DNA from: Adineta ricciae
Lineage: Eukaryota; Rotifera; Eurotatoria; Adinetida; Adinetidae
DNA length: 64,000 bases
Direction of reading: 5' to 3'
Assembly (NCBI GenBank): GCA_905250025.1
Contig: CAJNOJ010000031.1
Span: 124,001-188,000, forward strand
Positions 1 through 64,000 of the stretch are shown piece by piece (within the stretch, counting starts at the first letter, position 1; each line of letters opens with the position of its first letter). The position numbers were made by a program, and so were the translations under genes. Below the pieces are notes generated by a model. That model worked only from the letters and a program-made list of their open reading frames with translations, had not been told where the DNA came from and searched no databases.

Positions 1-3000
1 CAACACGAACGCAAGTACGAAAATACGAATATTTAATTAGCCCGTTATTACGGATGAAATTTTGGCGTTTAGGTTCGTTTTGTTTCATTCTTAGCCCACT
101 CTCATTCTCTTTTCTTTTCCGCTTTTAGTACTCGATGAAGCTCAAATGTAAGTTACTCTCTTTTGAGAATTAAAACTAGTTGAGCTTTTCGAAAATTCCA
201 ATAGGGTTGATACACCAAAAGCTCCAACATCGATCATGGCTCGGTCACTTGTCGCACATCATCGATGGTAGACGTCTTCTGACTTTCAAATCATCAATTC
301 TTTCGATTGAATTTAGGTTTGTCACGGGTACACCATTTCATCGTTCAATCAATGATCTCGAAGGCATAGTTCAGTATTTATTTCCTTCGATTGACACACC
401 ACGTGATCAAATGTCCACATTACTACGAATGAAAGATAAAGTCCACGAAGTATTTCTCTCATGGTTGATGGATTTCTTGAAGTTGATCACTCGACGGACA
501 TCTCGTCAATGTTTGAACGACTTACCTGAACAATATGGTAATTCTTTACATTGAAAGATTTTGTGTTAGATAGAAATTGTTGTTTCGAAACGTTTTTAGA
601 ACGTGTTATACGTTTGCAATTCTCTGAACTTGAAAGAACCTATTACAATCGAATATGGAACGAGTGTCGAGATGATTTCAAGCGAGAATTTCAACATCTG
701 TGGCAAAAACGAGAACGCGACGGAAATGGTAAACATCCTCCGAATTAAATCTCACAGATTTCTCTGAAATTTATTTATTCAGGTGGCGTTTTACCCGATG
801 ATTTTGTCGCATGGACATTCGAATCGAGTAACGAAATCGATATGAACGACATTCATTTTCTCTCATCTACTGCACGCAGTTGTCTGCAAACTCCATTGAT
901 AAAACTCCGATGTCTATGTGATCATCCACAAGTCGGTGCCTATGGTGTTCGGTAAATTTTTCTTCTCATTCAATTTGATCTTACTTTGACATTACGTAGT
1001 CATAATGATCCAGCATTAGTTCATTATTACAATCGTTTTCATTATTCATCGAACCGAAATTTTTCCATTCGACATTCAAATAATTCCTTAGAAACAACGG
1101 CACCGTTAACTAAAGATGATCAACCATTCACAATGAAAGATTTACTTGACTTATTAACAGCACGTGAATTGGAAAGTGGGGAGGATTGTCTTCGACTTTC
1201 TCTGTTGAATTTCAATGGTCTCGCCGGGTTATATCTCATTCAATATCAGCATGAAGCAACTCGACCTATCATCGACAATAACAATAAAAATGATCAACAT
1301 TACATTCAAATGGTCGTCCGAACTTATGAACGAGTGATTGAAACAGCGGAAAGTTATAAAGAACCCTTCCATGCCGATTCATTTCAATTAGCTCATGCTT
1401 ATTACAATCTCTCGCATTCGATCAAATTAGCAACCGAACTTACCAATGTTTCCAGGTAATGTCACTATGCTTTACCGTATGAGAAGAATAACTTTTGTTT
1501 GTGCCCTTCAGTAAACTCACCAGTGTGGAAGCCTACGATGAATTCAACAAGATCAAACAGCGACATCAAACTCAATCCGAACACGAAATGAGTGAAGCAT
1601 GGAAGACGTTCAACGAGAAATTACTAACTAAAAAAGACGTGAAAAGTGAAATTAAAGCTTTGCTCGAAGATATTTCCACACACATCAAACCTATCGAAAA
1701 TGATAAACTGGATATACACTATCATGTTAATCGAGAACGGCGTTTGCCATTTACAACTTGGAATGGATTCTTACTTGCATTAGTTGAAGAATTCGATAAA
1801 TTACAGGGAATTCGAGAGAATCTATTAATATATATCGACGCGTTGAAACGCACGCCGAATGACGATGATGTCGCAAAGATGAGTTCATGTTCAAAATGCG
1901 GTTTCGATAATGATTCAACGAATGAACATATTTGTATCTTTTGCGAGTGTGATGTGGTAATGAAAAGTTATCATTGCAGGTAAATCCGTGAACTTTGTGA
2001 TTGATTTTCGAGACAAATCATTTTTTCAAGTCTTCAACCTGAATTATATTCTGAGAAACAAATCAATGAAGATGGTGGCGCATATGTCATCTATTATATC
2101 AACGAAATTCTTTCGAAAGCATCTATGCGTTCACATGACTCCACGCGTCAATTAGCGAAGTTATTACGAACGGATTGGAATGATCTACTGAAAAAACTTC
2201 GATTGGAGAACACATCGGCGCGAGCGTATTCTCAACAATTAAAACATTTGTATTTGTCGTTAGACGAAATGCTTCAATGTACTTCACGTTTAGAATTTTA
2301 TGTTGGCGATATCAAAAATCGTCCGAGGAAGTTCCTCAATCGTTATCGTTTCAATGCAGAATTAATCGAAGACGAGCGTCATGATTTCGAACAACAAGCG
2401 CTAGATTATTTGAAGAAAGTGATTAAACATCGACAGCAATTTCATTATTTTCAAGAACAACAACAGGATTATCATCGTTCGATAACAACGACGAACCTTT
2501 TACCAAATCAACGAACAAAATGTCCTATGTGCCATGAACTGTTCGGTGATGATCGACCTGATGTTTGCTTTTTTCTCTGTGGACACTTTTTTTGTCGAGA
2601 ATGTTCATTACAATGGAAAAAACATGTCACAGGTCAGCAACCTAATCGCTCACGTATCAAATGTCCAATCTGTAAGTTTCCAAATTCTTTGGAGATTTTA
2701 TTTCCATTAATAAGTACCTTTTAGGTCGACGAGATATTCCTGTTAATTCATTGACTGTTCTGAAATGGAAAGATCAGAATGCACCGATACAGAAATCATT
2801 CACTGAAAACTGTGTTGCAGACAGTATTACATCTCCACGAATACGTCGTTTGATGGAAACACAAGAAAAATTGACTATTCAAGGACGCTATGGAACGAAA
2901 GTCGACTCAATTGTTTCATTCATTCTTAATCTGTTGAATGATGATATTCAACAGTCAGCAAACAATGTACCAGTCACGACGGTGACCAACGAGTTTAAGG

Positions 3001-3667
3001 CTCCTGTGAAAATTCTTGTCTTTTCGCAATTCACCGATGTGCTCAATGTTCTAGCTATTTCATTGAAATTGAACGCCATATCACATTTACATTTTACATC
3101 AACGAAAATTCTTCAGCAGTTTCGCCAAGATCCAAGCATCAGTGTTCTTCTAATGCCACTTGGAAAAGGTAAATTCTTCGATCTAGTTCCTTTCGTACAT
3201 GTCATCTCTTATGTTGTTTAGGAGCCAATGGTCTTAACCTAACTGAAGCTCAACATGTTATTCTCGTGGAGCCTCAACTTCATCGATCGGTGGAGTTGCA
3301 AGCCATCGCTCGTGTTCGTCGTCTCGGTCAAAAATTCAATACATACGTTTATCGAGTATAGTTTTTTCATCTATTGAAGAGAATCTTTGTATTTTATTTG
3401 TTATTTTTCTAGTTTATCATTAGTGATACAGCGGAAGAGGTTGTACTTGCCGATTCTCGAACAGCACAAACAATGCCAAACAATCATCGAACAACAACGA
3501 CGACAGCAGCAGAGACATTTCGTTCGGAACATTCATCTGCAAATCGAGCAACATCATTTGCAGATATCGAACTATTCTATGAAATTAATATGGCGAAGAA
3601 AATCTTTGTAAAACCAACACTATCGACAATCGTCGACACAGAATTAAATCCAACTACTGTTGAATAA
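1..3667 (+). CDS. SHPRH: SHPRH-like SNF2 helicase / RING E3 ligase, C-terminal part
   Basis: The 5' end lies outside the window. I assemble twelve exons: 1-72, 129-147, 205-267, 317-537, 600-728, 783-951, 1000-1455, 1512-1979, 2031-2671, 2725-3168, 3222-3355 and 3413-3667. They join in one open frame of about 1022 residues with GT-AG introns of 49-62 bp. Visible motifs are SPLLRMKFWRLVLDEAQM (SNF2 motif II, DEAQ), the RWFVTGTP motif III, a long insert typical of SHPRH, a RING finger (CPMC...CGHFFCREC...CPIC), and a C-terminal helicase lobe (KILVFSQFTDVLNVL, GANGLNL, QAIARVRRLGQ). SHPRH family members poly-ubiquitinate PCNA and remodel nucleosomes in DNA damage tolerance. The order of DEAQ lobe, insert, RING and second lobe is diagnostic. 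The DEAQ box sits on a 19-nt exon. Confidence 0.93.
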
Positions 3668-3772
3668 ACACGACGTAGTTAATCGTGTATATTTTTCGAA
3701 TAAATATTATTGACAATAAACTAGATCAATACAACTTTCTATTTGTCTATCTCTATTTAGATACTTCATTGT

Positions 3773-4549
3773 ATGATTGATTCAGTGTTAAAATTTCTTC
3801 AACAGTACCATATAACTATACCCTTGCTGATTTGTTTGATTCTTCTTATTATAGTCCTGTTTATTATCTATTCGCCACCACGATGCCTCATTGGTTTTCT
3901 TTCGAAACTATACCCCGATGTTCTGTTTTCGGTTGATTTACCGTCCAATTTACGATACGTTGCATTGACGATCGATGATTTTCCGAATCTGCATGACCTT
4001 TCCATCAGTTTCCGAATACTCGAAATCCTCCGTTCGTATAGTGCTCGATGTACGTTTTTCACTATCGGATCGCATATTGAACAATATGAAGATTCGCCGG
4101 AGATACGAACTTTATTCGAACGTGTCATCGCCGATGGTCATGAAGTGAGTAATCATGGCTGGCGTGATGAAAAAGCAGTGCATCTGTCCCAAGTGGAACT
4201 TGAACAGCAAATAATTGATACTCAAGAGCTAATAAATCACTACACCATCTCGACAAACAGATGGTATCGACCGGGTTCCGGATTTTTTAACCGAACAATG
4301 ATTCAGCTTTGTCATCGACTCGGCTATCGATTAGTTCTGGGCTCAATCTATCCACATGATCCACAAATACCACGGGCGCACTTAAATTCATGTTTTATCG
4401 AACGTAAACTATATCCCGGTGCTATTGTGATTCTACACGATCGATATGCAACAATCGAAACATTGAAAAGACTTTTGCCAAAGATACAAAAACGAAATTA
4501 TCATGTTGTAACCTTGACACAACTGATGGCATTAAAAACGCATGAATAA
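3773..4549 (+). CDS. Membrane-anchored polysaccharide deacetylase (NodB/CE4)
   Basis: This is a single intronless ORF of 258 aa. Residues about 16-38 form one strong hydrophobic segment, so the protein is probably a type II membrane or secreted enzyme. The NodB homology domain follows. TIDD at the start of the domain is motif 1 (catalytic Asp and metal Asp). HEVSNHGWRD is motif 2 with the two metal-binding His. RPGSGFF matches motif 3 (RxPxG-like) and ILHD near the C-terminus is motif 5. CE4 enzymes remove N- or O-acetyl groups from chitin, chitooligosaccharides or peptidoglycan; the substrate here cannot be told. It starts 105 bp after SHPRH on the same strand. The lack of introns beside an intron-rich neighbour, and a bacterial/fungal-type fold, fit horizontal acquisition, which is an inference. 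Confidence 0.85.
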   Translation: MIDSVLKFLQQYHITIPLLICLILLIIVLFIIYSPPRCLIGFLSKLYPDVLFSVDLPSNLRYVALTIDDFPNLHDLSISFRILEILRSYSARCTFFTIGSHIEQYEDSPEIRTLFERVIADGHEVSNHGWRDEKAVHLSQVELEQQIIDTQELINHYTISTNRWYRPGSGFFNRTMIQLCHRLGYRLVLGSIYPHDPQIPRAHLNSCFIERKLYPGAIVILHDRYATIETLKRLLPKIQKRNYHVVTLTQLMALKTHE

Positions 4550-4807
4550 TCATTCTGATATTTTTAGTAATAAGAGATTGATCAAGAGTCCTTCAACTTT
4601 CTTCGTTCTTCCTTTTCAAATAAAACCAATTAGCTATTGAACTTTCATCACGAAGGTTATCACTGAACATTCATCTGAATGCAACAGAAAAAAAGCTTTA
4701 TGATCACTTTGCACGAAAACTACAAGATAATCTAATACAGTAGACAACATCGACTAAGAAGAGAAAAGTTAAATAAGGTATATTTAATAGACAAGAGCAT
4801 ATTGGAG

Positions 4808-5254
4808 TTACAATTTGACCATTTCAATTGTGGATCCTTTTTGCTTCAAATGAAGGATAAGCGCTACTAAAGCACATACACTTGATCCAAAGCAAACATC
4901 TAATGATATGATTGAACCTTGGTTTTGCTCGCTTGTATTCATATTATTGGTAAAGACGTATAAATGAATAATCGAAGCTAGTTGAAGGCCAAGGAAGATA
5001 GTTAGGAACGTAGTAAAGACTTTCAACTGACGATAGTCTTGATAAAGAAGGACATAAATTCCAAACATACAGAAAACTGTTGCAAATGAACCAAAGAACA
5101 AACCGAGACCAATGAGTAAATACGATAAAGTCGAAAAATACCCAATATGAACGCCAACGACTGCTATTCCACTTAATCCCATGAGAACCAGCATGATTTC
5201 CGAAACAAATGAGGTCGCGGACATGATTTTTACGACTTTGTGACCGTCTTCCAT
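4808..5254 (-). CDS. Four-TM membrane protein, unrecognised
   Basis: The ORF is intronless, 148 aa, and starts at an ATG at 5254. The sequence shows four hydrophobic segments (about residues 11-36, 41-68, 80-103 and 113-136) with short loops and a lysine-containing tail, a tetraspan topology. The loop around residues 105-112 is polar (NTSEQNQG). I do not recognise the family; MARVEL-like or claudin-like proteins have the same topology but I see no diagnostic motif. It lies tail-to-tail with the deacetylase gene. Coding status rests on the uninterrupted ORF with a coherent hydrophobicity pattern. Confidence 0.65.
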   Translation of the reverse strand: MEDGHKVVKIMSATSFVSEIMLVLMGLSGIAVVGVHIGYFSTLSYLLIGLGLFFGSFATVFCMFGIYVLLYQDYRQLKVFTTFLTIFLGLQLASIIHLYVFTNNMNTSEQNQGSIISLDVCFGSSVCALVALILHLKQKGSTIEMVKL

Positions 5255-5543
5255 CGTTTGAACACACTGGTCTAAGTTTGAATGACTTACTAGAAGTATG
5301 ACTCTCTATGACAACGGGCAACTATGCAATCGAGCTCAACCGTAGACGAAGAGGAGAGTAAAAGGTGAAGTAAGAAAGAAAAAAAAAGGGAGCGAGTAAT
5401 GTATCAAATGAGTGAGCTGAACTTATGTATAATACTTCGATAGAAGAAAAAAGAGACAGAATCGAAAGTCAACTAATACCAGATGTGTATATCAAATGAA
5501 TATATAATCGCTGTTTTGCTTTATTAAAATATTAAAAAAAGAT

Positions 5544-6143
5544 TTATTGAAGTTTCTCAAGATATTTTGTCCATTGTTCGTTGGTCCAACTGGAACTGAT
5601 TTCTGAATCTTCTAACCCATCGATAAAGACAGTTGGAGAAACGTGAACCGCGTGCTTTCTTGCATATTTAATGTGATATTTCACATCGGTTGTCAGAGCA
5701 TTTCCAGCATTGGCTTCTGTTCGTTTGATACGAAATTGTTCGAGATCGAGTTGAATTTGCGTTTCTTCGTGCAAAATCGATAAGATCTTTTGATAAATTT
5801 CCACTTGAGATTTATCTTCAATATGTTCATCGAATAGTTCACGTTGTCGTTTGAATAAAGCAGTTATCGCGTCAAAGAGTCGTGCTGGATGTTCTCGAGC
5901 GACAGCCATTATAACAGTATGGACGAGTGTCGATTGAATATGCCATGGTTGAATTTGATGACGGAATATAAATTGAATTTGTGATTGAAATTTCTCGGGA
6001 AGTTTATTATCGACAACGACAGTTGACCAAAGACGAGCACTGAATGGACAAACCAAATCAAGGTACAATTCGACTGTGTGCCGATTTGAGTTGTTTGATG
6101 ATGAGTTTAGTGCATAAGCAGCATATTTTGGTAAAAGCGACAT
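5544..6143 (-). CDS. DsbA-like thioredoxin-fold oxidoreductase
   Basis: The ORF encodes 199 aa, is intronless, and starts at an ATG at 6143. HTVELYLDLVCPFSARLW is a typical beta-strand plus active-site region of DsbA/Thioredoxin_4 proteins, but the usual CxxC is replaced by CPFS, so only the first cysteine is kept. A helical insert (about residues 70-140) precedes the cis-Pro loop (HVSPTVFIDGLED, residues about 168-181), where SPTVFIDG is the classic DsbA/FrnE-like signature. There is no obvious signal peptide, so it is probably cytosolic. With one active-site Cys it may act as a glutathione-dependent or non-redox protein. It is related to an uncharacterised group of DsbA-like proteins; no biological role can be assigned from sequence. 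Confidence 0.78.
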   Translation of the reverse strand: MSLLPKYAAYALNSSSNNSNRHTVELYLDLVCPFSARLWSTVVVDNKLPEKFQSQIQFIFRHQIQPWHIQSTLVHTVIMAVAREHPARLFDAITALFKRQRELFDEHIEDKSQVEIYQKILSILHEETQIQLDLEQFRIKRTEANAGNALTTDVKYHIKYARKHAVHVSPTVFIDGLEDSEISSSWTNEQWTKYLEKLQ

Positions 6144-6234
6144 ACTATCTGATATGATAAATAAAGTAAAGAAAAGAAACTAAACACGTTATTTTGTTTT
6201 TGTTCGTTCTGTGCTTGTTTATTTATCTATTCAA

Positions 6235-7383
6235 TCAATATCCAGCAGGATGATCACCTGTTGGTATTTCTTGTCGAGTGTATCTCACAGCAAATAGAAT
6301 AATCTTCACAAAAAACAAAATCACACACAGAACAGATATGATGACAATTAAGATCTGATTGAGAGATTTCTCTTTCAATAATCGCCAATGTTTTGCGAGA
6401 ATGCCGGTCAAGGCAACCAACCAAACTAACCATGGAGACCAAGTATAAGCCATTTGAGAAGGAAAGACGAAATTTTCCAAAATCCAATAGACACAAATGC
6501 CAATGGTTACAAAGATCAACGATATTGTTGTCGCCCATCCTTCAACGTTCAGTGGAAGTTTCTTCTTTAACCATATTGTAAAATTCAGTGATGCAGCAAC
6601 AAGTAACCAAGCTGAATAAACTGCATGACCATTTAAAACGATAAAACGCATTATCCAAATATCACTTGTTCTAAAGATAAACTATCAGAAATGTTCTTCT
6701 CAGAAGGAAAACTCTTTTACTTATCCAATTGAATATAATCCCAGCGATTGTTCCAAAGAAAAACATGATCCAATACTGTTGCAGCTACTATTGTGGCTAG
6801 CATGACATAAATTACAATAGTCGACAACTACAAAAGAATCATTCTTAGAGAAATAGATCAAACATCAATCATACTCCGAATTTCACTCGATCCCAGAGAA
6901 ATAACCACAAGGCGTTGAGAAGCATGTTGACAATGAAGAGAACGAAAATAGCTACATGCAATGTATAAGGATGAATGTACAAATAACCGATACTAGTCGT
7001 TCGCCAGATATTAACAATCGAATACACGAGAAAAGCCAACTAATTACAAGAAATTTGAGTAGAAAATCACTTGAATTCTTGAGGGTAAAATTTTACCTGC
7101 CAAGAATAGATCAAACCCCAGAGAGAAAATGTCGGACCAGCTGGCGTGAATTCCGTTGGATTTTCATCACTAATCCGTGCAGTTGACTGTCTGAAGATCT
7201 CTTTTCAAGATGAAAAAAAAAAAGTTAAACCTAAAAACTTTCTCTCGAACGTACTGTTCGGTCCAGTCGACGCGAATCCATTTATGCAGCAAGTAAAAAT
7301 AAAAGATAGTAGGGCAAGGAAAATCGACGCAATTACACCACCATCGTGTGAGTATTCTGCATCGTTACCAGATAGAGACTTAG
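6235..7383 (-). CDS. TspO/MBR-like multi-pass membrane protein (5' end unresolved)
   Basis: Coding exons on the minus strand are about 7383-7251, 7190-7097, 7039-6875, 6827-6721 and 6670-6235. The last four join cleanly in frame. The protein reads [18 protein letters not shown] followed by LIYSWQLAFLVYS, closely resembling the FTPAGxxFSIWGLIY signature of the TspO/MBR superfamily (tryptophan-rich sensory protein, translocator protein), including its larger 7-8 TM relatives. About eight hydrophobic segments are visible and the tail is hydrophilic ([13 protein letters not shown]). The donor after the first listed exon (GTTCGA) is weak, and no in-frame ATG was found in that exon, so a further 5' exon probably exists upstream. 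TspO-type proteins bind porphyrins or sterols in mitochondrial or outer membranes; the role of this long form is unknown. Confidence 0.6.
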
Positions 7384-8068
7384 CTAAAGAGAAAGACAGT
7401 GAAACATTTTCGAGTAATAATAATGTAAAATCGTACTGAATAGGTTCTTCATATTGTCGTGTGATTCAGTTTGAAAAATCAATCGTGAAGGTATAGTTAT
7501 GCAAGAGGTAAACGAGTACTTTTGTTCTGCATACGAGACCAAAAAGTATAGCTGTCAATTTTACGACATACGACAACAGAAAAGGACAAACTTTATCTCG
7601 AAGAATATATAATAAAAGCAATAAGGAATGGGATTCCAATTAATTAATCAGGATAATCCTTTGATTAATCGGGGACATAGTGCTGATATCATGTGAACAT
7701 CAAGTTCATGTATTTTTAGAATTACGGTCATGTTTTTCTAATTAAAACTTCCAAGTATTATTGAAATTCTATTTATAACGTAAGTAATCTAAGAACGTCG
7801 GTAGATGTCGTGAAGTGCGATACTCGACATCTTTGCTTGTCCATTGGTGAAATGAATATGCCTATCGAAGACGACGAAAACTTGTAAAATGTAGAGTGGA
7901 GGTTCTTTCCTTCTGTTGATTATTTTTTGTTGCTTATTATTGGATTGTATGGATTTCTTTCATTTTCTTCAAATCCATCGTTCTTTCTGAACTTCTTAAC
8001 TCACAGAACTAATTTTATAAAATTTTCTTGCAGAGTAATATCATTAGCTCGTCAATACCGTTGCCAGA
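7384..8068. other. Intergenic region with probable divergent promoters
   Basis: It separates the minus-strand TspO-like gene from plus-strand RPL21. No protein homology is seen. It probably holds the missing 5' exon of the TspO-like gene and the RPL21 promoter. A pyrimidine-rich stretch (GGTTCTTTCCTTCTG, near 7900) could be a 5'TOP-like start. An acceptor-like TTTTCTTGCAG ends at about 8034, 35 bp before the RPL21 ATG, which suggests a 5'UTR intron or a trans-splice acceptor. Confidence 0.4.
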
Positions 8069-8781
8069 ATGACAAATCCAAAAGGTTATCGTCGTGGTAC
8101 TCGCCATTTGTTCGCGCGAGATTTCAAGAAAAATGGACGAATTCCTTTGGCTACCTATATGAAAATCTTCAAACGCGGTGACATTGTCGACATTAAAGTA
8201 TGTTTTGTTTCGATTGACAACATTCACATCAGTATGGTGCATTCGAAATTGATTTAGGGCAATGGTGCTGTACAAAAAGGTATGCCACATCGATTCTATC
8301 ACGGTAAAACAGGTCGTGTCTTCAATGTAACTCGACATGCTGTCGGTATTATCGTTAACAAACGTGTTCGGTATGAATTATTTAATCATGATTGAAAAGA
8401 ACGATTATCTTTCTCATTTCAGCCATCGTATCATCGCCAAACGAATCAACGTTCGTATTGAACATAGTAAGTTATACATTTGGCATTGTCTAAGAAATCA
8501 TTCAATTGTTGTTCTCTTTTTACTTAGTTAAACATTCAAAATGTCGTTCTGATTTTCTCAATCGTGTCAAACAAAGTGAACAATTGAAACGAGCAGCAAA
8601 AGAATCAGGCAAACCTGTACCAGCTTCAAGCCTCAAACGACAGGTACGTCACCAGTGCTTGCTAGTTCCATAGTTCATCGTTGTTATTTAGCCTCAAGGT
8701 CCACGCAAACAACATTTGGTCCGAACACGCGGCAATAAACCACAAATTGTCGAACCAATTCCTTACCAATTCGTGGCTTAA
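8069..8781 (+). CDS. RPL21: 60S ribosomal protein eL21
   Basis: Five exons (8069-8197, 8258-8370, 8423-8466, 8528-8643, 8692-8781) give 163 aa, against about 160 in mammals. It opens [20 protein letters not shown], then has [36 protein letters not shown] and [15 protein letters not shown], and ends EPIPYQFVA, all characteristic of eL21. It is a large-subunit ribosomal protein near the central protuberance and 5S RNP. All introns are 52-60 bp GT-AG. LSM7 begins 160 bp downstream on the same strand. Confidence 0.97.
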
Positions 8782-8940
8782 AAGAGAAAATCTTTTTGTT
8801 CTTGTTGTTGTTGTTTTTGAGCACGCGCTATACGAGCGTGAAGAAGAAAAAGAAAGAAATATAGATTGAAATAAAAACGCCAACATCAATTCTATCCGAT
8901 AACTAAACAAAATATTCTTTCATTTCTTTTCATTCTTCAG
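8782..8940 (+). promoter_or_regulatory. RPL21-LSM7 spacer with splice-acceptor-like site abutting the LSM7 ATG
   Basis: The 159-bp spacer contains a poly-A-signal-like AATAAA soon after RPL21 (about 8870). It ends in a pyrimidine-rich tract and CAG placed directly before the LSM7 start (TTTTCATTCTTCAG then ATG). Such a site can be the acceptor of a 5'UTR intron or of spliced-leader trans-splicing; bdelloids are known to trans-splice. The short spacing makes a two-gene operon plausible but unproven. Confidence 0.45.
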
Positions 8941-9301
8941 ATGGCTGATAATATCGGTCGCAGAAAGGAAAATATCGTCGACTTGAATAAATATCTAGAC
9001 AAACGAATTCGAGTGAAATTCAACGGTGGTCGTGAATGTAGTGGAATGTTGAAAGGTAAAGAAAACAAAGCAAAAAATGCCTTCCTTTTCACTCAAAAAT
9101 CTTCTTTTAGGTTATGATCAACTATTAAACTTAGTACTCGATCAAACAATTGAATATTTACGTGATCCGGATGATGAATACAAAATCAGTGAGGATACAC
9201 GACAGTTAGGATTGGTTATCTGTCGAGGTACATCAGTTGTTCTCATATGTCCATTAGATGGCATGGAGGAAATTCCGAATCCATTCGTTCAACATGAGTG
9301 A
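8941..9301 (+). CDS. LSM7: U6 snRNA-associated Sm-like protein LSm7
   Basis: Two exons (8941-9055, 9111-9301) encode 101 aa, the normal LSm7 size. The Sm1 motif is IRVKFNGGRECSGMLKGYD with downstream NLVLD, and the Sm2 motif is LGLVICRGTSVVLI. LSm7-specific stretches YLRDPDDEYKISEDTRQLG and GMEEIPNPFVQ are present. LSm7 is part of the LSm2-8 ring, which binds the U6 3' end in the nucleus, and of LSm1-7, which promotes cytoplasmic mRNA decapping. The single intron splits the glycine codon at the end of Sm1 strand 3. Confidence 0.97.
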
Positions 9302-12300
9302 TACAATCAATCAACTCTATTTTTTAAAGTCGGATATGACATTTTTTTCCCTTTTTTTTGTAAACAATAAAAAATAGACGATGGCATCAATGCAATTCAC
9401 GACGGTGAGAATAAATGAATCGAGAAAGTTCGATGTTTGATGATCAATAGACGAATATGAAATGATTTTATGAATAATCGTTTATTTCAAGTTATATTTT
9501 AGCAAATTCATCACATACGATCATTCTCTAAAGATTTGATCAGCGCCATTCTGAAATTCTCCTGACAAATCTCTCTAAAGATGCCAAAACATGACAGTGA
9601 CTTGTGACATTTCTTCATCTTCCCAGACAACCTACACAAATTGGATATCCGAGAGGTTTTTTTCGTAGTTCGACTCGTTTTCATCTTTCTAATTTTTCAT
9701 GCATGAATATATGCGAAGAATCACTATGTGTTCACGCGTATCCTCATATGCGCATTCATGTCTAGTTAGGTGCCATTTTTGATTATACGAACGTTCCTTT
9801 TCTATTTGAGATACTGAGTAAAAAAGAATTTACTAATGCATATCGGTGAAACGTCAGTAAGTTTGTATACGGCGAGGATGGAAACTGCGTGCCACACTCG
9901 ACTGACAATCTTGGCGGAAGGTGCTTTCTCCATTCTTGAAGAAACATTTTCTGTAATTGCTCTCGAGTCATTTCAGTTTTCCTATATATATATATACACA
10001 CTTATTTCTCTCGTTTGCAAATACACCGCGTTCATGTGAAATGATCACACTGGTAAGGCAAAATCAAAACAAACTGTAAACATCATCGATGATCACAGGT
10101 AAGTGTTATTCCACCCCTAAGATAACAATCATAACAGTAGTTTATTCAGTTCTCTGACCTGTGAAATTTGTTGAATCACATATTTATACGAGTTTTATTA
10201 TTAATAAGATGTTATGACATGACATAGTTCTGTAATGAGCTTCCATTACTTTCGGCGCTATTGACTTCGTTTCTAAATACTAAATCATGTATGTTGAGAT
10301 GCGCATATATAGTGAATGACAAGATTCCATTCGAGAAAGGTCATCAAATTTGATAATATTTAACCACTGGTAAACAGATGTCAATGATTCTCACAATACA
10401 CTGAGAGCACTTACATCGATACAGAACATTTTCTTCTAGTCAAAAGTACCTGTGGTGATGAGTTATTTCAATATGAAAATAAAAAACATAGAGGTTAATT
10501 TCAGTAAGTAACGACACAGAAAAGAAGTTTTAAAAATTTGCAATTCGCTCGAGAAAAATATTCGCTTTTCATATTATCATTTGCCATCGATTACCAAGAA
10601 CATTTCATCATTATCAGCTAACTTGGAATTCAGACATGAATACTCATGGGAAGTTTTCCTTCTCACTTTTTTCCTAATGAGATCCATGTTCCATATTTAA
10701 AACAATTCATCATTCGAATGTAAACCTTCAAAACTACTCCGAGTAAGTTTTTGAAAAGTGTCTGTTGTAGCCATTTTCAATATATGATTTTCTGTTGAAT
10801 CAAACAATTCACAATTGTGACACACATGTGACATTGAAAGAATCAGAAAATGGCACTTTTTAAGCTAGAAATGGAAAATATTTCACCGTATTTAAATTGT
10901 TGAGTAATGAGTACCCGAATACTAATTAGTGATATAAAGTACACCGACGCATACCTCATTTTTTTCAGATATTCACCTTGAGAAAAATCTGTCAGTCAAA
11001 ACTTGCCGGAGACTGAAATTGGAAGAAGATATCACACTCACATTTATCGACGTGGTTCCATGTCAAAATCAGATGAGTGACAAATTGAAAATTTTTTCTG
11101 ACAAAATGCTTCGTGATTCTTGAAATTGTTATAAATAGACAGTTGAGTTTCTAATTATTCTTAGTAGTTACTTCTATTTCAAGTAATACTTAAAGGAGTC
11201 TATACAAATATGAGACAACATGAATTAAGATGATGTTTATCGTTCTCTGAGCACGATGTTTTTCTCTTTTAACTGACTTAATCAATCAGGTAACACTTGC
11301 AACCAACATGTCTCGTTTTAAGCAGAGACAAGAATGGATCGATTACAATGACATAAGACTCGTATTTCAGGAACGTTGTCTCTCTATGTGCATTAGTGTC
11401 GATGATAAAGTAATTTCCAATAAGTTCTTAGCAAATAGAAATTCACAGATTTGAAAATCATGTCAATTACTAGAGTAGCCTTGTTTAGTGAACTATTGTT
11501 TTCATGTTTCTATTATTTTGTTTGCTAATCGTAAAAAAACAGAACGTTAATGCGTACGAGCACGAGAACGAATGAAAACAATTCCCGCAAGACAAGAGTA
11601 TCGTAATGAACGAGAGAGTCATTCATCCTATTGGCATTCTTTTCTACGATGAATACATTCGTTTGTCTTTTGTCATGCTCTGTATCCCATCGATTTTAGA
11701 TACTAAAGTAAGTTAATACTCGACAACAAAAAGAACGTGGGAGCACACATCCTATGAGAAGAATGATTTTTGATTAAGATAAATCTATACAGTGAAATAA
11801 GATGTATTTACTGTATATCACCGATAGTCTTGTTGTTGTTGTTTTAATCTATTTTTATCCTTCTGTGAAATGTTATTATTGCGCGTCGATTATTCTCGAT
11901 GTGTTCATCAAAAGAATGACGAATAAGATGGAGAGTAGTAATATAGTCCGAACGCGAACTGACAAGGGAGTAAGACATACAGAAGAGAAAAAGAAAATGA
12001 TCGATAGTCTAATCAGATAACATGTTTTTCAAGCATCATCTTTCTTGTTCAACGACGCCATTTTACAACTGATAATGACTATAATATATTCATATATGTT
12101 ATAGGCACTAGTAGTTTGATAATTCGATTTCCAAATGAAATCATCACGCGAAATCCTTCGGAAATCAAACGATCTTTATATAGATATGCAGTCAAATGAG
12201 AATCAATTAAATCTTTCTTTTTTTTTTCTTCATTCGAACGAGAAATAAAGAAACAAGTATTCACTTTATTAAAATAAGCACGCGCTTGTCAACAAACCTG

Positions 12301-14223
12301 TCATTTTACAATGATGCTCTTTAGCACGTTCAGTTTCAAGGGCAATAAAAAAAATGAAAGAAGATTAGATTTGAGAAACACTTTTAGTGATCAAAAGGAA
12401 GTACATTATCCCCGAAAACGTCGAACGACGTTCATCGATCACATCAAAGTGTGATAAATGTATATAAAGTCAAAATATTGACAAAACACATTACTTCCTT
12501 TTTGAAATCATCACTACCGGAGAATGTTAGGAAAGGAAAAGTTGCATGAGGGTTTCTCGTCTTACCTAGCCTCATCTATATGTGCATTTAGATTTTGATT
12601 GATAACATCTGTTGCATTACATGGTCAATGCCTTTTTTTTTCTTTCTCGCGACATATTTCTGTCTGGATGCAAAAGTAGTTTTCGAAATGTTCTTTTGTT
12701 CCTGAATTAGTGAAGTAGAAATTCATTTTTGTGTACTTAAAATTCAAGTGATTCCAACGTCGGATCGTATTAGTTGAGAAAATATTCCATATTTGTAGAC
12801 AATAATGTCATTAGAAATCGCGAAGAGAATAGAAAGAGAAAAGTCGGAAATACACGCAAGCCTTCATGGGATTCCAGGCGACTTGAATTGTTCCGTTCTA
12901 GTCGAGTCTATAGCTTGTTTATGTTTATATGTGTATTTTGGCTTAAAACCTTGAAATAGTCTTGATAGCTCAATGTCAAAAGCTTTGATGTGAAACAAAA
13001 CAACAATAGTTCATAGAGATAATCAATTCAGAAATATGAAATGAATTTCTATCTATGTAAGACGATATCTCTCTTGTTATTAATTGAGTTTCATATGAAA
13101 GACAATTCCATATGTTCTTTTTCAGTCCTATTCTCAATTTTTTGAGTACGTTCTTATTTATCACGGCAAAAGAAAAGAAGAAAAAGAAGAAGAAGAAGAA
13201 GGCTTCCATTCATTATTTTTATCTGATTAAGAAAAGAAAAGTCTTTAGTCCAATACAAGATCACGACAGTAGAGATTAGAGAAAGTCAAATCATATACGT
13301 GTCAACTGAATATTTCGTTGTTCACCGATATCTCCTTCCGCATGTTACTAATTCATTAACGATTTACGTAGTTCAGTATGATAAAGCTAGAATAGTAAGA
13401 TTCAACCCACTGACATGCTATGTCTTCTCTTCCTCTTTCTCTCTTTCTCTCTCTCTCTCTCCTTCTCTTCTCCTTCTTTCCATATGAAAATCAGTGAATA
13501 TAAAAAGGAAAAAAAGATAAACGATCTAACGAAGACAAAATGCACAACATCATCAATGTTTGCACATACATATACCAAACAAAAAAAAAAGAAGAAGAAA
13601 GATGGACGAAAGATGAGCCAAACTATGTCAGCTGTCGGCTGTAGTCTCTCGTTTTTTTCTTTCTTTCTTATGCCATCGATCTCTCGTTTTTCATGTAGAC
13701 AACAACAACAACAACCACAACAGAAATCGTTGCTGTGGAGAGGTTTTCTATCAGTGTGAAGCAAGGAATTCCTTTATGTTTCTCAATATGAACTTTCTCA
13801 CATACCGATAAGCAATTCTTGAAAGTCAGAACAATTACACGTACGCAGAAGTAGACATTAGAAACCATCTGTTCCTAGGAGGTTTTCTTCTACTTATCAG
13901 TGAATTAGAACGTCTATCTGTCTCTCTCGTCTTGTTAAAACTATTTCGGCAAAAACGTCCATGAGTATGACAAGTTGTGAATTATTGTTATAAGAAAATC
14001 TCGTTTGATTGAACATTATTTTGTGTTCAGTTCTTCAATTTCCCATACAATAAGAGTTGACATTTGCGTCTACCTTTCATGAATATGTCATTGACGTGTT
14101 CATAATAAAATAAGATAAATTAGATTAGTTGATCATATCTTTGTTAGAGATAAGAATCTGTTTTGTAGATGAAATTCTTTTTAATAAAAAAAGCAAACGT
14201 CTCACTCCTATTCACGAGTTGAA
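9302..14223. other. 4.9-kb AT-rich region with no supported gene
   Basis: Only short, non-conserved ORFs occur, with no recognisable domain, rRNA or tRNA. It contains simple repeats (ATATAT near 9985, TTTTT/GAAGAAG runs near 13170-13210, CT-rich tract near 13425-13470) and dispersed AT-rich text. It may hold the GPCR promoter, UTR exons or non-coding transcripts, but nothing specific can be supported. Confidence 0.5.
13421..13482. repeat. CT-rich microsatellite
   Basis: A pyrimidine-only tract dominated by CTCTCT/TTCTCT. It produces long overlapping low-complexity ORFs on both strands around 13402-13764, which are not genes. Confidence 0.8.
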
Positions 14224-15798
14224 ATGAATTCGACGATATCCTTATCGGATATTTCAACGACGACCATAAACAACAATGATGATATTAACGGAAGTCTTGC
14301 CGATGACTGGGAACATTATCGCGCCTATACCAAGTTCTACTATATCACAGATGAAGTCTTTCTCTATGCGAATCCAATTTTAATTATCATTGGTAAGGTA
14401 TTTTCAATTGAAGATTATTCATAGAAAAACAAGTTTTGCCCTGTTTTTGAAGGAATTCCAACGCATGCATTATCTATGATTATCTTTCTTCGTAAACGAA
14501 TGCGTCGGTACCCCGTTTCCGTCTTCATGGCAATGCTATCGCTAACTAATATTCTCATCCTTGCTGGTCCAGTTACCATGCAATGGTTGAATCACAAAGT
14601 TTTCATTGGTTTTGTTGTCACCGGGTCGCGTTTTCTCTGTGCATTTCATGTTTATATTGACTTGGTTGGCTCGTCGATAAATTCTTGGCTGATACTAATG
14701 ATTGCTGTTGAACGTTATCTATCCGTGACAAAACCATTTCTAATCCGAACGAATTTCAACCGTCAACAAGCATGGACTATTGTTTTCAGTGTTTTTCTCG
14801 TCGCTATTATAGCTCCACTCGGTCTTGCTATCGTTGCATCGAAAGTTGACGATTGTCTTCTATTCTTTTCTAAAACATATCAAATCATTGGTTCAATACA
14901 AATCTTTTTCATCTACGTTCTACCATCGATACTTATTCTAACTTTAAGTATAATCACAGTACATAAACTACGGAATCGTATACGTACACGTGGCTCAAGA
15001 CGTATTCACATAAGTGTTATGTTAATCGCTGTATCATTTTCATTCATAACGTTCACAATGCCGTATCAAGTCTGTTGGTACTGGTTATTTTCAACAGCAA
15101 TCGGCAGTGTGAAATTGAACCTGAAGGTTAATATAATCAATATTGGCTTTCGTTATATCGCATTAACAATCAGAAATTTGAATTATACATTGAACTTTTT
15201 TCTTTATTCATTAACATCGATCGTTTTTCTTAAAGAAGCATTTACAATTGCGCATTGTAACTATTTTCTAAATCAGACATTTGCTGAACGTAACCATGCA
15301 TTTCGTCGCGTGCGCCGGTTTTTATCGGAACATGGTGGCGGTGGTGGTAATGAGGATCAAGATCAACCAGATCAGCAGGAACGACAAGATCAACAGCAGC
15401 AGCAGCAACAACAACAACAGACACATCAACAAATCAATGGACTTAATCGTCAAACAGATCAACCGTATGATGAACATCATCACTTTCCGAGTTTTAAAAG
15501 GCATTTCAGTATCAAGAGAAAGAAGAGCGATCCACTCGACGCTGACCTGTCGAAAACTCTTCTAAATGGTCATTTAAACATCCATACAAGTACGACAAAT
15601 GTTTCCTATAACCTAAAACAAAACAAACCCATATCATTCGAGAAGAATGTCCAATGTAATCTAACGATTAATCAAAGAGCAGTAATACCCAACGATGCAA
15701 ATTACTTGCAAACTGATAATAACATACAACAAGCAACATCATCAAATTATTCTTCAATGTCCAATATACAAGATTTGAATATGAAAGTGCAACTGTAA
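14224..15798 (+). CDS. Class A (rhodopsin-type) GPCR, peptide-receptor-like
   Basis: Two exons (14224-14392, 14453-15798) give 504 aa. The N-terminus has several NxS/T sites and no obvious signal peptide. Seven hydrophobic helices follow. TM3 ends in the DRY variant ERY (IAVERYLSVTKP). TM6 carries TMPYQVCWYW in place of CWLP, and TM7 has NYTLNFFLYSLTS, an NPxxY variant (NFFLY). Invertebrate FMRFamide or myosuppressin-like receptors have similar TM6/TM7 variants, so a neuropeptide receptor is the best guess. The roughly 200-residue tail is long, with a GGGGGNEDQDQ stretch, a polyQ run coded by CAG/CAA, and basic Ser-rich phosphorylatable text. The intron falls after TM1 begins, in phase 1. Ligand unknown. 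Confidence 0.85.
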
Positions 15799-16532
15799 AT
15801 TGACTTTTTCCCTTCTTCTTTTTTTTTCTGTTCCGTATTTATTCTTCTTTGTGTATCGATGTTTGTGTATGTATAATTTCTTATGTTTTTCTTTTTGATA
15901 CAAAAAAAGAAGATACTAACGAGAGAAATTTGTGAGAAAAAAAGTTTTGCTCTACTTAATTGATATTACTTCTGAAATTTTCTATAGAATTGATCATGAT
16001 TTTCAAAGAATGAGCTATGAAAATACTAAATGTTTTCCAAACATATTGTTCATAACTAATTATCATATGCGTGAGAGGATCTGTCTGACGAAGGTAATTA
16101 TAATGTATTATTATTCAACAATAACTCGTAATTGAACACACATTCAATAGGAAAATAAATCCAACGTCGATTTGTATCGTATTAAGAAGAATTTGTAGAA
16201 AAAATATACAAATTTTCTTTTTGTACGCTAATTGTTTTTCACGAATTGAACTTGTACCTTCATTATTGGTCTACTTCACACAGAGTATTTTGAGAATGGA
16301 AAAACGGAATCCGTATTCAACCAGGTTGTCTTTTATTCAGTATATGAATCATATACTTATGTTCCCTCTCAAGTAACATTTTCCATCGAAACTTTCTGTA
16401 TCACGTTTCCATTCAACTTGAACTGTCATTGAGTCACCATGATTTTCTGATCCTGATTGACAAGCTTTGTCAAAGGTCATTCAAAGCGTTCGTGGTGAAT
16501 AGACTCCTTTGACAACGAATGCGCCAAGATTA
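15799..16532. other. Intergenic, 3' of the GPCR gene
   Basis: AT-rich sequence without a supported ORF. It includes the probable GPCR 3'UTR (T-rich tract just after the stop) and ends at the 8-bp target duplication of the adjacent MITE (16525-16532). Confidence 0.5.
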
Positions 16533-16551
16533 CAAGGGGGAAAAAGCAGGA

Positions 16552-16640
16552 CTTCGGACTTCAGAAGTCCAGAAGTCCAAAGAAGTCCACTGAAGTCCAA
16601 AGAAGTCCACGGAAGTCCAAAGAAGTCCAAAGAAGTACGT
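16552..16640. repeat. Subterminal (GAAGTCCAA)n array, left side of MITE
   Basis: About nine degenerate 9-mer units such as AGAAGTCCAAAGAAGTCCA. Together with the right array it can form a long imperfect hairpin, since the right-hand end is the inverse at the TIR but keeps the GAAGT units in the same reading sense. Confidence 0.8.
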
Positions 16641-16745
16641 TTTGTACTTCTTCATTTTATCACCAATATATTTTAGCTTCATACTCGAGCAAAGAAGGTG
16701 ACATCAGCGAAAGAGAGCGAAGAGAGAGAAGAACGAAGAAAAAGT

Positions 16746-16819
16746 GATCTTCGTGGGACTCAAACCCACAACTTCTGCTATCCGGGCAGATGTCATAAGC
16801 CATTTAGATTAGAAGGACC
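16746..16819 (-). tRNA. tRNA-like sequence, probably a pseudogene
   Basis: Read on the minus strand, 74 nt fold as an acceptor stem GGTCCTT/GAAGATC with one mismatch, a perfect 5-bp anticodon stem TCTGC/GCAGA around the loop CCGGATA, and a perfect T-arm GTGGG-TTTGAGT-CCCAC. The B box GGTTTGAGTCC is near consensus. The D-arm is poor and position 33 is C instead of U, so it is likely a decayed or captured tRNA. The text resembles tRNA-Arg; the formal anticodon by position is GGA (Ser). There is no encoded CCA. It lies inside the hAT-type MITE. Confidence 0.5.
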
Positions 16820-17001
16820 AACTTAATCTCTAGTTTAACTTTGTATGATTCATACAAACGCTAACAATATAGAACAAAAGTGTCTTGTTATTGGGGATAG
16901 AATTCTTATCACCTATAACATCAGATCATTTTGTTTCGTTTGTGGGATGAAATTTTTGATATAAGCCTATATAATATATACCAATTTAGTTATCATGAGA
17001 T

Positions 17002-17142
17002 GCAGAGAAGTACAAAGAAGTACGGAGAAGTCCAAGGAAGTACGAAGAAGTACAGAGCAGTCCAAGGAAGTCCAAAGAAGTCCAAAGAAGTACGAAGAAG
17101 TCCAGAGAAGTCCAAGGAAGTACAAAGAAGTACAGAAGTCTG
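17002..17142. repeat. Subterminal (GAAGTACAA/GAAGTCCAA)n array, right side of MITE
   Basis: About fifteen degenerate 9-mer units alternating GTAC and GTCC. They run into the inverted TIR at 17140-17156. Confidence 0.8.
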
Positions 17143-17156
17143 CTTTTTCCCCCTTG

Positions 17157-17542
17157 CAAGATTATCAGATCCCTGACCGTGAACGGTATAATCAGCTTCT
17201 GGATAGAATCCAAGTGTCAAATAATGTGATCCACGCCAAAAACCATCTTTGTAGAGGAAAGCAGACAATGAGCTTGGTTGAAAAATATCAACGCTCAGAT
17301 CATTTAACGTACGAAATCCTTGATAAATATAGACCTTATTTGAACGAAATGGTGCGTGCCTTTTAAGCAGGTACACCAAGAGCAAATAATTATAAAACAG
17401 AAACCACACAGACACAGAAGACTAACAACTCCACCAACAATACTGCCAATTATAATACCAGTGTTGGTGATACCTAAATAAAGTACAGAGAATCATTATG
17501 TATGGCAGTAATGTAACAAGCTCATTTTCTGTTGTTAAAACT
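17157..17542. other. Intergenic between MITE and repeat copy A
   Basis: Starts with the right-hand MITE target duplication CAAGATTA. No coding or RNA gene is supported. Confidence 0.45.
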
Positions 17543-17635
17543 ACAAGTAGCGCTCATCATTTGGATTCGCTGACCCTTTTCTGAAAGAATTATCCTAGTG
17601 CTGACCACATTCAAACACTTTGAAAGACAACTTAG

Positions 17636-17841
17636 TGTGACGAATTATGAGAGTGATTGCCTATGTCCTTCGACATGATGGTGTGTTATGTCATCTACAC
17701 ACTCATAATCGTCTCGTTTCTTTATTGAACACAACTTATATAGGGAACATCGCGCATAATATAACAAAGAGAGAGCAAGGTCAATATCTATGAACAGGTC
17801 GCATAGGTGAACTGTAGATATACACTGACCGTTACACTTAG
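17636..17841. mobile_element. Small insertion (about 200 bp) inside copy A, with an empty site in copy B
   Basis: In copy B the sequence GACAACTTAGGCGCTG is continuous. In copy A the same site is interrupted by about 200 bp and the hexamer ACTTAG is present on both sides (17630-17635 and 17836-17841). This is a direct occupied/empty site pair. The exact duplication could be 4 to 6 bp. The ends (TGTGACG... and ...CGTTACAC) form only an imperfect inverted repeat, so the superfamily is undetermined. Confidence 0.7.
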
Positions 17842-18015
17842 GCGCTGCGATTGCTACCAGTCCTCAACTGAACCATGCCACTATGGCACACACTATAGAG
17901 TGAATAGAAGACAGAGATTGTTCTTTTTCAGGGATCGAACCGATTAGCCATTTGTCAGTGAGTAATTTTCGAGAACTAACTGTGTTGACTGAAAACCACA
18001 TCCCTCAATGGCTAG

Positions 18016-18660
18016 TCGCTCGTCAACCTCCCTCTGGTCGGTCACTCACGACCAGCCATTCACCTTTTCATCTGTTGTTCTATTTTCACATTTCTCGCAT
18101 GAAAATCTTACACATTAGCCTGTCTCTTTTCTCTGCTTTCAACAAAATAATGCCTTCTCCAATATTTTCATTGAGGAATATACATTTGCCAAATCCTTTT
18201 CAAAAATCGTTGAAGCCTGATAAGGCTATTCCAAGTGTACACTTTAAGATTAATCTGGAAATTAAACGCCAAGTCGTTCGTTGGTCTCCCTCCGGTCGGC
18301 CACTCACGGCTAGGTGTTCCCATGCGTATTCATTTTACTATTTTAACTTCATTCGGACGAAGACGCGTTCCGAAAAAGAGCACATTTCGGTAAATCAATT
18401 CATAATCAAAAACTAAGAAGCTTTACATAGCTATATGATTCTCTGGAAAAGGTTTCAATCTTCTCTCCACCACGAGGAACCTTAAATAGCTGCCACCTAT
18501 GTTCGTGCAGAGCAATGATTAATTTCTGACCAAGGAGTCTTAAAACTCTATAAAAATCACAAAGTTTGTTCTTAAAAATATTATTCTGCAAATCGACGAC
18601 TAGTCGCTTGTTTGCCTTCCTCCGGCTGGCCACTCGCGGCTAGCCGTTACATGTGCATTT
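18016..18660. repeat. Three internal palindromic sub-repeats
   Basis: Three related blocks at about 18016-18062, 18268-18324 and 18598-18652 carry the motif CCTCYGGYYGGYCACTC followed by a short inverse (e.g. CTGGTCGGTCACTCACGACCAG-like), each able to form a hairpin. Spacing is about 250-330 bp. Related blocks occur in copy C (about 40205-40262 and 40550-40572). They may be recombination or processing signals of the element. Confidence 0.55.
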
Positions 18661-19853
18661 TCACTCTTCTACTTAGTCTAGAACCACTTTTGAAACTAAT
18701 TCATTCATTCTCCTCTATTCCTTCTTTAAAAGTCACCCTCTTTGTGCTACCGTGACTGTCGAAGACAACACCTGAAAAGCGAAACATTATTTTGAATGAC
18801 TGCTATCAGATGATATTCGTATAGTATAGCTGTTTATAAAAGTGTGTGATCTCATTAATACGCTGATGACTATGGAGATCCAGCGATCGGATCTCAGTCA
18901 GCTGTTACATTTTGTTCTAGATATTGCCACTTAAAACATTATCGTCTAAAAAATTGATTCTTTGTCGCAAAAACCGCGTCAGAAGGTGTTCATGAAAAAA
19001 CTAACACCGGATTCGAGATCCTCGACCTCGATTACCCTTCAGTCGACCCTTACTCGACAACGAAGAAAATTTTCATTGCTTAATTAGCTAATGAGCTAAT
19101 TAGAATTTCGAGAAACTAACCTCAGATTCAAGTTCCCCGACCTCGATTACCCTACCGGTATTCATTTTCTAACGACGATCGATCAATTTCATCGATTTTA
19201 GAAATGCTGATTTCTGATTGGATAGGACAGACAGACAGACAAACTTTAAGGTTTTTAGCACAGCATTCAAACGCTGTATAACCCTTTCTTTCAGAAAAGG
19301 GAATAAATTTTATTTTTTAGATTGTAGAACTTCTCACGCTGCGTCTTTTGGTATATACCGATTTTTAATATAAAGTAATTATAAGAAATGCGAACATCAT
19401 TCACAATGACTTTTTCGTGGCTTAAGTTTTACACAACACAAACATAATTCACATCGAAAATTTATTGCTATAGTATTAACTGAAGTAGAATCAAATAGCA
19501 TAGAAAAATAGAGCTGCGTTTTCTCTATCTTTCTGTGGAATAAGAATTTTCTTTTGACTTTTTAATAAAGAAATAAAATAGAGGCGACATTACTTTTGGA
19601 TACACCTAAGTACGTTGGGCCTGGCTGAACTGCTCGTTCCGGTCCGTGGCATTTACAATGAAAACTAACACTGGGGAAAATAGAGATTGTTTTTATATAT
19701 TCTTGGGGTAAACCGACTCATTTTGTACGCAATGCAGTTACCTGTTTTTTGCCGAGTCAAGTTTGTTTACATAAATGAATAGGCTATACTGTTTCATAGA
19801 TGTTTTGATACAATAAATATGAATGAATGTTTTTTTCCGAAGGTTTTTTCTCA

Positions 19854-19861
19854 TGACGTCA
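19854..19861. promoter_or_regulatory. CRE-type palindrome TGACGTCA
   Basis: A perfect bZIP (CREB/ATF) site TGACGTCA, 138 bp upstream of a TATA box and about 450 bp upstream of the AAA gene start. An 8-bp match can occur by chance; the placement makes it a reasonable candidate. Confidence 0.4.
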
Positions 19862-19998
19862 CGCCTTCAGCTGTCTTTTCTTTCCGTTCTGTGCACCATG
19901 TACAGAACAGAATAAACAAAGATATACATCTGGACATCACGGTATTGGCAGGTGCAAATAAACTTTACTGGGTAAAAACTATAGCCATCTTGACGGGG

Positions 19999-20006
19999 TA
20001 TATAAG
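19999..20006 (+). promoter_or_regulatory. TATA box of the AAA gene cluster
   Basis: TATATAAG in the context GGGGTATATAAGTCGG, a strong TATA element. A start about 30 bp on would lie near 20030-20035, where GGTAAAAC could act as a donor for a 5'UTR intron. Confidence 0.5.
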
Positions 20007-20302
20007 TCGGAGTTGTTTTGCTTCAAAGATAGGTAAAACAACTTTTACTTTCTATTCTTTGTAAAGTAGTTATGCACTAGTGTAAGGCAAAGATAACTTT
20101 CACGGAATTTGAGCCCACATTTTCTTCTAGCCCGACAGATATCTTAAGATACGTCGACCCGAAGAATAGTTCCAATGTTAGCTTAGGAGAGACTCAGAAT
20201 TTATTCATTTTGGGATTCGTTTCTTTTGCTAAATCTAATAGGAGTTTTTTATTTCATACGAATTTATTCCCCGATTATCACGCCCCGTTGTCATTATTTT
20301 AT

Positions 20303-23300
20303 ATGTTAGAGGATATTCTCACAATGGCAACACGTCCGCAAACTGTTATCGAGTACCTCAGAGTAACAGAGAAGATGGACACAATCGATCGCACGAATCT
20401 TCAACAAATCCGATCTCAATATGCAACGGCCTTAACGGAAGACGATGATTTCGATAATGCATTATTGGTAGTGGCTAATCTTTTGAACGTTACTACAACT
20501 GCTGAAGACTTAAAGTATTTCAAGATAAGTGTTAATAGTGCTACGTTGGACGAAGCGTGTAAGGAGTTAGTGGATGAATTCGGAAAACAATTGGTTCCAC
20601 GTCAAAGCGCAGTAAAAATCCAACAACGGACAACAACAGAGTCGCAACCGATTGTATCGTTATCTCGAATGAGCTGTCAAATTCTTGTTAAACAGAATCG
20701 AAAAGAAATCATCGATTTCATTGGTGACTTTTTACTGGACGAATTCGATAAGTATGGAACGAACGTTATTCGTAGAGATCTTCGGTCGACCAGTGTACTT
20801 TTTGCATTTATCCGACATCAACTGGAAGATCGTGTTATTACTACTGGCCCTGGCGATTTAGTGTACAAATTTCCATTGGTTCCTCATATTAACATGGAAG
20901 ATAAGTTTGGTCCTTGGCATTTCGATCATCTTCACGATTTATTCGAGTTAAATCTTATTCCAGAAGATAATCATTTTCCTCGTCGATGGACATTAGCATC
21001 CAATACTACATTATTCTATACGATCGAAGCAACAAATGACGTATTGAGACCAAATGATGCAAGCCGAAATAATTATCAAACAAAACAGAATTTCTCTGTA
21101 TGTGAATTGCTTGCAACTTTACATAAGATCAAACTATATTTTCATCATATCCTTGGTGACAAACTCACCGCTATCAATGATTTTACGCCAGCTATGCTAG
21201 ACAATCGTTGCGTTGATGGAGTCTTCGATGAAATGCAGCAGGCTGGCTTTGCTGATGACGGACTCTTTGGTCAAATGAAAAACTTTTTTCTGCCACTAAC
21301 AGTGACTAAGAAAGATCTCTTGATCAATGATAATCAGTTGAAATCTATTCGCCGCGAATATGAGAAAAGTCTGGATCGCGCAAATAAATCAAAAGAAAAT
21401 TTACAGCAGCAGTATGAAAAAGCACATAGCGATTATTGGCACCATGTGGATAGGATAAAGGAATTGGAACAAGAAGTTCCCAACACGAAAGATACCAAAG
21501 AAATGATTCGAAATCAACAAAAACAGATGGCAACAAAAGTCAAAGAAATCGAAGATTTGGTAGAACAACTGAAACGACAAACAAATATACAAGCACAAAC
21601 TGCAGACCTTCTGCGACCCGAGAATATTAACAATATGAAACAAATAAATCCGGATTTAATCAAAATGAATCGAGGTTTTATCATGTACGGACCACCAGGT
21701 GAGTTTCTTCTAACTATTGGATGTGAAATACTTCTTATGTATAATTGTAGGAACTGGTAAATCTCAGATAATGAGCAAATTATCCACTCATACCGGTATT
21801 ACAATGGTGGCTTCTCAGCTTGCTGCCGGTGAACTTAATCGTCCACTCGTTGGTGAATCTGAACAAATTATTTTACATATATGTGAACGTGCTCGCCATA
21901 TTCCTTACCTGATCTGTTGTATATCAATTGATGAAATCGATTCGTTAACATCAAAACGTCAAAATGATACGTCTGAAGGAAGCGCTGCCAGACTAGGTAT
22001 TTTTCTTTCAATCATCGATGGAAATAAAAATATTCCAAACTTAATGATCTTCTGTGCAACGAATCGTATACATAGTATGGATGAAGCTTTCCTTCGGCGT
22101 ATGCAAGGGAAATTTTTTGTTGGTCGTCCGTCTGCTGCAGCAAGAAGGAGTATTCTTGGTCGAATGTCCACGGTTCATTTGCCACCCAGTCTACTTGAAT
22201 ACTCAGTTATGGTAACAACGAATTTTTCCGGAGCAGCAATGCGAGATCTTGCCAGTTCAATGACGGTACATTGTGTTAATCCTGGTAATACTCAATCGAA
22301 TTGCCAGCTTGATTATCCAACTGTGCTTCGATTCGCACACAAAGCTGCATACGAAAATCGGATCTTAATCGGAGGCGAAACCATACCTTCGCTTTTGCTG
22401 AAGGCAAAAGATAAAGAGCCATTATTGGCAGATAGGAAGTATCGTTTGGAGAATCTATCCAGCGGACCAAACTCCATCTGTACAGGAAAAATCCTGATTA
22501 ACTTTCATCTAAGGCGCATCGATATTGAAAAAAGATCAGTAACCAATCCAAAAACACATGCCAGCGAAAAGACCGTTATAACAGAAGATCTTCTTCCAAA
22601 TGAAACAGATACTCACGAACTGATTGAACGTTTAGCCTTCTACGGTATATTTCGTAATGTTCAACTTTCACAATTGATTGATTTAAATCTATTCGCATCG
22701 CAATCTGCTCATGATGAACGAAGCGGATTTGAAGTGTTAAAACAATTCTTCGATGAATCTTCTGCTTATCGACGTTCATTGATTGCTTATGATTTAGATT
22801 CATTGGTTGGGGTCAGTAAAAACGAAGGAGGCTCTGCAACAAATCGAACAACTAGCTCCGAAACAATAAATAAGAATATGTATACTTTTATCAAAGACAA
22901 ATTTCGTTCTGCTTATGTTCAATCGACGGCTGATACAAAAGAAACTATCGAACAATGGTCAATCATGATTATACGCGACCAGTATCTTCTTCGTCAATTT
23001 TACGGCGACACACAATTCACACGTCCAGAAGCTGAGTTAAAACAAGAAGAAGAAGATGCAAAAAGTGCCAAACGACAGATGAAATGTGTTCAATGTAATG
23101 ATTTCTACATCGAAGAAGACAATAGAATGGGTGCATGTGTGCATCATGATGGCTTTGTTTATAATGTGTATGATTCCGAACTTAAAGCATTATCACCACA
23201 CGATGCTGTTGAAAAGTTAATAAAAGAAGATGTTGGAAGCACTCAAACATCCGCAAAACATCAATTTACACCAGAGCAAAAAGAAAAGATCGATCGTCAG

Positions 23301-23474
23301 AAACAACGTTTTCGATTTATTTGTTGCAATCAAATACTGTCAGCATTACGTATGGCGGGAGGATGTAAGAGGGGCACACACAATTCAAAAGTCACGAAAC
23401 GTGAATGGTCTAATATCTGCATTAGCAATTCAGAATATAAAAGTCAATTGGCTAAACTAAAAAAAGGGCATTGA
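20303..23474 (+). CDS. AAA+ ATPase with C-terminal Cys/His domain
   Basis: Two exons (20303-21698, 21751-23474) give 1039 aa; an alternative ATG at 20324 gives 1032. The region upstream stays open but has no earlier ATG. The N-terminal part to about residue 360 matches no family I know, and about 365-450 is a predicted coiled coil. The AAA module follows: Walker A GPPGTGKS (463-470) split by the intron, Walker B CCISIDEID (Asp526/Glu527), sensor-1 motif FCATNR, and LRRM providing an arginine finger. The Walker residues look intact, so it should hydrolyse ATP. The C-terminus has spaced Cys/His: CVQCNDFYIEEDNRMGACVHH (about 911-931), then FICCNQ...GGCKRGTH (about 990-1010), a CxxC/CxxH plus CC/CxxxH pattern likely to bind zinc. 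Nearest annotated types are meiotic-clade-like or remodelling AAA proteins. It is first in a three-gene same-strand cluster. Confidence 0.85.
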
Positions 23475-23599
23475 AGAATTAGTAGTCTTTCGAATACGCC
23501 GCGCTTTTAACCGCTTGCTAACACTTTTTCAAATATTTTAAACAAGAAAACACATTACTGCTTTGTTATTTCAGATAAAGTCTATTATCGACAAAATCT
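23475..23599 (+). promoter_or_regulatory. 125-bp spacer with acceptor-like site (AAA to coiled-coil gene)
   Basis: Contains TTTGTTATTTCAG ending at about 23574, 25 bp before the next ATG, followed by an in-frame TAA, so the site joins a 5'UTR and not an upstream coding frame. Too short for an obvious independent promoter. Consistent with polycistronic transcription and trans-splicing, or with a 5'UTR intron. Confidence 0.45.
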
Positions 23600-26500
23600 A
23601 TGGCTGGACGTTACACCACGACTTCTTTACAAGCTGATGCAGATCTACAGGACGACGCATATGATCAAGAGGGGAATGATCATGAACCTTATATTAATAC
23701 TCCCATCAATTTCACCGCACGAGCTGAAAGCAACATTGATCAATATGAGCGCCAGCTGGACGGTTTTCGAGAAAATGCAATATCATATTCAAATGAGATG
23801 GAAAAAACTCTTGGTGCTTACCAACGAGTAGCAAAGGAAGTGGAAGATTTGAAAAAAGAGCTGCAGATTCTGCGAACTGAGCTCGGTGGTTTGACTACTG
23901 AACATGATAAGCTGCAACACGCACTGACTCAACAAAACAAAACGACAAGAGACGAAAACGAACAGAGAAATGATCATGAACAACAAATGGCTATTTCGAA
24001 TAATCAAAATCGTATACTCGAAGAGCAACAAAAGAAACAACGTGACATGGAGAAAAACTATGAAGCAGATGTCGCACAATGTGAGAAAGAGAAAAACAGG
24101 ATTGATCTGGAAATTGAAGGATTACAAACAGAAAAAGAAGGTTTAAAAGATGAAATAGAACAAATAAAAGCGCAGATAAAACAAGTGGATGAACAATTGA
24201 AGAAGACGCAGCAAGATTTAGCTCAGCGTTCGGCAGAGTTACAACAGCAAGAAGCTATGATGCGTAAACTAGAAAGTGAACAGCAGCAAATCAATATGGA
24301 AATTCAACATCTGCAAAAACTGATCGACCGTATTCAAGAATTAATCGCGCAAGTATGTAGAGATTATCTTGTCGAAACGTGTTTTTTCTTGTTCTATCCA
24401 TTTAGAATGAGAACCAGCAAGATAATTTGGAATCACGTATAGAACAGTTGAATCATGATAAACAAAATGCTGAAAATGAACTACAACATGCAAATGACGC
24501 AGCTCAGCAAGCACAACAGGCTATTCAAGCATTAGACACGGAGATGAAAACACTGCAATCTCAACTAGAACAACTCGTCCAAGAAAAAAATCAATTAGAA
24601 CAACAATGTCGTGAAGCAATGAACAAAGTTGAGGAAGTGAAGTATGTAAACAATACTCAGTTTAAACGAAAAAAAAAACATGATGATTATTCAGGCAAGA
24701 GCTTGCGCAGATACAAGAAGAGGTGAACCATTTACAAGAACAGCTTCAGGCGATTAATCAACAGCTGAACGAAAAACAAGAAGAATTAGCTGCAGTTCAA
24801 ACTGAAGAGAAAAACTTACAAGAATTATTGCAGAAAGAGAAGCAGACTCTGGAAGAAATAGATAAACGTGTCGATAGTTTTAAAAATGAATATAAACAGG
24901 CAGAGCATGTACTTAGCGCTACACAAGGGCGTTTGGAACAATCAAAGAAAGATCTTCATGAACAAGAACAATTAGAAGCCAAAATGCGTAAAACATATGA
25001 CGATCAAACAACATTAGTCAACCAAGCACAAGCCAAAGCTGTTGAAGCCAATCGAAATGAATCAGAAGCCAAACAAGCCTTACACAACGCTACTCGTGAG
25101 CAAAAGGCAGCAGAAGTTGAACTTGGACACCTGCAATATCAGTTAAGTATTGACAATGCACTCCTTGTAGCAGCTATGAGAGAACGTGAAGCTGCACTGA
25201 ATATGCCATTCGAAACACGCCAAGCAGCACTTTCGATAATAGATAACAAGATCAGTAGTCTTAGACGAACTGTGGCCGAACAAGCCAACAAAATACGTAC
25301 AGCGGAGAGCAATTTACATCTCGCAAGTGATAAGTGTAACAAAGCCCGAGAATCATGTCAAACAGCTGAGCAGAATAAGAAAAATGCCGATCAGTTTCTA
25401 ACTGATTCAAAAACAAAATTAACTGATTGCAAAACAAAGTTGGATCAGCAGACAACAGTCAAAGATGGAGCGAAGAGCGAAGTGGAAAAGCAAACTGTAG
25501 CAGTTGAGAAAGCCACGGAAAAGGTCAAACAAACTGAACATCAATTAAATCAAAATAAAGAGCAACAAACACAACAAAAGATAAAAGTAGATACCGTCGA
25601 TCACCAAGTAAAGGAAAAAACAACTCAGGTCGTTCAATTGAAAGCAGCACACGACGAGTTGCAAACCAACCAGAAACATAGCCAGGGCATACTCACTCAA
25701 GCAAATGGCACTTTGGAACAAACGAAAGTTAAATATAATCAATCCACAAAAGATCTCAAAGAATTACAGGAGAAGGACACAGCGAAAAATAAACAAATTG
25801 GAGAAAATAAGACTTCGATTGAGCAAAAGCAAACCCAATTGGACAATGCACGCTCTGAGTCTTCTCACAAGGAGACTTTATCACGTGAAGCTAAAAGTAA
25901 GGTTAAGCTAATTGAACAAGAACTGAAGATGCAAGGACAATCCAAAGAGAAACTAGTTGAAGAAAGTCGAAGACAAAAACAAAACCTTTCTTCAGAGCGA
26001 AACAAAAGTGATAACCTCGCCAGTAGGAAAGACGCTGTTCAGGAAAAGCTCACGCAAACACAAAACGAAAGAGCAAGGATCGAGAACGAAGTTCATCGGC
26101 AAAGTCAAGAATTAGAAACTCAAAACCAATTATTGACGGAAAAAAATAAGGAGATGAATACAGTTTCTAAAAACGTGAAGGCCAAGGAGCGCGTGGAAAA
26201 ACAACTTAACAAACAGTTGGAAAAGCAGACAGCTAGTTTGAAACAGATCCAGGCACAAAAGGCCGATTTAGAACAAAAACAGACCAGCCAACAGCAACCT
26301 GTTATCGACAGAAATCATCCAACGGTAACTATGCACATTTATTCAAGACATCGAGTAATTCTTATATTCTGAATAGGTTGATGGTATTGACATACAAAAA
26401 GTCAGAGATGCTCTTCAACAAATGTCCGACCAGTTCATTAGAATTCCTAGAGAAATCGATGCAAAAGAGCAAGATTGCGAACAACGCGAGGAGGTGTTAA

Positions 26501-26694
26501 ACGAACTCAATACTCGTATGCAGAACTTGCAGGCTGCAAAACAGGAAAAAGATAAGGAGGAAAAGCGCGCTTGTAATCATTTTATAGCCGAGTGCAACAA
26601 AGAAGTTTATAAATTGCAACAAGCTCATCAAGCATTATATGAGACAAATTCAAATCAACAACAACAACAAAATCGAAACTATAATTTCGCGTAG
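23600..26694 (+). CDS. Long coiled-coil protein
   Basis: Four exons (23600-24352, 24406-24641, 24695-26324, 26377-26694) join in frame to 978 aa. Apart from an acidic, disordered N-terminus (about residues 1-40) and a polyQ-containing C-terminus (SNQQQQQNRNYNFA), almost the whole protein is heptad-rich Glu/Gln/Lys sequence (e.g. KEVEDLKKELQILRTEL), like the rods of SMC, myosin or golgin proteins. No ATPase head, motor or membrane segment is seen. It probably forms an extended dimer acting as scaffold or tether. It starts 125 bp after the AAA gene and ends 101 bp before the SecA-like gene; this conserved-looking packing suggests a shared role with both, which is an inference. Confidence 0.85.
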
Positions 26695-26795
26695 AATTAA
26701 CACTTCAAATCCATAATAAAATTTCTTAACATGTTTTTTTTATAAACTAATCATGATCTCCTTCTATTATACTTTCAGATATAAACTCGAAAACG
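26695..26795 (+). promoter_or_regulatory. 101-bp spacer with acceptor-like site (coiled-coil to SecA-like gene)
   Basis: CTATTATACTTTCAG ends at about 26779, 17 bp before the ATG. The bases between acceptor and ATG are open in the ATG frame, so cis-splicing to an upstream exon is not excluded. AATAAA-like text sits near 26716. Confidence 0.45.
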
Positions 26796-29700
26796 ATGTC
26801 TAATCAATCGAATAGTATCCACGACCTTATCCAACGAATTCAAAATGGTCACACTCCAACCGAAGATTGCATCAACCACCTTGCGCATGACTTACTAAAT
26901 CAAGGATTAAGCTACGATTCATGTCGTGTCTTTGTAATTCTGCTGAATAGGAAAATACCGTTACCTAGTCTAGTGTATGACCGAATTTTCAATGTCATTA
27001 TCAACAACCACAGTCAAAGAGCAAAAGAGGAGGCAATTCACTTCATTGATTCATTCGTCGAAGGTGGTGGACAAGCATCAAGTTTACTTTGGAATGCACT
27101 TTCAACAGCATTACTAGATCATCAATCAGAATCATTACGAACAAGTGCACTGAAAATTCTCCTTACTGCTATCAAAAGATCAAACGGTACCAACCTGAAT
27201 CAATTATTCTGGATAAAAATGTTCACCGCATTAGATCAACGATCCACTGATGTACAACTCAACATATTAGAACTCTTTCTAGCACTTGTAAAGAAATCCA
27301 GCTATTCTATTGGCAAAGATATCATCAGTCGTATGGAGCTGTACTTGTCAAAAATATCCCAATCTGTTGAGAAATATTTTGATCAATGTAATAAAACAAC
27401 GCTATGGTTCTTATATGTAGTATCCCAGAAACATAAAATAAGCAATCGTGTGTTGGAAATTTTCTCTGATTTCTCAATCGCGGACGGTTCTATTGTTGAG
27501 CAAAATGTTTTAAATAATAACGCACTGCTGGTGATTCGATTATTCGTTCAGAACAAGTCAACACATGAAAATGTACCAGAAAAAGTGATACTGAATCTCT
27601 CAACGTGTTTCAAGCGGGGCGCATTCGGAAATACACAATTACTAGAAAGCTGTCTTCAAACGTTATCTGCTTTAGCTGATAATGAATTGGCAATGGCACA
27701 CCTGGATGGAAATCAGTTGAAATACTATCTAAAAGATCGACATTTAGAAGAAAAGCTACGAGCTAGTGTAATAATTCTCTTCGGAAACATCTGCAAAGGG
27801 CACTGTACATATGTTGATAATGAAATAATCGATGTTCTCATCCAAATGCAAGATGACAAAAAACTCTCCAAATCTTGCCTTTCCACGCTCAGCAATATTG
27901 CTCAGCGTCAACCGGATTATTTATCTAAATATCCTCTTCAAAAATTCGCAATGATTCTCAACCAAGATAAGAATAACAAGAATTTACGTCAAGACGCTTG
28001 TTTAATACTCGATTGTGCGATTCGAAAGCAATTGCATTTAACCAAACACGAGGTCGGTGCACTAGAACATGCACTCAACGATTCTGATCGTAAACTATCT
28101 CTCACCGCTCTCATTGCATTCCAACATTTATTCGAAAATTACCACAACAATACCGATCTAATCGGACAGTACGTGAACAAAGTTTGCAAATGCGCCATAG
28201 ATTTAATATTGAAATCCAACGAAGAGTTTACTTTAAACGCATCGAAACTGTTGGAAATACTTCTTAAGTATAATTTGAAAGACAAATTCATCGATGCCGA
28301 AATCAATGTTCTGCATAGAGCACTACTAAAGAATTCGAATCAAGCAATTAATCGATCGATTTCAAGGTTATTAACTCAAATTCGCTCAAAACAACTGAAT
28401 TTTCCATCGGATACACGTCGTTTGATTGAAATAGATCAATTAACAAATGAGTTCTTGCAGAAGAAACCGATTAACCGGACGGATTGCGACGAATTTGAAA
28501 AGAAATTAAATGCATATTTTCATGGAAACCTTCTTAGCAATAGACCTATCCCAAGTGCTCTATTCGACGCTATTGGGATAATATTAAAAACGAACTCATA
28601 TGATTTCAAAACAACTTCCATACTGCTACAGTTCGCGGAAAGCAGAAGAAGACTTCCGAGAACTTTCATCGAAATACTCGTTGAACAGTTTTCTATAAGC
28701 AAACAAATGAATCGATTGGAACGTTTCGTTCACATTTTATATCTCACTTTTGTTACGAATAATCAGCCATTGACTGAAAAGTTCCCTGGACAATTTCGAG
28801 AAGTTTTTCTTCGAAATCAATTCTTCTCACAATATGCTCTGAAAATGCTCGATTTTCTAATAAAACGAAATCAAATTCGATTGGATAGTTCAATTTATGA
28901 CAAATTAATCAACTTATTACAAACTTCAATGGATACTAATCTTCTTGAAACATTGGCTATTGCCTTAGAAAACTCTTCTGCAACCGCTCAACTTCCAGTA
29001 CAGCCAATTTTGAAAATAATCGAAAATAATCTGCAAGTGAAATCGTCCAGTGCGGAAATTAAGTACTACTCTTGTTTAGCGATAGATTCGCTTCTTCAAT
29101 ATCGAATTACTCTTTCGGAGGCAACATTAAATCTGCTGAAAACTTACGCAAGAGGTGATGATACTCAATCAATGATTAATCAGTCTTCGAAGATGAGTTT
29201 ACGAGAAATCTCACTGTCTATACTGGAAAAATACTTTCGGGTAAACGAGAAAGTTCTTCCCGACGACATTGAACACATGGTGAATCAAGAAGTTAGCGAA
29301 AAGGGACTTCTAGACCTAAACAATCCGGTGACTCAATTGGAAACAGCGAAGCAACTCTTGTCATCCATGGTTAAAAGCAGTAAAACGTCTTTATCGAAAT
29401 CTCAAATCGAAATTTTAATAATATGTTTGACTTCTCCGAATTCATCACGTGAATTGAAATTGACTCTTCTGAAAATTTGTCAACTTACTCCATCGAATTT
29501 GAATTCTGCACTCATTCAATTGATTTTCAAGTTTATTAAAGATTCTCAGCTGGCCGAAGTTGTGATTGAAATCTATAAATCCTTGGTTGACATGAAGACT
29601 TTATTCCCCGACGAAATCTTGATTTCATTAATTCATTTCCTATCTGAAAGTTCCAATGAAGTTTTCAAAGAGTCAGTTATCGAAGGTTTGAAAAAAATTA

Positions 29701-32700
29701 TCGCTTATCAAAAGAATATCTCTAAGGAATTACTCCATCAAATCGAATTAGAAATTCTTGTTAAAGATCCCGAAAAGAAAACTATCTTCCTTGAAAAATG
29801 TTATCAAGCGGTACGTAATCGTCAGAAACTATCTCGCAACATCATTCAATCGTTGGAAAGTCTTGCGAAAGATATGGAAGGGAAAGTCTTCGAGATCATC
29901 GACTTAGCCATACAAAATGGTCAAAGGTTCTCATTCACTTTTCTCCATTCGATTAGTCAGGAAATCTTCAAATCTTGTGAAGATAATGTCGATGAATCTC
30001 TTGAAATTATTCTTCGAGGTACACAGGATGGTAATCAATTGAGTTCAAAAATGATCGAGTCTTTGAAGAGAATTCTCAAAAATCCCAATCAACAACAACT
30101 TTTCACCATTCTGAAAATTCTAAGCAATGAAGTGAAGCACACCTTAGCACTCGATATAGATATCATTCGCAGTTTAGAAAACCTTCTTCAAGTTCATCCT
30201 CTATCAGTTTTACATATTCTCAAATATCTTCAGAGTTACCAGCCTTCACCGGAATTCATCACTAATCTCAATCGTTTGTCCCAAGAATACTTCAGCGATC
30301 AGCAAATCAACGCCATGTTTGAAGAAATTGCCAATCAGCCGTTGCAAGTTAACTTCCATTTCATGGAGATTCTATTCACTGTTGAATATATTGATGAGGA
30401 TATTGATAAATATTCCGAGTTGTATTCATTTCGTCATTTATTATGCAATGATCTGATCATGCGCACGGATCCCCACAACCAATGCGTGATGGACCAGTCG
30501 GAATTCGAAGTCAATTTGAGTAATATAGAACGACTCTTCTCCTGGGAGAGTTGTTCGTTTGAACGCGATGATTTTCTAATGTTTTTAATTCGAGAATTTT
30601 CGACACTCTCTTTACGAACTATCAATAGTATCTTATTGTTACTGAAATCCGGTCCTGAGGCGTTGCGCGCTCTATTCAAGACTTCTTCTTTAAGAAACTT
30701 ACAAATCCATTGGCTTAATTCCATCATTGATCGATCTTCGTATATTAAACTAAATGAAACAGTGAAATTGGATGGTGATCAAGCAGATAAAATCATTGAT
30801 TTACTATTTGCGAAACTCGAATTCAGTGTTTCATTAAGTGAATCTTTTCTACAACGTATTTACGGCATTGAAGATTGGAATCAGCTGATCGAATTCTTAA
30901 ATTTGATTTTTGAGAAAAAATTCTCCGAGAAAATCAATTTCAATGAGTATTTCACTCGTCATGATTCAGAAGAAATCATCGCGACGAATCTGTATTTCTG
31001 GATGATGGACATCAAATGTGATTTCATTCGAAACAGCATTGCCATTCTTTGTGAAGAACATCAAATTAACAAACCTACAACTCTAGAGAATCTTTCGTCA
31101 GTGATTCTTACAATCCTTCTTCGGAATTGGCCATTCGAAGTCTTTGAACGATTAATAGAACTTTTAAAATCAAGTCGAGATCAAACATTTGAACTCACTG
31201 TTGAGAATTGCATTGAAGCATTATTCGTGATCAATAATTTTGCACTAGTGAATGATCATGTCATAAAAATTGAATCCATATTCCAATCACAAAAAAGCAA
31301 CGATTGGCCAGTACTCATACATCAATATGCTGTATCGGCCTTATTCAATCAGCAAGATTGTGAGAAAACTTTGAAAGAACTGCTCAGCGAAATCAAAAAC
31401 GGTCAAGAATTGAGTCTTTCAACTGAAACTCTTGAACAGACGTATCGAGAAATAGTCTCAATCTATAATAATGATTCAAAAGTGCATCCAATCGGTAAAG
31501 CCATAAACAACTGGGACGAAACTGATGTCAAGAAATGGTCGATGACTTATAAAGCAAGTGCAGAAAAACCTACGAACGAAGCAATATGTGTCATTAAACG
31601 TGCAGTATTTCTACACAATTCAAAACAAAGTATCGAACCTCGAACTATTCAAATCCTCAGCTTATTACTATTGTTACACGAATCGGAAGGCAAGAACAAA
31701 AGAATCGCTCGTTTAGCACAAATTAAGACAGGTGAAGGGAAAAGCCTTATTATTGCCATGTTTGCTGCAATCAAGGCATTGCACGGACATCAAGTTGATA
31801 TTATTACCACGTCACCATTATTAGCAGAACGTGATGCGAAGAGTAAGAAGACATTTTATAACATGTTGCACCTCACTGTTGGAGATAATAATGGTATTGC
31901 ATCGCAAAAACCTTGTTATAAAGATGATGTTGTGTATGGAAGTGTGGAAAATTTTCAATTCGATGTATTACGAGATGAATACAGTTTACTCGAGACACGC
32001 TTTCAACGTCAATTCGACATTGCGATTGTTGATGAGGTTGATAGTATGTTTATCGATGGAAACTCCAGTTTTTGTTATTTAGCAAGTAAAACACTAGTGA
32101 TCGATGAATTACAAATAATCTTCGTTCTTATCTGGCAAGAACTAAATCGCACATGCGAACGACTTGTTCGAATCGATGACAAATTGTATTGCATAACAGT
32201 ACCATTTCGGAGAGATCACAATGGAGAAATTACTTTATTAAAGCCAGAACAAAGCACTGCAATAGATGTCGGTGGTCAAGATTCAGCAAAAGCGGAAGAT
32301 TATTTTGAAGTTGAAGATGAATATACATTCATTGAAAATCACATTACGGATTATGTCGAAAATATGTTGTTAAAACCCAACAAAAAGAATGAATGTCTTA
32401 TCTATATTCCCAAACACCTGATTTCATTTGTTTCTCAGCAAATTCGAAAATGGATTTACAGTGCGTGGCAAGCGAAATTTGTTCTTCAAGAAAATAGGCA
32501 ATATTTAATATCCGAAGGAGACAATGGAAACAAATCGATTATACCAATCGACTATCAAAGTACAGGTATCATACAAACGAACAGTACATGGAGCGGCGGT
32601 TTACAGCAATTTTTAGACATCAAACATCAATTAAGGATTCATCCTGCAAATTTAACAACAAATTTCCTATCCAATGTGGCATTTTTTAGTAAATACAAAC

Positions 32701-35700
32701 ATTTATTTGGTTTAACTGGCACTCTGGGTGGACAAGAATCAAAAAACATCATTCAGCATATTTATAACGTTGATTTTGTTGTTATTCCACCGTATAAACA
32801 TACGCAATTTGTTGCTTATCCAGATCAAGTGCGTTTTTCCGAAGATGCTTGGTTAAACGAGTGCGTTCGATCAGTGTATATCGAAAGTAAGATACAACAG
32901 CGGGCGGTACTAGTCATATGTGAAACAAGATTAGATGCAATGCAAATTCGCAAAACATTAATTGAGAAAGACAAACAATTAGAAAGAATGATAAAACTCT
33001 ACACACGAAGTGATAATGATGAACGACGAGCCGTTGAGTATGTGTTAGATTGTGGAGAGATTATTATTGCAACAAACCTTGCTGGCCGAGGCACTGATAT
33101 TGAAACAACGCATAATGTGGAAAGAAATGGCGGTTTGCATGTTTTACTAACATTTTTACCAATGAATACACGAGTGGAACAACAAGCATTCGGTCGAACT
33201 TCCAGACAAGGAAAACGCGGCACTGCACAATTAATTGTGCTATCATTGGTTCCAAATGAAACGAGTGATGGGCATGTCCAAGCACTGAAAAAGACTCGAG
33301 ATGAAAAAGAACAATCACAAATAGAACGCACAAAGTCTATTGATTTGAAACGAATTCGACAACGTGATGCATTATTTCAAAAGTTTTGTAATTTCTTAAA
33401 AGAATTACGTGAAAAAGAAAATGATAAATGGAAATTAAGGTCAGTCGAAGAATTATGGGCGTTTTGGCTTGAAACAATTGAAGATCTCAATGATGACTCA
33501 ATCCAAAAGAGCTTTGAAGAATTTCGCACGAGAATATCCAACGATTATTCATCCGATGCCATTTTTCACAATCCGTTTTATTTAATTTCGAAAGGACTTG
33601 CTTGTTTATCGAAAAAGAGATACGAAAAGGCAATAAATTGCCTCCGAACGGCTGTTAAACTGGATCTGGTGTATACTGTTGCCGCACGTTATAATTTAGC
33701 TTATGCATTAATGGTCAAATCCAAGAAAGAGGAAGCAAAAGTTGAACTTCGAGAAGCTTTGAGAATCATTGAAAATATTTTCTTACCTCAACAGGAAACC
33801 ATGTTAGTGTCACTAAAAGTCCACCAAGATGCGACAAGCAATAGCGATGTTGAAAATCAAATTATGAATCGACTTAACCTTTTATTTTTAAGTAAAAACC
33901 ACATTGAACAAGCGATCACTGTCCTTGAAGTGGCGGAAAGCAAGAAGCATAATATTCGTTTACGACGCAAAAGTTTAGAAGAATTCTTCAGTGAGATTGA
34001 TCATTTGAAATTGGATATTGAGCAATTCAAAGAGAGTGGTTTCGTGGCATACTTTCAGTTGACTACAAGAGAACCGACACCATGGTTGAGTATCATTACA
34101 GTTGCTATGATTGGTCTTGCACAAGCAGCTGCTGGTGCTGCTCTAATCGTGTTCACAAGTGGCGCAGCTGCCAATATTGGTGTTATGTTGTTGAGCGAAG
34201 GAGCTGGTGATATGATACTTGCAATAAAGTCTGCAGTTACGGGTGAATTCAATTGGAAACAATATGGAATACACAAAGCGATCAGTGTTACAGTGACCGT
34301 TGCAACATGTGGAATGGCAGCTTTGAAAGAGACGGGTTTAGCAATCAGATCAGGAATGAAAGGCGCCTCTAATGTGATCCGAGCAGGAAAGATTGTTGGT
34401 CAACAATCAATCGGACAGTATAATAGAGAAGGTTTCAAACTTCTTGGCATGAAAATGGTTGAGACGTTTGCGAAACAAGGTACTAAAGAACTTCTGATAA
34501 CTGCAGTCGATCAAACAGTTTTAGCTGCGCTCAATGAGAAAATTAACAAAGAATTCTCGGACGCGATTCGAGAAAAAATCAAGAATGAAGTATACGGCAA
34601 CCAAACAATTGATCAATTGTGTGTGCTTGCTGATAATTCAGAGCAAGTGATTGAAGGTTTAGCCCGTCAAATTTTATATAATACTCGTGATGAATTTGTT
34701 GGTGTTGTCAAAGAGATTGCTGTAGGTATATTGGGCCAAGTAACCAAAGGCACTAGTACAATTGCTATACAAGTAATTACTGGCGGGAAATGTCTCTACG
34801 ATTTGCTACAATGTTGCAACAAATTTGTGGTGAAACTTAGAAACGAATTAGAAAAATTAAAACATAGACTGACGATTGATAATTCACTGAAGACTAACTT
34901 AGAAGATATTAACAAAGAACAACTCAAGGAAATCATGGATTCTTTGAAAAAGAACGGTTATCTTTCAGAAGATAATAGTCAAGTTCTCAAACGACTTCAA
35001 TCATCGATATTTCGATCGAAAAATAATCCAATTAATAATGATAGAATCATCAAAATCTGTAATGACGTATACGATCGCGCTATGAACAAACCCCAAATTG
35101 AACTTAAAAAAAACTTAATAACAAAGGTATTAACTGATGAAGTTGCTAATTACATGACAAGTCGTCTCAATGCTGAACTGATCAAGCCTGTCGCTCACAT
35201 TGCCATAAACATAGCCGTTGACAAGTGGTCATCTGAAATGGAACGTATACTTGCTAGTAAGAAAGGAACATTAACAGAACGAATTGAAAATCGTCGAAAT
35301 TTCAACAAAATTATTCAAGCTAGAGATGATGCTCAAAATCGATCAAATGAACCGATTGATCCATATATAGCAGAACTAGCTAATAGTGTTGAAAATGGTG
35401 CTTCCGGTGATATTATGGATATTATTGCGATAAGTGATAACCTTCAATGTCCAATAAAAGTTTTCCGTAATGGAACATTTGATCTGACGATTGGTGAAGA
35501 GTATCGTGGAAAACAATTAAGTGTGAATTTTCAGGAAGGTGAACGTGGAAACATTGGACATTACACTAATATGAATAGCGCCGTTCATACTACTTCGACA
35601 GGTCGCTACAATTGCTTATTTGATGTGCTTAGTGCACAAACGAATATGGACTCTAATGAATTGAGACAAATGAAACTTAACGAGGCTAAGAAGCACCCTG

Positions 35701-36482
35701 ATAGATATCAGAAAATGTTACGTTCTCGAAATAGTTTTCGGCAAGATCAGAAGAACAATTTGATATACATAGGTGGCAAGGAAAATAAAATTTCGGAAAC
35801 GGAACGTCTAGCAGGCAGGCTTGATATAATACTTCAAAGCATTGAAAATAGCAAGATCAAAGTTACGAATAAACAAATTTTAGAATTGATCAAACATGAT
35901 ATCACCACTGAAGACACTAAAAAGGGTATATACGGCAACAAGTATGCAAAAAAATTGTTTCACAGCTCCATAATACACCGCTTAGCTGAATTTGAAAAAC
36001 AGAATTCCGACTTATTTTCCAAACAGTTGTCACGCGGCGAACCATCTTATGACATCGTTGCTCAGTTTTATTTGTTACAGAATAGTTGGAAAAGCGAAGT
36101 GACCCCTATGGACATGCCAGACTATCATTATTCTCAGCTAAATGTCAATGCGAAGTTCTCAAGTTGTAGTACGGATGCAGCTAAAGCTTATCTACCTGGT
36201 GGACTACGAGAAAAGATTGCAGATAAATGGATCAAGACAGAAGGAACGCAAGCTATCCAAGAAATGGGACCAGCTTCGTTCCCATTGCGATATTTTACTC
36301 ATAAAGGGCGATTGGTGTCCATCGACAATAGAATGCTCTTAGCCCATCAGCTCAGTGGTTTCACTCCACATAGAATTGTTCCAAGTGTACCAATTGAATC
36401 AGAAAAAAATAGAGTGCACAACCCAGGCATACCCACTACCACACAGCCAAAATATGATAAAAACATAAACACAGAGCATTAG
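26796..36482 (+). CDS. Giant helical-repeat / SecA-motor / TPR / OTU-like protein
   Basis: One uninterrupted 9687-bp exon encodes 3228 aa, intronless beside intron-bearing partners. Residues about 1-1550 are helical HEAT/ARM-like repeats. A complete SecA-type DEAD motor follows: TGEGKS (1645-1650), VDEVDSMFID (Asp1746), LTGTLGG (about 1970), IATNLAGRGTDIE (2093-2103), and FGRTSRQGKRG (about 2131), the SecA RGRSGRQG equivalent. About 2255-2330 is TPR-like. About 2430-2510 is a Gly/Ala-rich hydrophobic stretch that may be membrane-active. About 2858-2990 looks like an OTU cysteine-protease region with His block NIGHYTN (His2922) before Cys block GRYNCLFDVLSAQ (Cys2940). The C-terminus has VSIDNRMLLAHQLSGF. 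SecA is the bacterial preprotein translocase ATPase; eukaryotic SecA-like giants are uncharacterised. The motor looks catalytically intact. Role unknown; a bacterial origin of the motor is inferred. Confidence 0.9.
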   Translation: MSNQSNSIHDLIQRIQNGHTPTEDCINHLAHDLLNQGLSYDSCRVFVILLNRKIPLPSLVYDRIFNVIINNHSQRAKEEAIHFIDSFVEGGGQASSLLWNALSTALLDHQSESLRTSALKILLTAIKRSNGTNLNQLFWIKMFTALDQRSTDVQLNILELFLALVKKSSYSIGKDIISRMELYLSKISQSVEKYFDQCNKTTLWFLYVVSQKHKISNRVLEIFSDFSIADGSIVEQNVLNNNALLVIRLFVQNKSTHENVPEKVILNLSTCFKRGAFGNTQLLESCLQTLSALADNELAMAHLDGNQLKYYLKDRHLEEKLRASVIILFGNICKGHCTYVDNEIIDVLIQMQDDKKLSKSCLSTLSNIAQRQPDYLSKYPLQKFAMILNQDKNNKNLRQDACLILDCAIRKQLHLTKHEVGALEHALNDSDRKLSLTALIAFQHLFENYHNNTDLIGQYVNKVCKCAIDLILKSNEEFTLNASKLLEILLKYNLKDKFIDAEINVLHRALLKNSNQAINRSISRLLTQIRSKQLNFPSDTRRLIEIDQLTNEFLQKKPINRTDCDEFEKKLNAYFHGNLLSNRPIPSALFDAIGIILKTNSYDFKTTSILLQFAESRRRLPRTFIEILVEQFSISKQMNRLERFVHILYLTFVTNNQPLTEKFPGQFREVFLRNQFFSQYALKMLDFLIKRNQIRLDSSIYDKLINLLQTSMDTNLLETLAIALENSSATAQLPVQPILKIIENNLQVKSSSAEIKYYSCLAIDSLLQYRITLSEATLNLLKTYARGDDTQSMINQSSKMSLREISLSILEKYFRVNEKVLPDDIEHMVNQEVSEKGLLDLNNPVTQLETAKQLLSSMVKSSKTSLSKSQIEILIICLTSPNSSRELKLTLLKICQLTPSNLNSALIQLIFKFIKDSQLAEVVIEIYKSLVDMKTLFPDEILISLIHFLSESSNEVFKESVIEGLKKIIAYQKNISKELLHQIELEILVKDPEKKTIFLEKCYQAVRNRQKLSRNIIQSLESLAKDMEGKVFEIIDLAIQNGQRFSFTFLHSISQEIFKSCEDNVDESLEIILRGTQDGNQLSSKMIESLKRILKNPNQQQLFTILKILSNEVKHTLALDIDIIRSLENLLQVHPLSVLHILKYLQSYQPSPEFITNLNRLSQEYFSDQQINAMFEEIANQPLQVNFHFMEILFTVEYIDEDIDKYSELYSFRHLLCNDLIMRTDPHNQCVMDQSEFEVNLSNIERLFSWESCSFERDDFLMFLIREFSTLSLRTINSILLLLKSGPEALRALFKTSSLRNLQIHWLNSIIDRSSYIKLNETVKLDGDQADKIIDLLFAKLEFSVSLSESFLQRIYGIEDWNQLIEFLNLIFEKKFSEKINFNEYFTRHDSEEIIATNLYFWMMDIKCDFIRNSIAILCEEHQINKPTTLENLSSVILTILLRNWPFEVFERLIELLKSSRDQTFELTVENCIEALFVINNFALVNDHVIKIESIFQSQKSNDWPVLIHQYAVSALFNQQDCEKTLKELLSEIKNGQELSLSTETLEQTYREIVSIYNNDSKVHPIGKAINNWDETDVKKWSMTYKASAEKPTNEAICVIKRAVFLHNSKQSIEPRTIQILSLLLLLHESEGKNKRIARLAQIKTGEGKSLIIAMFAAIKALHGHQVDIITTSPLLAERDAKSKKTFYNMLHLTVGDNNGIASQKPCYKDDVVYGSVENFQFDVLRDEYSLLETRFQRQFDIAIVDEVDSMFIDGNSSFCYLASKTLVIDELQIIFVLIWQELNRTCERLVRIDDKLYCITVPFRRDHNGEITLLKPEQSTAIDVGGQDSAKAEDYFEVEDEYTFIENHITDYVENMLLKPNKKNECLIYIPKHLISFVSQQIRKWIYSAWQAKFVLQENRQYLISEGDNGNKSIIPIDYQSTGIIQTNSTWSGGLQQFLDIKHQLRIHPANLTTNFLSNVAFFSKYKHLFGLTGTLGGQESKNIIQHIYNVDFVVIPPYKHTQFVAYPDQVRFSEDAWLNECVRSVYIESKIQQRAVLVICETRLDAMQIRKTLIEKDKQLERMIKLYTRSDNDERRAVEYVLDCGEIIIATNLAGRGTDIETTHNVERNGGLHVLLTFLPMNTRVEQQAFGRTSRQGKRGTAQLIVLSLVPNETSDGHVQALKKTRDEKEQSQIERTKSIDLKRIRQRDALFQKFCNFLKELREKENDKWKLRSVEELWAFWLETIEDLNDDSIQKSFEEFRTRISNDYSSDAIFHNPFYLISKGLACLSKKRYEKAINCLRTAVKLDLVYTVAARYNLAYALMVKSKKEEAKVELREALRIIENIFLPQQETMLVSLKVHQDATSNSDVENQIMNRLNLLFLSKNHIEQAITVLEVAESKKHNIRLRRKSLEEFFSEIDHLKLDIEQFKESGFVAYFQLTTREPTPWLSIITVAMIGLAQAAAGAALIVFTSGAAANIGVMLLSEGAGDMILAIKSAVTGEFNWKQYGIHKAISVTVTVATCGMAALKETGLAIRSGMKGASNVIRAGKIVGQQSIGQYNREGFKLLGMKMVETFAKQGTKELLITAVDQTVLAALNEKINKEFSDAIREKIKNEVYGNQTIDQLCVLADNSEQVIEGLARQILYNTRDEFVGVVKEIAVGILGQVTKGTSTIAIQVITGGKCLYDLLQCCNKFVVKLRNELEKLKHRLTIDNSLKTNLEDINKEQLKEIMDSLKKNGYLSEDNSQVLKRLQSSIFRSKNNPINNDRIIKICNDVYDRAMNKPQIELKKNLITKVLTDEVANYMTSRLNAELIKPVAHIAINIAVDKWSSEMERILASKKGTLTERIENRRNFNKIIQARDDAQNRSNEPIDPYIAELANSVENGASGDIMDIIAISDNLQCPIKVFRNGTFDLTIGEEYRGKQLSVNFQEGERGNIGHYTNMNSAVHTTSTGRYNCLFDVLSAQTNMDSNELRQMKLNEAKKHPDRYQKMLRSRNSFRQDQKNNLIYIGGKENKISETERLAGRLDIILQSIENSKIKVTNKQILELIKHDITTEDTKKGIYGNKYAKKLFHSSIIHRLAEFEKQNSDLFSKQLSRGEPSYDIVAQFYLLQNSWKSEVTPMDMPDYHYSQLNVNAKFSSCSTDAAKAYLPGGLREKIADKWIKTEGTQAIQEMGPASFPLRYFTHKGRLVSIDNRMLLAHQLSGFTPHRIVPSVPIESEKNRVHNPGIPTTTQPKYDKNINTEH

Positions 36483-36790
36483 TTTCAAGTAAGTTTTTTT
36501 TTCAAGAAAATATCATTACTTGTCGGTGTAGACACTCGCGTCAAAAATTATCTTTTAAATAAAACTATTCACGATTATTGTTCCCCATCTATCCTTGTGT
36601 GACGAAAGCTGTGATGAACTTTTAAATATTTCCTTTGTTTGGAATAAAAAGTGATACAATGTTTCCGTCGTAAATTCCCGACAGAAAAAGTTTACCTATT
36701 AAAATATATAAAGAAAGTATAGCTAATGGTATGATGAAAAGGAAGCTATATATATTGATCATGTTTTGTCATGTGATTTGAGTATAAAAT
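36483..36790 (+). other. 3' flank of the SecA-like gene
   Basis: AT-rich. A poly-A signal AATAAA occurs at about 36558-36563, roughly 76 bp after the stop codon. Nothing else is supported before the foldback element begins. Confidence 0.5.
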
Positions 36791-37328
36791 ATCGGTGTGA
36801 AGCTAGCACCCTTGAGCTAACACCATCAAACTAAGCATTTTCTGAAAACGAATTCCGGTCGATAAAACCGAGTGTATTCGATGCAGAATTCAATTCTGAG
36901 TCCAATGGTGTCACTTTTATCCACCGGAAAACGTTCGGAGAAAAATTGTCTTTGATCTTTCTTTATCCTCGACACATGTATATGCATCATTTTTCGGCTG
37001 TCGGCACGCAATATCTCTGTCCAGAACGAATTCCGGTTCACGGAAAAGAGTTTATTCGACGCAGAATTTGATTCTGCATCGACTGGTGTCACTTTTATTC
37101 ACCGGAAAACGTTCGGAAAAAAGTTTTTCGAATTAAAAAAATATTTGTATATACGTATATATGCGAAAAAATAAGAATCAAGGTAAGCTCCACACCGAAC
37201 GTTTTCCGGTGAATAAAAATGTCACCATTGGACTCAGAATTAAATTCTGCATCGAATACACTCGGTTTTATCGGCCGGAATTCGTTTTCAGAAAATCCTT
37301 AGTTTGATGGTGCTAGCTTCACACCGAT
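36791..37328. mobile_element. Foldback element, 538 bp
   Basis: The ends ATCGGTGTGAAGCTAGCACC (left) and its complement (right, ending 37328) open inverted arms of about 140 bp. The arms share TTTTCTGAAAACGAATTCCG, GATGCAGAATTCAATTCTG and CACCGGAAAACGTTCGG-type blocks. A third block in direct orientation lies at about 37021-37115. No ORF of interest; flanking duplication unclear. Sits immediately downstream of the SecA-like gene. Confidence 0.75.
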
Positions 37329-37339
37329 ACCTAAATTAT

Positions 37340-37810
37340 TAATATACAGGGTAAGGGTTGACCGAAGGGTAATCGGGGTCGAAGATCTCGAATCCGAGGT
37401 TAGTTTCTCGAAATTCTAATTAGCTCATTAGCTAATTAAGCAATGAAAATTTTCTTCGTTGTCGAGTAAGGGTCGACCGAAGGGTAATCGAGGTCGAGGA
37501 TCTCGAATCCGGTGTTAGTTTTTTCATGAACACCTTCTGACGCGGTTTTTGCGACAAAGAATCAATTTTTTAGACGATAATGTTTTAAGTGGCAATATCT
37601 AGAACAAAATGTAACAGCTGACTGAGATCCGATCGCTGGATCTCCATAGTCATCAGCGTATTAATGNGTGTGACATAGTGGCATGGTTCAGTTGAGGACT
37701 GGTAGCAATCGCAGCGCCTAAGTTGTCTTTCAAAGTGTTTGAATGTGGTCAGCACTAGGATAATTCTTTCAGAAAAGGGTCAGCGAATGCAAAGGATGAG
37801 CGCTACTTGT
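37340..37810 (-). repeat. Dispersed repeat element, copy B (right inverted arm)
   Basis: Nearly identical, in reverse orientation, to two separated parts of copy A (18853-19155 and 17543-17893). About 960 bp present in copy A is absent here, and the join coincides with the only ambiguous base of the window (N at 37667). It lacks the 200-bp insertion present in copy A. With copy A it brackets the three-gene cluster. Confidence 0.82.
37667..37667. other. Ambiguous base N, probable assembly join
   Basis: The single N lies exactly at the internal breakpoint of repeat copy B relative to copy A, so it probably marks a collapsed or scaffolded join and not a sequencing error. Confidence 0.6.
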
Positions 37811-38925
37811 TATCAGCAGAAATTAGATATTTTCACAAAAGCAACAATAGATATATCTATACCAAATGTTAAATAAAGCATTCGACATTTTCAAGAAATA
37901 TCAATGCAGTTAGAAAGATTGTGGATGACTACATCAAAAAGCGAAGTCAAGAAAACACGATAGACAATATCTGATGCAATGAGAGAAAAGAATTAGTTAT
38001 CGCAATAATTAAGATAAATGTAAAGAAAGAGATAAAGAAAATGAACACACATGAATAATTATTTTTAAGTAATTTCAAAGTATGTTACGTTTTATATGCT
38101 TGCAATAACACTAGACTCGTAGCAAAGTATCGATTTGCACATGTTCAAAAAATGAAAGAGGTACACTCTCGTTTTGTCGAGTTTATCTAGACGTTACAAT
38201 TCAGCGTCTTGCGCAGAAGAAAGTTGAATTTGCAGGACCTTTATGTCGTAGCGTCGGAGGATAACTGTATCGTACCCTTTCTTCACTCTGCTAATCGGCT
38301 AGGATTTTGTTCACTATGAGTCCTTGCGCCTTGTGTGTAACTATAGCTATAGCAAAGGCAGGTACAATTAGTAGTTGCGTTCTTGTAACTTAAATAACTT
38401 GTGGAATTTTTCTCCCACTTTGCACTCGATCGCGTAGATACCCGAAGAGTTGCTTTACAGGAACAGTGAATTGCTTTTTGATGAATGGAATAGGAATTCG
38501 TCTAGGACGAAGATCGTCACGATTTGTTTCTACTTGTGATGTATTAATTTCCATGAGCGCATACAATGGTTTTCGTATGGAGATCGTATTTGAGGGAAAT
38601 ACTTCGCTTTTTATCTTGAAATCGCTCGAATCTTCCTGATCATCGTATATGAGCTCTCAAAACATTCCCTGTGTACCATTCGAAAGCCCTAGTTCACATG
38701 CACTCTTATCAGTGAGAAGTACAGGTATGTTGGATACGAAGGGTGAGAGACCCTGTAGACACTCGGTCTTGTTATCTGATAGATGGGTTACTTCAAAGCT
38801 CATGTATGAAGATTAACTATTAATTATTACGTCACCGGACATTGAAGAGAGTATTTTATTTCCCATACGTATACACTTAACTAAAGCCGGTATTATACGG
38901 TCAAATAGATTTCTTCTGAAAATCG
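37811..38925. other. Intergenic, no supported gene
   Basis: About 1.1 kb of AT-rich text with no domain-bearing ORF or RNA. Possibly remnants of older elements. Confidence 0.45.
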
Positions 38926-39300
38926 TTATCCTTTGTTTGAAAAAAAAAATTTAATCCTAAAAAACGAACACTACATTCGAGTTCATCGATTCCCAAAACC
39001 TTTTGACCCAACTTTATTAAGAAATTTTTTTTGTAAAAAATGGGTACTTTGTCTGAAAAAAGTGATCGATGAGAAAATTTTTAAAAATCACATGAGATTC
39101 GAGTTCTCCGATCCCAAAAAACCCTTTGCTGAATTTTTAGCAAAAAACACTTTCTCGTAAAAAAGTGGTCTCTTGTCTAAAAATACTTTAAAAAAATCGA
39201 AAAAACTAACATCAGATTCGAAGTTTCCGCATCGAAGTACCTCTGAAAATATCTTTTCCTAAAAGTCGATTCTTGATGCTTTTTTACCCTGCGGACACAC
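38926..39300. repeat. Degenerate tandem repeat array
   Basis: Three units of about 100-130 bp each contain a variant of ATTCGAGTTCATCGATTCCC preceded by an A-rich run and followed by an ACCC-type block: at about 38971, 39098 and 39216. The same motif (GATTCGAGATCCTCGACC) occurs in repeat copies A, B and C. The array ends in a CAAGCAAGCAGGCAA-like short repeat, as do related ones near 19230 and 44170. Confidence 0.6.
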
Positions 39301-39549
39301 AAGCAAGCAGGCAATTAACATTGACTGAACTCTTCTCTATGAGAAAGAGAACAAAATTCTAAAAGCAAAATCTTATTAAAAAGAATAAAGTGAAGATTAA
39401 ATGAAAAATTTATGATCATGTTGTGATTGCTGAAAAAAGAATTCTCTATTGAACGTCAAAATAGTGAATTTTTCAGTTAAATGGTGCAGATAAAAATAAA
39501 TGGAGCAGATAAAAAAAGCAAATAATAAAAACGAACAGACTATTATAAT

Positions 39550-41500
39550 GCTTTTTCCCTTTTCTGAAAGAAAGGGTTATACAGCGTTTAAAATGCTGTG
39601 CTAAAAAGCTTAAAGTTTGTCTGTCCTATCCAATCAGAAATCAGCATTTTTAAAGTCAATGAAATTGATCGATCGTTGTTAGAAAATGATTACGGGTAGA
39701 GTAATCGAGGTCGGGGAACTTGAATCTGAGGTTAGATTTAACTAATTATTAACTATTAATTAACTAGCTGTCAACTAGCCTTAAATTATTAATATGCAGG
39801 GTAAGGGTTGACCGAAGGGTAATCGGGGTCGAGGATCTCGAATCCGGTGTTAGTTTTTTCATGAACACTTTCTGACCCGTTTTTTGCGACAAAGGATCAA
39901 TTTTTTAGACGATAATGTTTTAAGCGGTAATATGTAGAACAAAATCTTATAGCTGACTGGCGTCCGATTGCTGGATCCCTATAGTCATCAGCATATTATT
40001 GAGATCACACACTTGTATAGACAGCTATATTGTAGAAATATCACCTAGTGCAAGTCAATCAAAATAATGTTTACTTTGTCAAGTGTTGTTTTCGATAGCC
40101 GTAGTAAAACAAAGGCGATGACTTTTTAAGAAGGACTAAACGGGAATGGATTGATTAGTTTGAAAAGTGGTTCTAGATTAGATAAAAGAGCGAAAATGTA
40201 CATGTAACGGCTAGTAGCGAGCAGCAAGCGACCGACCAGAGGAAGGCCGACTAGCGATCAGTCGTTGATTTGAAGTATAATATTTTAAAGAACAGATTTT
40301 CATATAAGTTTTAAGACTTCTTGGGCGTAGTACTTAATCGTTGATCTCCAAAATAATATCTGGCAGCTCTTTAAAGTTCCTCGTGGTGAAGAGAAGAATG
40401 AAATCTGTTCGTAGAGAATAAAATACCTATGTAAAGTTTGTAAGCTTTCGATTATGAATTGATTTTCTAAAATGACCTCATTTCTGGATAACAGCTTCGT
40501 TCAAATGAAGTTAAGATAGTAAAATGAGTACGCATGGGAAAGTTAGCCGTGAGTGGACGACCGACTAGGCGTTTATTTAAGAAGCTTAGAGAAGATAAAA
40601 TAAGCGAAGGGTCTGGTTCACTTGACCGGCAATCCTGCGGCCGACACATTCTTTGGTCGACACCATTTGATCGACAGTCTGTTTGACCGACAACTCATTT
40701 ACCCGACAGAGTCTTGAAGTCAAAACAATTGATTGAACAATCGTTAATACAAAGAATGAGCGCCCGGAGAAGGTGGATATTAGAGAGTCCGTCGAGCAGA
40801 TGGATAAGTGAAGATCACGCAGCTACTGCCTATTACAAATCGAAACGTGGCCTTTTATAGGCGACGACATGCAGTAACAGATAGACAAAGAGATCCACAT
40901 GATATTGCTCGCAACAATGAGATAAACCCTGGACAGTGAGAGAGAGATCCAGATGAGACACAAGATAATCACAGACAGGGAAAAGGTGAGACAATATGAT
41001 CAGAAATAATCACTGAGCAATGAGACACGTGATGATAACTAAACGGAGAGAAAACGTTTGAGTTCATCACCCTCGCCCTCACACACCCTTATTTTCGAGA
41101 AAGTTGAATTCTTTTGACTTCAAGACTGTGTCGGCTAAATGATTTGTCGGTCAAACAGGCTGTCGACCAAAGAATGTGGCGGTCACATGATTGTCGCTCA
41201 ATTGAATGCGCCCCTAAGCGCAAGTAAATCAATTTTTTATTTTGAATAGTCGGCAGAGAGTCGATGAATAAATGTTTACAATCATTGTTCGCTTTGCTTA
41301 TATCTTTGAACAAATGAATTCAAAGTAATTTCTCATGAATAAAGTAGAAAAGGATTAAGAGGAAATAATATGCATAAATATGACTCCAACTCGAAATCGC
41401 TTAGATTGAAATCTAAGTGAGTTTTTATCTACTAATTTTAAAATTCTTTCAGAAAAGGGTCAGCGAATCCAACGGATGAGTGCTACTTGTTATTATGTTT
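39550..41500 (-). repeat. Dispersed repeat element, copy C, interrupted
   Basis: Carries the subterminal 16-mer CCCTTTTCTGAAAGAA at 39557-39572 and its complement at 41444-41459, and matches copy A (17.99-19.3 kb) in reverse. It is clearly more diverged than copy B and lacks the block around 19060-19110. A foldback element is nested at 40607-41215. The outer end (GAGTGCTACTTGTTAT, near 41480) is that of copies A and B. Confidence 0.75.
40607..41215. mobile_element. Foldback element nested in repeat copy C
   Basis: Inverted arms of about 100 bp (40608-40730 and 41105-41215) share CACATTCTTTGGTCGACA, GTTTGACCGACAA and AGTCTTGAAGTCAAAA. Flanking AAGCG occurs on both sides (40602-40606 and 41216-41220), a probable 5-bp target duplication. 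No transposase ORF. Arms are about 85-90% alike, so it is not very recent. Confidence 0.72.
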
Positions 41501-41514
41501 ATTCTTTAGAAAAT

Positions 41515-42038
41515 CTATGTTGTACTGTTGAAAACCACCGTATGCCAGTTGGTATCATTAAATATTTGACTAACTGTAAGGTTATTTTTCAAATAACATT
41601 CCACAGTGGAGTTGGTATCTAAAGCATTCTTAGCTCTCGAAAAGCCGACGCATGTAATGTCCTTCAAACATGCTGTTTGACAAAACGTTAAATCACCGAT
41701 ATATGGATTTCCGGCGCAATCTGAACTTGAACCATAAATATAAAAATCCTGAATATACCATCTGTTGAACCAATCAGAGGGAAAACTTGGGTAATTCGCA
41801 CGAGAACAATTGATGCACTCGCCAAAATTTATTGTATCGTACGCCCAATTTCGTGCAATGTAACGTGAAATTACCTCACGACATAATGTGATGTTACAAT
41901 GTGGACCTGGTGTTGCTGTTGTCGAAGAGGTAGATGATGTGGATATGGATGTGGACGTGGATGATGTGGACATGGGTATGGATGATGACATTGTTGATGA
42001 TATTGTTATAGAATCAGGTGACGACGGTGGATTTCCTA
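41515..42038 (-). CDS. Ser/Thr-rich plus PAN/apple-like domain, 3' exon of a secreted protein
   Basis: The open frame starts after an acceptor-like AAAAG at 42039-42040. A 30-residue Ser/Thr mucin-like linker (STSSTSTSISTSS) precedes a Cys-rich region (CNITLCREV, GECINCS). A PAN/apple-like block follows, with FCQTACLKDITCVGFSRA and ECYLKNNLTVS. Several NxT sites suggest extracellular location. The frame stays open upstream to 42180 through hydrophobic text that may be intronic. I think it belongs to one gene with the exon at 42710-42997, but could not resolve the junction. PAN domains bind protein or carbohydrate ligands. Confidence 0.6.
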
Positions 42039-42709
42039 CTTTTAATATTAAGAAAAGCAAATTTAATATATTAAAGGCATATTTAAGTGCAAATGATAAA
42101 CTATAGGATTTTTCAGGAAACTCCCTGTATTTCATATTTGAGGTAGATTTCCGGAGATCGACCAAAAATATTTTCCCCAAAACTCATAACAGTCAAAGTA
42201 GTTATTCTAAACCCGATATATAAGGGTTGTATTTAAGTAATCAGTATTTTTTGCGAATAATCAGTTTGATTTGTTCATCCGTAGAAGTTTTATTTTTCAA
42301 CAATAGAAGTTGAGTTTTGATCAGTATATTATTTTGCGTTGAAAAACTATTATAGATACTACTTACCTTAGAAATCTAAACCGATTTTTACCAAACGTTA
42401 GTGCCTCATAAACATCACTGCCAATTCACGGAAATATCCCCTACAGTTTAGGAATTATTTACCAACAAACCGATAGAAAGCGGCTCTAAATAAGGTTTCA
42501 GACATATTCTGATGCACACAAAAACTATGAGACAGCCTGAACCACACATTCACCCTCACCTCACACCCACACACTCAAGAATCTCAGGAATCATAGTAAT
42601 ATAATCCATACTAACCAAAAGGGAAACGTGTTCCATCAATAACAATTATTGTTATTGTATCAGTATTTCTTAACATATAATTTATTTCATTTGATGATAT
42701 ATTTTGGAA
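42039..42709. other. Presumed intron or spacer between the two PAN exons
   Basis: AT-rich, with an AC-rich simple stretch (CACACCCACACACTCAAG near 42570). No gene supported. Confidence 0.35.
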
Positions 42710-42997
42710 TTATTCACAACTTGAATTTGTTTGATGAAATGTAATTGCTTGACATTCTCTTAGAAATAAACATTTCAATTGACAATCACGTATATCAAAG
42801 GAAATAAAAGTGAAATCTGATAAACAGTATGTATTTGAACATTGAAATTGATAATTATTAAATATTGACATTTGAAATGATCGAATATTTTGGGAATTGA
42901 TTTGTAAAACAAAAAAAATAAAAGAAAAGAGTTTTAATGCAAACATATTCGTTTGAACATAAGAGGCAAAATATCTTTCAGAGAAAATAGCAGACAA
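42710..42997 (-). CDS. Signal peptide plus first half of a PAN/apple domain, 5' exon
   Basis: Starting at Met18 of the longer ORF (MFALKLFSFIFFVLQINSQ) there is a clear signal peptide. It is followed by QCSNTYCLSDFTFISFD and CQLKCLFLRECQAITFHQTNSSC, with the CxxKC...C spacing of PAN/apple modules. The ORF ends in TGTGAATAA, where the exon probably splices out before the stop. Either a short secreted protein or the 5' exon of the gene continuing at 42038. Confidence 0.55.
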   Translation of the reverse strand: MSAIFSERYFASYVQTNMFALKLFSFIFFVLQINSQNIRSFQMSIFNNYQFQCSNTYCLSDFTFISFDIRDCQLKCLFLRECQAITFHQTNSSCE

Positions 42998-44361
42998 AAT
43001 ATTTCTGGAAAGTACTATTTTCTTTCTCCGCCTCTCTCCTGTTTTCCCTAATTAAGTAATGGAAATATAGTTTTCAGTTTCATTTTGTTAAATGGTTATA
43101 ATAATTTCTTTCATTGATTGGCTCCTTTTTTCATATAGGAAAAGCTGTAATATAACTAGTAACACTCGTCGAGGCAGACTCGCTATGCCCTCGACTGAAC
43201 CACTGACTGGAAATAAAATAGTCTTATGTGCGTTTTATGCAAAAAAAAAGACAGAAGTATAACCTTTGAAAGGGTCCCCAGAGACTGATCTTCATTTGCC
43301 TCACAGTCTTCAAAAGAGTCAAAGGACTACTTGTGTTGCCTTTAATTATTCTATATTCCTGACTGACAATTACTCTTCACAGGAAGCAGAAGTTCGCTAT
43401 AAATGACTATTATGGATTTGCACCTTTAAACATGTCCTCCTTCTCTAAAAGGAAGATAATTTCAGTAAGACCAAATGAGACTCTGTATATATTTCGCATT
43501 CGAACGTATTGGATTGTTGATACTTTGGTAACTGGCTAGATTACAAGGCGTAGCTCGTTGTTCGTCGGCGCCATTCACAACTCGCCGCTCCAAAGCTGTT
43601 CCTATCTGTCATATAATTACCCGTGTGCTACTAAAAAGTATCGAAAATTAATTAGCATTCCATCAGCATCTCACAGATAAAATTATCCGCGTCCGAACAT
43701 TTGAGGCTATCTTCTTAATTAAAAGGCTTAAAGGCCAGACCTACAAAAACTTTCAATATATCGAAGGTCAGCATTTAAGATTGCTCTCCAGTATGTAACT
43801 TGTGAATGAATGTATTTTTGGATTACTGGCCTTTGGTATGCGATAGTCAACCGAGTGTGTTTTTACTTTTTCGTAATCAACTCTTCTATGTAGCCCTCCT
43901 CTCAGGCGCAGTTGAAATGTTTTCTTCATTTCTGTCACGTCCCTGCCCCTTCACCCCTCCTTCAGCCAACCTCGAGCCTCAGGTTCACTCCCAAACGATG
44001 TTTCATGAAGTTGTGAGCATTTTCGAAAAAAATGCTTTTTCGACCTTTGACCCCGACCATCATCTCCCCTCGACCAAGACCTAACCTCAACACCCCTCCA
44101 AAACCATGTTTTATGAAGTTTTGAGCCTTTTTCAAGAAAATGTTTTTTTTGCCTTTGACCTTTGACCCTGACACAAACAAACAGACAAACAAACTTTTTT
44201 TTCATATGACCCTCCTTTCAGTCGAGGGAATAAGAATATAAGAATATCAAAGAAAATTATTTTTCAATTCATTCACTCTATTAGAAAACTCGATGTTAAC
44301 GACTAAAAGTCATAAAAATGGTCACAGTGCGATGGCAGTAGTGCATGAATGAATGTCAGTA
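42998..44361. other. Repeat-rich intergenic region
   Basis: No gene supported. 43920-44200 holds two degenerate copies of a unit containing CATGAAGTTGTGAGC and CTTTGACC, ending in a CAAACAAACAGACAAACAAAC-like tract. ORFs there (43806-44205, both strands) are translated repeats. Confidence 0.5.
43925..44200. repeat. Degenerate ~115-bp tandem repeat, two copies
   Basis: Units share YTCATGAAGTTNTGAGC, TTTTCRARAAAATG and CGACCTTTGACC-type blocks, and end in an AAAC/AGAC short repeat at 44170-44195. Same general design as the arrays at 38.9 kb and 19.2 kb. Confidence 0.55.
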
Positions 44362-44652
44362 TCAGCGAAGAATTGAATACGAACTTGTTCCACTGTGAAA
44401 TGCTCCAGAAATAATGGTGCCCGATCGACGATGGTGCCCGATCGACGATGTTGCCCAAATTGTTTCCTTGCAGGAGGATATGGTACTACTTGTAAATACC
44501 ATAGTTGTCCCTATTGTCGGCATCAATTTTGTTTTATGTGCCTTGAGACTGAAGCTGATTGCAAGACAAAACATAAATCAGGTCCCTATCAAGCATGTAC
44601 TGCTGTAAAAAAACAAGACTTTTCAATGTTTCCTCGACTTCATAGTTCTTAA
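44362..44652 (+). pseudogene. Broken C-terminal copy of the adjacent RBR ligase
   Basis: The translated text CCPNCFLAGGYGTTCKYHSC...CRHQFCFMCLETEADCKTK...ACTAVKKQDFSMFPRL aligns with the end of the neighbouring gene (CPSCFTLGSYDEKCKYHTC...CFICLEEEDTCKTK...CTDVKKQTYENFPRI). The upstream part matches only loosely, has an in-frame TAA near 44412, and contains a 17-bp tandem duplication of ATGGTGCCCGATCGACG. Only the last zinc-binding module is left. It lies head-to-tail 65 bp before the intact gene. Transcription cannot be excluded. Confidence 0.7.
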
Positions 44653-44717
44653 GTGACGCTTTTTTGTTTGTTTTGCTTTTAATTCAGAAATGTCATTTTT
44701 GACTTTTGCTTCTAGAT

Positions 44718-45707
44718 ATGATTAACATTTGTTTTCACTATCTCGATCAACATTTTCTTGGTCAGTTGGATGAAATCTTCGATTTCCATGATTTTCACCA
44801 ATTAGTCCTCCAGCATTTCAACAATCCATTCGACTATCGTTTTACTCTAGCCAACAAAGAACTTGATCTTTTCAGTCGACAATCATTTGCTCGTTATCAA
44901 TCATTGTTGACGAATGGTATCTTTATACTTGTTCTCAAGCGAATGTCAGGAGGAGGTTTTCTCGAAATCTCAGTTTTGACCGATATCATTCTTCAGGATC
45001 TTGAAAGAGCCGTACAACAGATTCCAACCAATAACAATGAAGAACGTCCATGTCAAGTATGCCGTGAGAATACAAGCTGTATGAAATTGTGTTGCAATCG
45101 AATATGTAAAGTCTGTTTTGGTGATTATTTCGCGCATTCGACTTTCAAACTGAATTGTATGACCTGTCGTCGTCAAGTACCGTATGGTCAATTCTTCATC
45201 TCACCTGAATTCGTTCGTGCACTTGAATCATTGAATGAAATTTGCGGATTGATGAAATACATCGATTGCCAAATTTGCCATTGTGGATCACTGGTAGTCA
45301 ATGAAACCCTATATGCTCAACAGACATGCGGCAACTGCACGCGTGAATTTTGGTTTTTCTGTAACAAGGATTGGACTGAAGGGAAAATTCCTCGAAAGAA
45401 TGATCGATACACATGTCATGTCAGCTGTGATTATGAAACAAAACTATCTTACGAATTGATACCATTACAATATAATAAGAATGTACACGTGCCAAACCGT
45501 CGATTCTGTCCGTCTTGTTTTACACTCGGATCGTATGATGAAAAATGTAAATATCACACCTGTTCCACATGTCAACATTCGTTCTGTTTTATCTGTTTGG
45601 AAGAAGAAGACACGTGTAAAACGAAGTACAACTCAAATTATCAACATCAATGCACAGATGTAAAAAAACAGACATACGAAAATTTTCCGAGGATCGCCAA
45701 GTGTTAA
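44718..45707 (+). CDS. RBR-type (RING-IBR-RING2-like) E3 ubiquitin ligase
   Basis: ATG at 44718; 329 aa, intronless in this frame. Residues 1-100 are an unassigned helical region. RING1 is CQVCRE...CCNRICKVCFGDYF...CMTCRR. The IBR is CQICHCGSL...CGNCTREFWFFCNKDW. RING2 (Rcat) is CPSCFTLGSYDEKCKYHTCSTCQHSFCFICLEEEDTC; the Cys in HTCSTC is the likely thioester-forming position. RBR ligases move ubiquitin through a RING/HECT hybrid mechanism. An acceptor-like TTGCTTCTAG ends 2-3 bases before the ATG, so a 5' exon or trans-splicing is possible. A decayed partial copy sits immediately upstream. Target unknown. Confidence 0.8.
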   Translation: MINICFHYLDQHFLGQLDEIFDFHDFHQLVLQHFNNPFDYRFTLANKELDLFSRQSFARYQSLLTNGIFILVLKRMSGGGFLEISVLTDIILQDLERAVQQIPTNNNEERPCQVCRENTSCMKLCCNRICKVCFGDYFAHSTFKLNCMTCRRQVPYGQFFISPEFVRALESLNEICGLMKYIDCQICHCGSLVVNETLYAQQTCGNCTREFWFFCNKDWTEGKIPRKNDRYTCHVSCDYETKLSYELIPLQYNKNVHVPNRRFCPSCFTLGSYDEKCKYHTCSTCQHSFCFICLEEEDTCKTKYNSNYQHQCTDVKKQTYENFPRIAKC

Positions 45708-46160
45708 TAACGCGAATGCTTCTTTTACTCTACATTCAATGTCCATTTAATAAAGAGGAAGCCATTTATTGTCATTAGTCTTTATGATCACAGCGATTAT
45801 CCTATCTCGTTCTCTATCTATTCAATTAATTTTGAATCCAAGCATTTTACATAAGAAAAACTTTGATTGTGAGATACTTGAAAGGATGTGTATACGTTAT
45901 GAGGGAACAGTGTTTTCGTTTTACAAAGATTATATGACAAACACTCTTACGTTGTTCGACTATATCGAAAACAGTTCTTAAATCAGAGATGATCACTATC
46001 TGATGTAATTCTATTCATTGTAAAAAAAAAAGTGCATGACTAACTCTGTTGATTTTACATTGATAATATTTTCTTTTTCTTCTTCCACATATTTATTTTG
46101 CTCTCTGAGTCACATATAAAAACAGCGTTGACATGTTGAAAACACGGTCTAAACATTGCT
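45708..46160 (+). other. Intergenic with TATA box for the 2OG oxygenase gene
   Basis: A short ORF (45769-45981) has no ATG-led conserved content and is not called. CACATATAAAAACAG with ATATAAAA near 46114 lies about 47 bp upstream of the next ATG and is a good TATA candidate. Confidence 0.45.
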
Positions 46161-46912
46161 ATGGGAAGTATGTGGAGTCATGAAAAACATGATGCGTCGC
46201 TGTCAACAAGTATGGAAAAACGTGACATATCATTACCGAATCCGAGAGATTCTGGTAAATTGGCATTCGTTTTACTAAATGTTTTCACACCCGATGAATG
46301 CGCTGAATGGATTAAATTGACGGAAACTCGTGGTTACTCACCAGCGTTGGTGAATATCGGCACAGGAGAAGTCCTGATGACGGACTTTCGAAATAACGAT
46401 CGATGCATCATTGACGATGAGAACATGGCTAAAATATTATTTGAACGTATTCAGTGTTTCCTGCCGGAAACTTGGAAGGAATATAAACTGGTTGGACTTA
46501 ACGAACGACTTCGCTTTTTGCGATATGATCCAGGACAAAAATTTGAGGCACATATGGGTAAAATTTTATTTTTAAGTATTTCACTTCATGTTTTGCAATA
46601 GATGGTGTTTATCAACGTCCGGATGGATCTGGAGAACGCAGTTTCATCGTCAGTTCACTTGAGATTTCATTTCACTTCTGCTAACATATTTGTTTTTCTC
46701 TTTGTATTTAGACAGTTCAACTTTATTTGAATGAAGATTTTCAAGGCGGTGAAACTACATTTATCCATAGTCTCGAACCAAAGAAAAACGTTCGCTGCAT
46801 TCCACGAACAGGAATGGTACTAATATTCCAACATGATTTAATACATGAAGGTTCAGCATTGACAAAAGGTCGAAAATATACACTACGAACTGATGTAATG
46901 TATCGGCCATAA
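46161..46912 (+). CDS. 2-oxoglutarate/Fe(II) oxygenase (prolyl 4-hydroxylase-like)
   Basis: Three exons (46161-46557, 46602-46648, 46712-46912) give 214 aa. The double-stranded beta-helix is recognisable: LRFLRYDPGQKFEAHMDGVY supplies the HxD iron ligands, GERSFITVQLYLNEDFQGGETTF is the core strand pair, and HDLIHEG supplies the distal His. RKYTLRTDVMY supplies the Arg that binds 2-oxoglutarate. All three metal ligands are present, so the enzyme should be active. The closest described group is the P4H alpha-like oxygenases of plants, protists and bacteria, without the collagen P4H peptide-binding domain or ER signal, so cytosolic. Substrate unknown. Confidence 0.87.
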
Positions 46913-47329
46913 ACTCAAATCGACAGCGAGCGACATCTACAGTCTCTTTATCCTCAAAGAGGCTGATATACTTTATTTATTTTTTTCCTTTTACGCTTGA
47001 CGTTTCTTCTCGATATTTTTCATTCTCTTCTCAAATGTGTCCATGACTTTCTTTTCTTTTTATACGTTCGTATCCTTGCTGTTGATGTGATTCGTTTTTA
47101 TATAAACAAGATCTAGTTGAAACGTCACTCACGTGACGCAGTGCCACCGTCCGATCGGATAGGCAAAAGTCATGATGGAAGAATGAAGGAAAAAAATTTA
47201 CACAGTGTCGATTTCAATGTTATTAGTCAATGGGAATGATTCATTGACATTTTCTCGTTTTAGACTACCGTCGTCATTCGTCTACTTTTAAACAAACTGT
47301 TGGCTTTATCGGATTCTCATTAAATCAAA
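46913..47329 (+). promoter_or_regulatory. GABARAP promoter with a CLEAR-like E-box
   Basis: TCACGTGA at 47129-47136 (context CACTCACGTGACGC) matches nine of ten bases of the CLEAR element bound by TFEB/MITF-family factors. It lies about 200 bp upstream of the ATG8 start. The rest is T-rich non-coding text including the 3' end of the oxygenase gene. Confidence 0.5.
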
Positions 47330-47846
47330 ATGAAATTTCGATTCAAAGAAGAAACTCCTGCTGGTATGTCATTTTCACTGTTGATTAGCTGGCCCATTGT
47401 TTAATATTCACTATTTAGAACAACGTAGACAAGAAGCAGAAAAGATTCGTACTAAATATCCCGAACGAATTCCAGTAAGAAAAGATTTCCTCACTTATTC
47501 ACAAAGAACGAATGTCGATCGTTTAGGTTGTTGTCGAACGAGTACCAAAATCTCAAATACCTGAAATTGATAAGCGAAAATTTCTGGTACCGAATGACAT
47601 CACCATTGCCCAATTCATGTGGATTATTCGTAAACGAATCCAATTAGCGCCTGAAAAAGCTATCTTTCTCTTTGTCAATAAAACAATTCCATTATCAAGG
47701 TATTTCCATTCTTTGCTCTACTTCTTTTTTTTATCGCAGACATTTGTCTCTGATTTAGTGCGACCATGGGAGAAATCTATGCTGAGAATAAAGATGAAGA
47801 TAGCTTTCTATACATTGCCTATGGTGGCGAGAATACATTTGGTTAA
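47330..47846 (+). CDS. GABARAP: ATG8-family protein GABARAP
   Basis: Four exons (47330-47363, 47419-47474, 47527-47699, 47759-47846) give 116 aa. [62 protein letters not shown] and [19 protein letters not shown] are clear GABARAP-subfamily features, including the LIR-docking pockets. It is conjugated to phosphatidylethanolamine in autophagy. The reading frame ends GGENTFG then TAA: the lipidation glycine is the last residue, so there is no peptide for ATG4 to remove. All introns are 52-59 bp. The SWEET gene follows on the same strand. Confidence 0.97.
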
Positions 47847-48107
47847 AATGTTCCTCTCGACGATATTTCGAACTCGACTTGTATAAACTTACAGTTTTAT
47901 TTAACCACGAGCATATCGCTTTCTTTTCCTTTTTCTTTTTTGTATACTCTGTCTTTTGTATGTCTATTGATTCTAAAATCTTTACTCATTTGTCGAATAT
48001 GTGTCTATGCATGAAGAAAAACAAAACAACTATATAGAGGAAAAAACCAACTTTATAGATAAATTTTTTGTTCTTTGTATTTCTAGAAGGAAAGCTTTAA
48101 AAAAATA

Positions 48108-49054
48108 ATGACTAGTAACAAAGATGGTTTGACTCCATTGATTGAGAAAATCTGTACGATTAGTACGATTGGATTGTTTTTAACTGGAGTGTAAGAGAAA
48201 TAAAGCGTAATTTCATCAAATCTATTTCTGTATTGTTTTTCTCTGTCTAGGCAAATATGTAATCGAATTTACCGCATGCGCTCCACGGGTGATATTTCGG
48301 GCTTTCCATTTGTTGCCACTATGGTAAAGTAAGTTGAAAAATGTAGTTCCTTTTCTTTTTTATTTTTTACCTTCTGATATAAGTTGTACGCTCTGGTTGT
48401 TGTATGGCTACGTTGGAAACAATTCAACGATTGTAATTGTGAACTTCATAGGAGCAAGTTTAGAATTGATTTATGCATTATTTTATTTGCAATATACACC
48501 TGATCGAGTAGGTCAATTTGGAAATAAAAAAGTCGTTGATTGATTTTCCTTAGAATTCGTTTATGCGATTGATTGGGATGGCAGCGGCGTTTTTAGCAAC
48601 AGTAGCATTTTACTTGTTGTACATTGTGTCGGATCGCGCGACAGCTTCTCTTCATGCTGGTGTAGTAGCATCGTTTGCTACTGTAATCATGTTTGGTTCA
48701 CCATTGGCTTCTCTTGTGAGTAGAAAACTTTCGAAGAAATCCAATTTTTTAGGAAAATGGTGTTTTATAGAAAGAAGTTATACAAAAGCAGAGTACTGAA
48801 TCACTTTCGTTACCATTGTGTTTTGCAAACTTAGTTGTCCCAGCTGAATGGGTTCTGTATGGTATTTTAATCAATGATAAATTCGTCCAAGTAAAATCTG
48901 AGAGAATCTTATCGAGAAAGTTTATCCCTATGATTCATTGTAGGTACCAAATTTTCTTGGTGCAATTTTGGGCCTTATTCAAGTATTTCTCTTTTATAAA
49001 TATCCTCGTCAATCTGGTCTTGTACCAAAAGCAACAAATCTCGGCACAATTTAG
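48108..49054 (+). CDS. SWEET-family sugar transporter
   Basis: Six exons (48108-48190, 48251-48328, 48384-48507, 48554-48715, 48771-48890, 48944-49054) give 225 aa, the usual animal SWEET size. Two MtN3/saliva triple-helix repeats are visible: ICNRIYRMRSTGDISGFPF and CTLWLLYGYV in the first, [35 protein letters not shown] in the second. SGFPF/LSLPL and the LYG and PN motifs line the sugar path. It facilitates bidirectional sugar movement across plasma or Golgi membranes. An acceptor-like TTTCTAG at about 48085 precedes the ATG; GABARAP ends 261 bp upstream. Confidence 0.92.
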
Positions 49055-49467
49055 GAGCAAAAGAGATCAACATAGACAGTCGAAATTCTTGCGATAATTC
49101 TTCATTTGAATCTCTCTTTGTGATATTATTTGGTTATTTTGTTTCGTCTGCATTCTGTTTTTGGTTCGTTGTACGCTTAATTCTCTCGCTAATTTATTTC
49201 AAAAGTAGGTTTGGGTTGTTTTCTTCTCTATCATCCGCTACATTATTCAATCGGAATTCAATAAATCTAATAATTTCATTAAAAAAGAAAAGTTCAGTTG
49301 GAGTGAACGAAAACGAATTTTGTCTCGGTGATGATTGACACGATGCCTCGCATCTGCTCGATGGAATATTTATGAAGACAGCTAGCTGTCAGGGGCCATC
49401 TGAGAGACATTATGACGAAAACAAGAACAAATATGTTGCATAAGTTGAATACTTTTTGTTGTTATAG
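49055..49467 (+). other. Intergenic, SWEET to RBM34
   Basis: SWEET 3'UTR and RBM34 5' region. It ends in TTGTTATAG directly joined to the RBM34 ATG, an acceptor-like site. No gene supported. Confidence 0.45.
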
Positions 49468-50936
49468 ATGTCTTCTGATCTGTCTGCTTTGTTCAATAAT
49501 GCGAAGAAAGTCGCATTAGTTAGTGTTCCAGTGAAAGAAGAGGAGCCGGTAGAACAAGAAGAAGAAGAACAAGAGGAAGAAGTTATTGAGGGACCGAAGA
49601 AAAAGGCGAGGTAGTGGTGGTTGTTGTTGTGAAGTTATGGATGAAATTCTTAACATTTGTTTCTTTAGAATCGAACGGAAGTATGAAGATCCGTCCATTG
49701 CCAATGCACAAACAGTTTTTGTTGGAAATGTTCCAAGTGGATGTACACAAAAAGTACTTAAGTCTCCTTGATATTGCAATTGTGTATTTCAATATTTATT
49801 TCATTAGGAACTAAAAAGATTATTTTCAAAATACGGTACAATCGATTCTATTCGACTTCGAAATATTGTAAATTTTTTGTCAGAAACATAAATCTCGGTT
49901 TTTTTTTACTTTTTCGATCTTTTAGGTTCCGTTGAACCCCAAACGAGGTAACCGTTTGGCGTTTATCAAGTAAATTACCGATATTTTGCACTGACTGAAT
50001 GAATGGTTCATAGCTGAACATTTCTAGGAAAGAATTTCATCCTTTACAAAAAACCATCACTGCTTTCGTTCGATTTGCTGATGAGTCTCAAGCAAAAAAT
50101 GCTACTTCATTGTAAGTTTCCCTTTATTTGAAAAGTAAATAAAGACATAGACCTTCTTTAGGAATGGTGAACTGTATAAAGAACACCATCTACGTGTTGA
50201 CATGGCACAAAATCAAAATGAAGGAGCTAAAGTACTTGAATAGACATAAGATCGATATTTCGAAATGAAAATTTGATAATTTATTTATAGCATGATAACA
50301 AGCGAAGTATATTTATCGGAAATCTACCATTTGACGCTAGTGACGATGATGTTTGGAAAGCATTTGAAGAGTGCGGTGAAATTGAAAGTAAGATCGATAC
50401 GATTTCTTACATGAAAATCATACGATGTTTCTTTGAACAGGTGTCCGTCTTGTTCGTGATCGTGCCACTAGTGTTGGGAAAGGTTTTGGCTATGTTCTAT
50501 TTCAAGTATATTAACAATCACAAGTTGAATTCTGTATCTATCCATCGATATACTGTCTAGGATGAAGCATCTGTTGCCTTAGCATTGAGAATGGATGGAA
50601 ATTGTCAAGTTGGTAATCGACAGATACGAATCAAAGCTGCCGTGAAGAAACCTAAGGTACAGAGTATGATGAAATCGATTGAATTTAACGTGTTTCTTGT
50701 GCATTTAGCGAGTAAAACCTGTTATTCCCCCGAAGAAATATCGACGACAGAATAAAAAGTTCAACTCAGCGAATTCCAACCCTTCAGATGGTACAGATGG
50801 CGTACAACAAGGTCGAATTGAGAAACGACCAGCGGTCAAATTAAGAAAAGAAAAGCAAAAGAAGAAAAAGAAGCAACACGCTGTTAAAACAAATAATTCG
50901 CGAAAAGATGTTATCCAACTGAAGAAAAAAACTTGA
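49468..50936 (+). CDS. RBM34: RBM34/Nop12-like nucleolar RNA-binding protein
   Basis: About ten small exons with 45-60 bp introns, the first 49468-49610, run from ATG to TGA at 50934. A Glu-rich acidic N-terminus ([15 protein letters not shown]) ends in the basic patch KKKAR. RRM1 follows with RNP2 TVFVGNVP and a late RNP1 ITAFVRF, and RRM2 with RNP2 [10 protein letters not shown] and RNP1 [10 protein letters not shown]. The C-terminus is very basic ([11 protein letters not shown]). This layout is that of RBM34 and yeast Nop12, which act in 60S ribosomal subunit assembly in the nucleolus. The ATG directly abuts an acceptor-like AG. Confidence 0.9.
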
Positions 50937-51065
50937 GAATTTCAAAAATCAGTGTTGATAATCAATAAACGAATTTTGTTTTGTTGTTACCGAAAAACAT
51001 ACTCATTGACTTTCGAACATAATTTATCTTTCAAACAGCAAGATAACATCAAAGAACTGAATAAC

Positions 51066-51075
51066 ACTATAAATA
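51066..51075 (+). promoter_or_regulatory. TATA box upstream of the 169-aa protein gene
   Basis: CTATAAATAG about 40 bp before the ATG at 51110, a near-consensus TATA box with a short implied leader. Confidence 0.5.
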
Positions 51076-51109
51076 GAAGATAATATAACTTTCACATACA
51101 CTTTCTCTA

Positions 51110-51668
51110 ATGGGTGCTCTGTGTAGTTGCGGTAAAGGCGACCCGAAACCAGCGCTGAAACATGTACAAATCAAACCATTTGTTGCGACCGAATCTAATG
51201 CAAATCAATCTTCAACAGTTATTCATTCTTCTGAAGAAATTCTCTCTGATACACTTCAAACTAAAATCACCCACGATATTGATGAATACGTATCCACTAT
51301 ACCTTCTGCGTATCAAGTGAGTTACTTCGATGTTCAATCTTTATTTACGAATTTCCTCATGCTAGAATGAGCGTGAACGTATTGTTAATGAAATGAATCG
51401 TGCCGTACCTGCGTCGTATCTCGGTTTGACCTATTCGGACTATCCAGATATAAATGGCGCAAAGGTAAATGAGATGGCACGAAGATTAGTCACATCGAAT
51501 GAAGCGAAACAACAATTGATCGACCGAATTGATAAACAAATTGATCCAATATTTATATCGCAAACATCGACTTGGACTTCATTATCTCGTGAAACGGCTC
51601 GACCAGTCATAAGATCATTCATCGAGAAAAATGTCAATGAAAAATTCAATAGTCTTCGATTAGAATAA
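51110..51668 (+). CDS. Small putatively N-myristoylated protein, unrecognised
   Basis: Two exons (51110-51316, 51366-51668) give 169 aa. MGALCSCGKGDPK has Gly2 and nearby Cys5/Cys7, a good myristoylation plus palmitoylation signal, and no TM segment, so it is likely lipid-anchored to the inner membrane face. The rest is helical and hydrophilic, with RERIVNEMNRAVPASYLGL and a C-terminal region rich in charged residues (RSFIEKNVNEKF). I do not recognise a family. The splice junction restores YQNERERIV in frame. Confidence 0.7.
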
Positions 51669-52373
51669 ACTTTTTTTTCTCGCAGAATAAATACGAATAG
51701 ATAGAGAAAATCGGCGACTGTTTGTTTACGTCGTTCCTCTTCGATTTCAGTAGTTATTGCTAACATGGACAATAAGTAAAACTCTCTCAGCCATTCTGGT
51801 CGGAAAACCATGAATTTTTTTAACATTTCGACGCTGATCAGCAATAACTATCGAATCGCCAAGAAGAAGTCTTTGCTGTACTTGAGTGATACTCCACATT
51901 CATCTATCGATAGAGTGTAATGTTTAGTAAAATTGCGTAGTTTGTTCATAGTTGGAGTTTTTACCATGAAAACACCGTCAAGCGTCATTGTTGTTCTTTC
52001 TCATTGCGTAACACACTATAGATTTGATGAATTGTGACAAAAACATTATTTAAACCATTGACATTATGCTTGAATCATCCTTTACTTTCACCTGGAGGAA
52101 ACAATAGGTGATATATCATTACGTGACACTCTCATTGCTGAAAATCAATCCGAAATATATCGTTTGTTCGTTGATGATCGATTCAGAATTCGAAATTCAG
52201 TTTGTAAGAGAGAAGACATACTGAGTTTTATTTGACCAAGTTAAACTTGTATATAGAACACCGAATATATTTTAGTTAATGTTTTCAGATGAAATACAAC
52301 ATAAGTACGAAACAAACAGAAAGAACAAAAGAGACAGACATATGAACTATACAAAAAGACATGTTGAGGATGT
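51669..52373. other. Intergenic, convergent 3' ends
   Basis: Between the small plus-strand gene and minus-strand ACTL6A. A minus-strand ORF at 51440-51844 overlaps the small gene and has no recognisable content. Nothing else seen. Confidence 0.45.
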
Positions 52374-53785
52374 TTATGGACATTTTCTATCGATGATAAA
52401 TTTTCCACTTTCATCATATTCTTGTTTGGATATCCACATTTGATGAAATGAACCCAATGAAGCAAGAATAGAACCGCCAATCCATGAGCTAAATCGTCGT
52501 TCGCTAAGCGAAGGTGGAATATGAACTTTTATTCGCATTGCTTGGGGTAAAATTTGTGATAGTTCACGATGAAGACGTTCGACAAGGCCAAGAAAATACG
52601 AATTACCACCGACGATACTTATATTGGAATAAAGTGACGATCGAACATCGGGATCGCACATTGTAACTGAGTTTGTTACTAGACGTGGAAGATCAAGCAT
52701 TGAAGTTAATTGTACATTGCCACCTTTGACGATTGATGGGTTAAATAAACTTTCACTAAGAAAAAATTTTATCATAGTTTTCTTCGGAAACACAAAGTAA
52801 TATTTACTTACGGAATACGATAACGTTCTTCACCGAAATCGAGATTTAATCCATTAGGAAATTCGTATGCAACGCGTGGTAATTGACTAATTTCGTTTTC
52901 GTTATACGGTGTATCAGATATTTGTAAAACAGTTTGTGCTAAATCTTGTAAAACTTCTTTCGTCATAAACTTCTTATACGAATCACTAATATTCTCTGGT
53001 AAATTCGTTTTCATCGTCCACTTCGGCTGCTCATATGGTTGAACGGGTTCACGTGATTTAATCAAATAATGTGGAACTATCTCATGATGTTGATTGTCTA
53101 GTAATTGCTTCAATTGTGATAGAATGAAATCACCGCCAAGTGGTGATTGAACAATGGCTTTTTGTAAAACCATTCCTTCATGAACAGGTACAGCTGTTGT
53201 GTGCGTTGCGCCACAATCGAGTATTAATGCTGTTGCTTTACCTTGAGCGAATGACGAAAGAACCGCATTCTTTGCTAGATAAAATGCTGGAATTTGAAAT
53301 TTCTCAAACATGATTTCGCATAACTTTTCACGTTTAAAACGCTGATTGATCGGTGGTTCAGACATGACGATCGGATGATACTGTGGACCTTGTTCTTTGT
53401 CACAAAGGCAATCGAATGTATGTGACATGATTTGTTCGAATAAGTCCCAATCGTCAATCATTCCATCTTTTAAAAATGTTTGCATATACAGATTCGAACG
53501 TGGAACACGAAGTGAATTCAAATCAAAGAAATATTTCTTCTTCGGCATAGTTATCATTTGTGTGTCATCAACGTTCATGGCGTTTTCATCGTTGGGTATC
53601 TCTAAGATTCCAACGTGACTTGGAAAATCATATTTGGGCGTTTCTTCACCGGCATAACCAGCGCGAACTGTATGAGAACCAATATCAATGACTAGAGCAC
53701 CAACTTCATCGCTACCTAGAATTTAAAAGATAAGATTGTCATTCTTTCATTAAAAAGATCACGTACCATACGTTCCGCTGCTCAT
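52374..53785 (-). CDS. ACTL6A: Actin-related protein BAF53 / ACTL6A (Arp4)
   Basis: Three exons (53785-53767, 53715-52812, 52755-52374) give 434 aa, close to the 429 of human ACTL6A. It opens MSSGTYGSDEVGALVIDIGS and continues HTVRAGYAGEETPKYDFPS, has LRVPRSNLY, HPIVMSEPPIN, LILDCGATHTTAVPVHEG, VAYEFPNGLNLDFGEERYRIP, and ends RRFSSWIGGSILASLGSFHQMW with KQEYDESGK and the terminal RKCP. It is a nuclear subunit of SWI/SNF (BAF), INO80 and TIP60/NuA4 complexes, binding nuclear actin and the HSA helix. The first coding exon is only 19 nt. Confidence 0.96.
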
Positions 53786-53932
53786 TGTTTTCTAATGACG
53801 AAGATATTTCAGTATCTACAAATTAACAATACGTGAGAATAAAAGAATTTTCATGCAGATTTATACAGAATATAATTATGGAATGCAGAAATGAAGATTA
53901 AAAAGAAGAAAAACAATTTTTAAAAAACTAAA

Positions 53933-55223
53933 TCATCTGTGATTGGTCGGAGTCGACAACTTGGCAGCTGCTTGTTCCCAGGCATTGATTGATTGAGTAT
54001 AAAAATCCACTTTTTTGTTAGCCATCGAATGAAACAGATCCATTAATTCTTTGTCTTTTCCTTCTGTCCATCGTTGTACGTCAGCTTTAATTGTTTCATT
54101 CGCAATCGTTAATTGATCGAACATCTCTTCGTTGTTACTCGCAGTAACATTATCAGCGAATTGTGCACGACGTTTTAGAACATCCTGCACAACGCCAGTG
54201 AATAGAACATATTCATTGATCGGTTCAATATATTTCGTATTTGTCGTGCGAAGTAAATCATCTTGATTGTCCACTATTTTCTGTTCCGCATTGCATATTG
54301 TGTCAACTAGTGAGTCGTTTTCATCATATTTCCGTTCGGTATCCAGCCATTGTTTGAATGTGGAGAGTAAATGCTCTTCTTCAGTGTGTATGGCTATTTG
54401 ATCGGATTCGATTTTTCGTGAAAGACGTTCGAGTTTACGAAGATTGTCTTGTAACATTTGAATTTGGTTATCTGTTCGAGAAAATTCACTCGGAATGGGT
54501 TTTCCACGACCAATGGGTTGACGAAATGGATTCGAAGTTGATGAAGTCATTTGAGGAGTTAAGGGCGACGTTGGATTCGGTTGTTGCTGAGCAGAATGAA
54601 GCGCCTCATCGTCAGCAGTCAAAAATAATTGTACAGACGGATCAATTGAAATAACGGGATTATTTATAATTCGTCGAAGGAAATTCTGTAGACCTAAACA
54701 TTGGCGAAAATGAAAAACAAGTTTACTTTTCTTTTTTATTAATCTTACCGTTCATACGTCGTCGAATAAATTCTCCATCGTCAGCGATAACATGCAGTTT
54801 CTTTGATAGCGTATGTTTGATTGGCAAAGGTGAAATAATATTAAATGGATATTTAACATCGAGAAGATTTTTTAACCAGACAAAATCATTATAACGTCGT
54901 CGTACGTTAGTTTCATTGATTTGAACTCCATCATTGTATGTTTGCATGGTGACTAAATATGTTATAAATGAATCGAGATTGGACTTATGCTTTTTTGGAT
55001 CTCCAACATAGATTTTAGTTTGCTCCTCATTGACTTCGACTTCCTCTCGACGTTCGTTTGTGGACGGCAGAATCCAGTCATTGTGACTATGACTAATTGA
55101 TAACGAAGACGTTTTTTCAAGACAATCAGGATCGGCAACATTCGGTGTTGTTTGACCGTTTTCATGCGCATTCGAAATGCCTTGTTCATCTTCACGCAAA
55201 GCTCGACTTAATGGATCATCCAT
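53933..55223 (-). CDS. Sorting nexin of the SNX7/SNX30 type (PX-BAR)
   Basis: Two exons (55223-54749, 54693-53933) give 411 aa from MDDPLSRAL. An in-frame ATG at 55295 would add 24 mostly hydrophobic residues and is less likely. The PX domain has TKIYVGDPKKHKSNLDSFITY, the lipid-binding VRRRYNDFVWL, PLPIKHTLSKK and FIRRRMNGLQNFLRRI. A disordered linker with SNPFRQP follows, then a helical BAR-type region (NLRKLERLSRKIESDQ to AWEQAAAKL). SNX7/30 pair with SNX4 in endosome-to-Golgi recycling and autophagosome formation. RRRYND and the VDDPKKH-like start favour SNX7/30 over SNX4. Confidence 0.87.
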
Positions 55224-56061
55224 GCCGAAATGCAAATAGATAAATTCACTTGAAATGAGAAGAGTAGATCGAAGAAGAAAGAACAGATGAATCATTGTTC
55301 AAAGAATTCTAATTGACCTGTCTCTTTTAAAGAAGAAAGATGTCGCTCTAGTTTGAATAAACTTGCCGTGTTTTCTCTACTACAAATATAGAAGAACTGA
55401 GCGCCTGACACCGTTCGCCTTTCTTCACCTTCCGCCTGATTTTATTTGTTCAATGCGATTATTAATGTACTTCGAGTGTACTCAGTGTGTTATAAAAATG
55501 CACCGCTTTCAACGTGCGAACATTCATCGTTAATTGTTGATGTAGTCTCGTCAGGTTACTTAGCGATTCGATTGCAAACACGACTTTCTCTCGGAAATGT
55601 TAACACGTATTCTGAGATATCTATCTTCAATCAAGTGTAAAAACTTACAAAGAATCATTTTTAATCATAATAGTTTTGCAATTTAAGATTGACACTTATC
55701 TTGAGATTAATCTCGGATTAGAAAATGATCTTTTTTTGTTTGCGACTCAAGGTGAAGATCTCATCCTGTTAATGCGCAAGATATAAATAGGAAAACGTGA
55801 AATGCTGTTATGTTGTTCTTTCCTAGCAAATATTTATCCAGAAACAAATTACGTGATGGATCCGTATGATTGTATGGATAAATGAAATAAAGAACTACTC
55901 ATTTCTACACAGGAAATAACTGAGAAAAAACGCATTTAAGCGCGATAATTTGATCTACGAATAACTTCCTGATGTTCCCTTTTTTTTCCTAATAATGTTG
56001 TAATTAGAAAGATAGGCTTGGATAAAACAATCAAAATATCTTTCACGTTTATTTTTCAAAA
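55224..56061. other. Intergenic
   Basis: Upstream of the sorting nexin and downstream of ALG13, both minus strand. A TATA-like AGATATAAATAGG lies near 55782 on the plus strand without a gene after it. The short ORF 55446-55640 has no support. Confidence 0.45.
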
Positions 56062-56556
56062 TCATTCCGTCATAATTTCATTCAAATATCGTCCGAATAA
56101 CAAAGGATTGCCTTTTTCATATTGCTCAAATCGATGGTTGACGAATTTCTTCAACGTTTCTGCTAATGTCGCACAGGTGCAAAAATACAGATAACCTTGC
56201 TTTTCCATTACATGCGCGATCTCAAGTTGATGGTTGTTCATCAGTTGTTCATTGATCACCACTAACAACGGTTTGTTTGCTTCAAGTGTTTGCAAAATCG
56301 TTCCTGCACCAGCATGACTGATGACGAGATCCGCTTGTTGAATATCATTCTCAATCGAGTCTTTATACTGGTAAAACTGAATCGGAATGGGAGTAGTTTC
56401 ATGCGATGGCATTGGAGAACTTCCTATTTGTAAAATTAACTTCTCAATATGTAAATCATCGACAAGTGTGTGCAGAACATTTGCGTCTTTGACAATCGTC
56501 TCGATTAGGAGATCAAATTTAGTCGTTCCTACAGTAACAAAAACACTCTTGCCCAT
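56062..56556 (-). CDS. ALG13: UDP-GlcNAc transferase catalytic subunit ALG13
   Basis: Intronless, 164 aa, the size of short ALG13 orthologues without extra domains. The N-terminus KSVFVTVGTTKFDLLI is the GT-B C-terminal half start. LVISHAGAGTILQTLEANKPLLVVIN is the nucleotide-sugar binding loop, and NNHQLEIAHVMEKQGYLYFC completes the donor site. ALG13 with membrane-bound ALG14 adds the second GlcNAc to the dolichol-linked oligosaccharide on the cytosolic face of the ER. ALG14 is not in this window. Confidence 0.95.
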   Translation of the reverse strand: MGKSVFVTVGTTKFDLLIETIVKDANVLHTLVDDLHIEKLILQIGSSPMPSHETTPIPIQFYQYKDSIENDIQQADLVISHAGAGTILQTLEANKPLLVVINEQLMNNHQLEIAHVMEKQGYLYFCTCATLAETLKKFVNHRFEQYEKGNPLLFGRYLNEIMTE

Positions 56557-56722
56557 GTTAATCTAAAAAATAAGTGTATACATGAGAACAAAAAGTGAAC
56601 TTGTCACATTGCGTAAACAAAGAGAAATGAGAAGAGATGAAATGAACAAAACAAACTATACATGACAAGTCATTTGCTGGACGGAGTTGAGCAGTGATGA
56701 TTTTGTCAAAAGATGACACATT

Positions 56723-57787
56723 TTATAATAAAATACAATTACAAAAACATTTGTCATGTGAATGTCTATCTAGTGCAACTTTAGCAGCGTATTCAAACAC
56801 TTCGCGTACACCTTCACGCGTCTTGGCTGAACATTCGAGATAATTACGTGCGCCAATACGTTTAGCACAGAGGAGAGCATCTTCGGTGGTGATCACTTTT
56901 TGATTTTGAGATTTAATTCGTTCGTGCACAGCTGGATCATCGCGTAGATCACGTTTATTGGCAATGAGAAGTATCGGAACATTATGACAATAATGTTTCA
57001 CTTCCGGCGCCCATTTGTCCAACACACATGTTAAACTATCAGGTAAATCGAATGCAAAACAGATGAGAACAACTTGAGTATTGGGATATCCAAGTACCCG
57101 GAGTCTAAAAAAGCATGAAATCAATTAGAACAAAGGTTTCTATTCGACACAAGCAAGTGTTATTTGTAGAAACTAATGAAAACGATCTCGGAGATTATTT
57201 TCGAACTAAGGGCATATCTTTTTTGAAAAGAAATGAAGTGTTCATTTTCTTTTGTTCGAACTAATTCCTAGAAAAAGACCGTTTTGCGCATCCGAGCGTC
57301 GAAAGATAATATATTTATATATTCACAAAGGAATTTAATGGATTAAAATAAAGATTTGTTATTTTGACTGTAAATTTTGTATTTCGGTCGTCTTTTTTAA
57401 TAAAAAACAACAAGATTGCTGCAAGGCAAAGATATTCTTAGTCAGAACTGAAATTTATTGATAATAAACTACTATTCATAGTTAATAATCCGCACATGTT
57501 AAACTTCTCCCCGTGAGATATGAACAAAACATGATATCGAGAAATTTAATAAAGATGCTTCGTCATAATTACCTGGCGTATTCTTCTTGGCCAGCTGTAT
57601 CGATTAATAATAGTTCAATGCGTTTATTATCAACATCAATAATATGAGTATTTCCTTCGAATAATGTTGGAACATAATCTTGACAAAATCGATTATCTTT
57701 AAATGCATAAAGTAATGATGTTTTACCGACATTTCCATTGCCAACAACGACTAATTTTTTGCGAACTAAATCAACATCAGAAGTCAT
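56723..57787 (-). CDS. Rho-family small GTPase
   Basis: Two exons (57787-57573, 57104-56723) with a 468-bp intron, long for this locus, give 198 aa. P-loop GNGNVGKTS, effector loop DYVPTLFEGN, switch II LLIDTAGQEEYARLR, NKRDL base motif, the Rho insert region (DPAVHERIKSQNQKVITTED) and ECSAK are present. The C-terminus CFCNCILL has a CaaX box ending in Leu, predicting geranylgeranylation, with extra Cys for palmitoylation. RhoA-like actin regulators have this layout. The P-loop Asn at the position of Ala15 in RhoA is unusual. The intron interrupts switch II. Confidence 0.93.
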
Positions 57788-59626
57788 TTGGATTTAATGT
57801 TATTGTTGGTTTTTTTTCTTCGTCGTTTTTTTTTCTTAATTCATTATTATGTTCGTCTTCTTGCAGGCAACCTTCGAAGAGCAACAGAACAAGAAAAAAT
57901 CCAGTAGAAATAAATAAGCTTCTCTCTTCTCTCCTTCTCGCTCTTTTTTCTCCTTTCCCCTCTCTCTCTCTCTCTTCCCTACTTTTCGACTATTAAGGAA
58001 GAGCGAAATCCATTTCCTCCAAAATAAACTAAAGGGAAAACGTTCTGAAGAAGAAGATGATGATGATGATTGATCTTCATTATACTTAAACAAGCAATCA
58101 ACGTGGAGAGAGAGAATACTTAATACAAATAATCAAAACAATTTTCAAATCACTTCGCCTATTAGCAACGAGAAATCGAGAAAAAAATATTGACACATGA
58201 AGACTACTAGAATGTCAAAGGTAAACGAAAAAGAAAGCAAGAGGTAATATATAGTTATACAAAGATGAATGAGAAGAAAAACACACACGAGAGTGTGTCA
58301 ACGATGGCAGATGTGAGTATGAGACTAAGAAATGTAAGCATCACAACGACATTCGAGTTGTTGTTGCTTCCATATATCCATAATTATCATTCGATAGGCT
58401 CATTAACACTCAGCAAAGTAAGACAAGAAAAAAAAACCGATGTCAAAATCACAACGAGAGATGAAGAAGAGACAGTAATGTCAAGTCTATTAAGCATGAA
58501 TAGATAAGATATATGTTTCATCAATATTATCAAATAAGGCATACAGAAAAACATGCTTATATGAAAATAGACGAGGTAACTGATATTTCTTTTTCTTTCA
58601 CTCGGTTACTTAATCCAACCACTCGATACATCACATCCGCGAAGTTTCTATTCTCTGTTCATAATCTTCGTTTTCCCCTCGTCCATGTGTTCGAGCTCAA
58701 ACTGAGGAAACAAGATTGATATGGATCATTGTTAGAGCACAAATGATGAAGACTTGCAGCTGAAAGTCATCTCGCCTAGTTGTCGATTGTACGGACGTTT
58801 TTCTTATGTAATTAATTGAATTAAAAGCAAGAAAACACTTCAAACCACACTTTGCCGGTTTGATTCTCGATTAAATAATTGTCCTTTCCTAGATTTCTCT
58901 TTTCTCTTCATTCTCATATTCACATGCGCACAAGGTTGTCATTTATTTAGGGATTAAGTAAATTTTATAAGATTTTTCTTCTCACACAATCCTAGCCTTA
59001 CAGTCTGGATTGATTCTCATCACTATTGCTCACTTGAGATATGTTGTATTTCAATACTTACTGCCTTTTTTGTCTATGAAATACTATCACAACTAACGGC
59101 AACTAACGAACAATAATAACGACAAGAATAAGAGTAAAAACGGATGAGGAGAGCGCGAATGAAAGGGAGAGAGAGTAATGTTCGGCAGCTATGCTTGATT
59201 CCGTATACTATTGTGCACACCACGACTATTTTCTTCCCGTTTTCTTTCTTTTTTTTTTGTTCTCATCGTCGTTCGAGTTTGAGTTTTTCTTTCTTCTCGT
59301 GTGTCGTCCAACACATTGATCTTGTTCGTTGTAGAACTTTTACCTGTCTGTATCATAATTAACACTTCATATTGAGAACTGTCAAAAACAGCGAAGTATT
59401 TCCGTTTTGACAATGAAAATTTTAAATATATATGATTTCCTTTGAAAAGAAAGATGAGCACATGCTTCTATCATTTCTGCTTACCTTTTCTTTCCAAGGA
59501 AATTCTTTGAGAAAAAAAAAGTTCATCTCTTCTTTCCTTTATTATTCCAATAAACTGAAAAGAGGATGGAGAATAAACGAGACAAGATCTAAAAAAAGGA
59601 GAAGAGAAAGTGAAATGAAGCATTTC
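57788..59626. other. Long intergenic region, low-complexity rich
   Basis: 5' region of the Rho GTPase gene and 3' region of the four-TM gene. It has a CTCTCTCTCTCT tract near 57961-57975, GATGATGATGA near 58057 and poly-A runs. Several small ORFs on both strands lack any domain and are not called. Possible 5'UTR exons for the GTPase cannot be located. Confidence 0.45.
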
Positions 59627-60229
59627 CTATTGTGTCTTTTGATATTGATGAAATATAAGAAAAAATATAATCATAATGAAACTTAAGATAATAATATAAA
59701 AAAAAAGAAAAAGAAGTATATAGAATGAATAATAAATAATTGGATGACAATAATCTGATGTTTGTTTGTTTAATTCAACTGTAGATGAGATCTTCAGTAA
59801 ATTGAAAGTTAACAGAACTAATCCGCACAAGCAAATCAACAGAAAGATGATTTCCAACAATACCAAGATCATTGGTGTTCCTTCGCTTAAGTGATACGTT
59901 AATTTCGATGTTAGTTTTATCGCACATTCCCATACGATGACGATACCAATTAGCAAAACAGCTGCAATTAATGATGTGATGCCACAAACGATCATGTGTA
60001 ATGGCAAATACACCGATTTTGAACATGAATGAAGAAAGAGACTCCCGATCGTGATCATATAAATTGGAATTGAGATCATGAGAAAACTGGAGGAGATTAA
60101 TTGTCGTCGATTGTACCATTGAATAAACAAATGAATGATCTGATCGATGAGAATCTCCGCCGGATTTGGCAAACGTTCTTTGAACGTCTCGACTAACGAT
60201 TTTCGCTGCTCAGGACTGTTTTCAGACAT
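59627..60229 (-). CDS. Four-TM membrane protein, unrecognised
   Basis: Starting at MSENSPEQRKSL (ATG 60229) the ORF is 200 aa and intronless. A cytosolic N-terminus and an amphipathic stretch precede four long hydrophobic segments (about 44-66, 72-101, 115-142 and 165-193). Loops are short. MS4A, MARVEL and TMEM-type proteins share this topology but no motif decides between them. The last segment is extremely rich in Phe/Ile. Membrane of residence unknown. Confidence 0.65.
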   Translation of the reverse strand: MSENSPEQRKSLVETFKERLPNPAEILIDQIIHLFIQWYNRRQLISSSFLMISIPIYMITIGSLFLHSCSKSVYLPLHMIVCGITSLIAAVLLIGIVIVWECAIKLTSKLTYHLSEGTPMILVLLEIIFLLICLCGLVLLTFNLLKISSTVELNKQTSDYCHPIIYYSFYILLFLFFYIIILSFIMIIFFLIFHQYQKTQ

Positions 60230-60933
60230 AATACGAAACGAAAAAACGAAAGTCAATTACTCGGGAAACAAGATCAATTCCTTTCAAGTATTTTTCTTGT
60301 TGTTATCATTAATCACTCATATGTCAATCATTATTCTATTAGATAAATATCCTGATAGTAATCAGATCATTTTGAAATATCCTCGAGTGAAAGAGAAAGG
60401 ATCTTTATCAAGGCATGAGTTCGTTGAAAAACAAAAATTTAATGCGAAGGAAAAGATTCTTTATTAAGACATAAAGACTATTATCTTAAGGACGGCATGT
60501 TCTAATGTTAAGTATCTTTCAATCCTGTCCAATCGCATTCAAACTTGTGCGCGTCTGTTTTTCTTATAAATATTAATCAATCGATTCTCATTTACAATGC
60601 AGACTTGTTTTTCTCAAAATAAAACAAAAAAGTTTTGTTTAACCAAATGACTAATGTCTATATATATATTCTGTTTCTCGGATGTATTTCTAAAAAAGAG
60701 TTGATACAAATATGTTTCAGAATAAAAGGAAGAAATGAACGTATTGATGCATACAATGAAATACACAAAAACAGTAAAGAAGCGTGATCAGTTTCGAATT
60801 TCTATGTGCAAATAGATAGATTTCCAAGGAAAATAACTGTAGTCGAATGTATACACACATATATAGGGGTAAATATGTATATATCTGAAGAGAGAAATAC
60901 TTCGAAAAAAAATAAGAAAACGTCGAAATTCAT
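60230..60933. other. Intergenic
   Basis: AT-rich, with ATATATATA text near 60660 and 60855. An ORF at 60147-60467 overlaps the start of the four-TM gene and has no domain. No gene supported. Confidence 0.45.
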
Positions 60934-62455
60934 TCATGGTTTGTCTAGTTGAACCATGAGTAAACGAAAGCTAATCGATGATGATGATAACATTCGATTA
61001 CATTCTTGAGATGTAATGGGCAGTTTTAAATATTCAGTTTCCGTATTGTTTGGATTGAATTCGAAATGATAGATAATCGGTTGAACTTGCGATGTCGATG
61101 GGTCGCCGTGTGGACCTTTGAGAAGGAAAAATTTCAAATCAATTGTTTGGCTTATTTTCGATTTTAACACCAATTGATAACTTAATGACCGGTTGACCGT
61201 TGTATGAGGATGAGGATTATTATCGTTGATGCGTGCACGGACTTGCCACTGATATTGCAAGGCAGTAAAACGAGATGTTTCAAAATAAAGTTTAGCAACA
61301 AAATCATCCGTTCGAAACGGCTTGAGAATCAAATCTAAATAGTCGGACACACTCAATCATTCGTTTTCATCGAAATCATCCTACATGAGAGAGTTTCTAC
61401 AAGTCATCAACGTTAAAATTTGTTATTTCTACAAGATTAGCAGAGCACTACATTGATTATATCGATACGAACCTCAAGTCCTGATGAGGATTTGACGGAC
61501 AACTCAAAGTCTTATATCTCAAGAGACGATGTGTTTTGTTTCGCAAATCATTTGCTCGTTTAGATAACTTACCGCTAACTCCAATTTGATTCAATGATAA
61601 TAAATCCACAACCGTTTCAAGACACTTTTTCTCCTCATCATACGCCCGTTTTTGTGCTTGAATTGTTTCGATTAGTTCTAAGCCAGTTTTCGATGGGTAT
61701 TCACATACCGTTAAATGTGATGATAATGTGTGAAATGGTCCGTTCCAATTGCAACCAAGTAATGAATAGTCACATACGACTGGTCTGGAAGAAGAAATAA
61801 AAAAATACAAAAATATGTTTTGATGAAATTAACGAAACCTACCGTTCAGCACAGTTCTGAATTCGATGAGCTTTGATCTCGGAACGTAAATAAGTTTGTA
61901 AACAATAATCGCACTGAATCGGTAGTTCGGAGATCGTTTTTTCGACAGCTAAATTTCGGGTACAATTAGATTTTGAAATTTCACAACGACAATTCGGACT
62001 AAAGCGAAACGAAGATTTATTTTGAATATTTTGAGAAATAGAAGTAGATCTACCATGTTGTCTGTTCGTCTTTCAATTTGCAATCTGCTAATAGATGATT
62101 AAAACATGAAGCACACATTAGATGTCCATTGACGCACTGAGACAGAAGAGATCATTGGTATTTCGAAAGTTAGATGGTTGGAAATTCTTACTTGATATAT
62201 CGGAAGGGTCGAAAGATCCAAACAGATGCAGCATGATAAAATCGAGCCAATTCGATCTTCAAGTAAACGAGGCTTTTCATTTGTTGTGACTTTACATTTT
62301 TTCGTCGGTGGTTCATTCACGTCTATAGAGTCCAACAGGGAATTTGTTGTTGCAGTTGTACTTTCAATAATATCCGAAGATAGATTCATCAAGTCTATCG
62401 AAGAATTCGGCTGTAAATCATTCGATATTCCTGTCGTCGTTATTTCAGCCGTCAT
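60934..62455 (-). CDS. CYHR1: CYHR1/ZTRAF1 RING-TRAF-type zinc-finger protein
   Basis: Five exons (62455-62192, 62136-62054, 61998-61843, 61784-61573, 61334-60934) join in frame to 371 aa. After a disordered N-terminus comes [21 protein letters not shown] with [19 protein letters not shown] and [27 protein letters not shown], a TRAF-type zinc finger ([20 protein letters not shown]), [18 protein letters not shown] and LLKGPHGD follow. These blocks match human CYHR1 in order. It is a probable E3 ligase-like protein, first found as a galectin-3 partner. The last intron (238 bp) is the longest in the gene. Confidence 0.93.
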
Positions 62456-62839
62456 GTTAGTGTCGTTTTTGTACGAAGAAATTTGATCTATTGACTTCGA
62501 AAGAGAAAGTCCACGTGACGATGTTCAGTCAGCTGACGTCATATAATTTTCAGTGGGCACGGTGCCATTGGTTGGTTTTTCCCGAAAAATAAATCTGATG
62601 AAACCGGTGACAAATTTCATTTTCAAAGAATAAATTATATTCAATAGAAAAAACAGATGATTTCGATAAATTCGGTGTCGCTTTTCATAGTTGAAAATGA
62701 GGATATTTTGATACTTGATTCTGATTGGTCGAAGTTCTCCACCGATAGGTGTGGCGCTCGGAGTGAGGAAACAATGTGAAGAGACGAAGAATCAATTCAT
62801 CAATTGGTAAATTGCATAGCTCATCTAGTTCAAAACAAG
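62456..62839. promoter_or_regulatory. Compact bidirectional promoter between CYHR1 and CHERP
   Basis: The two genes diverge from this 384-bp stretch. Within 60 bp it holds an E-box CACGTG (62512-62517), a perfect CRE TGACGTCA (62534-62541) and a CCAAT-type box CCATTGG (62565-62571, with GTTGG next to it). No TATA box is obvious, as expected for housekeeping genes. Confidence 0.6.
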
Positions 62840-64000
62840 ATGTCAATCCCACAACCTCCTGATGGTATTTACTTTTCGTCTTTGTTTCCTTCATCTCTAT
62901 ATGTTGAAATACAATTTAGATCTAGAAACAAGAAATATTATTGAGAAACTCGCAAGTTTTGTTGCTCGTGCGTGTGATTCTGATGATTATTTGTCTATTG
63001 ACATTTGATTATTTTGGATTCTAGGTAATGGACCTGAATTCGAAGCAGCAGCAAGACAAAAACATGAAAATAATCCAAAGTTCTCTTTTCTCCACGGTGG
63101 AGAACATCAACATTATTACGCCTTTCGTGTGCAAGCAGAAAAAGCTTGTAATCATATTTTCGATGTCTTTCTTCTGTTTTTCTACACATCAAAACTCTTC
63201 TTCTAGTACTTCAACAACCGCCCAATCCATTCCATTTGCCACCACCAAACATGCTGGGGCCACCTCCTTCGTTGCCTCATCATCCTTCTCGTCCAACACT
63301 ACCACCTTTTCCAGGCCCACCTCCACCACCTGGTACAAATGGTCCACCGCCTTCTCTTCCTTGGACAGTATGTAATCTTCTTCGTATGCAAATCAACCTG
63401 ATCTTCGATCGTATTCTCTTCATCTAGCAACCACCTCCACCGCATTTATTTCCGACAGGTGCACCTCCACCACCCATACCAATGCCACCCATTCCACCGC
63501 CAGCGGTCGTCATCGAACAAGCCCTTCAACAACAAATTCAAGCTTTACAAGAACGATTAAGACAAAGTGAAGTTAATCTCGTTGCACAACGTGAGTCGAT
63601 GCAAATAAATAAAAAGGTTTGACATCTTTATTTATTTATTTTTCTATAACGAGTTGATCTTTTTTCGATGTTTTCTTAGACAAAAGTTCAAGAAAATATT
63701 CAAGCTGCCAGACAAGCACGTATTTCTGTTCAGGCAGCTGAATCTCATATTGACATGAAAGAAGTCGATCGAACAACTTCAGCAATCATCGAAGCTTGTA
63801 CAAAAGATAACATCACTGTAAGAAATTACTTTATCTGGAAAAGCAATACACTGTCAACCGAATCTTTCTTTGCAGAACGGACGCAATTGTATATTGAACT
63901 TCAGTCAAACAAGCATGCAAGCAGAAACTATTTGTTTATATTTAATCGATCGAGTATTTGCATCTGATGCAACCAGTGACACCCGTTTGCACATCATTTA
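62840..64000 (+). CDS. CHERP: CHERP (SR-related splicing factor), N-terminal part
   Basis: The gene runs off the right edge. Exons: 62840-62868, 62920-62967, 63025-63147, 63207-63367, 63428-63616, 63680-63817 and 63876 to the end, all in frame. It starts MSIPQPPDDLETRNIIEKLA, has a SURP module (NGPEFEAAARQKHENNPKFS then FLHGGEHQHYYAF), a long Pro-rich stretch, a helical region ending in SEVNLVAQ, and the CID-like start IIEACTKDNIT followed by LYLIDRVFASDATSD. Human CHERP has the same order (SURP, Pro-rich, CID, then RS and G-patch). CHERP associates with U2 snRNP and affects alternative splicing and ER calcium release. Confidence 0.92.

Follow-up and report, generated by a model that had tools for sequence, protein, structure and literature searches.

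In the bdelloid rotifer Adineta ricciae, genes for an AAA+ ATPase, a coiled-coil protein and a giant protein with a SecA motor follow one another in this order on one strand. With a probability of roughly 0.55, we read the trio as a resident bdelloid operon of three cistrons, resolved by trans-splicing, in which the ATPase and the coiled coil are combined with a giant SecA protein of symbiont type. This reading draws on the gene models, on a diverged second unit in the same genome, on spacer sites conserved between the two units, on the presence of spliced-leader genes and, for SecA, on motor motifs that are intact and on purifying selection on the gene of the second unit. Unless a contig is named, positions refer to the window, i.e., the whole stretch of 64,000 nucleotides that was analysed.

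The three genes and their spacers

The cluster is confirmed. The three same-strand genes listed in the preliminary description were all recovered in place as open reading frames and spliced models (Table 1). The two short spacers, reported to end in a pyrimidine-rich AG, were found as well, and the AG reads TTTCAG in both. GT-AG introns in the ATPase and coiled-coil genes measure 52–53 bp. The ATPase product matches a deposited A. ricciae protein with 100% identity over 99%; the deposited protein has 1,032 aa and is 7 residues shorter.

Table 1. Features of the gene cluster and of the repeats around it (positions in the window)
Feature	Position	Strand	Details
Dispersed repeat, left copy	17543–19306		outside the operon
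AAA+ ATPase gene, 1,039 aa	ATG 20303, stop 23474	+	one 52-bp GT-AG intron, 21699–21750; spliced model
Spacer 1, 125 bp	23475–23599	+	putative trans-splice acceptor TTTCAG, whose end lies 25 nt upstream of ATG
Coiled-coil gene, 978 aa	23600–26694	+	introns 24353–24405, 24642–24694, 26325–26376; spliced model
Spacer 2, 101 bp	26695–26795	+	AATAAA followed by TTTCAG, whose end lies 17 nt upstream of ATG
Giant SecA-motor gene, 3,228 aa	26796–36482	+	one open frame, intron-free
SecA motor in giant gene, residues about 1552–2149	31449–33242	+	TGEGKS 1645, DEVD 1746, GRGTD 2097, GRTSRQG 2133
Permuted OTU-like segment, residues about 2845–2960	35328–35675	+	GHY at 2921 before NCLF at 2939; alignment, Pfam
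Exchangeable C-terminal tail of giant protein	35676–36482	+	no recognised domain in profile and PDB searches
Dispersed repeat, right copy	37332–37810		inverted relative to left copy; interrupted by N at 37667
Dispersed repeat, third copy	39552–41493

TTTCAG precedes the ATG by 25 and 17 nt in the coiled-coil and SecA genes of the window and by 24 and 22 nt in their counterparts on contig C97 (4/4 starts). As a background, of the 2,532 ATGs that the window contains on its two strands, 53 have it at most 40 nt upstream. The four sites form two homologous pairs and are thus not four independent draws. In the coiled-coil/SecA spacers of the window and C97, AATAAA stands ahead of the TTTCAG. A genome search with a query that we take to be the bdelloid spliced-leader exon returned 41 matches, each with 1 mismatch to the query, and 0 for a control; the presence of these genes strengthens the preliminary reading of the spacers. 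GTAAA directly follows the exon in 5/5 differing copies read. On contigs C6, C8, C77 and C99, many spliced-leader gene copies occur two by two on opposite strands, at a distance of about 153 bp.

According to PMC1925144, over half of the transcripts of bdelloids from two families carry an added 23-nt leader, and an acceptor alone is therefore no proof of an operon. Such frequent use of the leader would equally suit chance neighbours that are each trans-spliced separately. We consider this arrangement very improbable, given a second copy in which the gene order is kept and the coiled-coil/SecA spacer measures 112 bp, compared with 101 bp in the window. Together, the TTTCAG sites, the spliced-leader genes and the second copy support a putative operon resolved by trans-splicing. 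The three genes would be co-transcribed, and spliced-leader trans-splicing at the TTTCAG sites would probably divide one precursor RNA, yielding three capped mRNAs.

The preliminary description had also placed one promoter, composed of TATA and CRE motifs, upstream of the cluster. The motifs exist (TGACGTCA at 19854 and TATATAAG at 19999), but their copy numbers in the window, 2 and 3 observed vs 1.2 and 2.1 expected, are at chance level and hence do not demonstrate a single promoter. One shared promoter was accordingly set aside.

A second copy and the linkage of the genes

The recurrence of the triplet, which had been put forward as a check, was borne out within the A. ricciae genome. Contig C97 carries a second, strongly diverged ATPase/coiled-coil/SecA trio with the same order and strand arrangement, in which the ATPase gene has decayed. 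What is left of the latter, at about 305861–306943, consists of short pieces in differing frames, and no Walker motif was found in six frames of 303000–307156; the ATPase is therefore not always required. The C97 coiled-coil gene is intact (307156–310463, 1,047 aa), its product is 38% identical over 833 aa to the window protein, and intron phases calculated from exon lengths are 0, 2 and 0 in both copies. C97 SecA is 41–58% identical to the window protein. It is split into two overlapping pieces, the first covering residues 5–2489 and the second, which follows an N, residues 1311–3223. Near residue 1535, each piece is briefly interrupted, and the ends of the break resemble those of an intron. 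The single N that joins them, at about 318253, is probably an assembly gap, as is the single N at 37667 of the window.

No flanking genes common to the two copies were found when window frames outside the triplet were compared with 40 kb at C97, a comparison of open frames of 50 or more residues, in which short exons may be missed. Synteny of the copies through neighbouring genes was thus rejected for the region compared. A degenerate DNA search of the 130 Mb genome for a seven-residue coiled-coil motif yielded 2 matches, one per triplet, and 0 for the reversed control. The same search with a motif of the ATPase family yielded 9 (control, 0), and neither coiled coil nor SecA was found over 4.2 kb on the downstream side of one other paralogue. 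SecA has 16 matches in the genome; for 8 of these, one being the window gene, the neighbourhood was examined by tblastn (E ≤ 1e-5). ATPase and coiled-coil sequences adjoin the window gene and both C97 matches; near 5 of the 7 other matches examined (two on C323, and one each on C165, C275 and C11), neither was detected. These comparisons support, at the level of sequence, a conserved linked unit. Contig C323 also holds a broken SecA match with an in-frame TGA (82208–82849), in addition to an open frame of 3,753 aa.

It is possible, if on the unlikely side, that the operon is genuine and its products have unrelated jobs. The SecA gene would then have settled behind two host genes, a trans-spliced operon giving a foreign gene ready expression. 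The solitary SecA genes and the unaccompanied ATPase paralogue fit this explanation. So do the bacterial data, as ATPase or coiled-coil partners gave no tblastn match (E ≤ 1e-4) in 77 bacterial loci (L029–L105), which hints at different histories. However, the unit has stayed together although its two copies are deeply diverged and have unrelated surroundings, and the coiled-coil motif was found in the two triplets alone. No homologue of the coiled coil with E ≤ 1e-10 was found among 7,990 scored candidates of the protein database, a search that says little, as it missed even the protein itself.

The repeats on either side of the block raised the question of a composite mobile element, with the block as cargo bounded by the left and right inverted copies (arms at 17543–19153 and 37366–37810). 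The two arms are 98% alike over 301 nt, above any other scored copy (next best, 91%; 40 of 364 candidates scored), and the block recurs with unrelated flanks. Against such an element, the repeat belongs to a dispersed family with 61 genome matches and its own inner 16-nt inverted ends, and a third copy lies beyond the right arm. Moreover, the repeat-bearing stretches of the window (15000–20300 and 36483–40000) match none of five genome regions compared, C97 included. A composite transposon is therefore disfavoured, and we regard the cargo explanation as improbable. A 10-bp tandem repeat forms two arrays at 16563–17134.

Domains and relatives of the products

The ATPase is NSF/Cdc48-like in PDB profile and fold searches. 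It features an active AAA domain (Pfam AAA match) with the Walker A sequence GPPGTGKS. This domain is shared with the type II AAA proteins NSF/Sec18 and Cdc48/p97, whose second AAA domain may correspond to a further, AAA-like region that resembles NSF-D2 by PDB profile and fold match. In contrast to those proteins, the second region lacks a Walker A motif, a long helical hairpin is predicted ahead of the first AAA domain in the structural model, and the protein ends in a Cys/His-rich tail. A CHORD-like tail was considered from its pattern and set aside, the tail having no Pfam match. Walker A is present in 13/13 aligned ATPase rows and Walker B in 13, with N replacing D in one (P0088). Close relatives are from bdelloids wherever the species is named.

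The motor of the 3,228-aa giant protein scores 127.5 bits against Pfam SecA_DEAD (cut-off, 24.6) and also matches PDB SecA chains; the domain thus sits in a protein that greatly exceeds SecA in length. Canonical SecA equivalog cut-offs of NCBIfam are missed (PRK12904, 166 vs 814 bits; TIGR00963, 156.5 vs 800). Motor trees of 81, 46 and 39 rows all separate the giant family from ordinary SecA, and giant proteins split from short SecA proteins with 100% SH-aLRT support. By the equivalog scores and the tree position, the protein does not qualify as a canonical SecA translocase.

Database relatives of the giant protein number 46, those with a named species being from bdelloids, frog, fish and nematode. 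Rotaria socialis has a full-length relative that is 51% identical. This relative, the introns of the neighbouring genes in the unit and the intron-like breaks in the C97 SecA pieces make it extremely improbable that the sequence is a bacterial contaminant or was recently inserted from bacteria, even though the SecA motor and a single exon of 3,228 codons would be in keeping with it. Related bacterial genes occur in Amoebophilaceae, Rickettsiales, Legionellaceae and Parachlamydiales among the best 80 of 556 relatives (76 loci), the weaker of which include ordinary SecA, and a Candidatus Megaera plasmid carries a related gene. Judged from these sequences, the giant-SecA family is common to bdelloids and intracellular bacteria, and its bdelloid members fall into several clades.

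A single clade for the 14 named bdelloid rows was rejected (p 2.3e-6) in a test that relied on quick trees (39 rows) and on a group defined after the first tree had been seen. An earlier version, in which P0006 and P0012 were counted as outsiders (p 0.0006), was not used. One fork of the 39-row tree places the Megaera protein among bdelloids with only 80% support. A tree in which bdelloids do not form one clade points to repeated crossings of the family between bacteria and bdelloids, in one direction or the other. Transfer from eukaryote to bacterium, for which Duplouy 2013 argues (PMC3639933), is neither confirmed nor excluded by the motor tree.

The C97 SecA gene is under purifying selection, with a dN/dS of 0.12 for its two pieces (959 codons); the value for C165 vs C275 is 0.30 (1,352 codons). 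Between the window and C97, dN is 0.27 and dS is 1.75, the latter near saturation. The terminal branch of the window SecA is the longest in its clade (0.40 vs 0.0017–0.17).

The giant protein is predicted to end in a permuted OTU-like segment followed by a swappable tail. The Pfam OTU score, 19.2 bits, is under the cut-off of 23.3. A permuted order, with the His strand before the Cys helix, is apparent from GHY followed by [ND]CLF in the window protein, C97B, P0005 and P0006. The His half also precedes the Cys half in EschOTU, a circularly permuted OTU deubiquitinase described in the accessible text of PMC7396840. EschOTU has Asn two residues after the His, whereas the window protein, compared by sequence, has Thr. 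P0005, P0006 and C97B likewise carry Thr at this position, where an acidic residue or Asn would be expected of an OTU peptidase. The structure model of the region is poor (mean pLDDT 60.4); it gave 0 fold matches with E ≤ 0.001, and yeast Otu2 ranked 22 (E 2.9).

In alignments of the window clade, the body is common and the tail behind the OTU-like motif is of at least three kinds. For instance, the giant SecA proteins P0017 and P0018 are 91% identical and diverge behind the motif, and the tails of P0012 and P0007 are unlike those of P0001, P0005, P0006 and C97. An exchangeable C-terminus behind a conserved body, a trait of polymorphic toxins and effectors, is therefore present. Profile and PDB searches of the tail turned up no noteworthy family or structure; the tail may resemble ParB-like toxin motifs.

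Known systems and possible roles

The preliminary description knew of no system with this composition. In the literature searched, outside which most subscription papers lie, no description of the ATPase/coiled-coil/SecA triplet was found, and the claim is not contradicted for the triplet. It does not extend to giant secA genes, as a 2013 paper (PMC3639933) described those common to Wolbachia and eukaryotes, and a 2016 paper (PMC5062602) SecA domains in phage WO. Like the window gene, the giant secA genes of Wolbachia wBol1/wHa and eukaryotes encode very large proteins with a SecA-like motor, apart from canonical SecA, and occur in intracellular bacteria and animals. In contrast, an ATPase/coiled-coil partner and an operon are not described in the accessible text of the two papers, and 'rotifer' occurs 0 times in that of PMC3639933. 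Amoebophilus-type effectors (PMC3482391) form a set in which SecA-like domains, OTU domains and variable C-termini occur, comparable with the motor, the putative OTU-like segment and the exchangeable tail of the giant protein; the window gene differs in residing in an animal genome, as the third gene of a presumed operon. Trans-spliced operons of chaetognaths (PMC12460157) also have short intergenic spacers and a spliced leader in the genome; the rotifer operon, by contrast, is predicted from genome sequence.

Judged from their linkage, the three products may have a joint role or form one machine. Within the operon explanation, we tentatively propose the following mechanism, which as one whole falls somewhat short of even odds. 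In the giant protein, HEAT-like and TPR regions would bind targets, and the SecA motor would thread polypeptide. The permuted OTU-like end might act on ubiquitin or cleave its own tail, the coiled coil would serve as a scaffold, and the ATPase would take apart the assembly or its substrates. The host would thus have co-opted an effector of symbiont type, perhaps to counter intracellular bacteria. It is doubtful that this animal operon, in which a symbiont-type giant SecA/OTU effector is joined by a coiled coil and an NSF-like unfoldase of the host, is a dedicated machine for intracellular defence or protein remodelling whose genes have been inherited together from a time before the bdelloid families diverged. 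If the trio is indeed an operon, a bacterial-type motor gene would have long been kept in an animal operon beside lineage-specific partners. Bdelloids are animals known for foreign-gene uptake, and the cluster makes it testable whether operons aid foreign-gene expression and whether hosts reuse symbiont effectors.

Elsewhere in the window, an open frame at 3773–4546 contains a polysaccharide deacetylase domain, and another at 14476–15795 combines a receptor domain of the rhodopsin type with a glutamine-rich repeat.
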